A program made the position numbers and the translations under genes. Below are positions 1 through 64,000 of a stretch of 64,000 bases of DNA, piece after piece (within the stretch, counting starts at the first letter, position 1; each line of letters begins with the position of its first letter). The DNA is from Branchiostoma floridae (lineage: Eukaryota > Chordata > Leptocardii > Amphioxiformes > Branchiostomatidae), in NCBI RefSeq assembly GCF_000003815.2, contig NC_049983.1, forward strand, positions 20,240,553 to 20,304,552, read 5' to 3'. The notes beneath the pieces are model-generated. The model was not told the DNA's origin and ran no database searches. It was given only the letters and a program-made list of their open reading frames with translations.

Positions 1-228
1 TCCAGCGACACTGGCAGCATTTCAAGTGAGATATTGCTCAAGGAATCCATAATATCTGAAGTCATTAATTACTAACATGAATACAAGTGCAAGCATGTGT
101 ACACTGACAAGAGAATCATGCACAGATCCGACTGTGATTGTTCGTTTTATGATTTATTAGCAGCTTATAATTAGCAGTTTAGGTCCAGTACACTGAGCTG
201 AGCTGATATGATTTGTTTTTATTTCTAG

Positions 229-3200
229 GGTCAATGGGGCAGAACTGTGGAGGAACTCTAAACAAAGACAGTCCGACAAGAAACTTTACATCTCCCAACT
301 ACCCTAGACCAGTACAAGATGGCGTCACTTGTGACTGGATCATCGAAGCACCCATGGGTCAAGTTCATCTGCAGTTTGACGACTTCATTTTCGCGCCAGC
401 AGTATTTGGGTGTTCTGACTTTAACGCGTTTGTGTCAGTGTATGACGGTTCGTCCACATCATCCCCATCACTAGGGCGGTACTGTGGAGATGAGATCGGG
501 AACTTCGCGCCTCCAGACGTGATACAGTCATCTTCAGGGTCTTTGTTCGTCCGCTTCTACTCGGGAACCTTCGTTGGTCTTACATCTGGACAAGGATTTG
601 TTTCAACTTTTTCTTTCCCAGGTAGAATGTTTATATTCCCTATTTTGTTTGTATTACTACATCGCTAAACGTATTGTCTGCAACTATCAGAAACTTTTTT
701 TTTTCATTTACTGCCAATGCCTATCACCCGATATTCCCATGTATAAAGCTTTATTGTACACTTGGTTACAATTGTGTTTGATATGATATCGAATCATGCT
801 TGTTTCCAGACCACGCTGACTGTACTGACGTGGTGTGTCAGAACGGAGGGACGTGCACAGACACACCGAGTGGATACAGCTGCTTCTGTGCTGCTGGGTT
901 CACTGGTTTGCAGTGTGAAACAGGTACACAGTGCCTTTTATAGAACGGTTGTTTTTTTAGTCTCCATAGCAGGCTCTCTGGGCTTTCTTCCGTCTTTTTT
1001 TTGTGTCACAATACAGTTTTGCTTGCCTTTTGTACTGGGTCGCTTGTAGTACTCGTCATAATTACAATGTTAATATTAGTGGTTGTTTTGTTTTGTTTTC
1101 TCACAAGAAAACGTCGACTACTGCGCATCGTCTCCTTGTACTAACGACGGGACATGTGTGAATGTACTTGGCGGTTTCCAGTGCGAGTGCACGTCAGAGT
1201 ATGTTGGGACACAATGCCAAGGGTAATTTATTCCCAAATCATTATATTATTCTAGTAACTATCATCACCAGGTGGTAGGTTGGCGCTTTGCGGCTTAAGA
1301 ACAGGGACTTACACGTACACTACAGTCGCTGTTGATTTCTACAATAAAGTATGTTAGCATAGGCAGATTTTTCCATTACAAATCAGTGTATAAATCATCA
1401 CATCAACAAATTTCATGTTTTGTCTGGCTTAGTGTTAAAATCCTCATGCTTGATGCCTCTGGGGATGGAAAGTGGCTACATTGAAGACAGCCAGATCTCA
1501 GCATCAACAGAGAAGACTGGGTACGAGGCTTACAAAGGCCGACTGAACGGCCCCCGTGCCTGGCAGGCAAACATCGCTAACACTAACCAGTGGTTACAGG
1601 TCAACTTTACCACCAGAACCATCATCACCGGGATCCAGACACAGGGTTTGTGGGGAGGCCATGTCAAGAGCTACAGGCTTCTCTACGGAGATGCAGAGGA
1701 CGGCCTGTCGGTGTATAAAGAACCTGGTTCGGACGGTAGCAAGGTATCAGCGACATGTATATTTTTGTGATAATGAATGTAAACATAAGTATGAGAAATA
1801 GCATTTCTACATCATGTACTCCATTTCACTGTGGCACTTTACATGTACTTTTCATTTTTTTTTTCATTTCAAACTTTATTTCAGGCTCTTGGCTCATATC
1901 GCATACATAATAGACATAAAAAATATACAATATAACAATACAAATACACTTTATGTACAATAAAAAAGATGAATTACCCGGGGCTTTTGTAAATAAGATT
2001 CACATAGTGTGTCCAGAATTTGCTATGGAAAAGAGCATCTGAGTGGAATAACCGGGAGATAATGTTGTTATTATAATTAGATGTGGCGATGCGTTGTACA
2101 AATGCATGTGTTAGTTTTCTCCTTCTAGCTTCAAAAGTATCAATCCCATGTGTAACAAACATTTGGCTGGCACTATCACTCGTACGATAGTACTGCATGC
2201 CGCTCCTCCTCTCTGACTGTCTCTCCTTCTCTCTGACTCCAGGTCTTCGATGCAAATTCCGATGGGGTGACAGTGGTCAGTCACGACCTTGACGTGCCGA
2301 TCATCGCGTCTATCGCACGAGTGAATCCACAAAGCTTTACTAACAACCTCCTACGTCTCCGAATGGAGTTGCTGGGATGTGAAGGTAAGGGTCTCATACA
2401 GTATTGCCAATGTGGATAGGTACAGGCAAACCTATTAGCCGGCTTCGAAGAGGAATAACATTGGTCCTCTTGATTTGTTTTTGAATTTGTTAAGTAAAGT
2501 AAATAAGATTCACTTATTCACCTACGTTAAGTATAAAAATCTTACAACGATTATATGTTATTTTTTACAGAACCAGCTCTCCCATTGACAACCCAACCAG
2601 CAACTACGACACCTAGTACTACAACAGTCCAGTCCACAGCCATGCCTACAACCCATGCAACAACAACAGAAGACGTGTCAACGGTTGCACAAACTACATC
2701 CGCTTCACCAACAACACAGCCTGCTACAACATCAGTTGCCACAACATCTGCAACAACGCAACCGACTCTCCCTCCATCTACACAATCTAGGACAACTGAA
2801 ATGCCTACAACAAGTATGAGCCAGACTACAACCGACTTGACAACAGTCATTCCATCATCTCCTCTTGCTGTCTCAACAACAATGACATCTACAAATGAAA
2901 CAACAGATGCGCAAACATTGACGACATTGGAAATATCTACCGAGACAAGATCGACATCAACAACTCCTACGGTTGAAACATCAGGGACAACAATGATAAT
3001 AACTCCATCATCTTCTTGGACGATGCCTGGAGTAGAAACTACTGAGGAAACAACAGTGCCACATGCAATAACTCATACAGCAACAGCAACAACGACTATG
3101 GTTGAAACATCAGGAACAACAATGGTACCAACTACAACAACTGCTGCAACGACACCTGGATTAGACACTACTGATGTAACAACAACTTCAGAAGCCACTG

Positions 3201-5271
3201 CAGCAACCACAGCAACAACGACGGCTATGGCTGAAACGTCAGGAACAACAATGGTGCCGAATCCAACAACTGCTGCAACAACACCTGGATTAGACACTAC
3301 TGAGGTAACAACAACTGCAGAGGCCACTGCAACAACCACAGCGACGTCTACGACTTTGGTTGAAACATTAGGAACAACAATGGCACCAACTCCAACAACT
3401 GCTGCAACAACGCCTGGAGTGGACACTACCGAGGCAACAACAGTGGCACATACAACAACTGCAGTAACCACAGCAGCAGCATCAACTACACCAATGTTAG
3501 AAACGTCACAGATAGCAAAGGCATCAACACCTGTGGCAACGACAAAATCGACATCACCAATGGTGGAAACGTCTGCAAAAGTAACAACTGTAAAAACGTA
3601 TGTCCACACAACGACAACAGAGGATTCCACACCGATGAAAACCAACATACCTCTACCTAAAACTACAAAAACTGATCCGAAGAAGACAACGGCTAGTCTT
3701 TCCAAATACACTACAACGGCTAAAGATGGCGACAAGGAATCACAGACAGGCGACAGTGGAGGAGGAGGTAACACCGTGGTGTTCGCTGCTGCAGGAGCCA
3801 CAGGAGGAGTAGCGGTGCTGGTCGGGGTGGGAGTCACTGTCTTCATCTGCAGAAGGCGCAGAAGGTAAAATACCCCAGCATTTTCTCTATAGGTCTTTTC
3901 CTATTGACTTTGAATGAAATTTGCCCGGGTGCCATCCTACGTATCGAACCGGGGCTCCCACACTCTTTTTGTACGGTATGGGGATGGTATACTAACTAGG
4001 ATGGCACCTATGCCAATGTTTTACGACTAATCAATTATCAAGTAAATGCATGCAGCTGTACAGTTTGAAGCCCCATCATGCTGATTCTTAAAGTTAATCT
4101 ATATCACAACAACGTAACATTAATGAATCTTATGTGAATCTATATAAATCTGCATTTAAATGAATCATATGATAATATTTGGTGTTACAGGGATTCTGAC
4201 GCTTGTCGAGTACCGATGGAACGTCTTGGAACGAAAAGCATTGATTCTAAACCGTGAGTTGTTTTAGTCGCTTACCTAATGAATCTCAACTAATTTTGCG
4301 GGTTTGCCAGGGGGTGTTTAATCACAGAAGTGACCCAATGTAAACATTTACTGGTGCCTCCCGCCGGGCGTTATCTAATGTGATGACAAAGTGCAAACAT
4401 TCCAGTATAGCAAACCGTCACTGTTGCCACTCTATATAGTACAGTATGTCCTTGATATCTCGTCTTGAATAAAGGTTAAGACCACCAAATACACAAACCC
4501 GAATAACCAAACTAACGTAATATGTGATGGATATCACACCAAAATTGGTGTATAAAGTTTTGTCTGTCCATGTCTGCAGAGATAGCACCAGTGCTGAAGT
4601 GGCCATAGGAAACCCCCTCTATGGAGCGTAAGTCACTACGGATTTTTCTCTTGATACGGCTGATATGTACAGATAACCATTACTAGTCTATAGCTGGGTC
4701 GTTCAAGATTGTTCGTATGACCCGTAAGCTCGAGCTCTTTTCTTCTTCTTTCATACTGCCAAGTGCCAAGCCTCTACTACCAGAGATTAACGTCAAGCTT
4801 TGTCTTACTTCTTGATTTACGTGACCTTTACTTTAATTTACTTAAACTTTACTTTACTTAACTTTACTTTACTGTACTTCTTTACATATTTACTAATTTT
4901 ACTTTACTTAACTTTGCAGTTATAAATTTAGTTGCCTTTTTAAGAAATACATCTCTTGTAGGTAAATAGATAGATTGTGGCCAATTCTTTTTCACATTGT
5001 ATTCACAGTATTGTGATATATTTATCTACATCGTATTGTTTTGGAAAAGTACGAGAATAAATCTTTTCCCTTTGTTTGCCAAACGCGTTTCGACTCCAGT
5101 TGCTTCTAGTTAATTGTGGAAAAATGTCAGTGATGTCATTTTTATTAATTTACGACAACCCCGTTTTATGACTAACTGACTTATAACTTAAATGACTAAA
5201 CCTTCATTTGACTTTACAGAATGGACGAGCCCAATAAAGTGAGCCTTGCCGTGAATGACAGCTGTGCATGA
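229..5271 (+). CDS. Receptor gene A, 5'-partial: CUB-EGF-EGF-F5/8C-mucin-TM-NPLY tail
   Basis: Coding exons: 229-621 (CUB), 810-923 (EGF), 1108-1221/1222 (EGF), 1433-1743 and 2243-2384 (two halves of one F5/8C discoidin domain), 2571-3864 (mucin stalk plus TM), 4191-4253, 4580-4627, 5220-5271 (tail, stop TGA). The CUB exon starts in phase 1, so the signal-peptide exon lies left of the window, as in paralogue B. CUB has the four usual cysteines and the IxxPxGxVxLxFxxF pattern. The discoidin domain opens with SSC and closes with LLGC. The stalk is cysteine-free Thr/Ser/Pro for about 400 residues, followed by Gly-Asp linker, a ~25-residue Ala/Val/Gly helix and a CRRRRR stop-transfer. The tail contains GNPLYGA, an NPxY motif. 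Predicted role (inference): type I surface receptor for lipid or glycan ligands that recruits PTB adaptors. Oddity: the second EGF exon has an extra G at its donor, which breaks frame if GT is used. No exact vertebrate orthologue recognised. Confidence 0.85.
1855..2200 (-). mobile_element. 3' end of a non-LTR retrotransposon (LINE) in gene A intron
   Basis: Lies antisense in the intron between the two discoidin half-exons. Read on the minus strand it gives an open frame ending at 1974 with motifs typical of the extreme C-terminus of LINE reverse-transcriptase proteins (YRTSDSASQMFVTHGIDTFE, then HSKFWTHYVNLIY). The frame is followed by a short AT-rich 3' UTR and a T-rich (minus-strand A-rich) end near 1855-1870. 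It is 5'-truncated, as LINE insertions usually are. The exact family (CR1-like or other) cannot be settled by eye. Confidence 0.5.
2972..3500 (+). repeat. 129-bp (43-aa) tandem repeat inside the mucin exon of gene A
   Basis: The block beginning VETSGTTM recurs at 2972, 3101, 3230 and 3359, exactly 129 bp apart, with a degenerate fifth start at about 3495. Each unit encodes about 43 residues rich in Thr, Ala and Pro and is a multiple of three, so copy-number change would lengthen or shorten the stalk without losing frame. Paralogue B has a shorter stalk without this regular array. Confidence 0.85.
3928..4008 (-). mobile_element. tRNA-like element (SINE head, tRNA pseudogene or small foldback element)
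   Basis: An 81-bp stretch in the intron after the TM exon has 12-bp complementary ends (GGTGCCATCCTA at 3928, its complement ending at 4008). Read on the minus strand it carries a D-arm-like TAGTTAGTATA and a B-box-like GGTTCGATACG at tRNA-like spacing. The D and T stems pair poorly, so a functional tRNA is unlikely. Confidence 0.4.
4828..4920. repeat. TTTACT-type simple repeat
   Basis: Imperfect short-period repeat of ACTTTACTTTA-like units in the intron between the last two tail exons of gene A. Confidence 0.7.
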
Positions 5272-5783
5272 CGATCTTATCACCAGTGGCAATGACCTGG
5301 AGGTCACTGACACTTCGGGTGGATAGCGCTTTGCCTTACGTCATCAAAATATACATTTTACACTTTCATTGGGCTCAATAGACTAGCATATGTACAGGGT
5401 TAAGTTTTCAAAAAATCATCATCAAAAATACTGTATTTTCCTTTAGCTATATCCATGCACTCATTATCTTCTGTATACCATTAGTATGTTACTTTGTATG
5501 TATAAGGCACATATTTCATACAGACAGTAGCTAAAGGTATGAATTGATAAATCACAAAAAAAAAAAACGTTTTAACAAGAGTAATCCTTAAGCTTGTGAC
5601 GTAAGATTTCTAACCAGTTCTTTCATAAAGTTATGTAACATCATTGAAAAATTCAAGAATCTTAACAGTTTCATTACTAGCGGTTTTAGCCATCTGTACA
5701 TACAACAGAGCCAGTCATATTTCCAACGTAATCCCTTTTCATTGTACAAATAGCTGTACATAGTCATATTTCTATTGAAGTGC

Positions 5784-5789
5784 AATAAA
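5784..5789 (+). terminator. Poly(A) signal of receptor gene A
   Basis: AATAAA about 510 bp after the stop codon of gene A and upstream of gene B. It is the first canonical hexamer I see in the 3' flank. Confidence 0.5.
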
Positions 5790-6417
5790 GAGAATAACGT
5801 ATCATGAAATGTGTCTGTCCAGATCTGTCCATCACATGGCGTACAGTCAATGTGAAGGTCAATGATGTGTTAATACCAACTGCAAATGTAACCTTGTGGA
5901 CAATGTAGTTATCTATCGTGCGGACCAATTTATGATAAAAAGGAAAATTTATTAATAGATCTGTGATCAAATAGTGTAATGTAAATACGATACATCTATA
6001 TTCAAGACGTAGCAGAAGAACACTAAGCCTTATCAAAAATAAATGCGTATCTATGGTTCTACTGGTAGAATAAGATGAAATGGGATGAAATTGAATGAGG
6101 ATATATGCTGGTCTTTGGGATATATGTAGTACTCGGGCATTTCCCAATGAGATCACGACAAACGTTACTCATATCGATTTGTATTGGTCAGTACAAACAC
6201 CCGACCGTTTGCACAAGATAACCCAGCCACAGAGAACAATCCGCTGTCAATCACCACTAAAACATATCATTGGAGGAGAGTAGATTTGTTTGGCGCAAAG
6301 GATTTTGGGACAGGGTTGTTGTCAAACAAATCAAAGGTTCAGACCTTTTCACCTGTTAGATAATATTTTAGTTGAATCCGGTCGGGGATTTGCAGTGTTC
6401 GAGGGAGACAAGGGAAA
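5790..6417. other. Intergenic spacer and promoter region of receptor gene B
   Basis: AT-rich spacer between the two tandem receptor genes. No convincing TATA box or ORF seen. The open frames crossing it on the minus strand show no protein-family features. Confidence 0.4.
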
Positions 6418-9400
6418 ATGACTCCGTATGGCAGTTACGTTTTACTAGTGGTGCTGATGCTGGAGAACCCAGCACTACAAGGTGAGTGTGTTTCCAAAAT
6501 AATTATAGATTTAATGAGTATACCTTGTCTCTATTGTCTTTTTTTTCAGTGTCAATTCTGAGCATATATGCACGCATAGACGATGACAAGTAATATAGAT
6601 AGTGATACATGTATTGGCAGCTTAAATGTTCGCTGTAGTGTTAATGCAAATGACATTAAAATGTCATCTACTGACATGTTCATGATCAGATGTTGCATAA
6701 GACGGAAGAATCTAGGAAGCAGCCATGATTTTGTAGTTGCCGCGTTGACAAGTGTTACTGGTAAGAATGTTGTGCGACATGGTTCCGCTCAGAACTAATA
6801 TATAAAGACTGGTAGTGATTTTATGACACATTATCACTATGGGTATTATATTCCATCTATGTCTCATCGATGTTGTTTTGGCGCCTGAGCCTAAAAATAT
6901 GACCATACACATGTCGGTATAGAATGCGAATGTACTTGGTAATGATGACATCATGCTACACAGAGGCCACAGCATTGATGGCCTCTGAAAGAGTCTGAAT
7001 AAGCGATGATCATGACATTTCTTACTGTGTTTTTGTATGAAATTCTATGATCACTTATCACTTTGTTTATATGGCATTCAAAGTGCCACCCAATGGCTCA
7101 ATAGCAGTGTAGACTATATGATGGCCGTTTCTTATAATATTTCACATGCTCCTCGGTTTAAATTTAAAAAAGTAGATAATGTTTATAACATCAACATCAC
7201 ATAAGGTATCAGTGATGACCTCCAAATAGCCGGGCCATACACGCGTGTCCAGTCATTGGATAAACATTAAAGCCCACCCGCAATATACGAACTGCTGGTT
7301 TGTCATGTTGATTCAACAAACTAAAATGAGCACATCAAATAATGGCCAGCAACATATCTTTTGTAACTTTGGCTCAGATTGTAATTCTCAAACGACTTAA
7401 CAAAGCTGATGAACCATATCCATGTACAACAGCTAATAAGCGATAGGAAATTTGGACACTCACAAGCTAACGTTAAAAGAGATAAACTGTTAAGTTTAGG
7501 GGACAGACGACTTGTTACAACAAGGCAGTCCAATGTCTGTCTTGTTTCTTAACTTGTCACTTATTGCTGCCAGGTGGAAAACAAAGTACTTACTTCTCAC
7601 CTGAGTACGCTATCTGACAGTCGTCCATAAAATATGACTCAGGCGACAGGGATTATGAACCTAAATGTCATCGCGATAGGTGGTCCGTTCAGGGACAATT
7701 TGATCACTTTGTAATTGCTAATCATCAAAAAGGGTATTGCTCACGCAATTTATCAGAACACAAATTTGCCAATAGGTACATAAAAGAGATAACGATTTTC
7801 CGACCAGGATGAAGAGGATTTTGTACCTTTATTGTCCTTCTTTAACTACTCGTATAGTTGGATTTTATGTAACTGATCACGAAGTATAGTAATGTTCACA
7901 ATAAGATGTTACACTCTTCTTCTATAAATCTCCACTGAGGTGAAGCATGGTGTTTTTTCAAGTAGCTATCAGTGCATTCGGCTTCGCTACGGTTCGCGTT
8001 TTTAGGCGAGCACACCGCTTCACCTGTACTCTTCCCCATAATAGTCGGGTTCTTTTACATTCAGTTGAGCTGTGATGCCATTATAAGCTTCCTCATACGC
8101 AGGACCGTCGGTTGTACGTTCCCATGCGACAGGGCGACATGTGGTAAATTTCCTAAATTTTTGTTTTTCTATATAGGTTCGATGGGACAGACCTGTGGAG
8201 GAACCCTTAACAGAGACAGTCCGACACGGAACATCACATCTCCCGACTACCCAAACCCGATCCAAGCACTGATCACCTGTGACTGGATCATTGAAGCACC
8301 CACGGGTCAAGTTCAGCTACGGTTTGAAGAATTTAGTTTCTTCCAGACCATGCGTTGTACTACGTCAGAGCCAACTGTGTCAATATTTGATGGTTCATCT
8401 ATATCAGACCCATCACTAGGGCGGTACTGTGGAAATGAGAATGGGAACTTAGCGCCACCAGACGTGACAGTGTCGTCCTCAGGGTCTCTGTTAGTTCATT
8501 ACTACTCGGGAAGATACGGTGGAGCAGGAGTAGCGGGAGAGGGCTTTATCGCTACGTTTTCTTTCCCAGGTAGAGTTTGGTTTCAATGATCATACTATGA
8601 TTCAATGATCATGCCTGACACAGGAACCAATTTGATGGTACATGTGGTCATTTCTGATGATTAGTGTCTGATGTAGATAACCAATGTTGTCAAATAATCA
8701 AAGGGAAAACATTTTTATTATTGATAATTGTAATGTAGCCTTGAATTTGATTGTTTATATAACGCCAATGTATAACAACACCTCCACTCAAAACACAGGC
8801 GTAGTGGACTGTGCATCTTCGCCGTGTACTAACGGAGGGACATGTGTGAACAGACCTGACGGTTTCCTATGCCTGTGCCTGCCGGAGTATGTCGGCACGC
8901 GGTGTGAAGGTAATCTGTTTTCAAGAGGGCTTTAACTTGTCGAAACCTTTATTTCTTCATAATTTCCCTGAAGATTTGAATTTGGGCTGAATGCAATATC
9001 AATTATTTCTGTCCCCCCACAAGATACGGCCGGCGTCGACCACTGTGCCTCGTCGCCTTGTACTAATGCAGGGACATGTGTGAACGGACCCGACAGTTTC
9101 CAATGCCTGTGCCCGCCGGAATATGTCGGCACGCGGTGTGAAGGTAATCTGTTTTCAAGGGAGCTTTGCTTTGACGAAAATTTTTCTTCTTCAAAATTGC
9201 CCTGAAGATTTGAATTTTGGCTCTATGCAATATCAATGATTTCTTTCCCACCACAAGATGCGGCCGGCGTCGACCACTGTGCCTCGTCACCTTGTACTAA
9301 TGTAGGAACATGCGTGAACGGACCCGACAGTTTCCAATGCCTGTGCCCACCGGAGTATGTCGGCACGCGGTGTGAAGGTAATCTGTTTTCAAGGGAGCTT

Positions 9401-12400
9401 TGCTTTGACGATAATTTTTCTTCTTCAAAATTGCCCTGAAGATTTGAATTTTGGCTCTATGCAATATCAATGATTTCTTTCCCACCACAAGATGCGGCCG
9501 GCGTCGACCACTGTGCCTCGTCACCTTGTACTAATGCAGGGACATGTGTGAACGGACCCGACAGTTTCCAATGCCTGTGCCCACCGGAGTATGTCGGCAC
9601 GCGGTGTGAAGGTAATCTGTTTTCAAGGGAGCTTTGCTTTGACGATAATTTTTCTTCTTCAAAATTGCCCTGAAGATTTGAATTTTGGCTCTATGCAATA
9701 TCAATGATTTCTTTCCCACCACAAGATGCGGCCGGCGTCGACCACTGTGCCTCGTCACCTTGTACTAATGTAGGGACATGTGTGAACGGACCCGACAGTT
9801 TCCAATGCCTGTGCCCGCCGGAGTATGTCGGAACATTATGTCAAGGTAATCTGTTTTGATAGCAGAGTTTTATTCTAATGAAGCTATAATTTATGATAAA
9901 TTTTAAGTTGAAGAATCTCATGCGTATGTAAACCATTTGTCTTCTTTTGGTGTTTGACAACATTAAGAATAGTATTGTGCCACACATCAACATCACAGTC
10001 AATCGGTCTCACGTGCTTCTGTTATCAGGAAACACCCAATCAAAAGGTTAAATATGACGATTTCTAGCATCATAGCAACATCGAACTCCTACATTATAAA
10101 GACAATTCTGTTACTTTTTAGTGTCAAAATCGTCATGCTTGCTGCCACTGGGGATGGAAAACGGTGACATCGAAGACAGTCAGATCTCAGCATCAACAGA
10201 GAAGACTGGGTACGAGGCTTACAAAGGCCGGCTGAACGGTCCCCGTGCCTGGCAGGCAGACGTCGCCAACACTAACCAGTGGTTACAAGTCAACTTTAAC
10301 AACAGAACCATCATCACCGGGATCCAGACACAGGGTTTGTGGGGAGGGCATGTCAAGAGCTACAGGCTTCTCTACGGGGATAAAGAGGACGGCTTAACCA
10401 TGTATAAAGAGACTGGATTCAACAATAGCAAGGTAATGTTAACATATTAAGCGACACCCACAATATGTTTCCTCCTTGTCATACTGTAAATTAACAGGTA
10501 ACCCTCTCAAAAAAGGGCTTCACACTATTGAACCAGCAGTCATTTTACTCTGGAATTTTTTGTCTGTTGTTTCCCGTATTTGCCTCCAGATTTTTGATGC
10601 TAATTCCGAAGGACGAACAGTGGTCACAAGTAACTTTAGCCTGCCGATCCTTGCTTCCATCTTGAGAGTGAACCCTCAAGACTTCACATATAACTTGATA
10701 CGTCTCCGATTGGAGCTGCTGGGATGTGACGGTGAGAAGCCATATTGTCAGAGAATCTAGTCATTTTACCTTTGCTAGCTAGTCATTTTACTTTTGCTAA
10801 GTAGGTTAGGTTTTAGTGCCTTTTGTATGTACTAGTATTTGTTTCTGTAAACAAAAATTATGACACCAATGAATCCTATGTATGCCTATGGTTTATGAAA
10901 TTTTATCTGTCTGCCTTTCATCAGACATCGACCATTGTGCGTCGTCGCCCTGTATCAACGGAGGGACATGTCTGAATGTACCAGACGGCTTCCAGTGTTT
11001 GTGCATCCCAGAATATGTCGGGACCCGGTGTCAAGGTAATACGCGCGCATGTAAATGCTATCTGACATCGGTATAGTAGTCTAGTCTGTACCTGCAATAG
11101 AAATCATAATTATCCACCATGACCATGTCATTTTTCTCATTCAGTTTCAAAATCATCTTGCATGCTTCCACTGGGGATGGCAAGCGGCTACATTGAAGAC
11201 AGTCAGATCTCAGCATCGACAGAGAAGACTGGGTACGAGTCTTACAAAGGCCGCCTGAACGGTCCCCGTGCCTGGCAACCAGTCCTGGCAGACACTAACC
11301 AGTGGTTACAGGTCAACTTTAACAACAGAACCATCATCACCGGGATCCAGACACAGGGTTTGTGGGGAGGGCATGTCAAGAGCTACAGGCTTCTCTACGG
11401 AGATACAGAGGACGGTCTGACCATGTACAAAGAGACTGCAGCCAACAGCAGCAAGGTAAATTTGGCATCTTAGCTTCTCATAATAGCTAAGATGCGGCTC
11501 CTTCTAATAACACAAATAAACAAATGACATTTAGAAACTATGGCTAAACTACACATGATTGACATTGTGGCAGCAAGTATCCCACTACGGTGTCTTTTGT
11601 TTGTCGTTTTCATCTGCATCTTTCCTTTACCTTCAGGTCTTTGATGCGAATTCCGAAGGAACAACAGTTGTTAGTCATGACCTTGACGCACCGATCCTCA
11701 CGTCCATCCTGAGACTGAACCCGAGAGACTTCACAAATAACTTGATACGTCTCCGGTTGGAGCTACTGGGATGTGAAGGTGAGAAGTCATATTCTCAAGG
11801 TTTTACCTCCTCAAATATGCAGATATGTGTTGTATTTGGCTCTGAGAACATACTCACTTACACGCTGATAAATCTCATGTATGCAATGATATCTGTCGTT
11901 TTTCCTCAGACGTCGACCATTGTGCATCGTCGCCCTGTACTAACGGAGGCACATGTGTGCATTTGACTGACAGTTACCAGTGCATGTGCCCGCCGGAGTA
12001 CGTTGGAACACAATGCCAAGGTAAATTCCTAATCATAAGAACTACATATGTCAAGTGGCATATCATTGTATGTCAAATGACGCACATGTAGCTATGCCTA
12101 TTGTCATCTTTTAACATAGCTATAGCGAAATATTCAAATCACTATTTTTGCAACCATGTCGTTCTTCTCATTCAGTATCAAAAGCCTCATGCATGCTGGC
12201 ACTGGGGATGGCAAATGGTGACATTGAAGACAGCCAAATCTCGGCATCCTCGGAGGTGGCCGGATACGAGGCTTACAAAGGCCGCCTGAACGGTCCCCGT
12301 GCCTGGGAAGCAAACGTCTCCGACACTAACCAGTGGTTACAGGTCAACTTTACCACCAGAACCATCATCACCGGGATCCAGACACAGGGTTTGTGGGGAG

Positions 12401-14716
12401 GGCATGTCAAGAGCTACAGACTTCTCTACGGAGATACAGAGAACGGTCTGTCGATGTACAGAGAGACTGGGAGCAACAGTAGCAAGGTATTAGAGACATG
12501 TGACTTTCTATATCAAGGACCTTGAGTTAGTTGTAGAGTTTTGTCTTTTTCACAGACTACGTACAGATTTTTTAAAGATTTCTAGACTTTTCAGATCATA
12601 TCATTGGCATAATTTTGACGATTTTTTCATCGTCCTCTTTAGGTCTTTGATGCGAATTCTGACGGTACGACGGTGGTTACCAACGGCCTTGATGTGCCGT
12701 TTATCACGTCCATCTTACGAGTGAACCCACAAGACTTTAAGGGGACTTTGATACGTCTCCGTATGGAGGTGCTGGGGTGTGGAGGTAAGGGCATATTTGA
12801 TCTGATTGATGTTGACAGTGTGGATACCGTTGCAAGCTACTCGCATCACCTTGACTGCCGTTCTGTATGTTCTATTGTTAGTGTTGTCCATCAAAGGTAA
12901 ATACCATTGTCTTCTTCCCCCAGACGTTGTACCTTCAGCATCAACCCAGTCAGCTGGACTGACAACACAGAGTGCGTATACATCAGCTGCCTTATCCACA
13001 TCGCGGACAGTAACGACAGACGACGTGTCAACAGTTTCTCAAACTACATCTGCTCTGTCGACAACTGGCAAATCATCCACACAGCCTACAGTCGCAACAA
13101 CATCTGCAACAACTCAGCTAACTTTTCTTCCATCTACACAATCGGTCGCTCTCGGTCAGAGTTCAACTGCTTTGACGACAACCACATTACCAGTTTCTCC
13201 GACTACCCCAAGGACAATTGCACCTCCAGTTGAAACAACGACGGTAATTGTAGAAACAACAACGGCTGGGACAACAACAGTACCACCTCCAACAACTACA
13301 GCAACAGTGCCAACGCAAACATCACCCATAGTAGTAACGACAGATACAACAACAGCAGCACATCCAACAACTGCGGAAACACCGGCAAAACCAACGACAC
13401 CCAAGCTAGAAACGACAGCTACAACAAAAGTGACAACACTGCCTCCCATAGCGACAACAGTAGCTACACGAATGGTGGAAACGTCACAAACGATCACATT
13501 GCCAACGTCCGTCAATAAAATGACAACGGGAGTTTCAACATCAACGACAAGGGCGACCAACGCACCACTTCTTGTAAAAACTACAAAACCTGACGACTTG
13601 ATCAAGACAACGAAAAGTAGTACTCCTAAGCACACTACAGCGGCTAAAGAGGGTGACAAAGAAGCACAAACAGGCGACAGTGGAGGAGGAGGTAACACCG
13701 CGGTGTTCGCTGCTGCAGGAGCCGCAGGAGGAGTAGCGGTCCTGGTCGGAGTGGGAGTCACTGTCTTCATCTGCAGAAGACGCAAAATGTAACTATCAAT
13801 GTCTATTGATAAAATTATCTCACTGTTCTATTGGTCAGTGCAAATTACAGCTTTATTGTTGTATTAGACTCATATCAGATAAATAACATAGTCACTGATA
13901 TATGGGCCATAGAGTTGACATATAAAAGCTTACAAAGCTTAAATGTCATGCTAATGGTTTGTAATATTCTTGATAGGGATTACAACTAGCATAGATGCTC
14001 ATCGACCTACAGCATTACATCGTGCTATATGTTATTCTTACAGGAATCCCGAGGCCTCTGGTGTACCCATGCAACGACTAGATGCGAGCAACGCTCACAA
14101 CACGTAAGTCACTTTTTGGAATTCGAAACCGTTTCATTTGTGTATACAGATTACAGTATGTACTGGACAGGTACCGGTAGTCATACGAGTGCAGTGCTGC
14201 AATTCCTAACTGTAACTCTACTGAAGCAATATTGTGTCTTGTCAGCTTGAGAACCAAGTTTGCGCTTGTGCAAAGAGCATCTATACTTCGTTGCATATGC
14301 ATGTTGTATGCCACAATTTCAATACGTGTAGCACAAAAGTTTATTGTTTTTTTTTTGTGTCTTCAGAGATCATTCGAGTACTGATGTCGAGATAGAGAAT
14401 CCCCTCTATGGCGCGTAAGTCCATTTTTTTTGCTTCTGGCATTAATGTAACTATGTATAAATAAGCAACGTTATAAATATGGTTACCTTCGCCAAGAAGG
14501 CTATATTTTTGGTAGCGTGTGTTTGTTTGCATGTTTCAGATTTTTTTTCTGGTATTCTTAGAGAGGATTGTGAGTTCTAGTATAACCTAACTTGAATCAG
14601 ATCTATGCAGGAGAGATATTTGCACACTTCCTGTGAAAAGTTGTATTTTTGTCTGACCTTTCAGAATGGACGGGATCAATGCGCTGGGAATCAACGTGAC
14701 TGACAGCTCTGCATGA
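6418..14716 (+). CDS. Receptor gene B: SP-CUB-EGF(5)-[F5/8C-EGF]2-F5/8C-mucin-TM-NPLY tail
   Basis: Nineteen coding exons join in phase to 1217 codons: 6418-6481 (signal peptide [20 protein letters not shown]), 8177-8569 (CUB), EGF 8799-8909, 9024-9143, 9258-9377, 9492-9611, 9726-9845, F5/8C 10122-10432 + 10590-10731, EGF 10925-11035, F5/8C 11145-11455 + 11637-11778, EGF 11910-12020, F5/8C 12176-12486 + 12643-12784, mucin+TM 12924-13788, tail 14044-14103, 14367-14414, 14665-14716. Approximate residues: CUB 22-152, EGF1-5 153-349, discoidin 350-500, 538-688 and 726-876, stalk 877-1130, TM 1135-1159. EGFs have six cysteines and the CxNxxDxFxC pattern of the hydroxylated/Ca-binding class. The tail has ENPLYGA, an NPxY motif. 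All extracellular modules sit between phase-1 introns. CUB+discoidin recalls neuropilin/DCBLD and EGF+discoidin recalls MFG-E8/EDIL3, but the order and mucin stalk match neither. Function as an engulfment, adhesion or pattern-recognition receptor is inference. Confidence 0.9.
6482..8176. other. Intron 1 of receptor gene B
   Basis: The 1.7-kb intron separating the signal peptide from the CUB exon. It is AT-rich with no clear transposon. Its last 150 bp hold a coding-like stretch on the minus strand (8020-8139), listed separately. Confidence 0.6.
8020..8139 (-). other. Coding-like fragment, tyrosine-rich, antisense in intron 1 of gene B
   Basis: The minus strand reads an open, balanced-composition peptide of about 39 residues with Tyr clusters ([19 protein letters not shown]) that ends at AGGTGA, i.e. 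either a stop or an AG|GTGAAG splice donor. It may be a stray or exapted exon of another receptor's cytoplasmic tail, or chance. No partner exon was found nearby. Confidence 0.2.
9024..9845 (+). repeat. Tandem duplication of an EGF exon with its intron (234-bp unit, four copies)
   Basis: EGF exons start at 9024, 9258, 9492 and 9726, exactly 234 bp apart. The 120-bp exons and the 114-bp introns between them are nearly identical, differing by scattered single bases (for example TNAGT versus TNVGT in the encoded loop). Homology in the introns shows recent duplication of genomic units, not selection on protein alone. The last copy loses intron similarity after its donor. Confidence 0.95.
12924..13788 (+). 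other. Mucin-stalk and transmembrane exon of receptor gene B
   Basis: One 865-bp exon encodes about 250 residues of Thr/Ser/Pro stalk, a Gly-Gly-Gly-Gly-Asn linker, the TM helix and a CRRRKM stop-transfer. The region from [12 protein letters not shown] through the TM is nearly identical to gene A at DNA level, while the stalks have diverged. This points to selection or gene conversion on the membrane segment. Confidence 0.85.
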
Positions 14717-15155
14717 CGATTTCTTAATACAGTAAATACCTCAAGGAAATCCACACACAAGTTTTGTTATGACTACGACTTACCCGAAAGACATCGGTCG
14801 TTAAGTGAAACCGTCATGCCATTTGGGGCTAACGGTTTATTTTAAGTACGTAATAGATGCAGATTTTAGACATGCCTTAGAGGCGTTGCCAAAAAACGCA
14901 ACGCATTTTTTTACAATATCATTTACATCACCCAGTACATGTGTTAAGCACAGAGAAAAATATTCCTGCAATGTCAGATTCCGTGCTTGTAAATTCATTT
15001 AGGTCCGAGACTTTTTCAATGATTACAGTGTTTAGAAAATTTGTTATAGGCTTTACAAATATGAAACCAAAGACATATACAGCAAACAGTGCAACTGATT
15101 ACCATTGTATGTACATAGCCATGCTTCATCTAAGTGTAAATAACGTACAGAAGAA

Positions 15156-15161
15156 AATAAA
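15156..15161 (+). terminator. Poly(A) signal of receptor gene B
   Basis: AATAAA about 440 bp after the stop codon, followed by T-rich sequence. It lies only about 180 bp from the poly(A) signal of convergent PPP4R2. Confidence 0.55.
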
Positions 15162-15337
15162 ATGCCTGCATGTAATTTTCTTGTCAAAATAATGGTGTAC
15201 TCGGTAATTTGCATGTTAATAGGATAACGTGCTAAACCAACATTAACGTTGAGACAAAAAATTGTCTTGATTTGTCTTGATTATGGGTAAAATAAATACA
15301 GACACAAAGGACACTGTTATTATCTAAAAACAAATCC

Positions 15338-15343
15338 TTTATT
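15338..15343 (-). terminator. Distal poly(A) signal candidate of PPP4R2
   Basis: TTTATT on the plus strand reads AATAAA on the minus strand. Use of it would give PPP4R2 a ~3.1-kb 3' UTR. Other TTTATT hexamers (for example 15967-15972) could serve nearer ends. Confidence 0.45.
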
Positions 15344-18300
15344 TGACAACTCTCCACTACAAGGATTGAACATAAAATAGTTTTGATCTTTCACAGTCAC
15401 AAGATGGAAATCCAGCTGCCCGGGGGCAGTACAACTTTCATGGGTCACGGCCGGATTTGTGATCCGAAATAACATAAAGTTAAGCATGAGTGCAATATCT
15501 GTTTGCTTTTAATTACACATTTTGTATTGGCAAGTGCATAAATAGAATGATCTGCTAGAGGGCGCTCCAAGCTGATGTACAGCCTAGCGATAATGGCCAA
15601 AAAACAAAATACTTAGTATTGAAAATACAAGATGAAACTGCCAACTTTGAAGGGAAATCACCTGCAACATTGTGAAGAAACATCTTAAATATAAAGCAAG
15701 ACATCTCAGATAATATACCTTGAAAACTTGAGTCCAAGAAGGACTATGTCCTGAATACATGTACTGGGCATTGCAATAAACATGGCAACCTGTGTGTTTC
15801 CTAAAAACAAAAGCTAAAATGAGCTAGCCTATCAGCGCGACAACTTGTTTAGTATTCTGGAATAACAAAGGAAGCATAAAATTGACATTGAAAGTGGGTG
15901 ACTACGTTACACAAATATAATGGCAAGCCTAGAAAGCAAAAACAACAAAACCTCTAACAATGGACATTTATTCAAATCATTTAGTATGTCCAAGTAATAA
16001 TTTCCTAATTCAGAATTCATATTATCACAATACACATACAATGGAATGCAACACTAATTAATAACCTTCTTACCTATGAAATACATTGTTTTGCACTGTG
16101 GCATGATTCCACATCAAAATTGGATGAAATATTATACAGTCACAGATGACACATTTTCATAGCCTAGGTACCATCCTCCAGCTGGCTCTCCCATGGTAAC
16201 CATGGTAGCTATGGAGGATAGTACCAAGGCTAACATTTTCATAGACACACAAGTTCTATGTTCTCAGCCCAACAATACTCTAGCTGCTTGTGTTGCATAC
16301 ATAAGTGTGGGGGAGCTTTCTTCTTCTTTGCTCAAGTTTTCTTTTTATAACAGAATACACTGTACACCTTGAGAGGAAAGTGTGTCCATTTGGTGGGGAG
16401 GGGAGTCAGACCTTTTCCTCATGGTTAGGGGCCTCACTATTAAAGGGGAAACATTTGCAGGTATTCAAATGAGCAGTGCTTTTAAGTTTGTGGTTGTAAC
16501 TGCCATGTAGGGTTTAATGTTTAAGATGAACCGTTTGTGGCAGTTTTGATTTTGCAGCAAACATGTAACCATGAAAAACACAAACATAAACCCACCATGA
16601 ATATTTCCCCCTCTACAGTAGATATTTGTCTGACATTAATTTCTGTCCCCTGAAAATGGGCAAGACAACAACTTAAGTATCCAATGACATCATTAATACA
16701 AAAAGAAGATGTGAGAAATCTCCGGGCAGCTCTAAAATCCTGTGTACAGAACCTCAACCCTATAACATAATAACCAACAGCCACTGGTCTTGGATACCAA
16801 TAGAAAAGTGCACATATATAAGCATTCCTCTCTCCCACTGCCAACACTCAAAGCAACTTTGATGAGTCCATCATTGTAGTAGAGTAATGAAATATCCAGA
16901 TGTATGTAGATGCAAACTTAACAACCATATATACTGATTTTGTATGAAATGATTGTTTTGGAACATGTTCTGTAGTACAGTGGTAATGCACTGGAATCAC
17001 ATATTTGCAGTGTTAGCGAAAATTTGGCGAAAATAAAACCACCACAGATGTTTCAAGATTTACAGTACAATTGCCAGGGTATGTATGTATGCCAGGGTAA
17101 CCTACATGCATCCCATATCAAGGGCTTACATTACATCATAAACACAGAGAGGATGACTTCGCACAACTCTGCATGAAGCATCAAGTGTATGTCACTTGCA
17201 CATAGTCAACATTTATGCGCACACATTAGAATAGAACTGTCTGTGATCATACACATTTCAGACCATACCATCTTAATAGTCTTTGGTTTTGGATCAACAA
17301 AACTAGGAGAGGTCAGATGTGGCTACTGTGGTGAGTATAAATACCTTCTTCTATTGAATTGACAGTTTTTCTTGGTCTGCAAGGGCAATCTTTAAGACAT
17401 TACTTGTTAAAAGAAAGAGAACAAACATCAGAATGGTTCCACCCCTGAGGTGTTGCCAAAACAGTATGGTATCAAGCATCCCAGAAACAACAGGACAGTG
17501 TGATGGTTGGACAAGGGAACTGCAGATAATTTCCATAGACAATCCATGTACATGCCATGTAGTTTGGGTACATTAACCTTTCCCAAATCGCAGCTGTCTT
17601 CAGAAATCATGGATAACTCAAAGTGAAACGAAGATTTCTATAAGCTCTGGTCTTCGGGACAACCATGGCATTCAGAAGCTGTGATTCATCAGACACCTGC
17701 TGTCACACAGAGTTCACACATATTGATGCTTTTCTTGTGAATTTTGGAAGTCTTACTCTTAGACAATGCAATGGCCTTCATGCTAATTTGCACAGCCCTT
17801 AGAGAACAATGAACAGCATTTAGACATGTCAATCTTCACTTTGCTTCTTATGGCCACAGACGTACATTGTTGGAAGGTTTCAATCCCTGTGAGCATACCT
17901 ATGCTAACTGTGCCACTAGAGCACAGTTTGTCTGAATAGTTGAAAGAGGGGCAGTTGCTGCATAGCTCTAGTTTCATTGCATCTAATTCCTAAAACCAAC
18001 AAGGGCAAATGGGGCAACATACCACATGTGACATCGTTTCTTAGATAGATACACACAGAGGTCCTGCTTAGTTTGAAACAGCAGACCATGTTAAGTTACA
18101 ACACAACTTGTCTATATGTACACTGTTTTTTTTAACCACAAAGTTTATCCACTACAATTGCATTATTATAAGGCTGGAAGTGAAGTTGCCATAGCCACAC
18201 TACTCACAGCTGTACCCCAAGTCCCCTCCGAATATGAAATCTACAGCTATCATATATCTGACACATAATTTGATACCTTTGCCATGACAACATTATGGCC

Positions 18301-18414
18301 AGCTGGTACTCTACAGCCATTGGACAGTACCTTTAATGACATCATCTTCAGACCAGCCAATCAACACAAACTACCTAGGGTGACCTCAGAGCTTTCCACA
18401 TCACCATGGCAACC
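15344..18414 (-). other. Probable 3' UTR and flank of PPP4R2
   Basis: Three kilobases without a supportable coding exon on either strand. The short open frames here lack codon structure or homology. Contains one small foldback element (16161-16232). Confidence 0.5.
16161..16232. mobile_element. Miniature foldback element with flanking direct repeats
   Basis: Arms of about 20 bp (16161-16180 and 16212-16231, roughly three mismatches) pair around a CCATGG-rich centre. The identical 10-mer ACATTTTCAT lies at 16151-16160 and 16233-16242, as expected for a target-site duplication. Confidence 0.6.
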
Positions 18415-21400
18415 TCAGTCTTGTTCCATTGGCTCCTCAACATCCTCTGCCTTCTGCTCTTCTGAACTCTCCTCTGATTGGCTGGCAGGGGTTTCCGGTT
18501 CACTGCTGGGTTCCGGTTTGTTGGCAGCCTGGTCATGTGATGCAGTGGTCTGCTCTGATTGGTCGCTAGGCTGAGCTTCTTCTATCCTTCTGATTTTACG
18601 AGGGGATCCTGAAAGTGATACCAAAATTGTTAGAATGGTTATGTGAAAATTATGGACAAACAAGAATGTTCCAGAAGCTCAAAATCTAGAAAATGAAAAG
18701 TAAATATGCTGAGTAGAACCGTTTAACTTTTTAAAAGGGGTTCTAACAAATGCCCTGTGGCCATGACCAGCTCACCTGAATCCTCATGATCCTCTTCTAG
18801 AACCTCAGCTGACCTTGTACACGCTCTAGTTGGCCTTGTGCAGGGCTCTGGCTCACTTCCCTTGTCCTCCGGACTAGTGCTGGAGTCTGCCGAGGCTGCT
18901 GCTGGCTCTGTGGTGTCCCTGGGTTCTGCTGACTCCGCACATGGCAACGCCTCCGTGGGTTCCACAGGAAACATCGCCTCCACGGAGCTGGATGCTGCTT
19001 CTGTGGATTGACATGGTTCTGTGGAGAATGTCGTCTCTGCGGAGCTTCCTGTTTCTGTTGGATTGCAGTCCGGAGCTGAGGTAGGTGTGTCGTCCGACAG
19101 GGAGCTCTCTGAGGAATCTTCTGAAGTGGAACTGTCTGACGGTGCACTGTCCTCCCCGCCCATGTCATCCGCTATCCTACTTCTGTCTTCTAACTGTTCT
19201 GTATATGTGCTGTTCTGTAAACTGTTGTCCTCTTTGTCTACGGTTGTTTCCCCTGACCGGTTGTGTGACTCTCCCCCGTTCGTCCCCGTAGTGTGGTCTG
19301 TGACGGGACTTGATGGACTTGTCGTGTCGGAGATGTCGTTACAGACAGAGGGAGAGGCCCCGAGACTTGGTGTTTCTAAGTGATCGTGGTCAGGGGGAGG
19401 GAAGGGGGGAAGGGGAGAGGCACCGGCAGCGATTGGAGAAAGATGAGGGGCGGGGCACGGTGGGGGTGGCATGGCAACAGATCTGGAAAACAGAACACCA
19501 AAAGTTGTTCATGTACTCATAGTTCCTTATTTGTTTTTGTTTTTTTACTATAAAGTGTGTTTGTGACAGAAAATTTACAACAATGTTAGAAATTTGATGT
19601 GCCACTATGAGTAGGGTTTATCATTTTCTATTTCAATATGATATATTCATTTGTAACTAAACAATCTGGTCTTTGACACAAGTAACCATTCCAATAAATC
19701 TTTCACTTGGAGGTTTAAAACTTTGCCTTTCAGAGTTAAAGTTCTTACAGGCTGTCTGCTCCATCTTGAGAGGCGATCCCGTTCACCAGTTTGTCACCGC
19801 CAGCTGACAGACGTCTGCTGTTGGGTAGTAAAGAGAACTTGTCAACCACCAGTAACTACACAATGACTCTGACTACAGTCATGTACACTACGACATCTAT
19901 TTCTATCTTCTATAACATTACAGTCTATGGCATTAGTCCCATGTTTGTGTTTTTTACAATATTGATCAACAGATTTTTAAGCAATTCATCAAGGCATATA
20001 GAGTATGTGACAAAACATTTACCTTGCACCTCCATGGACTGTACTGACAACCAGCACGTTCTGGATTGCGATAAGAAGAACATGTATGGATTACATACAT
20101 TAGAAACTGTAGGAGTCTTTCTTAAAGACTCTTTTTTTCTGTATACATCTTCTCACAGGGGACATGGGCATGATTCATTAGACAATTGGGCGACTCATTA
20201 GACAATTAGATACATTTGCCCCTGAGAGACACAATGATGTCATGACATACCTAATCATTATACAACTTAAAAGTCGAACTGAATACTCTCATTCTTCATC
20301 ACTAATATTACCCGATTTCTAGACTGTTTTGGTAAATTTACAGGTCACTGACCTCAAAAATAAGGTTAACTTTCTCTAATGATTGTGTGCTTTACTTCTA
20401 ATGAAACTTGACAGGGTCAGGCTTCCAGCTGTAATTGGAGAACTATGACTTGGTTAATGGTGGAAACACAAGCATCTTTCTACCCTCTGGCAATAGGCAT
20501 TCTAAGTAACCACAATGTGTAATTACATATACACCATACAAGCACATGAAATACAACTTTTCTTTTTCTATCCCTTCTAAATCTGTTTAACAAAGCTCTT
20601 ATTTTACCAACAATCAATTCAAGACATAAATTTCTTATCTATCAATGTGAATCATATCTTATGGAGCAAAGGTCAATGACCTAGCACAAAAGGGTGAGGC
20701 CCCACTGGTGTAAATAGGTCATGTCCCAAAAACTGGTTTGTGTGGCTTTCTACACCATTACTCAATACTTAAACTAATAAACAACAAAGGGAAATGACAA
20801 AATGGACAGATAGCATAATTCAAAGGGCATGATTGGTCACAATATTACAATGTCACAAATTATGTGACTTGAAAATTAGGTAGGGCCAGTGAAAATATTA
20901 CAATCTGAATCATGGTATATATTCCTAAGGTCTCCTCCACAGAATGTCTGAAACATCATATTTGTGAAACATCATTATGTATGCCCTAAATCTTGTTAAA
21001 AACAAAAGGACACTGTGAAATATCTAGCAAACAATAAACACACACACAGGTATCTTATTGTTAAATTCATAACTGATAATTTGTAATACACAAATTGACA
21101 TGTAGTAATTAATCATTGACACCTGTTAAAGCTGCATGTCTTTCTGATAAATGCACCTGTACAAACAGTCTCTTGTGTGGTACATTTGTACCAAGGATTT
21201 CCATAGAAAATGCAACATCAGATGATACCAATGTTTAAAAGCCAACAGTATTAACGTTACTGTAAGTGGCATCCCTGTACGGAAGACCTTTATAAAGGAC
21301 ATTAATGGTTTTCCTTATAAATAGGACATACAAAGTGAACTGTGCAAGAAAAAGCATACCTTCTCCACACCCCTCAGGAACTTGTCACTTCTCTTGTAAT

Positions 21401-24400
21401 GCTTCTTTGGGTCTGTGACAAGCTCACACAATCTCTGCATGGTGAAGGGTGGACTGTACAAAACAAACAAGCCATTTTTCATGCATGATCAAACAATGTC
21501 TCAATGCATATATCACATTTTGTATATTTCCTACTTATAATATGTACACAAGGTAAAATGTTGCATACACAAATAAACCCTGACATAGTTCAACGTCAGG
21601 ACTACAATACTAGTATATCTTATTGCTTTGTCTAAGAATTTGTGGTTGCCTTATGTGGGTCACATACCTTAGAGTTAGACCTTTCTGATAGAGACCTGGT
21701 TGTCCTAGGAACCAAGTCCAACTACAATGCTAGTAGGTCATTACTCAAACAGCAACAACTACATAAAGCTTTTTGTCTATCATAATATAGTTATGTGTGT
21801 GAGCTGCCAGAAACAAAAGCAAATACGGTCAACATTAAAATTTTTAGTCATCCTGGTGACTTCATGACATTATCAATTTCTCTCCTGCATGACTACTGTT
21901 CTACAGAATTGTTTCAGCAGCGAATTTGGAACAACATGAAAATCTTCCATTTCCCTCCTAGTCCTACTCTTACCTCTTACCACAGCAAATGTAAATGTGT
22001 TTATAGTATACCTACCCAGTGAAACTTTCGATGATGCTGACAACTCTCTCCCTCATCTCCTCGTACGAGAGGTTTTCCACGTTGGGCGTCGGCGGTCCGT
22101 CGACCTTGGGCGCCTCCTCGTTGAACTCCTGCATGACCTTCTCCAGCTTGAGGAGAAACACCGGCTTCAGTCTGTTCCAGGGGTATCTGAAACACAGCCA
22201 GAAAATCAGTCACTAGAAACACCGGCTTCAGTCTGTTCCAGGGGTATCTGAAACACAGCCAGAAAATCAGTCACTAGAAACACTGGCTTCAGTCTGTTCC
22301 AGGGGTATCTGAAACACAGCCAGAAAATCAGTCACTAGAAACACTGGCTTCAGTCTGTTCCAGGGGTATCTGAAACACAGCCAGAAAATCAGTCATTAGA
22401 AACACCGGCTTCAGTCTGTTCCAGGGGTATCTGAAACACAGCCAGAAAATCAGTCACTAGAAACACCGGCTTCAGTCTGTTCCAGGGGTATCTGAAACAC
22501 AGCCAGAAAATCAGTCATTAGAAACACCGGCTTCAGTCTGTTCCAGGGGTATCTGAAACACAGCCAGAAAATCAGTCATTAGAAACACCGGCTTCAGTCT
22601 GTTCCAGGGGTATCTGAAACACAGCCAGAAAATCAGTCACTAGAAACACCGGCTTCAGTCTGTTCCAGGGGTATCTGAAACACAGCCAGAAAATCAGTCA
22701 CTAGAAACACCGGCTTCAGTCTGTTCCAGGGATATCTGAAACACAGCCAGAAAATCGGACACTAGAAACATGTTTACCCGACTGGCATGGACAGCTAAGT
22801 CATATTGTAAATGTACCCACCGAGATAGGTTGAACATTTTGATACTTGCAATTGCAAAACTTCTATGGTCAAACTTGGTCTAAAACTATTGTGTTGTATA
22901 CATGAAGATGGGATTTTAATTCCAATGGACGTCGGATACAACACTGTAAAGCCTGTGTGGGATAGTTTGGCATGTTACCTGCAACAGTGTACAACAAAGC
23001 ATTTCAAGGCTATCAGCCACAGGAACCAAATATTGTATTAGATAATGTTTATTATTCCATACTGTTATTACTGGCATTGATAATTGCCTGTGAAATTGGT
23101 ACCAGAGTGGCACAGTTTCAAACTTTGGTGGCCTCTTGCCAACTTCAAGTTCCAGATATGTACTTTGATTTGAAAGCTGCAGGTTCTTGGATCTAAGTTT
23201 AGACTTGACTTATACTTTTACATGGCATGCAAGTTGTATCCTGGGCCTGGCTAAAGGAGTGTGGAATAACATTGCCAAAACAAGGCCCAAAATACCCCTT
23301 AGGCCTTTGCAACCTGCAATGTGCAGGACTTTTCTTGTACAGTTACGGACGCCTTCCATTTTAGCGAGTAACAAATGTTAGCCTTGGTTTTGACGAAATA
23401 TCTTCACACAACAAAGTTTGCCACTTGGAGGGGTTTTGAGAAGCTCTCTATCTCTTTTTCAACCCAGCAGATCTTGACTTATATTCTCTTGTCATGTGAC
23501 TGGTGACGTTGATTAGTTACCATGTGACAACACACAGTTATAAACAGGTCCGAGATAGTGATGCCTTCTGTCTAGGATAAGGGTGATAGTCTGGGGATGT
23601 GAATTGCCTTAACTATGCTTTTATGAATAAAATACTAGTTTTAGTAGTAACATCATAATTACCAGTATACTAGAATATTAAATGTGAGTTGCAGTTAGGG
23701 CAGGTTCAGTGGCTTCTTTACAATTCCTGGCAATTGTAAAATTTACTGTACGTAACAGGAATCTGTACTTAAAGCCCTAATAATACCTCTTGTAATAAAA
23801 GTTGTATACTTGCTCCAGGAAACAATCTTCAACAATCAACAAAATATGGGTATGGGAGAATTGGGCATTTTAAAAACGTATCGTAATCTCTTACGTATGC
23901 CTACTTCAAGTTGTACTACATGTATTTCTTCCATGATACTATGAAGATGATCAAGATACAGTCTTCTGGTGGTTCAATGATTTGTTGGTTCTAAACGGTG
24001 CAATGGCCGAGTGGGTAGGATGTTCGCCTTGCATTCTGTAGGTCGAGACTCAGACGTGAGTTTGATCCCCGATTCCCCGGCCTAGTCATACCAATGACTT
24101 TTATTTAAAAATGATACATGCTGCTTTCTCTGCTGAGCACTCAGCACTAAAGAGGAAGCTTATACTAAGTTGTAGGAGCTCAACTTAAATACATACCACT
24201 ACCTGCAGACTAGCCCCATGCTGTAGTGGCCTGCACAAATGTGTGGCCCAAGGCCTACAGAAATGGCAATGGGCGCCGCTAATGAGCATCTGTTACAGAT
24301 GTATGACCAACTTTAATAATAATATCAGGTGTATTTGCAGCCAGTAGGTACCCAATGTGTTGAGTAATGAGGCTGGTTAACATGGTCAAGGCACCAGTAC

Positions 24401-25457
24401 TCGAACAGGAACCGTATTTTACGTCCCTCGTGAAAGACAATTGCGTGAAAAAATTCAATGCTTCGTGAGGCTACAGCATCCAGTCGTCCTTGGTTGGTCT
24501 TCCATCCAAGAACTGACCGGACTACGCGTTGCTTAACTTCCAAGATCGAGGGGTCAGGTGTATCCAACGCGCCAAACGGCCGTAGCAACAACTTTTAACT
24601 TCTGGTGGTTCTACTTCAGCCTTATGGATCAGTCTAGTTCATATTTTGGCAATGCTATTTCGTATTCTCTACATTTGTCTGGACAGTAACGTTACATTTC
24701 TACAAATTATTACACAATTTCACAAGCAACATCATTACATTATTTACTTACATTGTTTCTCCAGTCTTCGCTATGTGTCGCAGGTACTGTTCCAATTCTG
24801 GGGTCAATTCCTTCCTTTTCTCAAAGTCTGTGGAAAAAATCATGAAAAGGGCATGAAGGAAATGACTGGAACAAATTCAAATCACATATCAATATTTACA
24901 TGAAACCATATTATAATATAATAAAATATTTTCATAAAAAATCTGAAATTATGGCCAGTGATTCTTAACCATTTGGTTATATACTCAGTTATTATTTTGT
25001 AATCATAGGAAATCTAAGGAATACGTACAAAACAACGATTATCATATAATTTTTATTAGGATGATTATGAAATTCTCCTAGTCATACAAAGTAAATGTTG
25101 GCACAATGCCAACAAATGACCTAAACCTTCCACTTCAGTAGCTCTGTTGTCAATGAAATTATAAAGGAAAGTCGACTATTTCCTGAATGAGCTATACCTA
25201 ATCCATATCCCACACATAGTCGTAAAATATAACGTTTTCATCAGGACAACAGCAGACCCCCGCCCTCCCCAGAATCGGTCAGTGACTTCAGATTTTTTCG
25301 GCGCTCAGTTCTGGTGCGCAGATATAGCGACTAAAGACCCTCACATCCTCCTTACTTCTGCATAACATTCCCTCACAGATACTTCCTGTCCCAAGACTGT
25401 AACCTGGCGAAGTGTTTTACCTTCTAGTGCATGCAGGTAGGAATCACCGTTCTCCAT
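18415..25457 (-). CDS. PPP4R2: Serine/threonine-protein phosphatase 4 regulatory subunit 2
   Basis: Seven exons on the minus strand join in phase to 461 codons plus stop: 25421-25457 ([12 protein letters not shown]), 24752-24827, 22016-22186, 21360-21453, 19749-19855, 18776-19482, 18415-18608. The N-terminal ~150 residues match the family core: [44 protein letters not shown], then DKFLRGVEK. The rest is Pro/Ser/Thr/Glu-rich and acidic, with a basic SPRKIRRI patch near residue 400 (likely nuclear signal) and the conserved C-terminus EPMEQD. The product is the regulatory subunit of PP4 (with PPP4C and PPP4R3) in DNA-damage response and snRNP maturation (family knowledge). The human protein is 417 aa. 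The exon-5 acceptor (after GTGTAG, at 19855) is the least certain junction, supported by phase and the LLVVDKF start. Exon 3 is preceded by an array of copied acceptors. Confidence 0.95.
19856..21359 (-). other. PPP4R2 intron 4
   Basis: A 1.5-kb AT-rich intron with no exon, tRNA or clear transposon seen. Confidence 0.6.
22155..22770 (-). repeat. 61-bp minisatellite duplicating the exon-3 splice acceptor of PPP4R2
   Basis: Ten units start at 22155, 22216, 22277, 22338, 22399, 22460, 22521, 22582, 22643 and 22704, each exactly 61 bp, with a partial eleventh. On the minus strand every unit consists of the intron's 3' end (GATTTTCTGGCTGTGTTTCA, then G) followed by the first ~32 bp of exon 3 starting ATACCCCTGG. 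The unit nearest the gene (22155) is the real exon head and the other nine are upstream copies. Units differ by one or two bases, so amplification is recent. Confidence 0.97.
23993..24318 (+). mobile_element. tRNA-derived SINE
   Basis: The head resembles a tRNA: A-box-like TGGCCGAGTGGGTAGG near 24006 and B-box-like GTTTGATCCCCG near 24060. A ~240-bp body follows, ending in a TAATAATAAT tail at about 24311-24324. Located in PPP4R2 intron 2. Family name not assigned. Confidence 0.55.
24320..24597 (-). mobile_element. 5S rRNA-derived SINE (SINE3 class)
   Basis: On the minus strand the first ~110 bp follow 5S rRNA: TACGGCC near 24586, then GATCTTGGAAGTTAAGCA (A-box/internal element region) and GGTCAGTTCTTGGATGG (C-box region). 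The body runs to about 24320, facing the tRNA-derived SINE tail to tail. This promoter type defines SINE3 elements. Confidence 0.75.
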
Positions 25458-25511
25458 GGTTGACAGTTTTTATCCCAACACCAAGACGGACTAGTTTTTT
25501 ATCAGACACAG

Positions 25512-25530
25512 CAAAATGGCGACCGGAAGC
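25512..25530. promoter_or_regulatory. YY1-plus-ETS promoter motif of PPP4R2
   Basis: CAAAATGGCGACCGGAAGC, 55 bp upstream of the PPP4R2 start codon, combines a YY1 core (AAAATGGCG) with an ETS/GABP core (CCGGAAG). This pairing is typical of TATA-less housekeeping promoters. The ATG inside it followed by GGTGGGT mimics a tiny first exon on the plus strand, which I do not accept. Confidence 0.55.
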
Positions 25531-25940
25531 AAGGTGGGTGATTCAAGTTCTTCAGAGGGGGGTCTATTTCTTTGAGAATCTTTTTATCTCATGAATTCCT
25601 TGATCTTTTAGACTAAATTCAAAAATAAACCCCTTCTCAATAACTTATAATTGGTAGAAAAGGCTAAAATATACATTTTAGTCATCTAAATTGGTAACAT
25701 TTTAGATTTTAGCCTACTACAACAAAACGGAGTTTGGCACAAAGACAATCCATTTGGACGCATCCACTGACGTCATTCGTAGAGCGCGCGAATAGACCGG
25801 AATACAAATACATGATGTACCGTATTTCGGCTTTTCAAATGATGAAAAACCATTTGGATACAGTTTTGCCTCCACATACTTCATAATATTAGTTTGTATG
25901 TCGTGTTCCATAAAAATGAAATAAAGGAGACGATAGATCT

Positions 25941-25968
25941 ACGATACGATACGATACGATACGATACG
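25941..25968. repeat. (ACGAT)n microsatellite
   Basis: Perfect pentanucleotide repeat, about five units. Confidence 0.9.
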
Positions 25969-26667
25969 CGTGGCGATTTGGATTCGCTTTGTTACACTCC
26001 GTCACTGAGTCAATTTCTACCAAGTTCTATTCCATACTAGTACATGGGCACGCACCCTTTCGTGACATTGTAATCAGAGGCAATGACTGTGGCTGTGACT
26101 TGTGGGGATGGTGTCAACGTCACACATATCCTTTAATATGCTGAATGTTTTCATTTAATAGTATGATTGCAACCTGATTGCCGGTCCGATGTCCGATGTG
26201 TTTCATTCTTCTTGAAAACTTTTGTTTTGCTTTGCGTAGGTTTCAAAGACGTAACGTTACTCAGGTACACATAAGGTCATGGGTGTATGTGTACATCATT
26301 TTTTGTTTTCCAATTACTCGTACCTTTTGACAAGTGTTGCTTCACGATCCTTTTAAACAACAACAACAACAACAAAAACATTAAAAAAACATAAGACAGT
26401 TTTGCAATGTACGTTAACGTTTATTACATTCATTGTGCTGTGTCTGGTAGTGAGCTACCGGTCCCTTTGTCCATGTATTTATTTGTTGTATATATTTAAA
26501 AACCTATGTAGACAATCTAACCATATAGACACAATGCCGCACGTGTTAGTTATTCATTCTGTTGTTCTTTTAAAGATATTTCATTCAAGAACCATACAGT
26601 ACACAACAAGGTGCATTATTTGCTGACTGTGTATATTTTATACATAAAATGTATATCGGACAAGCAA

Positions 26668-26999
26668 ATTAAACAAATGGCATGTAACTTTTCATGTACG
26701 CAATCATCACCTATTTGTTCTTTCACGCAATCTGCTGTCATTAGCATTTACATTACTTTGCGAGAAATAAACTGCATAATGTATACTGTTATATTTCCAT
26801 TTTTCTAGGTTGATAGATAATGTCAAGTAAGGAGATACTATGGCAAAATATTAAACAAATGGCATGTAACTTTTCATGTACACAATCATCACCTATTTGG
26901 TCTTTCACGCAATCTGCTGTCATTAGCATTTGCATTACTTTGCGAGAAATAAACTGCATAATGTATACTGTTATATTTCCATTTTTCTAGGTTGATAGA
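26668..26999. repeat. Direct duplication, ~150 bp at 182-bp offset
   Basis: The block starting ATTAAACAAATGGCATG and ending CTAGGTTGATAGA occurs at 26668-26817 and again at 26850-26999 with only a few substitutions, separated by 32 bp of unrelated sequence. Confidence 0.9.
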
Positions 27000-27248
27000 A
27001 ACGTGCCTGATGTCGTTATGTCATAGACGTAACAAAAAAAAAAGGAAGTCAAAGACTGTGACCTTTTCAGCTGCCGACTTCGACAATTTAACCTACCCGT
27101 GGAAGATGTGGTCACTTTAAATGTAACGGTTATACGTTTCATCCGTTCAGACTGGACAGACGGTACGCCAAAAGTCCAATATCATATTGTTAAAATCTTG
27201 AACAACAGTATATAATGTTTTCAACTTTTTACCAAGTATTGATCATAG

Positions 27249-27254
27249 TTTATT
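27249..27254 (-). terminator. Poly(A) signal of the rolling-stone-like gene
   Basis: TTTATT on plus, i.e. AATAAA on the minus strand, about 140 bp past the stop codon. Confidence 0.5.
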
Positions 27255-27392
27255 GTCATTTGGACAAATATATATATTAGATTGTCGTATTTGATCCTTT
27301 TTGTATAATGAGAATTGTTTGTATTGTGGACCTCAGAATTTATGATCAGCCTCTTGGCTGCCAATGAAATTTTCAATCAATGAATCAGTCTT

Positions 27393-28766
27393 TTACCTTC
27401 TTGATACACATACCAGTATTTTGTCTCTCAAAAGAGACAGAAAGAAGACGATTACGTGAGATACCAAAAGCAAACCAACCACTGCAACGACGAGTCCAGC
27501 GGTCAGTGAAGGGTTTCCTTCGAAGTCAAATACCTTGTATATGTAGTGGTTCCCCCATAGGTCTGTGCCTCCGGCTTCTACATATATCAAACTAAATACA
27601 ATATACCACAGCAGATACAAAATAGGATATACCACATGGAGAAGACTTACGGGAAGTCCAGTGATAAACAGTTCCAGGAAAGCAGTGACAGAGTTCATGG
27701 CGTGGATGAGAACGTTTTCTATCACTACAGACTGACCCGCAGGCCTCATGAGCGACCAAAACACGACAGTTATCGGAAGGGCACTGACTGCAGGCGCGGT
27801 GTAGAGTACCCACTGACAGCCTAGGTACCACGGAAGGCGGGGGTACCGGTCAGGTAGGGAGGTCACGGTACCGGTATCGGCCGTTGTATGTCTGCTGTCG
27901 TCCCGCAGATACCCCTGCAACAGTGCAGTGGCGTCTAGTGTCGTTCCGAATCTTGAGTCATTGTCGTTCACAGTGTGTTCGTCAGGTGTCGCTGCATCAC
28001 ATGATTCCGAAGCAGGACTTGGGGCGTCTGCCCTTGAGGTGTTTTTGTTGTCAGGTGAGTCCTGAACTTCTTGGCTGAAGCTATCCGGAGATATCAGACT
28101 ACAGGATTCTATCTGACCACGTAAGTGGTGGTAAGTGGAGCCAAAGTACAAAACAAAGCAAACAACCGCGCTCCAGAATGAGTAAACCGTCCACAGAATG
28201 TAGGTCTGGTAGGTCAGCGTTATCAGAACTTTTGGATTCCATGCCCATTCGCCACCCTTAACGTACACCACCAGAACGGACACGTTGTAAACACACAGCA
28301 GGAGCCGGTACACCAAGAATGGCACCTGATTCGTCAACCACTGAAACAAAATATAACAGAGAAACGCATTAGTCGGTAGATAAAAGCGATGAAAGCCGTA
28401 CGCGCAGCGCCGATCACAAGTGCTATTGTGTAAGGTAGAAGAAAATAGCCCAGTGCCTGGATCCACGACATGCAGTTGTATTTCTAGACTAAAGCAATGT
28501 AGTATCCGACCATCATGATAGCATACCGTCATCCTGATATTTGATGCATATACAATCTTTTATGAAGCCTGAACTAAACAGTTTTGCGTTACGTAACACG
28601 CTTCGACGGGTCAGTATGTAGTCAACTTGCTTTACTCTTGGCGTCTTGAAGTTTTGTTTCGTTCTGAACATCTTACCGGAGTTGTGTAGAAGCGGACTGT
28701 ATCATGATGACGAGGGAAGACCCGATACAGACGGAACTCGTCTCGGATCCGAGGAGGTACAGGCAT
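27393..28766 (-). CDS. Rolling-stone-like multipass membrane protein
   Basis: Two exons: 28677-28766 (MPVPPRIRDEFRLYRVFPRH...YTTP, phase 0) and 27393-28340 (starting WLTNQVPFLVYR, to stop), 345 aa in total. It has about six to seven hydrophobic helices: the first pair before and after a KGGEWAWNP loop, one in CQWVLYTAPAVSALPITVVF, a long pair in AFLELFITGLPVSLLHVVYP and the following stretch, and a last one near the C-terminus. A polar Ser/Asp/Thr-rich loop of about 70 residues lies between helix pairs. Conserved family features are the C-x-W start of the second half, the VIENVLIHAMNS region and DLWGNHYIYKVFDF before the last helix. Rolling stone was defined in Drosophila myoblast fusion. Invertebrate genomes hold many paralogues whose function is unknown, so only family membership is claimed. 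Confidence 0.85.
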
Positions 28767-28905
28767 GGTGACAAGAAGACCCTACTAACAATGCGCTTCG
28801 ATCACACGGGATAGATCATTTACCCTTACCAAAGGTTAAAGTCCAGCAGTGCTCTGTCTAGTTTCTTAGTGATCATGGTGACCTGCGTCAGTAGATAGGT
28901 ACTCT

Positions 28906-29044
28906 CCAAGCAGAGGTTGGTGGGGAAAATCGTGACCTTTCCTTATATGGCCATGCCATATTTTTTTGACCATCCCCCGCCCCACCATACGGCATATAAC
29001 GTTAAGGAAAAGGTCACGATTTTCCCCCGCCAACCTCTGCTTGG
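28906..29044. mobile_element. 139-bp foldback element upstream of the rolling-stone-like gene
   Basis: Inverted arms of about 40 bp: left from CCAAGCAGAGGTTGG at 28906, right ending with its complement at 29044. A short AT/GC-mixed centre separates them. It lies about 140 bp upstream of the start codon, within the promoter region. No clear target duplication. Confidence 0.65.
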
Positions 29045-29515
29045 TGAGTAGGAAATAGGAGACTTTCGGGCTCACACACCCACGCCTTCGCTCATGAGGG
29101 GTCATGAGGGTCCATAAGCGCCATCTAGCGAACATTTTTTTTCACAAGGGTGTCCTGTGCTATGGCCCATACGGGCCTCTACTTCATTGACACGCCTTAC
29201 CAAACGTTACTAGATGGGAGGTGGTTCAACATAGTATCATGCTCTCACTCACTTGGTGTGTCACATATTTCCGCTAGGTGGGGTTGTTGAGAAGCTAGCA
29301 AAACAGACGCTGCATTAGAGACGCAATGTTTGTTGACCACGAGAAAGAGCATACACTGAATTTATCTTAGTTCCAAACGATTTAACTATACGATATCAAA
29401 CAGAGCATAAACATCTCTACAGATTGAAATACTGAAATACAGCGACATTATTTCGTATTACAGGTTTTGTAGAGCAACCTTTGACCCCAAAATGACCTGA
29501 AAACGAGGCTGTGGT

Positions 29516-29526
29516 GACTTCCGGGT
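29516..29526 (+). promoter_or_regulatory. ETS-type motif in the RAB20 promoter
   Basis: GACTTCCGGGT, 75-86 bp upstream of the RAB20 start codon, matches an ETS/GABP site in reverse orientation. No TATA box seen. Confidence 0.4.
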
Positions 29527-29601
29527 TTGACTTTTTCTGTTCTTTTTTTTGTCCGTTTACTAACTATTTTGTTCATTTAACAATCCGTTGGACAACACGT
29601 C

Positions 29602-31462
29602 ATGGCGGCCCGCACCGGTGGGAAGAAAAAAGCGTAAGTTTTGTGCCTTAATTTCTTCCATGGCGATTCCCAGTTATCAAGCGGTATTGGTGGTCCTCCG
29701 CCTCCGAGGCCATCATGATCATGCCAAGTTCACCAGAAAAGTGGGTGTATAGTACAATATGATCATGTATAAACACCATTCAGTAGAGACACATAACTTA
29801 GCTCTCATCCTGCTGACTTATGGGGCTTAAACTTGGGACATAATGTAGTTGGCAAACAGAAGAGATAATTTGATTTCTTGGTCGATTCATTCAATCGGAT
29901 TAAATTATTGATTGAGTAAAAGTTGACTGACAAAGGTGAATTTTGATGGACCAGGGACATGAAGGTGGTGATCATGGGAGACTTCGCCATCGGGAAGACA
30001 GCTTTGCTGCAGAGATACATCAGCGGGGCCTTCCAGGACACGACAAGTGTGAGTGGACTGGGTTACGTTTAACTAGGAGTAGGAGGTTAACAAAACTTCC
30101 TTGGTTACAAAGAAAAGCCTATCTCCATGCCGATATCTGTTATGGCTTAACTAGTAATGTAGGCATCTTTGCAGTGTTTATAATTGTCTTGTCGTTAAGG
30201 TGCTTTGTTTTAGCGGAGGCTCAGGCAAAGCAAACTGATGTTTCCATTCAGGTCCCTACAAAAGTTTCTACAAACTCCGTATTTCTGTATATTCGGATGA
30301 TTAATGATCATTTTTCCCAGCACACATAAAAAGACAAGACTTTTCCTGTAGAAATGATTCTCTGCTACTTTGTCTACAGTGTTGTTGTTGTTTGTTGTTT
30401 ATTAAGAAACCTTTTAGCCCTTACGGGCTAATCTTCCAAGGTTCAATCAACATGAATCAACATTACAATCAACATGAATACATACATTTTTAAAAATACA
30501 ACAATCACAGAGTATTTACAATAGAGCACAGTGTCTAGGGGTCAGAGGTCTAGTTGACAATGTTTGAGATAGCTTGCTTAAAACTGGACAGTGTATACAG
30601 TTAAAACTGGACAGTGTATACAGTGTCTCATATTCCCTTGCAGACCATAGGTGCCTCCTTCATGCTGAAGCAGTGGGGACCATACAACATCGCTATATGG
30701 GTGAGCTTTAGTTATAGTATCCTTTTATAGACAATAGGATGGTTATGTAAGTGAACTTTTTATGTTATCTGGCTTATATGTAGGTGCAGAGCTGTCGTGC
30801 TCCTACAGTACTAGTGCAACTAATAATGGACAGAAGTTTGATGAAGATCATATCATAAGCCACTGAATGGTATGATCCAAAAGTCAGCCAACTTAGCGGA
30901 TGAGTTTAATACATCATACAAATGTATATTATCCATGAAGTATTTTGGCATTGCAAATATCGAAGTAATTTTCGTTCTGCAGGATACAGCTGGCAATGAG
31001 CGGTACTCAGGCCTTACTACATTTTACGTCCGAGGTGCCTCCGCCGCCATCCTTGCGTACGACATCAGCGACCGTCGGACGTTCGACATCCTGCAGGAAC
31101 GGTTCCTGCCCATCCTGGACGGAGCAGAGGATGGCTGCCTCATCACCGTGGTGGGGACGAAGCTCGATCTCGTAACGGAGGAGACAAGGCAGGTCAAACA
31201 GGAGGAGGCGGAGAGACTCGCGCTGGAACTAAACAGCTCACGGATCGAGAAGGACAGAACTGTGGCCAGCAAAAAACTGTCTTTTGAAACCAGTGCTAAG
31301 ACGGGCCACAGTGTAGAGGAACTGTTCAGCGCCATGTTTGGTATTTGCCTGCCCCTGGACAAAGCACCAAAAACACCAAAGAGGAACAATAGCACAGTTG
31401 ACCTGGAGGCACCATCATCAAGCAGAGTGCCTGTTGGAGAGAAGGCTGGCTGCTGTAACTGA
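29602..31462 (+). CDS. RAB20: RAB20-like small GTPase
   Basis: Four exons: 29602-29633, 29955-30048, 30644-30700, 30983-31462, in phase, 220 aa. P-loop GDFAIGKT at residues 19-26, switch-I TIGASF at 43-48, the Rab20-type KQWGPYNIAIW strand before DTAGNERYSG (switch II, from residue 62), G5 SAK at 165-167, and a C-terminal GCCN with two cysteines for prenylation. Exon structure and the KQW..YNI.IW segment single out RAB20 from other Rabs. RAB20 acts on phagosome/endosome maturation in vertebrates (family knowledge). Oddity: the G4 motif is TKLD (120-123) where Rabs normally have NKxD. The start is the first ATG after the promoter, in a MAARTGGKKK context. Confidence 0.87.
30400..30530. repeat. 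Probable interspersed-repeat fragment in RAB20 intron 3
   Basis: A GTT microsatellite followed by an AT-rich tract with internal repeats of ATCAACATGAAT. It looks like a retroelement 3' tail, but I cannot name a family. Confidence 0.3.
30578..30623 (+). repeat. Exact 23-bp tandem duplication upstream of RAB20 exon 3
   Basis: Two identical 23-bp copies (TTAAAACTGGACAGTGTATA plus CAG) lie end to end at 30578-30600 and 30601-30623, 20 bp before the true acceptor at 30643. Confidence 0.95.
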
Positions 31463-33193
31463 TTTTTTTGGAAATAGAGCAGAATCAATTAGTTTTATTT
31501 TCAAAGCCAGAAAACAAATGTATAATGGGCCCACATGTATAAGAGTTGTAATTTTGCTGGTTGTTTTTAAAAAAATTACAAATCTTAGGATAATTTAATT
31601 TTCTTAAGTTTTGTTGTACTCTAAGACTATATACATGGTTCACCAACTGCAATTACAATGATCTATTGTAATATTCTGTTGCCAACATCACCATGGTGCC
31701 TTATACTATGTTATAGAAACAAATGACTATTTTAGTATGAATGCTATCCATGTGATAAGTATGTAGGTCCTGGGACACTTTTCGTAAGAGATGAGAATGC
31801 AGGTCCAAGCTCATTCATAAACAATATTCATGTTCAAGACTCTAACTTGACTTGACTTGATGTAGAAAGCAGTTACTATGCAAAGCTATTGACCAACAGA
31901 CAACAAAGTAACATGGTACCCTCAAACACCTATTATCTGGTAGTCTGGAATTGATACCTACATTTTTTATGCAATCTTTTTTCTGAACTATAAAATCTTG
32001 TGCCAATTGACTAATGTTTATTTCATTTTGGCCCGTTTTTAAAAATCTTAATCAACCTGCTGACAGAACTGGTTTTGTCAGTATAGCTAGATTACTGAGG
32101 GGCCAAACTGTAACATGTACATATAATGCTGTCTAGTTTTGCATTAATTCTATATATTGCAAAAATTCAACAAATTGGCATGAAGATATTGTAGATCTAA
32201 AATCATCAAATTCATTTCAATGTAAAAATGTTCTAATGTTGTCCACTACCATAGATATCGTAGTATTGTTGACCATTTATTATTTACTATGAATTTAGAA
32301 AGTTCATCTGTGTTGAAAGGAATAATTCTAAACAAAGTTGAACTGTAATTTAGAGCACAAAGAAATAGACTTGACCAATAACTGAAGTGTGACAGTTGAA
32401 AATTTAGACAAGTCCAACTTTTGTACTCAAAATTACAGTTAACTTTCCTGTAGAATATTATTAAGTTATGTCACCATGCAGTACTAGTGGTCCAAGTGTA
32501 CACATGTATGTTACTCAGAAATAATCAGAGGAACTTGTACACTTAACTTTTTTTAAGACTCCTTTTATTCTGGTGTTATTTGATACTGGTTAATGCTGTT
32601 GACATGGCAACAATCACATAATAATGTCTATCTTACCACCAACTATTTTCAATTCATACACATGTATATCACAAAACTGTGTCATTGTAATTAGCTGTAA
32701 TTAATGTAAATCACTGATGTAATTTTACAATATGTACAAAGAAATGTAAACATGATAAGTCAAAGTCATGTTATAATGGACCTCAAATATTGTCTGGCTA
32801 TTTGAAGAAAATATTGGAAACATGATTGTGTTTTGTGGACTTTTTTTGTTAAAGATTATGATAGCAACATGATTGAATAGCTTCAATGTGTGTCATACTC
32901 CTGTTAAGTTTGGCTGGATATATATATGTGCATGTATTTTGCAGTAGGAGGGGAAAGGAGCCGTTCATAGTATTTTGAGTTTGCAGTGGAAAAAATGTAG
33001 TACATGTAATGTAACGGACTAATGCAAAACAGAGCTGGTCACCACAAAAACCATGAACAAAGGATCTACAGTATTGCATCAACAAGTATATACAATTATT
33101 ATATTACACAGTAGTTTCTGGTTGACTACACTGACATTTTGATGAACAACTCTTCATCATAACTGGACCTCTTCGCTGTCCCTCCAATACATG
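31463..33193. other. RAB20 3' flank and spacer to convergent PRPF18
   Basis: Strongly AT-rich, with no coding exon or recognisable element. Presumably contains the RAB20 3' UTR, but I saw no clear AATAAA. Confidence 0.5.
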
Positions 33194-33199
33194 TTTAAT
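33194..33199 (-). terminator. Poly(A) signal of PRPF18 (ATTAAA variant)
   Basis: TTTAAT on plus reads ATTAAA on the minus strand, about 135 bp beyond the PRPF18 stop codon. Confidence 0.45.
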
Positions 33200-33333
33200 A
33201 CTTAGTACATTGATGCTGCATTGTACACCCTACATGTAGTTGGTAATATAAATCAGCATGTAGCATCCAAGAATACTTTTTCTAAGCTGAAACATGGGGC
33301 TGACTGGGAGGCCCATGTTGAGTACTGTCCTGT

Positions 33334-36300
33334 TCACTGCCCCACCAAGAGGGTAGGTCTGGAGTTGTACTCGACACACTTGGAGGGGTCTGCTGGGAAG
33401 TGCTGCTGGCACAGGGTCATCAGCCGCTTCAGGGCCTACAGAAACACGGCAGAGGGAAGGATATAGTTGGCTTTGTTAAAAGACTAAGTTTTGGTATACC
33501 ATGTATTTGTCGCTTAACAGCATAACTAAGGTGGAGGCTATGGATGGATTGTTATAATAGCAAGTGTTTATGTCTTGTCCTACACAAGAAATAAATAGAT
33601 TTCGGGTCCCCTGGCAGCTTTACTTTATACTGCAGCAAAATCTCTGCATTTATTGCCCACTCAGAATATATAGGTGCTATTGTTACACAAACTATTGAGC
33701 AGTCACTACACACATGTTTGACAGCACTTGTGGAGTGTGTGTAAAGACACATACCTGGATGTACTTCCTTTGTGTCTCGTCATTGAGAACATCTGCGGTG
33801 CAGTCAAGGAACCAACAATGATGTTGACCTATACATTTCTGCCCTATAAGACTAACTGGTACCTACATATAATATTTTTAGAACCCTACAAGGTATTTCT
33901 CAATATTCAAAATGACAACACCCTCTCTCAGCTGTCATATTACAAGAAAGAAGATTTTACATAACCTTCACAAAATTCATTGCTCATCAAATACTTGTGC
34001 TCAAGAAATAGCATACAACTGGCGCCATTTAAAAGTATCCAGAATTTTCATTTTCTAGGCTGGCATTGTCGTTATTGTTGACAGTACAAAAACATCACTC
34101 AACCCTATGGGCTTCACACAAGACTCCATGTAAAGGATACGGGCCACGTTCTGTGCAAAGATCTTCTCTCTGCCGGTACGTGCGTGAATGCCGACCATGG
34201 TCACACCGATGGGCCATGGTGCGTTTCCTATCGCCATTCTCAGATAGGCATCATTAGCCTGAAACAACACAACACATTTGTATATTACATTCAGTCTGTG
34301 GTCACAGTTGCTGTCCTCAAACACTTCAAGAAAATGTTAAAATAGCACCATTAGCTATTGCTATTTTGGACACTTCTGCATCTTCATTCTCCAGAACTGC
34401 CTATTCCCATAGCATTTTCAGCCCAACAAGTCCAAATCTGAACTACGGTTTGTGCTTATTCATGACATGAAACTTGGAACTTTATTAAAGCACCACTTTG
34501 CAGGCACATGGGTAATCCTGAATTGTGTTGGTGTGTACACGTACAGCTTCAGATCATTTCAAATTTTGTTATCAAAACTAACATTGTTTAAAACTTATTA
34601 CAATTAATTTTTAAAAAATTTATACATTCTCAGATTTACACCTCAGTTTTTCTATAGCATAAAGAAATGACACGTACCCTCACATACTCTCTTTCCAACA
34701 GGTTTGAGACTATCTCTAGTAGGGCAAACTGGATATCAGATGGGACTGACTGAAGCACAACAAAAGAACATACAAAAAATCATTTGCGGTGAATATTTAC
34801 ATGCATAATAATACTATTACGGCTTTACTAAAAATGTTTATTATCTCAATTTTTGCTCAAAGTTTAAGGTAAGTGTTAAAAATACCTTTTAAACATTGCA
34901 GGTTTTAAATGCTCTCTTACTCAGCTTTTGAAGGTGATCCCTAAAAATGCTCAAGTGAAACCAAATGTGCTCTTAAGCTTAATCTATAATGTTCTTCCAT
35001 CAATGCAGAATGGATGAGAAACGCTTTGTTTTTGAAACCTTTATGACATCACAGCTTGTTAGGATACAATTGCCATACAAGTTGGACCATCAACAGTAAC
35101 AATTACAATGCTACAGAGTAGACATGCACCTTCTTCTTGAGCTTGTTGAAGAGTGGTCGGAGGTACTCCCCAGTCTGTGCATGTGTGGCCGTCATGAGCT
35201 TCCCCTGAACACTTCTCTTCACCTCCTCCTGACGAGCATTCAGCTCCTTTGCCCACTGATCCATCAGGAACTGGGACCACAGGACAGCAATCATCAACAC
35301 AAGTTAACTACTAGTATCTGGCAGTAGCACAAGAAACGTCCTAAACCCTCTCTTAGTATCTACCTCTTCTCTTGCATTCATGCTTTTAGGTACCATATAG
35401 GAAAGGATCTTTTTAAGTACAGCATGATTATTGCGAAAGTGTAACAATGAAAAGATGCCCCGGCTCCTACACTACCAAATACATAAGTCCTGTACCTTCA
35501 GCAATGATAAGCCCATTCAAGGATCAACTGAACATGCACAAGTAAAAGCCCCTGAGACATAGGCAAAACATGTCTGACCACTGTTATGTAAACCAACCAA
35601 CTGAAGCCATATATTTTGTACAAAAAATGGCCTTGACAAAAAACTGTTTACAAGATTACTACTCAGGGGCCTTCACCTTTGACCTTGCGCATATGTTCTT
35701 GGAATCATGAACCTATTGAGTACTGAAGGTGAAAACAAGAAGGAACGTGAAACAATTAGAGTCCAGGCTAACCAAACTGCTTTACCTATTTTTCCTCACC
35801 TTCAAAAACTTGAGAATCATCAACGACTCATTGCCACGCCTCTCCTTGTCATCTGATATCTTGCTCACAGTTGCTGCCATTTCCTGTAAAACACAACATA
35901 TCCTTTAATGTTATAAGAGTCTTCATACACACTTGTTCAAGACAAGTTAATGCTCATCCATTGTGGGTGTGCCTTAGTAATCATGTTGTAGTGATGTCTC
36001 AATTTCATCTGTCAAACCAAATAAACATGTATCTTAGCTATGATTATTACAAATCCATCAAAGAAACATGCATAGTAGGTGCTGAACGAACTATTTCTAG
36101 TGTCCCTACAAACCTTGATGTCTTCCAGAGTTGTACCGTCGTCGCTGACCCGGAGGTCGTACTTCCCGCGGGTGGGTCCGTCCATGCCCTCGCTGCGGGA
36201 CTCCACCATCTCCTTCAGGTACTGCTCGTCAACCTTGTCCATGGCAGCCTTCAGGTCATTCCTGAAGCCCTAAAGTGTGAGATAAGAAACTTTGGTGAAA

Positions 36301-38810
36301 CGAAAGACAACACTGCTCGTCCATCTTGTCCATGGCAGCCTTCAGGTCATTCCTGAAGCCCTAAACTAAAGTGTGAGGTAAGAAATTTTGGTAAAGGGAA
36401 AGACAACACTGCTCGTCCACCTTGTCTATTGAAGCCTTCAGGTCATTCCTGAAGCCCTAAAGTGTGAGGTAAGGAACTTTGGTGAAACGAAAGACAACAC
36501 TGCTCGTCCATCTTGTCCATGGCAGCCTTTAGGTCATTCCTGAAGCCCTAAAGTGTGAGGTAAGGAACTTTGGTAAAAGGGAAGACAATACACAATTATG
36601 ACAACTACCGCTAGTCTACAAAACAAGGAATACATGTATAACAAAGATGACAATAGTATAAAAGTGACCAAGATATGCACAACATAATTTCACTAAATCT
36701 TAAAGAGCATAAAGTTGCAATTTTGAATCCATAAGTCTGTGTTGACCGTGAATAAATACAAAATTGCTGTCACTTATATCTAACATTACAATACAGTTAT
36801 GTTTGAGTTTATTTGTGTTAGCCTAAATGCTTACCTTGTTCACTTCAGGCTCTAAGATTTCAATTCGTCTGAAAAACACCAAGCAAGGACGTTTACCGGT
36901 AGTTATGAATAACGTTTAGTAACTACATCCACATTTTGCCTCATAAGTAGAATGAATTGTTAATATTTGGTACTAGAATATTGACAGGTATCAAACATTG
37001 TGTCGCAGTATATTGTGTGATCAAAAACTGACCATGCTTCATTTTACAAAATAGTACTTAGCTTATACAAAACTTAACAGAAGTCTCTAGGAATAAGTAC
37101 ATGTTCCACACCTTAACCTCTGGTACGCGTCATAGTCTGTCTCCCCAAACAGTCTGACAGGCTCTTCTCTCTCGCGCAGTCTATAAATCACCTGAATATG
37201 AATAAAAACAACATCTTTTGTTTGTACTAACTTCAGTACAGACATTGCTTTAAAATGCAAGTCAGACCTGCAGTAATATTATACTAATAAGTTTCCCAGC
37301 TCAAAATCTATTTTGGGTGAATTTTCACAACTCTATATACCTGTTCAGTAATGTATATTTCTATCATTTTTACCATATAGTCTTACTGGAACCTACAATA
37401 GCATTAAGGTGCACCTAACCAAAAAATTTAAGATGGACCTGACTGGATGGACCAGCAGAACAATACATGATACAGATGGATCAGTCTGGATCAGACGGAC
37501 TAGAATTTAACAGAATCTAGCATACCTAATTTTGGTTAATGAAATCTGAGCAGTTAAACCTAAGATATCTATATTGATGTCTACACTGACCTCCTCTCTA
37601 GGTAGCATCTTCTTCTCCTTCTGCTCAGGGGAAACCTTGGATGTTCCTGGTGTGGGTTCTGTGCTTTTCTCCTGTTGCATCCATTTTGAAATACATGTGA
37701 AACAAGTACACCATACCAATATTCACATATTTCCATAGATTAAAAACTTGAAAAAATAGTTCTTTTCAGTTAAAGGAGCTATGACTGATATCTCTACAAC
37801 TAAATAAAGATGGAGAATTATGAATAACAGTCAGATACTTATTTCAAAATATCACACCCCAAACATTAGGAATAGATTCTCTTTCTCTGACATTAGTGAC
37901 AAGCAAAACATCAAATTGACCAGGGATGCTACTAGGTCAAATGTGGCCACAATACCCCATTTTGGCTGAAAATTAGGAAAAGGCCACACTGTGTACGGGA
38001 CAAAAATCCCCCACCCCAACTCCTTCGCTCCTCTCACACACACCCCATGCAATTTATTTTCTGGAAACAAATGTGATAGACATCAATTCACTGACAAATA
38101 TACTGTGCAAATGGTGCAGGCAAAATGTCAGAATCAACCAGTCCACACACCTCTTGATCTTGCTTGTCTTTCTCATACTGAAAGAGAATGAACAGATAGC
38201 GAGTTAGTCAACATATGTATTGACATCCATCAATAAGTACAAATGTGAATTATCAATATGTATATTGTCTTTGATGAATAGGGACACGGAGAAGCTTTGC
38301 ACTGCTACAACCCAAAAATAAATCCCAACAAAATGTTGAAAGTTATCCCTCACCAAGTTCATCCGTCTGTAGTAGTCTTCTTCTTGTTTGGCCTGCAGTT
38401 CACCTCTTTTGAAGAACTTCTTGTTTTCCTTCGTGTTTGCAAAATACATTGATTTACAGGTAATTCATTATATTTCTTTTAAAGAAATCTTTAATCTTTC
38501 ACACTTTTCACAAGAACACAGATTTACACTTGACAAATCACACTTGACAAAATTTGTGAAATATCAGGCATTTGATTCATTCATTCTATGACAGTTCAAT
38601 ATGACTTTACTCCTAGTGTCAATAATATTTCAATGACCATGATAATTACAAATTTGTTGACCTCTTGTTTAAAAAGTACGAATTTTTCAAGCATGGCTAT
38701 GTGTAGAAGTTTCCGGAAGTCAACAGCCCCCCTCCCACACTTACATCCACCAGCTTGGCGTCTTCTAGCTGCTTGCGTTTCCGCGCCATCTCCGCTTTCA
38801 GGATGTCCAT
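33334..38810 (-). CDS. PRPF18: Pre-mRNA-splicing factor 18
   Basis: Thirteen exons join in phase to 357 aa: 38745-38810 ([17 protein letters not shown]), 38354-38428, 38151-38177, 37591-37671, 37112-37191, 36835-36868, 36114-36269, 35800-35883, 35130-35270, 34678-34749, 34141-34258, 33755-33792, 33334-33435. The splicing-factor motif [20 protein letters not shown] (residues 84-103) binds upstream partners. The Prp18 helical domain follows from about residue 170 ([25 protein letters not shown]-type helix, then the highly conserved [20 protein letters not shown] loop). PRPF18 acts in the second catalytic step with SLU7, stabilising the 3' splice site (family knowledge). Human is 342 aa. The C-terminus ends VEYN plus nine extra residues. 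Exon 10 has two candidate acceptors 4 nt apart; phase selects 34749. Exon 7 is preceded by copied acceptors. Confidence 0.97.
36220..36585 (-). repeat. ~91-bp tandem array duplicating the exon-7 splice acceptor of PRPF18
   Basis: The exon-head segment GGTCATTCCTGAAGCCC (plus strand) occurs at 36254 (the functional exon), 36345, 36441 and 36532: spacings 91, 96 and 91 bp. Each copy holds about 50 bp of exon 7, the AG acceptor (CACACTTTAG on minus) and about 40 bp of upstream intron. Upstream copies have a few substitutions, for example CTTTAGG for CTTCAGG in the fourth. Confidence 0.93.
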
Positions 38811-39129
38811 GGTAAGTTTGAGACTTCTCACACCAGCTTAAACAGTGCCTGGAGGAGTATGTCGCCCCAAAACCTGCTGAAAATACAGAAAACGTGAAAA
38901 CTACGTCACCAAAAAATCGTCAACAAAGTTCTGTCGTGACCTCGGCATGCACATTATGAACTGTTTTGTGATTGGTTAAATTTGTTCAGAGCCTAGAATG
39001 CTAAACCAATCAAAACGGTTGTTACGTTGGATAGGTAACAAAGGTCCCGGATGAGCGACCTTAGAACCTCCCCATTGGCGCCATTTTTGATTGTAAGAAA
39101 GTGTACCAACTTTGATTTTCTCACAGAAA
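38811..39129. promoter_or_regulatory. Bidirectional promoter of PRPF18 (-) and MND1 (+)
   Basis: The two start codons lie head to head, 319 bp apart. The interval holds CCAAT boxes in both orientations (ATTGG 38971-38975, CCAAT 39006-39010, ATTGG 39074-39078) and a YY1-like GCGCCATTTT at 39078-39087, close to the MND1 start. No TATA box. Co-regulation is inference. Confidence 0.7.
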
Positions 39130-42100
39130 ATGTCGAAAAGAAAGGGTATATCACTAGAAGAGAAGAGACAGAGGATGCTGTCTGTCTTCTACGACAGGAA
39201 AGAGTTCTTCCAGCTCAAAGAACTGGAGAAAATCGGCTCCAAAGAGAAAGGAATTAACGCTATGGTGATCAAGGACGTGATCCAGGGGTTGGTGGACGAT
39301 GGTCTGGTGGACACGGAGAGGATCGGCACGTCTAACTACTTCTGGGCCTTCCCGAGTAAAGCCGTGCACACCCGCAAACGGAAGATAGACGACCTGCAGA
39401 AACAGCTGGGGGAGAGCGAGAGGAAGAGGAAGGCAACGGACGAAAGTATCAGCAAGGCAAAAGTGGGCAGGTAACTAAACTCTTACTCGCTAGCTCTTAC
39501 AGAGGGCCCCAAATTATGCCCTTTTCCGTAGAGCGTAATCGGCGGTTTTAATTCTACGTACTACGTAGAGAGACCGCTCGAATTCAACGTAGAGCGTTGT
39601 CGGTGCATTTTGCGTCGAGCGATATTGGCCTCTTTAATTCAACGTATTACATAGAAGCTAACCGGATTTTACCGTAAAACGTAATTCATATGAATTGTTC
39701 GTAAAGCGTAATTAAAATTTCATTCAATCTAACCAGTTAAACGGCAAAATTTACCCGTGAAAATGCAGGAAATTGCGTTTCAAAGGGTCCAGATTTCAAA
39801 ATTTCGCCGGACCTTCCTTGCGATAGCTCGCCCATTTGGGCACTGGACACGGTGAAAATATCTTGCGGAGGCATCGCCACCCAGAAATCTTTTTAACTAG
39901 AAATTTCATTATTGAACTTAGATTAGTTTACAAGCAAAATGTGGCCCTCATATGCAGGAAATGATGTTTCAGATAGTCAAGATTTCGATTTTTCTCTAGA
40001 CAGCCTTTGCGATGGCTTGCGCCTCCGGCACTCGTTGCCATCAAAAATCTTTTCTCTGACAGAAATGACAGCAAATTTCCCCGACAACCTTACGATGGCT
40101 TATGCTTTCGGTGCTCGAAATCTTGAAAAGTATGTTTGGGGGCGTCGCCCTCAAGTCAAGATATGTGAATTTCTAATAGAAATACTATTCAAATTAGCTT
40201 AGTCTATCAGCAAAATGTGCCTGTCAAAATGCAGGATATAGCGTTTTTAGAGGGTCAAGATTTCACAATTTTCCCCGGACGCCCCTAGGATTGTTGCGCC
40301 TACGCTTTCGGCGCTTCGAGTGCTGAAAATTACGTCAATAAGAAATTTGCTGTTGCCGCCTCTAGCCATAAAGACGGGTGCTTTTATATCATCTTAGTAA
40401 AGTTTGAATCTTGTTGATGGAATTGTCAGTTTTGTTTAGATCTCCTCATGTGTTCTGCCGTCGGCGATGGGGAGTTTTGGTTCGACATTTTGCATCAAGT
40501 ATCATTAGAGCTTATTGGAAGCTAAATAAATATCGCATTGGTGCAAAAGTTCAGCCAAAAGACGGTTAAGATTTGCATAATGCAATTCGTAATTTAGCGT
40601 AGAGCGTAAAGAAGCTTCCTGAATTTAGCGTATTACATAGCCGGTCCCCCGAATTTAGCGTAGAGCGTTGTCGGGACCCCCCCATTGGGGCCCTCCTTAC
40701 AGTAGCTACCACATCAGTACATGTACTAGTAGATAAACTTCCAGCAAAATATCAACACATACAAAGAACAATCATGCTCAAAATGATATCTAATCGTAAA
40801 TATTATATGGAGTCCTTTTTATTCTATGACAGAATACTTTGTGGTAGATGTTTCAATGATAATGATTTTGAATAGATTGGCATGATATTCTTTTTTTTTT
40901 AAATTTCATGATCTGGTATTCTTTCATTTTGGCCCATTTAACTTAATTTTAAGCATTTTCTGTTGAAAAATGACAGTTATAGTGAGTTATCATTATATTC
41001 CAATCTGAATAGAATCAACTTACATTTAATATTTACATGTACATGTTTACCCATTGCCAATTGTTAGAGTAAGTCTTTCAATATCAAAAAGATAACTAAA
41101 AGTTACAGGCAAATCAGTACCATTAATAATGTGCTCCATGTTATCACCACCTTAGAGAGGACTCTGAGTCAAGAGAGAAGATCTTAAAGGAACTGAAGGA
41201 GAAGAAGATCCAGTGTGAGAAGCTGACAGTACAGATAGAACACTACAAGGAGTGTGACCCAGAAGTACTGGAGGCCAAACGGCAGGAAACACAGGTCACC
41301 TGGTCTGTTATATACATGTAGTTATAGGCATGTAGAATATACAGAATTGAGATATTGGTCTGTGATGCAGGTAAGGAAGAGACTGGAATGAAGGTTGACA
41401 TGTCATGTAACCCATATCCCTGAGTATTCTCTCAGGGCTACTCAAGCACAGCAGCCTCGCCATGGTATGCGTTTTCAGCCAAGCACACTGGGTCATGTCC
41501 ATTCTTCTGCACAAGTGTGTTGGGTTCTCGTATGTGCAGAGGTTTGACACTTCAGTCTCCCTACGGTAATACAAGGGACTGCCAACTTACAGTCCCCCTT
41601 CAAAAGGACAAGGTGACACTTTTCCTGTTGTGTCCAAACCCGGGCGCAAACCTGGGCTGCCAGCTCCATGGAATTTGACCCAGATGTGGCGAGTAGCAGA
41701 GTGCACAGACCACTACACCATAGATGACGGTCTCCCCTTGTTTTGATTTTCATGTAATAATGAAAGCCTTATATAACTTGTAATTCTAGTCTGTATTGGA
41801 AATATTAGCTTATAAGTAATATGACATCTGATATTAAGCATGCTATATATTGCATGTATGTATATTTTTCTAATCCATCAAACAATCCTCTAATTATTGT
41901 ACTACTTTGCATGTGGAGGCAACCTCCTTAGCAGGCTGTATGATTTGGGCTGGTTTTCTGATGGTATATTGTAGTGCCATAGAGAGTATCATTTTCTGTA
42001 ATATTTAGTGTATTTATTTGTTTGTATTTAGATGAATCAAATCAGAAAAAAACATGGTCATAGAGAATGCTAGAAAGCAATTTGATGTCTGATGACCACC

Positions 42101-42336
42101 ATATGCACCACTGTTTTTTTTAGGGTATACATACTGTTTTATGCCTATATGTACAGTCAAGATGAATTACATTTATCACACTTCTCTCTCCCAAACAGGT
42201 GGCAAAAGATGCAGCCAACAGATGGACAGACAACGTGTTCTCCATCAAGTCCTGGTGTAAGAGGAAGTTTGGGTTTGAGGAGAGTGTACTAGACAAGCAG
42301 TTTGGCATTCCGGAGGACTTCGACTACATTGATTAA
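39130..42336 (+). CDS. MND1: Meiotic nuclear division protein 1
   Basis: Three exons: 39130-39470, 41156-41294, 42199-42336, in phase, 205 aa, the same length as the human protein. Starts [17 protein letters not shown]. The winged-helix region (residues ~15-75) includes [13 protein letters not shown] and [16 protein letters not shown] long charged coiled coil follows (~80-160). The C-terminal domain has [20 protein letters not shown] and KRKFGF and ends [13 protein letters not shown]1 pairs with HOP2/PSMC3IP to stimulate DMC1/RAD51 strand invasion in meiosis (family knowledge). An upstream in-frame ATG at 39112 exists, but the family start and a Kozak-like AAAATGTCG favour 39130. Divergent from PRPF18. 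Intron 1 holds a 1.2-kb transposon. Confidence 0.97.
39503..40694. mobile_element. Non-autonomous DNA transposon (hAT-like) in MND1 intron 1
   Basis: Terminal inverted repeats AGGGCCCCAA at 39503 and TTGGGGCCCT ending at 40694; flanking 8-bp near-duplication TCTTACAG (39495-39502) / CCTTACAG (40695-40702). Subterminal zones at both ends repeat GTAGAGCGTTGTCGG and GTATTACATAG motifs. The interior carries three diverged copies of a longer block, anchored at GCAGGA 39765, 39954 and 40231. No transposase frame. The 8-bp target site suggests hAT, but the family is not proven. Confidence 0.75.
40740..41155. other. Remainder of MND1 intron 1
   Basis: AT-rich, with a T homopolymer at 40892-40901. 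Nothing recognisable. Confidence 0.5.
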
Positions 42337-42756
42337 ACTTCCTTCTCTAAAGTCTCAATGATCTTAACCTTAATGCTATACTTATCACTGGTAATGTAAA
42401 TTACAAGGACTAATGATATTGTACAGCTATGATGCCAAGTTTATGGGACACTTTAAATCAACGTTTTTGGTGATTATTTGTCCTCTGTTGCTAGCTTATA
42501 CTATCTATAGTAAAAGGTCGAAGAATTCCAGTATGTAGCTTTACCAATGTAGATACATTGTTGTATAATGTACATAGAAAAAGTATCAAATGTGCTAGTA
42601 GCATTTCTGCCAGGTATATGATAAATCCTGTACTGTTTTCTTTCTCTTTTTTTATTACAATGTTACTATGGCTGTAATAAGAAGTTTATGCTGTATGTCA
42701 CTTTGTGATGAACAAATCAGCCAAATTATTGTGTACATTTGACAATCTTTTTTTGG

Positions 42757-42762
42757 ATTAAA
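42757..42762 (+). terminator. Poly(A) signal of MND1 (ATTAAA)
   Basis: ATTAAA about 420 bp after the MND1 stop codon, following a T-rich stretch. Confidence 0.5.
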
Positions 42763-45079
42763 CTAGGACTGCACTTATCACTGGGGCCGGATATTTGTCT
42801 GGCTTCTGCTTCACACCGTTTTGTTGTCACATCATCAATGTATTCCACAAATACGTGTATTATTTCTTAAATTCCTTTGCACCCCCCCCCCCCTCCCCAC
42901 ACACCTTTGCTATGATTAGCTGTTTTCTATTCCAGTGGCAATCTCAGAACATGAATTTCCAGTGTGACATCCTCATTGCCATTTTCAGGATGTCAAACAG
43001 ACATTTGATATGACCTCCTTGATCTCTCACTTTGACTTGAAAGGGGCAGGTGAAAGCCTCTTTACTATGCAGTTCTGTCAAGAGTTATGCGAATTCACTT
43101 TTTCATGAATGTTGGACCAATGCGTTTTTACCAAATGCCACTGTGTTGCTATGTTCAGTCAGTATCAACTCCCATTTATCTTACATACACTGACAGGCTG
43201 CCTGCTTGGCTGCACGTATTGCTGTTTAGAGAGACATGTACTTGTATTCTTTTGATGAATGGGAGTGTCAAAAGAGTCTACAAAGATGGTGTGATAGGTT
43301 GATGGCTGGAGTCTTCCCACAGTTTTGTCACAAGCCATTTACTTCAATTTTGTCACAAAAGTTGGCATGATGAAGGATGAAAAATGAGGTTACCACATAT
43401 CATCTGCGACACTATCGGCCCCCAGTTTCATACCTGTATTGACAGGCCTATTTAGACTGACATGTACATATTATCTTTCAGATGAAGTTCACAGGGGTCC
43501 CCTGCGATATGGTAATAAGTTGACTCCTTGGGGCTGAATAGCACATAAAAAGAGCGTTACTTATTGGAATATCGGAAAGGCTCCAGAGAGATAAGGACAC
43601 ATCCATGCAGTCCTCCAGATGTAGTTGTTTCAAAACGATGACAGTGAATCCAGTTTCAGCTCATTTATTTTGCCAGGATTCCTAGTGGAAGAACCCTGGC
43701 ATAAAATAGTTCTCACGGAGTTATTTCTACATACACGACGGTACTTGCGATGGAAACGTACAAGGATGATTCATCGTCACGTGACTTTTGTTTCAAGTCC
43801 AACAAGAAGTCGAGGATCCCATACGTATGAGAACTTCAACTTTGTAGGGTTTCCATTCGCATGTACCCACTAATGTATGTAAAAATCTAGATCTTACGTT
43901 CGGAGTTGTTTGAGGCCAACGCGACACGCTAAAGGGTTGTTCCGTCATGCGATTTTTTTCTGTCACGACATTGTCTGAATAATCAAACTTCAGCAGCCGT
44001 CCACTGGAGGTGGTCGGATAAGCCCCCGACAGCCAGAGATTGTGTAGCACAGGCTAGTCACGACACAGCCAGATTCATGGTTTACGTTACCTTGCTGGTG
44101 GCCGTTGACGATAACAATATGGCCTCAAAAACATATCATGCGCTCTTGAACTTAAACAAATACACACTTATAGAACTTTTATTTGTCGTACCATTGCCTT
44201 AAGTCTGTCCAAACACTTTCGCACGTCAAACTGCCGACTGATTTCCTGTGCAGCCAGTCACCTTTTAGAAAAGCGTTTCAGGTTGTTTGACAACTGTTAA
44301 GTGTGGCCCTTCTGCACCACGCGACAGGGCCGTGACAACGCAGAGTCGCGGGGTTTCTAAGTGACTTAAGTGTTTAAGACAAGTGAAGTCGGCCTTGAGT
44401 AGCCGTTGTTTAGTTCAGGTATTAGCAGCTCGGTTGCTAATGAGGAGAGTAGCCTCATTCTATCGTGAGCAATTACCCCAGATGGGATTGATTAAATGTG
44501 TACATTAGAGCAAGGGACTGACCGTAAACCGTGTTGTGGGTGTTATACACGTATGATAGCCTATAGGCCTAGTACCCGAGCACATCGTGAGCTTCCCGGG
44601 ATTTCATCGGTACTTTGGGTATTGCTCGTGCGCCCAGGCGAAGTAGCATACCCCTGGGAATTTTTTGCGGATGGGATTCAGCTACCTTACAGAAAGACCA
44701 ATGATCAGTCAGTGAGACTGGCCATAGCTAGGGTCGGTAAGAAAATAGCCGGGACCGTAGGATGGTTACCAGTTTACATTGCACATCACGACTGTTAAGT
44801 TTACAATTTTCTATGTGGATACAGAAGAGGAAGTACACACGGTTCCATGGGCCTGCTAGAATTGAAACAAAGACAGAATAGCACACAGTAAGATTTACCC
44901 ATTTATTTACATACGGGCAATATTACGCCACTGCGAGGGCAACGCAAGTACGCTGTGTTATGTTGTGTTTCACACAAAACTAAAACTGTATCGTATTACA
45001 CAATATCGACAATAGTTTACATTGTCAAATACTGGAAAAGGTAACGTCACATCCTGGTTGTCCTTTGTTTGATATTGTC
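42763..45079. other. Intergenic region right of MND1
   Basis: A C homopolymer (42883-42892) and several short open frames on both strands (for example 43793-44050 minus, 44496-44798 plus) with no family match I can defend. I see no gene. Confidence 0.4.
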
Positions 45080-45178
45080 TCAATAGATCTCATTTATAGC
45101 GTCAATCACAATTCCGTCAACAGGAACATTTATGTTTTCTATTTCTGTACCCTCCACCTTTCGTCCCTTAATAATGCT
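45080..45178 (-). CDS. Candidate 3'-terminal coding exon of an unidentified gene
   Basis: On the minus strand a good acceptor (TTTTGACAG) precedes 32 codons and a TGA: begins SIIKGRKVEGTEIENINV and ends DAINEIY. Balanced, protein-like composition in phase 0, which fits the phase-0 donor of the exon at 45789-45847. Function unknown. Confidence 0.4.
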   Translation of the reverse strand, partial: SIIKGRKVEGTEIENINVPVDGIVIDAINEIY

Positions 45179-45489
45179 CTGTCAAAACACAAAGAATGAG
45201 CTGGTGTACAGCCATTTTACGCTTTACATTGTAACGACAAAGTGCTGTACATACATACATGTATTTTAGATAGATCATAATGTTACTGTAGGCTACATGT
45301 TGGCTTCAATATACTGCCATAATTTACAGGTATTATTTTGTATTTAGTCCGAGAGGAGACATGGTTCTGGGTATATAACTTTGGTCACTCTCTATGTTTC
45401 TAGTATGTAGCTTTGGTCACTCGCTTTCCTCTGTATTCACTGTTGATGCCAGCATCTCTGAAATATACGGATGGAGCCAGCTCCTAGAC

Positions 45490-45745
45490 TTAAAGTGCAC
45501 TCTCACTGCGCTGGCGTCAAGCTTGCGTCACTGCGGGGTTCGTTCACTGTGTCACTGTTTTGTAATTTTGTCCGTTTTTTTTTAATAATTTAGATATTGC
45601 GTAATACGTAAAAGTATGACTTAGAGGATGACAAAGTACTCAAAAAGTAAGAAAATTTCGTAATTTATCACTGAAATTCGCTGAGTATCTTTCGAACCCT
45701 GCAGTGACGCAAGCTTGACGCAAGTGCAGTGAGCGTGCACCTTAA
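45490..45745. mobile_element. 256-bp MITE with ~55-bp inverted repeats, TTAA ends
   Basis: The left arm starts TTAAAGTGCAC at 45490 and the right arm ends with GTGCACCTTAA at 45745. Arms share GCGTCAAGCTTGCGTCACTG in opposite orientation and are over 85% identical by eye. The AT-rich loop contains no ORF. Terminal TTAA would fit a piggyBac-type target, and TA a mariner-type; I cannot choose between them. Confidence 0.85.
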
Positions 45746-45788
45746 CAGCGGTAGATATTCTGTGACAGACGCAGGTGGGCGTGGTTAC

Positions 45789-45847
45789 ATGGCCCCTGGC
45801 CCAGGTGTAGACGTCTCGAGGATCATCTTCAGATGTTTGGAGAACGT
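45789..45847 (-). CDS. Candidate internal coding exon of the same unidentified gene
   Basis: Flanked by a TATCTTTCAG acceptor and a CAT|GTAACC donor on the minus strand. In the frame set by the downstream exon it reads VLQTSEDDPRDVYTWARGH. Phase-1 acceptor, phase-0 donor. Lies 43 bp from the MITE at 45490-45745. No homologue recognised. Confidence 0.4.
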
Positions 45848-46622
45848 CTGAAAGATACAAGGAGATAAATAAAGGCATAGGTAAATGTGAAGCTGAAGGC
45901 CACAAAATGGAGATGTTACGCATGCATAAAAGGATGGCGCCTGGACGTAAGTAGGTGATTCTGCCTGGCAATTCCGATTTCCTTGCTTTGATTTGATTTC
46001 TTCTGCGATTGGCGCGATTCACTTTAGGTACCAATTAGTCCACAGTTCTGATTATGTCCCAATAGGCATAATTTGATTAGCTGCGTACCCCTAATTGAAA
46101 CAAAAATACAAAGATGAAATCAAGCACTCAAGTTACAGATGGTATAAAAGCTACAAAAAGTTGCCTGTGATGTAAACAAAAAACATATGCGGGGCCAGCA
46201 GCAGTGCATGCGTGACTGATCAAGTTGTGAACACTCGATGTAACAATTCTTTTCGCTGCAGATCGTTGATAAGGTGTTAGTAATCTTCTCAATGCTTCAA
46301 ACAATGGGGACTTCTCATTTGTTTCAAATTATCTAAATCCCCCAGTATGTTGTTATATGGAATGCTGTTAGGCAACTGTAACGTTACACAAGATCAATGT
46401 GTTAATAATCTACTTGTGTGATATCAATAACACTTGAGCTGGCGGACTGTCAGTGTGAGATGAATGACAGCATTGTTAGTTGCTCGAGCTCGCACACCCC
46501 AGTTATGGTGCCCGGGATCCTGTCTGTTATCATACATATTGATCTGAATCAATGCAGTAGCCTTAGACCAGTCACAATACATTAGAGGTGTTCTGTAGCT
46601 TAATATTGAAGGGAAACTCACA

Positions 46623-47081
46623 CTAATAAAGTCGGCGAAATAATCTCGCACAGGCCGTTGACACGAGGACCACGGTGACGACGAGGACAACCACGAACAG
46701 AACCGGCTGCAGTGCTGACGCCCGCTCTGTGTCCTTTGTGGAGCCCCTCAACAGGCGGCTGTTTTCCGAGACTGACGACCGACGGCCGCTTTTCGGGGGC
46801 TCCGCTCTTGGTCTGTTCGCGCTGGGCGGAACGATAACAGAGAATCTCCGAAACCTCGGCAGCGAGGGGTCCTCCTGTTGTTCCTCGGGGTAGAACTCAG
46901 CACCCTCCCGTATGGATCCGAGTTTGTCTTCCTTCGAGCCTACTGCGGGTTTATAAACAGGAAAATAGGCTGGCATGGACACCCGCCTCTTCCTCAGTGG
47001 AGCGGACGTGGACGGTTTCATACGTCTTCCACCAAACATGTCTTCCTGACTGCGATCACACAGATCTGTCGTGCCGTACAT
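46623..47081 (-). CDS. Unidentified single-pass membrane protein (152 aa)
   Basis: An open frame with a basic, Ser/Arg-rich N-terminal region (MKPSTSAPLRKRRVSMPAYF; RFRRFSVIVPP; SGRRSSVSENSR, several kinase-like RRxS sites), then a strong hydrophobic helix (VLFVVVLVVTVVLV) at about 126-139 and a short ARLFRRLY end. It could be a tail-anchored protein. An AATATATAG/TATATATT box near 47099 would place the transcript start close to the first ATG, so a later Met is possible. The TAG stop is immediately followed by T|GTGAGT, a strong donor, so the real protein may continue into the two downstream exons if the stop is not genuine. No family recognised. Confidence 0.5.
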   Translation of the reverse strand: MYGTTDLCDRSQEDMFGGRRMKPSTSAPLRKRRVSMPAYFPVYKPAVGSKEDKLGSIREGAEFYPEEQQEDPSLPRFRRFSVIVPPSANRPRAEPPKSGRRSSVSENSRLLRGSTKDTERASALQPVLFVVVLVVTVVLVSTACARLFRRLY

Positions 47082-47109
47082 TTCATCTGCTCGCCTATCT
47101 AATATATAG

Positions 47110-48180
47110 TACAGGAATATTCACAACTGACCCGGATTCGTACACAAACGTACGCAGGTCAGTCCAGTGCGTCGCGCGGTGGGTTACTGGCGCGGCGATC
47201 AAAAATAAACACAGACAATTGTAACGGCAATTCTGCACAGATGAATGAACGGTCGGGCACGTCTCAGATTCCTCGTTATCTCTCCCCAGGATAACCGCTA
47301 CAAATGAGGATAATGTCTCAGGAGCCCATTTAAATTGATGAAGTGTTCCCTGGGACCATGTGATTGGTGGTACTTCAAGTTTGCGATGTTACCAACTGCA
47401 GCTACGTTCCCATTCTATGGACCATAACGTCAATCTCAATCAGAACTGTTTGGAATGTGTTGTTTTTGTTCCCTATAGGTTTTACATGGCTTGAAAGGTA
47501 AATATTTAATCGTTTATGATGCTTGATAGCCACTCATTCAAACAACACATTACACTTAATTGGTCACCACTGTGCCACTTATGCAATTCCTTATTAGTAT
47601 TGAACTACAACACAACACAACACTGCTATCTTGAAGTCGCAATAGCTTTCTGCTTTGTTAAGGAATGGACCACGACTATAAAAGTCAGTTGCATCCAAAT
47701 TAATATCGTCCGGCAGTGCTGTCCGAAGTTCTGACACGACCCCAGCTAAATCTAATGGTGCCTTTCCGTCAGACGAGTTAATGTTTGACCGGATCGCCTT
47801 CCCGAGGAAGTGTCCGCGCGTGCGCGAGTGGATGGAGTGCGGCCACGTGTGATCTTGAGTATATTACCAGAGGGTAGAAACCGATGAGTTTCTAGTGATC
47901 GTCAAGTATCAAACTGAATGTGTCCTGCTTCCAGAGCACCCCTTGCCCTTGGTAATAAATGTAGGAAGGTCATATACTTCAGATCTAGTCACCTTTAGCA
48001 CAAATATGATTTTTTTTACATATATTTAGGGCTTCCAAACTTTTTCTTCACTTTGTTAAGCATCCTTGCCATTTTATATGATCATAAGATGTAGACGTAG
48101 AACTAGAGAAGTAACGTTTGCAAGCCAATACGTAATGTTTACCTTCACATGGTCAAGTCTAACAAATCACTGCTTTGTTT
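47110..48180. other. Upstream flank of the unidentified gene
   Basis: No coding exon, tRNA or transposon recognised. A short CG-rich run (GCGCGTGCGCG) sits at 47815-47825. Confidence 0.4.
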
Positions 48181-48189
48181 ATCTTACGT

Positions 48190-48370
48190 TAGTATATGGT
48201 GACCAGCTGCTCCAGTTCTATCCTGCCACTTGCTACATTATGTAGTCGACCACCACTGAGTGTCTGTCTGCTACTTAACCATGGTGACAGTCGTCTGGCC
48301 CAGGTCATTGGAGAAGAAGAAACAGAGCAAAAACAATGCGTTTCTCTTCCATGAAGGTAAACGTACACGG
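48190..48370. repeat. Diverged non-coding duplication, copy 1
   Basis: Shares blocks with 50606-50830: GACCAGC...CCTRCCACTTG, then AACCATGGTGA...CGTCTG, then GGAGAAGAAGAA, then GCAAAAACNATG...GAAGG, in the same order and orientation. No open frame is shared. Confidence 0.6.
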
Positions 48371-49639
48371 ATATTTGTGCCTTTGTTATGCCGATATATT
48401 TGATTGATTGCATGGTGGCGATTCGCCTGACTACGGAAACATTGCTGTGTCGTGTCGCGGTTTTATTAGTCTGCCCATGCAATTATGGAAACATACGCCA
48501 AGTAGTCAAATACGCTGTTTGGGTGGCGTTATGTTGTAATGCAGACCGAGTATGTGTGTATGTTGTGGCACATATTTTTCACCTTCGTCACTTTCCCATG
48601 TACAGTTTATGAAAATGTTACTAGCGTTACCAGCAATATTTACACATATTGTGCAGTGAAGTGGAGCGTTTGATAGACATGTACGTGGAGGTACATTTTA
48701 AAGTACATATTTCTATTGCACGTTCATGGTCCAACCCGCCAAATCATTGAACATCAAACGGCATATAGATCGTAAATTTACGATACGCACAAGTACGATA
48801 TAACTTATTCAGTCATTCATTTCATTTATTTGTATCTTATTTACCAGGGTGGCTCTCTCAATAACAGGGGTCTGATTTTCAGCGTGCCTCTGGTCGCATA
48901 CATGCAAACAATACAGCGCCCTTGTACATCAAATTCCAATATCATTATCCATGATTGTAGTTGTTATCAATCAGGTTTGTTGTGTCAGAATATTTATAAA
49001 TCATGACTTTGAGTCATGTACAGTCGATAGTATATCACGTAGTTTTTGATAATTGCTAACTTCTACTGGAAATTCAGGAGTTACAGAAATAAAATCGCTA
49101 CTGGTTCGACTGGTAACCTGATGCTATTGACTACAAGCGTAGATACAGATATTAGCATGTAATCATCATTTATGTATGGCGCATCGATAAACGTTACTAT
49201 TTATAGCCTTCATTCCTTGGGATAACTTTGTTTCCTGTAAAGAATCACGGGAGAACACGTGATTCGCATGACAACCAATCACACGATAGCAGGTATGCAA
49301 AAAGAAACCGCTAATTTATTCATATTCAAGTGATAACAGATCTAGAGACGTGATACGATATGCAATGTCAGATTCTTGAGTTTAGATGAAGTGCCAGTCA
49401 ACGTGTATTAGACATGCAGTTTTATCTGTGCTGCACACATGCGCGTGTAACTCCGCATTTATGATATGCAGATACTGGAATATAATTATTCAAAGTAATG
49501 ACTATATCCTTAACGCCCTAACAGCCATGTCTGAAGCTGGATTAGGTAGGCATGGTTGGGCAAAAGATGACAGCTCTGTTAAGGGATGGATCAAGAAGAA
49601 TTTTGTTGGATGAAGGGACCGTAAAAATAGGAATGAAAT

Positions 49640-50020
49640 AAAATCGCTATATTGATGAATTCCATGACGACTCCATGAGCCGTGGAGGCGATAGCTATTG
49701 ATGAACTCCATATCATGATATTTCCACGGCCCTGGAATTCATGTCTCAATTAATGAATTCCACGGCCAAAGACTAGTATTTCATCCGTTTATAGCAGTGG
49801 AGGTCCTAGACTAGCATAAGTCGGTGAATTTCACGGCCGCGGACTTGTACATCACCCTCCATTTTTTTTAAACCTTTATTGAAAAATCATAACAATTACA
49901 TCACCCTCCATGGCCGTGGACTTCATCGCTAAATCCATTCATCCCACAGCCATAGACTAGTACAGTCCCGTCACAGGCGTGAAATTCATCATCGAAAGAG
50001 ATGAATTCCAAACTTACCAA
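49640..50020. repeat. Irregular satellite-like cluster of GAATTCCACGGCC motifs
   Basis: Variants of TGAATTCCACGGCCNNGGAC and its complement recur at irregular 40-70 bp spacing, often with GACTAGTA and ATCACCCTCCA between. Interrupted by a 34-bp retro-insertion. Confidence 0.6.
49863..49896 (-). mobile_element. 34-bp severely truncated retroelement insertion with 15-bp TSD
   Basis: The 15-mer TACATCACCCTCCAT is perfectly repeated at 49848-49862 and 49897-49911. The 34 bp between read, on the minus strand, a short sequence with CAATAAAG and then a run of A: a poly(A) signal and tail. This fits target-primed insertion of only the last few bases of a LINE or mRNA. Confidence 0.85.
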
Positions 50021-50605
50021 TTCACGGTCTCCGGATATGCCTGATATCTCAAGTTGTTTCTGAATACTGGTACTTACTCGCGCCACTCTTACATAAAACA
50101 TGTAATTCCTGTCGACAGGATTGGATACTCGTTCTATTCATGTAATAATATCTATCGACTTAGATGTATTGGCTGTCTTGGACACGTCGCTTCGGATTAG
50201 CGTTTACGCATTTTGTCTGATTTGGGCAAAACTTTAAGTTACTTCACACAAAATACACGTTCCTTTACTTTACATAAAATATCTGAAGTGCAAAATAACA
50301 CTACTTGTTTCTTCGTATGTATACCTCATTACAATGATAATGGAATACACTTATATGGAATATACTAGAGTCAATACTTTTCATCGTATGTATTGGCTTG
50401 AATGCTAATGAAAGAGATAACAACTGCATGTATTGGTTCTGTCCATGGTGCTGAAAATGTTATCAACATTTCGATTTTTCATTACAACTAGTACATTTTG
50501 CGGAAACGTGAAAAACATGAAACATAATGGCTTCATAATGTTAATGTTTAGTTTCTGTCCTAACAAAGTACTGTCCTGTTAATTCTTACTCAAAGACATT
50601 CATAT

Positions 50606-50830
50606 GTATGTTGACCAGCCCCTGTCCTACCACTTGGTGCATTTTGTGATCAAACAACACAGGGTGTTTGTTACGTATACATAAATTTCTCCAATAACCA
50701 TGGTGAGAGACGTCTGCTGGTCAAGGGCATTGGCGTTATTTGTTTGGAGAAGAAGAAGAGGAAAAGAAGCAAAAACTATGTTTCCCTTTCGTGAAGGCAA
50801 CCATGATAACGCGTATCTCAGCCGATCATA
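50606..50830. repeat. Diverged non-coding duplication, copy 2
   Basis: Partner of 48190-48370, about 2.4 kb away, with a longer insertion between the first and second shared block. Identity in shared blocks is roughly 75-85% by eye. Confidence 0.6.
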
Positions 50831-50999
50831 CCATTTCATTTACCTATCAATCAAGCTCGGTTGAGGTTGAATCTCCGGATGTTCGCAAACAATCGTTAAA
50901 TCACGAAAACCCTCTAATTGAGCCCTGAAGGGGTTTCTTATCCTCGGAGTCCTCAGAAGAATGCTACATGGGAGATGTCACAACGCCATTAAGGCGTGC

Positions 51000-53330
51000 C
51001 ACTAGAGCATCGGAGGACGGCGTAGTTGATCTCTTTTACTCTAATGGTTTCTAAAACATATTCATTGCTTATCATACTGAATATCAGATGTGGTTGGGGA
51101 GATTATGGGCTTACCAACGCTACCACATAGACCGACTGTGTGTGTCTGTTGCATCTAGAGCAGGATCAGACTTGCGTTATGTTATTTATAGATTCCGTTT
51201 CAATGAATTTTCTTGGGATTATGCAGTAAAACGTAAATTCGGCTTATTTATTGTTGCAGTGGTTTTCATTGCCTAAAGATGTTTGGTTTTTAGGTTGTCA
51301 TTTCAAATAAAATCAACTTCTCATCACTGGCATTCGCACTTATCCGTTTAGATTCGAAAGAGCCGGCTCGCAATAAGCAACTGAATTCATCATCCTTACA
51401 TGGAATAAAGCATGAAATACCCTAATATGCACATACACGCCATGGTAGAACATTTGCCTACTATCTTTAGGCTTTTAAGCTTAAAAGCTTTAGCAATATA
51501 ACATCTATTATCATAATACCGGTACGTTTACGACGATTTCTCTAGCCATACTGATTTGACACATTGTCAACGCATCATTTTCTCCAGTTACATGTTGCTG
51601 TTATAGGTTACCCTTGCCACTTCTTCTGTGTAACTTTTCTGCCACTCTTGTCCTGCTAAAAGCGTAATATTGTAATTGTAACACGCCGCGGAATTACACG
51701 GCGAACGGGCGCTTGGTTGGGAGGGGGTAAAAAATACCGGTAGGAGGAAACACGGCACAATTAACTGCCGCTATGTACATTTATACATCCTCTGATGTTC
51801 CTTCCTTTTCTGTCAGTAAATGCATAAAACATAAACCTGCATGAGCATACAAAATGTCATGAGAAAACGGACGTATACTGTCAAGAATTTTCATTTAACT
51901 TCTGTCCGTCACAACCGCTATGACGTAACACTTCACAGCTAGCGTAGATATAAAAATGGCGGGAAAATGGCTGCGTACGTTCAATTTTGCCCATTCAGTC
52001 ATAGATCCGGGCTATTATGCAACGGTTCTTCACACTTTTACATGAGTTGTAGGTCACCAACAGAAATTCAAGATTGTTGTTGAATCATGTTCGTCTTGTG
52101 CCGTGAGCATGTGTAATTATGATCTATAAATTTGGCAATGAATGTGACAGTGTGTTCGTCCCACGACGAGCTGCCTACCCCGAAAAAGATACTGAAAACT
52201 TTTGGCCTTGTTGTCTTCGAATGCATTGTTATCGATGCTTTGTAAATGATGTATTGGACACCCAGATGTCTGAAGTGTGCACAGCTCAGAAATAACTATT
52301 GTTGCATGTGTAGATCTCTTTAAGTTCCAGTATTTTGAATCTACCGGTATAAGTCTTACTACCGGTATTATGCCAATGCATGTTAGGAGCCATTGGAAAC
52401 AGCGGGACCTATTTGGTTGCTGCGGTCATCTATGACTTGGCACTTCTTCAAAGGTTGTTTCAAAAGGCTAGACCCATCGACTCCATCCCTCTAGTAAACG
52501 CTTACCCTGCTATATTAGCTTATAACTGCGTTTACTAAAGGTGGCATTAATATTACTTCCAACAAGCTCCCGATGGTTGCGAGTAATCTCCAAAAATTAC
52601 AGCTCTTGCAATTGTATGGGATTCAGACTGCCATTACATCTTGTTGCCAATAATGTTGGCACCATTATGAACACCCTTGAATTATGTAATATCCGTGAAT
52701 TTACATCTAAAGTAGCAATGTAAATAGAAAAATCAATTGGACAAATGAAATTACATGGCCGCAGGTCTGTTCCAGTACTGTGTTCGATGAGTTAACAATT
52801 ATTGAACAAAGATAGTACTGAATGAGATGTACAGAGAAATTGATACGTGGGGGTGGGGGGCAGATACCGATAGGGTAAATAAAACTCTCTTATGTTTGTC
52901 CAAGGGTAAAGGAAATGGTAAATGATGACGTTGAGGATGACATACTCAGCCTTAAGATTTTTTTTTTCACTTCGTTTTGACATATTTGCTTAATTTGCAT
53001 AAATCTGCATAAAGAGCCCTTTAGATAGCTTGACCACTATGCCCCACGTGCACCTTGCCGCGTTATATACCTAAAACTGATCGAGAGTCATCAAGCTATC
53101 ATTTTATGTTACTGGGCTAATTATGTACAAGGTGGGTTACGTTTCCATTTTCTACTCTCATATGTAGAACCTCCCAGTCCTGGACTATAACGTTAAAACG
53201 CCTTCAGGTGTAACACACGAGTTTTGTACACTAGGTACAAGCTGCGTTAAACCGGACTGTAAAGTTTGATTGGAATAGATCCCTACTCTCTCCTGTGGTG
53301 GGTTCTTTTATTTAAGATGTTCTAGGTGTA
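51000..53330. other. Intergenic, nothing recognised
   Basis: AT-rich sequence with no supportable gene, RNA or element. The frame at 51088-51276 has no protein-family features. Confidence 0.5.
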
Positions 53331-53334
53331 CTGT

Positions 53335-53548
53335 ACGTGCGGCTGTGCTAGAAAAAGGGCATTCGGCTTTCCGTCCCACCCAAGAGGACGTCCTTAGTCG
53401 GAGCTAGGTACTCATTTTTACCTGAATCCAGTTGGGAAATAGGCTGTGCCTTCCCATAGGACACAACATATCAGCCTGCTATGGATTTGAACACAGAACT
53501 TGTAGACGTAATGTCAACAACCCTAACCACAAGGCCACCAAGTTCAAG
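53335..53548 (-). mobile_element. tRNA-derived SINE
   Basis: On the minus strand the head starts near 53548 with A-box-like TGGCCTTGTGGTTAGG and, ~45 bp on, B-box-like GTTCAAATCC. The body reads through GGAAGGCACAGCC and GGATTCAGGTAAAAATG to about 53335. It differs from the SINE at 23993. Confidence 0.55.
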
Positions 53549-53549
53549 A

Positions 53550-56500
53550 AGTACATTGACACCCAAGAACGAATGTGGTGATTTTGTCCCTTATCTCCAT
53601 GGAGCTTTATCACATCCGCCCTCTAGCGGAAAAGGTATGCAGCATAAATTAGTCTTGGTAGACTTGCAGATCCAATTATCTACAGAGCTATCTCGGCAGG
53701 GATCAGGGTAATGAGGCTGTGCTGTACGCATAACACTCCCAAATGCTGCCTCCGATCTTCCAATCTGAAGACAATACCTGAACTTATCATGCAAGAAGCA
53801 TCCGTCCAACTAACCGCGATATCACCCGGCCTTTGGCAACTCTGCCCGTTCAAATTAGTTTCCCCCGCAAGTTTGGAGATAAGATAATGGTTTAGTTCCG
53901 CCAGGGTGCCCCGGTATATTGCAACACGGTATAGGCAATCTTCAGGGGGTAGCTTCCCAATATATGAATCAGCCATGCTTGAGCTCATGAGAGAAAAGAA
54001 AGGAAAACGCATCGGGCTTGGTGGTAAATTTGTATATCAAAAACATTACCAATGGATGTCAGCGCGCCCTCGTTATCTTAGCGTGGTCCAATATTTTCCC
54101 ATTGCCAATACTTGTTGAATACGCCTGGGAAATTTCTTAAGGTTTTGACAGGTCGATTGATGGGTTGCACGTCTAGAATAGAAACGGAAGTCATGTTGCG
54201 AATACCCGGGGCCTGACTTGTCTTTCAGCTTCTTTTGAAGAACGCAAAAATCCCTGACGTGTTTCTCTACTGTAGAAGTCCCACTATAAGCTGTCCATAC
54301 AATCAACGGTACACAACATGGAGTCTATGACAAATTTGTTTATCTACATGTAGCTTGCAGTACATGACCTTCACACACCATTAAATGAATACGATATACA
54401 CGGAAACACTGCAGGTGACCAATTTCCCCGGCTATTTGATTGCGCAGTGTACTTCTCTCTTCAATTCCAACACGTGAATGATTTCTCAGTCAATTTTCTT
54501 CATTTCCCACCAGCATACACCTTTTCAGTCAGGATTGGATGATAATTTTTCCCACCTGTGGCGCGCGTAAGACGAACGACTCGGGAGACATGAGCGGACA
54601 GGTGTGTAGGAGACACGCCGGGTGACTCGGGTGATATGCCGGTAATGTCGGGAGAGGTGTAGCGGTGACAGGCCCCGCTGGGCGAGCAGAAAAAGCGTTG
54701 ACGGATGTTACAAATGGTGGAACATGATATGATATATCACGCGGAAGCAGTAGCACTGTACCATTTCTATATGTACGGGTTCTGTCGGGGATTGGGGAGC
54801 ACTTCGTAACGATGAATGAAAAACCTTAAATGTGTGTTTATACTCTTATGTACAGGCCATCATGATAAAGCAGTTCTAAGTGCAATTACACCTACAGTGG
54901 GTAATAATGTAAACTTGTATGTTCAGGTTTGACTTCCTTTCGCTTCTTAAGACAGCTTTGAACGCAAGGACTAAATAATGTTTATCAACCAACCTTATCT
55001 TTCTACCGTGTATTCTATGATTAACATCAATGGATTCGAAGTGGGATTAATGAATGCATCTTTTATTCTTAGATCTCAGGGGCGAATGAATCTTCATTTG
55101 TCAGGTCTTTATGATAATCTTCTTTTTCATAAGTCAAGCATCCCCGTAGAGCATGCCTTTTAATTGCCTTTTAATATATGTTTTCAGGGAATGGTTTACG
55201 CTGTGATTCATTGTTTTTCTACAAGGCTGATTTTCATGACATGATGTATTTAGTGTCGTCCTTTCTCAGACAAATACAAGTTCAGTCGGCTCAATGCAAT
55301 ATTCAATGTGATTATAGTCACTACACTCCGCCAAAGCCACTTCAGTTTAATGTAATAATGTAAGACTACCGTCTGGCGCGTGGCCGTCTTAACACGTTTG
55401 CGATGGTTAGACATTCAGCAATTAATGATGGTATTGCATCTAATCCGTCTATATCCTAGGACACGTTTTCTGATAAATAAGAGACATTTCAGATGCTATC
55501 TGTTATCCTTCTTCAGTGATCTAAAATAAGTCCATGTCAGAACAATCCTCACGATTGTGGGACGTATCTCTTTCATCTTCAACTGTCTCCATAGTTCCAT
55601 CATAAAATGAAATTTGCTTTCGTTTCCAAACCAATCTTTATTAATACTCTTATAAAATCGTTACGCACTCTCTTTTTTAAGAAGCTAGAATCTACCGTCA
55701 TGTTGAATGCACACGCCCTTTTACGTCACCAATAATGTATTGCATTTCTAAACCAGAAGATCGTTATGCCATATAGATGTACATGTACGTACTAGTAATC
55801 CTGAAGACATTTTTCAACCATAACGCTCGGCAAATATCTGACTTGGAGACATTTGGAAGAATACGAAGATCGACCGACTAGCTTATATACTCAAGACATC
55901 TGCCGAGCGTCTAAGAATATATTCCAGATCATCATCAATCCATCAGTAGTTTACCGGCTCCTTTATGACTGGCTTTACTATGACCCAGGCATCAAATGGA
56001 CGAAAAGAGGCCCCTTGCCACAGGACAGCTTTTAGTGTAGTCACTACGGAAAGCTTTTGAGAGTTGCTAGTGCGCTGAACAAAGCCCTGGTGCCCATTTA
56101 GTCTATGTTGTATTAAGGCAGGTTAGTGGAAAAGCCATGCAAACATACGGCTGACGCTTTTGTCCTGAGGGTCTTTGAAACTCATTTTATCCTTATCCGT
56201 AATCATCTTTCGCTGTTTATGTGCGCGGAAAACCGTTACGTCACCACAATTTGCCCAATAACCGTCGCTGAGACAAGTATCTAGATGCGCGGGTTGATTG
56301 ACGTATGATGTGAGTTCTCTTGGGGACAGCGCGCGTGCTGTTGTAGTGCACGAAAGAGCGACAGTATTTGGTACATGTCCAGCTGAGAAGACGGGTCTTA
56401 AGGATTTATCAGCTGGTACACGTCCCTCTGATGACGGTCGTGCCAGACGCCTGGCCACCTTCCTGTCGCGCTGTTGGCGGGACGGTCTCGCGGCTCGGTG

Positions 56501-59500
56501 TGATACGATCTTCAGGCGGGGAGCACGGCGTTGTCAACGGAAATCGGACTGCCAAATAATTGCGGTAGGACGTCGGCTTTAAATCCGATGGTAATGTTGG
56601 TACTGAGGCGACATGGCTTTTTTTCGGCTGAAATGAGTCGAAACTAAAGATAAGGAGAGAGTCATGATTATTACCACGGTGGGTAGTCATCGTTGCCTGG
56701 AGACCGTCGATCGAGCCAAATCCGCGCGGTGTTCCAGATAACGGCACATGATCGAGCTCACACAGGTCCTGGAGAAACCGTTCTGTTCAGTCCGTCTATA
56801 CGTAGCAAGCACAAAGGCGTACATCATAGCACTAACCACCTTCAGTCTGAAGAAGACAGGCTGAACAGATGAATCAACACTCTGCTGTCAATCAGTCAAG
56901 AGGGACGTCATCGAACACATGAGTGAAGAGTTTGTCACCAGGCACACGCGGCAATCGCAAAAAGCTGTAAGCTCCAAGCGCCCGGATCTCAACACAGGTA
57001 AGGCGAGGCTCGGGCAGTTGTTTCCAGGTAACAGTTGATTGCTCTACAGTCGTGGATAGGTATTTGATGTTGATGATTTCAGTTGTGAACACGCGCTAGA
57101 GTTGTGCCTTTATCTTTTTTTATTTCTTCTAATTCACTCTTAAGCTTGTTTTAGGCGGACGTGACAATGTTGATGATGAGGCACTCAGTGTCACTAACCA
57201 TTTTTTATCGAGGCACGCGACATTTAAACGCAGCTTATCAGATCATTTGAAAACACTCCACGTGTATACACAATAGACGACGGTCTGGTTCCCAAGTTGC
57301 GAAGGTCTTTCTAGAAATGAAACATGGCAATGTTACCCATTGGCAATCACTAGTAATCTTCGTCACGTTTCCACAATAGCAATGCACCGTCGATATCTCC
57401 TACGTGCAGCTAACCCTTGCCCCCCATTAGTTTACCTTTATGTTTTATGTCTACAACTTCATACAACTAGCGATATCGTTAATTCATATCTGTCATTTGT
57501 GACTCCATCGTTCTTGCTAGGTGCTGAAATAAGAAATCGTCACCGCTGGGATGTGGTGAGGGTGTGGATGTAGACTAATGGCCACTCATCAGAGTCCGTA
57601 GGGTTTAGTGGCACGGCACAACATGTATCCCCGTGGCATGCTTTAAACTTCGTTATGTGGGATTTCAGCTATTACGCAGTCGACTGACATCGCCCCTGTA
57701 GGGAAATAAAAGGCTTGTGGGCATTACTGACGCCGTGATATACTTCTAACGAGCTAGAACCCAGAATCCCTGGGAATTATCTGTTCCCAGTCGGGAAAAC
57801 GTTATCTCTTCTGGCATGAGTAATTTGCTGGGTGTATAGAAAGTGTAGGAGGTCTCATGATGAAGTACGCACAGCCGTGATTTCCGCGAATCGATTTCTC
57901 TGGATACCCGTGAATCATGTAGTCAACCAGGCTGGGAATTCGTCAACATGCCTGATGTTAGTCTTTTAAACATGGATCCGTTAAGGTTTCGTGACATCAT
58001 TGAATGAGAAATGCACGTTATCTTATTGCCTAAACATTTTACCAATATTGAGACTTAAACTGACCGTTTCCTGAAGGAGCGTCAGTATCGTTGTTGGTAT
58101 CATACAATCTATTGTATCGTGTGATCACGTGAGCTTTGACCGTTTCTTGTGATTGACAGGAACAGAATTAGCTCAGAAATAGTTACCAGATACTTTACGT
58201 ACGATTCCACGGGACCAAAACAGAGAATCTACTTTCATAGCGCGTGAATGGGGTACAGTAGTAGCAGGCCGATTCGTTGACTGTGCCTAGTACTGCTGAT
58301 TACCTGAGCGAGACCCGTTAGGTAACGTACCAAGGAGCTCATTGCGTATTTCAATGCCATTTGTAGTATGTTGTTGATCGATATTCGAAAATATATTGGA
58401 AAGAATATATTTTGACTTTTTGAAAAATCCACATGCCTGCCCTTAGTATATTAGGTCAGGGTGGATTTTAGCAGTCTGGTGTTTTCTGTCGAAACTCATC
58501 ACATCTAGCCGTAAAAGGTTACAAGGCTCCTCGTAAAACAAAGAATTGGCTGAACACATGCCAAATGGGTCATCACGCTGGAGCTGATCCGTGTAATCTG
58601 GAGTAGAAATGGGCAATTACTTCTTTGACATGGGTCATGATGGGCATGGGGTCAGGAATAGCAGTATAAGCAATTTGCATAATGAAGCGGCATAAGAAAG
58701 TTTTAAGCTCAAAGTGGGGAGGGGGCATTTGGCACTGGAAAGTAGCCCGCCCCCCTCCCCTCAGCCCTTAAAGTCAATTTTGACTGAATTTGATAGCCGT
58801 CGGTGAGGAAACATAGTCCACTGGCCAGCTGACTCCCCTGGCGTACTGTAGACTCTATTTGTCTAATTTCTGCAATTAGACCACCGATCCGCGGAGAGGC
58901 CATCAATTTAACACGTCTATGACTATGATATGGAGCATTGACAAAATTGATGTACTCTATTAAAATATTGGACAATAACTTATAACAGCATCTTATCGTT
59001 TTGACAGAAAGAGGACGACGTGATGGAACGTTCGCATTACATTCAACGTTGAAAATCGACCGCTATCATAAAGTTACATAAGACCACTGACTTGGCTATA
59101 TGAATGACATTCGCGCGCGCATTAAGTTTTGTCTGAAACTGAAGAATGGTTGGTGACCATACTGTAAATCGTGCAAAGATCCTGCAGTCCGTTCAGTCAG
59201 TTATAATGAAAGCAAATTCTATTTTTGTTTCCCCCGCATCAGTTTTTGGGTGTGTTGGGAATGTCACCCATATAATTAAATCAGTATGGCCTCACCTAGT
59301 TTCACGAAGCCGACACAAAGCTAAGGTTACTATGAAGGTAGTGATGGTCCAAAGATCCCCGACTCAACATCCACAGCCTAATTCAATCAGAAACGAAATA
59401 TTAGATACTTCTCCCCAAGAAAATTGCAAATTGATCTTTCCTCAGTCTTTGTGGACACATTATTACTTGCTCATTGGGAGAGGGCTGGTGGATACAGAAC

Positions 59501-60870
59501 TGTGTATTGATTAACCACAACATATCCCCTGATCCCTTTTCTATCAAATCATATACTGTATGATCTCAAGCAATTTTCTACTGAGATTACTTTTGTCACG
59601 TGTATATCCATGGGGTGTTACTCGATCATTTACTAGTAATTCCCTTCCGTGATTTTAATGCATGTTATCCTGTATGACATGTAATCAATTCAACTTTAAT
59701 TTCCTTAATTTTATTTATTACCATCACGCACAAACATCATACACGAAATGCTAAAAAAAAGTCTTTAAGAAATAGATTGACAGCTCATATTCATGATTAC
59801 ACTAAAATCAAGGAATCGGTTCTGTATCAAAAACTTTCTCCCTAGAATGCGACACATCGGGCAGACCATAAAGAAAAGAAAAATAGTTTATTCAAAACTA
59901 ATACAAAACTGGGCCCAATATGTTTTCTCCAGGTACGTCTTAACGGTAGTACGATGTTTACCTGGGGCACATGGCCAAGGTCCACATGGCATTCAGAGGT
60001 AATAACTTAGTGAACAACCTTTTGGCTGTCTTCATCCACTTAATGGATATGCTATCTTATGGGTGTTGTGATGAAGTGGTCACCGGAGGTGGTACGCGTA
60101 TATGCGTAATTGCACGGAGTTTAAAAAGTTCAAGTCGTCCACTGGGAAGCTCAAAGATACTCCTATCACCCTTATAAAGTGGGTATTTCATCAATATGTC
60201 CACTGTGAGTAGAGTTTGAGTGTTTCTTACGAGCTAAATCTTACGTTATCATGTCATGTGTGCCGTCCTTGTAATATGTTGACGTTATGTATATGTCAAG
60301 AGGTAATAGAGGTAATCAAGCAGGAAAGTTTAGTGTGCTTTTTGGTAGGTACGTATGAGTTACTTCAGAAATGTATTGCATGCCGTCTGAATGAGGAAGT
60401 AACACCGTTGAAACACTAAGCCATATATATTGCCATATATAAGCTGTTTCAATTTTGTGCTTTGAATATGATTTTGCCACAAATGGACATCAATCATCAC
60501 AAAATGGAACACTACTTTAACATCGTTTGTATGTTGTGCTAAATTAAACACAAAACTATAACGCCTCTCAATGCATACATGAGGAAAGCACACTTCTTAC
60601 TGGCAGATATTTGTAAAAACAAAAACACTATAACGTTAGAACAGCACACATATTGATGCTACATTGAAATCCTCCAATATGAATACTATTGATATATAAT
60701 TTCTCCTTTACCCTAGCGTCATCTTAAAGGCATTGTTTCAACTGAGCAATTAACAGGACCTTCACACTGAAACCGACTTAGCAGAAATCAAGAGAAGCAG
60801 TCGGAATGAAGTATTTGCAAAATTCGTGCCACATTTGGGGGCCATTTTGGATGGTAATTCCAAATGGACA
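53550..60870. other. Intergenic, no supported gene
   Basis: I see no exon set, tRNA or named element. The only compositional feature is a GC-richer block at about 56220-56760 with open frames on both strands (56123-56458 and 56409-56747 minus, 56298-56582 plus), which could be a CpG-rich regulatory region. Confidence 0.4.
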
Positions 60871-60876
60871 TTATAT

Positions 60877-61297
60877 CCCCTTCACACGAGAAGGAATAAG
60901 CCAAAATGCCACCAGAATGAAAATTCTTTTCTATTCCTGCGAATTTGTAGTGTATTCTAGAAATTCTCACAGCATTCCAGATATTCTTTTAGCCACAGCC
61001 TGGCAGGATTCGAAGCGGCCTACCGTTTCGAATCTCTATCGAATGAGATAATAATATTTCGAATGATGTTTGAATGCCGTAGAATACGGCCATAGTACAG
61101 TTTGAATGCCGTTCAATATTTCTCCACTTCAAATGCACCTCGAAAGTTTTTAGCATGTCAGAAACTTTTGGGCCAGCCAAAAGAACGAGAACAAATATCT
61201 GGAATGCAGTGAGGATTTCTAGAATTCCAAGAAATAGAAAAGAATTTTCATTTTGAAGGCATTCCGACTCATTCATGCTCTCATGTGAAGGGCCTTT
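60877..61297. mobile_element. Foldback (inverted-repeat) element, ~420 bp
   Basis: The left arm from CCCTTCACACGAG at ~60878 and the right arm ending CTCATGTGAAGGGCC at ~61297 are imperfect complements over about 120 bp; both contain GAAAATTCTTTTCTAT in opposite orientation. The centre has repeated TTTGAATGCCGT motifs. No ORF. Confidence 0.7.
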
Positions 61298-61299
61298 AA

Positions 61300-63540
61300 T
61301 ATTGAAATTGGTTCATATGCATATATGTCATATTTCTCGCCATTTCTCGGTTCTAACTCTAACAGTGCCCTTTGGACTGTGTGTATGTTAGAGTAGTCTT
61401 ATGTCCCCAGGACCTATATGATGCAGTGTGTACCCGAGGGTACCATCCTACTTTTTACCAAGTTCAGGCGGCCTCTGTACATGTGTGCTACGATAGTAAA
61501 TCATTGAGTGCATAAAAGGACGTGTGATGGATTTTATTGGGTACCGTGGATGGCAAATATTGAAGACCATGCAAAAGCTAGAATGTGTTATCACAGCTTA
61601 TGGAAAGGTTTGTGACAGGGTCAATCTGGTTCTGCGTTCTACACGTACAGAAATGATAAATCAAAATCCAATGATGATGTTCATAAATCAAAAGCCAGAA
61701 TTGTGACTCAATGTGCAAAGGAATAATAGTCATAAAGGCATATATGCGTTTAAATCTAATCAGCTGACAACAGATCGTTACGGCGAGATGAAGAAAGCTT
61801 TAATATCAACTGCACGGGTCTTATTAAGTGTTATCTCGGTCTTACACTGTGAGGACCGGAGGCGATTAAACACCAGTCATTGTCTCCTGCCGTTCCCTGG
61901 TGCCGGGCTCACTGAAGACAGGTAGGTAATCTGCCAATTAGACATTCCCGTCTGGGGATGGTTCTGTAGGAAATATCGTCATGGTCTCCCAAGCACCAAT
62001 GGGTCACATGATAAATTCATCCAACCTTTAAATATGAAATACTTCGGGGAGATCTAAAAATGAAAATTGATTGGTAATTTGATCGTCCTGAAAGCTCGCC
62101 ACTGGAAAAAAGGCAAACAATCTTATTTTCTATATCCGCAAATCCGATGCGAAGGAGTGCATTCGGTATCACTTTGGTTATTCAGTCGACTCCCATAGGC
62201 ACGGTCTGTCGTGAACGTAATTCTAATGTAATTGTAATAACTCCATAGCATTTCTATTAGCTAAGTGCGCACAACCACTTACTTTCGCAAAGGACAATAG
62301 CCAACATTATGTGTACCAACTAAGTTCTTTCTGAGATCGTAAGCAATCATATAGTTTTACAGTCCACCTTCACATCAAGGAGGCAGCTCTACCCAACCCT
62401 GATGTGTTTGTAATGGGTAAGGTGTTTTCAGGAAATCTGCAACGCATTTGGAGGGTTACAAACGGAATACAAATTACCAAGCAAGGTAGGTTGCAAAGAG
62501 GTGATCAAGAGAAATCTCGTCAGTAGGAAAACGTTGATTTTGATATAACCGGGTGTCATGTTTCAACAAGGTCATTCTGAAGGTCACCACAATGTCACGA
62601 CCTCTATAACTGATTTCATGTGCTGCAAACTTTAAAATGGCAGCGTGCGGCTCCAGAGATAAGTGGTTGAACCCATGGACATTGCGTTTGTTCTAACAAA
62701 CGACCCGTGATGCCAGTAGGATGGTCCGCTGTTATTGCTTCATTCGTTAGCCGCCTTTGAAGTTGTGAGCGAGTTTGATAGTAAAACCTGTCCGGGTTTA
62801 AGAACCGGAAATTGATTCGTGCTCCATCTTACGCCGTACCGTCCTTAAAGTGTTATCCTTTCAGCAAACTACCAACTTGTGTGATAGATGCACTAGGCGT
62901 AAATGTTCTGGTCCGGGGACGTTGTCTGATGAAGTTTGTATCCATCTCATTTATCGTAGTTGGTCTCAGTTTATTCTAGACATTGCCAAAAGACTTGAGG
63001 CTATGCCATGGAATAGTACAATGTAATCTATAATAATGACTGTGCCTTTCCGTCTGTCATTGATGGATTTACATGCTTGGAATGGGGAACAAAAAATCAA
63101 TGAAAGCTAAGATCCAGACATCCCTATGTCTTTAACTTCAGGGCGGCAAGGTATCAAGAAAGATGTATGATACGGACGCAACATTCCGTCTTGGATTGTA
63201 GTGTACTTCTACTGAATCTGATGGGATTTCTCCTCAACTGTCTTTATAATTTTTGAGAGTCCAAATGATACGGCCAGGTAAATCGTAAGTTAACTGGCTA
63301 AACTATAATTGATTGTTAACCCACCACCATCTTGATTGGAATAGGGTAAAGAAGCAAAGTCTCCCGTTGCCACGCAAAATCTCGCGAGACTCATCACGAG
63401 TAATCATAATAACTCGCGCAAGCGTACACACGAGCTGGAAGAACAAGGGAGTGTCATGACAGGACCGTTTGTACTTAGTGAATTAGTATGAGGGTCTAGC
63501 TATGCTATATTACCAAATGATATGCCATACCATGGTCGGA
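61300..63540. other. Intergenic, nothing recognised
   Basis: No gene, RNA or repeat that I can support. Confidence 0.4.
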
Positions 63541-63548
63541 TATAAATA
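63541..63548 (+). promoter_or_regulatory. TATA-box candidate
   Basis: TATAAATA about 450 bp before the window end, with a pyrimidine-rich stretch ~35 bp downstream. It could open a gene that continues beyond the window. Weak evidence. Confidence 0.2.
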
Positions 63549-64000
63549 AAGACCACATCAAGGCCTTCCTCGACACTTTGTAATTCTTCACTGCTCTTCT
63601 ATTTCACTTTAAGTTAAAGCGATCCGATGTGAATTCCTTTCGACCGTGCAATTCATTGATCGAGGAACGCAGCAAGGATTCACCTTGACGAGGGTAAACT
63701 TGTCCTTGAGATAAACACATCCCTAGGATATTATTTCATGTGACAGACTATCAATTACATTCCTCACCACTGTACTTTCCTAGCCGTAGGGGTGTTTCTG
63801 AGCATGCATCAGTCTAATGAGCGAAAAGGGAAAAGCTGTTTATTCACATATTAACGGTACTAGTTATCTTACCAGTCTGCTTTTGGAGCGTATTTTTTGG
63901 AGGATTGGTTTGTATTAGTATATCTAGAAATCGATTGGTATCTAAAATAGCTGTCACAAATCGTCTATATGTATAACTTCTGATAATGTGCTCGTATCGT

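Follow-up and report, generated by a model that had tools for sequence, protein, structure and literature searches.

The end of intron 2 of PPP4R2 in the lancelet Branchiostoma floridae, together with the head of exon 3, stands ten times in tandem, each time with a complete 3' splice site. The question arises as to how such an array was generated, which of the ten acceptors is used, and whether their number matters for the output of the gene. From our analysis of the window (the whole stretch of 64,000 nucleotides containing the gene), we consider it highly probable that the array is a neutral, length-unstable minisatellite of the kind known in amphioxus as 'mirages', and that splicing mainly uses the copy lying flush with the complete exon.

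Anatomy of the array and consequences for the reading frame

Joining eight coding exons of the minus strand gives a protein of 461 aa, which matches Pfam PF09184 (PPP4R2) over residues 8-287 (E=4.6e-53); no solved PPP4R2 structure was found by sequence search. Introns 2 and 3 measure 2,565 and 562 nt. The features of the locus are as follows, in window positions.

18415..25457, minus strand: PPP4R2 coding region (Pfam PF09184)
25457-25421, 24827-24752, 22186-22016, 21453-21360, 20060-20023, 19817-19749, 19482-18776 and 18608-18415, minus strand: PPP4R2 exons
22016..22186, minus strand: exon 3, 171 nt, spliced from the last acceptor
22154..22770, minus strand: tandem array of ten 61-bp units plus 7 nt (Tandem Repeats Finder, unit listing, pattern search)
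22710..22770, minus strand: unit 1, the intron-most, acceptor exon base 22735 (unit listing, pattern search)
22222..22709, minus strand: units 2-9, eight decoy acceptors, exon bases 22674 to 22247 (unit listing)
22161..22221, minus strand: unit 10, acceptor exon base 22186, the sole one to give full-length PPP4R2 (splicing through the gene)
22154..22160, minus strand: exon-side copy of TGTTTCT, the intron-side copy at 22764-22770 starting the array (presumed microhomology of the duplication)

Intron 2 also holds a 5S rRNA-like sequence (24468-24587, minus strand; Rfam RF00001, 48.4 bits), which may represent the start of a SINE derived from 5S rRNA.

Tandem Repeats Finder describes the array (22154-22770) with a period of 61, 10.1 copies, 98% matches and a score of 1178, and a pattern search placed the unit at ten sites of the window, with 0-3 mismatches each, and at none in 100 shuffles. 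Each unit comprises the end of intron 2, TTTTCTGGCTGTGTTTCAG, followed by 33 nt of the exon 3 head before the true exon diverges. Within it, TGTTTCT is followed by a CTGAT resembling a branch point (in unit 1, CCGAT), by a stretch rich in pyrimidines, by CAG and by 26 nt of exon 3, the TGTTTCT of the next unit completing the 33 nt. The original prediction, of ten complete acceptors in a row, each with its tract, its CAG and some 32 bp of exon head, is thus borne out. The first exon bases of the ten acceptors are 22735, 22674, 22613, 22552, 22491, 22430, 22369, 22308, 22247 and 22186.

The 23-nt acceptor window is identical in all ten units, and its score of 5.2 falls inside the span of the six other PPP4R2 acceptors (4.02-10.07); here and throughout, splice sites of this lancelet were scored with vertebrate frequencies. 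A branch-point-like match to yUnAy is found in nine of the ten units, unit 1 alone being without one. The units differ at five positions in total: three differences from the consensus are private to unit 1 at the intron edge, an intronic change is common to units 4, 5 and 7, and an exonic one to units 7 and 8. Units 2-10 therefore vary at two sites only and the edge unit stands apart, as in concerted evolution. Both exonic variable sites are synonymous in the true frame; with synonymous changes making up about 20% of all changes possible in the exon head, and 32% of transitions, this could be a faint hint of constraint (n = 2).

We then spliced all ten acceptors in silico. Only the last one, at 22186, yields the 461-aa protein, and the nine upstream acceptors all end early, as had been anticipated. 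With the ninth acceptor, which retains one extra unit, the frame is shifted and a TGA in exon 4 (window 21426) is reached after 124 aa. With the first eight, which retain two to nine extra units, a TGA within the array-extended exon 3 ends the product after 71 aa in every case. In the 124- and 71-aa products, the family match is limited to residues 8-48. The early stops lie 881-1528 nt before the last exon junction. A stop so far ahead of the last junction is expected to elicit decay of the transcript, so that all nine mis-spliced RNAs are predicted to be degraded.

Choice of the acceptor and origin of the array

Given that the core site (tract and AG) is equal in all units, the choice among them must come from their context. 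Two local features were considered as selectors and rejected. An 8-bp hairpin, TGTTTCAG/CTGGAACA, may form over each acceptor CAG, with its loop just past the junction and a core of -7.8 kcal/mol; it cannot explain the choice, because its stem sequence does not vary among the units and pieces from units 1 and 10 fold alike. As for branch points, the few positions at which units differ upstream of the core window do include some within branch-point-like motifs: unit 1 is without yUnAy, and units 4, 5 and 7 have an extra one. Unit 10, however, is no different in this respect from units 2, 3, 6, 8 and 9.

We favor exon definition as the main basis of the choice. The exon running from the last acceptor to the exon 3 donor is the shortest (171 nt, versus 232-720 nt from the other nine), and across it these two sites would pair. 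The last acceptor alone continues into the remainder of the exon, all other copies leading into a further pyrimidine tract. Splicing to any of these nine would produce an early-stop RNA, presumably short-lived. A transcriptome survey reports that, in long introns, preference goes to the sites nearest to each other across the exon (PMC9225289). The same survey describes an overall leaning of alternative 3' sites towards the upstream one, a preference that its passage on equal-strength 3' sites in long introns calls 'significantly reduced', without stating a reversal (PMC9225289). Because of this upstream leaning, some leakage to the upstream PPP4R2 copies would be expected, which decay could hide.

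The locus is of interest for splicing in general. Ten acceptors of a single intron are identical over 23 nt, so that they cannot differ in the strength of the core site; they differ only in position, in what follows them downstream and at a few sites further upstream. The array therefore allows proximity, scanning and exon definition to be compared in an unusually clean natural setting.

As to origin, we regard the array as a young minisatellite, the unit of which extends by chance across the acceptor of intron 2. TGTTTCT is found at both edges of the array, and the first step was most likely a tandem duplication between a TGTTTCT of the intron and another in the exon head, 61 bp apart, which would have left two units. 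The array may then have lengthened by slippage or unequal exchange. That units 2-10 are almost identical indicates recent growth or homogenization. New copies would join the complete exon on its intron side; the gene would therefore stay intact, provided that the flush copy is the one mainly used.

PPP4R2 and the published amphioxus mirages

The PPP4R2 array belongs to an already known type of repeat, of which it is a new example in another gene. Mirages were named in 2002 work on Adh3 (as cited in PMC3087553). They are known in Adh3, in troponin C (a mention, as cited in PMC3902484), in globins and in PGBD5, where they duplicate an intron/exon boundary, many of the units containing splice signals (PMC3087553, PMC3902484). 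Every mirage feature that could be looked for was found in PPP4R2: the units span an exon-intron boundary of a lancelet gene, and they carry splice signals that are potential cryptic sites. In the open-licence literature, our searches for mirages or minisatellites of amphioxus or Branchiostoma found PMC3087553 and PMC3902484, and no paper on amphioxus PPP4R2 was found.

The closest layout is that of the globin gene BflGb6, as described in PMC3087553: there too, the 3' end of an intron and the 5' part of an exon, exon 2, are repeated, in units of 150-160 bp, six in one haplotype and three in the other, with concerted evolution within the array and one edge unit left out of it. The PPP4R2 units are more uniform (lowest identity about 92%, by hand count) than those of BflGb6, for which 81-100% is reported (PMC3087553). 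In BflGb9, the repeat lies where exon 2 ends and measures 157 bp, and this gene and BflGb5 lie head to head, about 40 kb apart, in B. floridae (PMC3087553). In PGBD5, repeats of 60 and 108 bp lie at splice sites, those of 60 bp at exon 3 being present in two copies in one sequence version and seven in another (PMC3902484). Unlike these published cases, the present one concerns PPP4R2, with a 61-bp unit in ten copies, and is known here from genome sequence alone.

Two globin loci of the same assembly look like the published ones. A Pfam search located globins at nine places, for all of which about 1 kb on each side was examined (eight stretches). At L034 (C18), a 158-bp array of 4.2 copies repeats an intron end and the head of exon 2, and all three upstream acceptors lead to stops. 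At L030 (C7), 157 bp of an exon end are duplicated together with the donor, and another globin lies 42 kb away on the opposite strand, head to head. In unit length and boundary type these two loci resemble BflGb6 and BflGb9, respectively, the second also in its spacing from the neighboring globin. The repeat listings contain no boundary array at the other seven of the nine places, one of which (L029) is adjoined by a 17-bp array.

These precedents bear on three other explanations. The array could be an assembly artefact, the true locus having fewer units or the copy number being wrong. Such errors have precedents, BflGb6 haplotype 1 being described as misassembled in the draft genome (PMC3087553), and the repeat counts of PGBD5 differing among sequence versions (PMC3902484). 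However, the 61-bp array is matched once in the whole 513-Mb assembly of 431 contigs, at the PPP4R2 locus alone, its units can be told apart at five positions, the PGBD5 repeats are backed by re-sequencing (PMC3902484), and the two globin arrays of this assembly fit the published unit lengths. We therefore regard an artefact as very unlikely.

The original prediction also offered a functional alternative, in which the copy number of the array sets the share of PPP4R2 transcripts lost to decoys and nonsense-mediated decay. In favor of it, the upstream acceptors equal the real one over 23 nt, their products all stop well ahead of the last junction, and mirage length does vary by haplotype (six and three units in BflGb6; PMC3087553). 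Early stops, however, are no evidence of design, because added sequence derived from an intron ordinarily brings them, and similar arrays lie in genes as unrelated as PRPF18, globins and IFT122. Moreover, the Adh3 data and globin RT-PCR suggest that regular splicing is undisturbed (PMC3087553), and in their passages on splicing the two amphioxus papers report mirages without disturbed splicing or aberrant mRNA (PMC3087553, PMC3902484). Tuning of PPP4R2 by copy number thus finds no support, and we hold it to be very improbable.

Finally, internal units might be on their way to becoming new exons or intron sequence, according to a model published by Ebner and colleagues for the globin arrays (PMC3087553). 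Such a process would be helped by a GT at 22777, immediately beyond the intron-side edge of the array, with a score of 5.45. Within the units, however, no GT scores above 3.25, compared with 5.27-11.23 for the seven donors of PPP4R2. With so low an internal score, none of the units is as yet credible as an exon, and we give intron or exon gain very little credence. The preferred reading remains that of a neutral minisatellite.

Outside amphioxus, two systems may be compared with the PPP4R2 array. In the IFI6-type minisatellite, a repeat at an exon edge likewise supplies several splice sites (PMC4526556), but these are donors, and downstream units are used, giving three mRNA species (PMC4526556, citing Turri 1995). 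Human segmental duplications also contain internal tandem repeats, some of them at exon-intron boundaries, and these are akin in that variable repeats at a boundary can alter intron structure (PMC2812944). The boundary cases are described as creating novel introns, mostly with an alternative transcript that keeps the repeat, and of the internal repeats as a whole at least half change the coding sequence, unlike in the present case (PMC2812944).

Boundary arrays elsewhere in the genome

A second acceptor mirage lies in the window itself, about 13 kb from the first.

36221..36588, minus strand: PRPF18 array, about 91 bp, four copies (Tandem Repeats Finder)

The exon bases of its acceptors are 36547, 36456, 36360 and 36269; the last of them alone keeps the frame, and all three upstream ones lead to early stops. 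The preceding exons match a solved chain named 'Pre-mRNA-splicing factor 18', a match that extends no further than two residues into the repeated exon, and the Prp18 domain is encoded about 2 kb beyond that exon. The fragment containing the repeated exon has no Pfam match; from its frame and its sequence, we take this exon to belong to PRPF18.

We then surveyed 250 kb of other sequence of the genome, namely 20 stretches beside the window and five on other contigs. Repeats with a period below 25 were removed before counting (46 of 70 rows in one listing, 6 of 10 in the other), and 20 rows with a period of 25 or more, some of them overlapping, were found in the 250 kb. Five of these arrays were inspected and the rest were judged from the unit alone. 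Two cross a boundary, and both are donor arrays. In an IFT122 homologue (L016, about 845-935, minus strand), a 45-bp segment with the donor is present in two copies, and the second donor, if used, leads to an immediate TAA. The other (L023, 6075-7455, minus strand) consists of 27 tandem donors with a period of about 50, behind a putative exon of 191 nt that is open in one frame and whose last 8 nt are common to the units. The nine donors nearest this exon all read CAG/GTAAGG (the slash marks the junction); the other 18 include 11 with AT/GT, and distal donors often read CAT/GTAAGG.

Extrapolated from two in 250 kb, the genome would hold some 4,000 such arrays (Poisson range about 500-15,000), an estimate drawn from a small and partly non-random sample in which exons were recognized by eye. 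That donor arrays of two and 27 copies occur in so small a sample suggests that there may be many more. Against a high rate, the repeat listings contain no boundary array in four of about 13 groups of chaperonin (TCP-1) regions, 18.1 kb in all, where the sole tandem array listed is a TCAC microsatellite (L037), and none at seven of the nine globin places. Such arrays matter for gene annotation, as exon predictors could choose the wrong copy. In all six arrays described (PPP4R2, PRPF18, L034, L030, L016 and L023), the copy flush with the exon keeps the frame, or presumably does so; this follows in part from geometry, since only the flush copy is joined to the whole exon.

A bolder reading is that arrays of poison acceptors form a regulatory layer, the allele length in PPP4R2 tuning its output and the array in PRPF18 allowing this factor of 3' splice-site fidelity to sense its own activity. 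PRPF18 would do so because its transcripts would be degraded when fidelity is lost; yeast Prp18p is linked to 3' splice-site choice (PMC10711555). We consider this reading extremely improbable. It is likelier that such arrays, of which the genome may hold hundreds to thousands, together provide a natural assay for the discrimination of identical tandem splice sites.

Other repeats were noted in passing. A motif, TTTCTAGTG, occurs at 22 places in 355 kb where about 4 are expected; we discarded it as a dispersed element, most of the excess lying within tandem arrays. Three arrays in the flanking stretches (L003, L011 and L020) had no evident boundary duplication on inspection. That of L003 (2390-2546, plus strand; 64 bp, 2.5 copies) starts just inside an intron, behind an exon that we take to be tubulin-like, with a decoy-like TTTGTAAGT in two of the units. 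In the window, a 182-bp repeat of 1.8 copies with 98% matches (26668-26999) shows no evident exon. Also in the window, a 234-bp array of 4.5 copies (8808-9857, plus strand) appears by eye to repeat an EGF-type exon whole, together with its intron.
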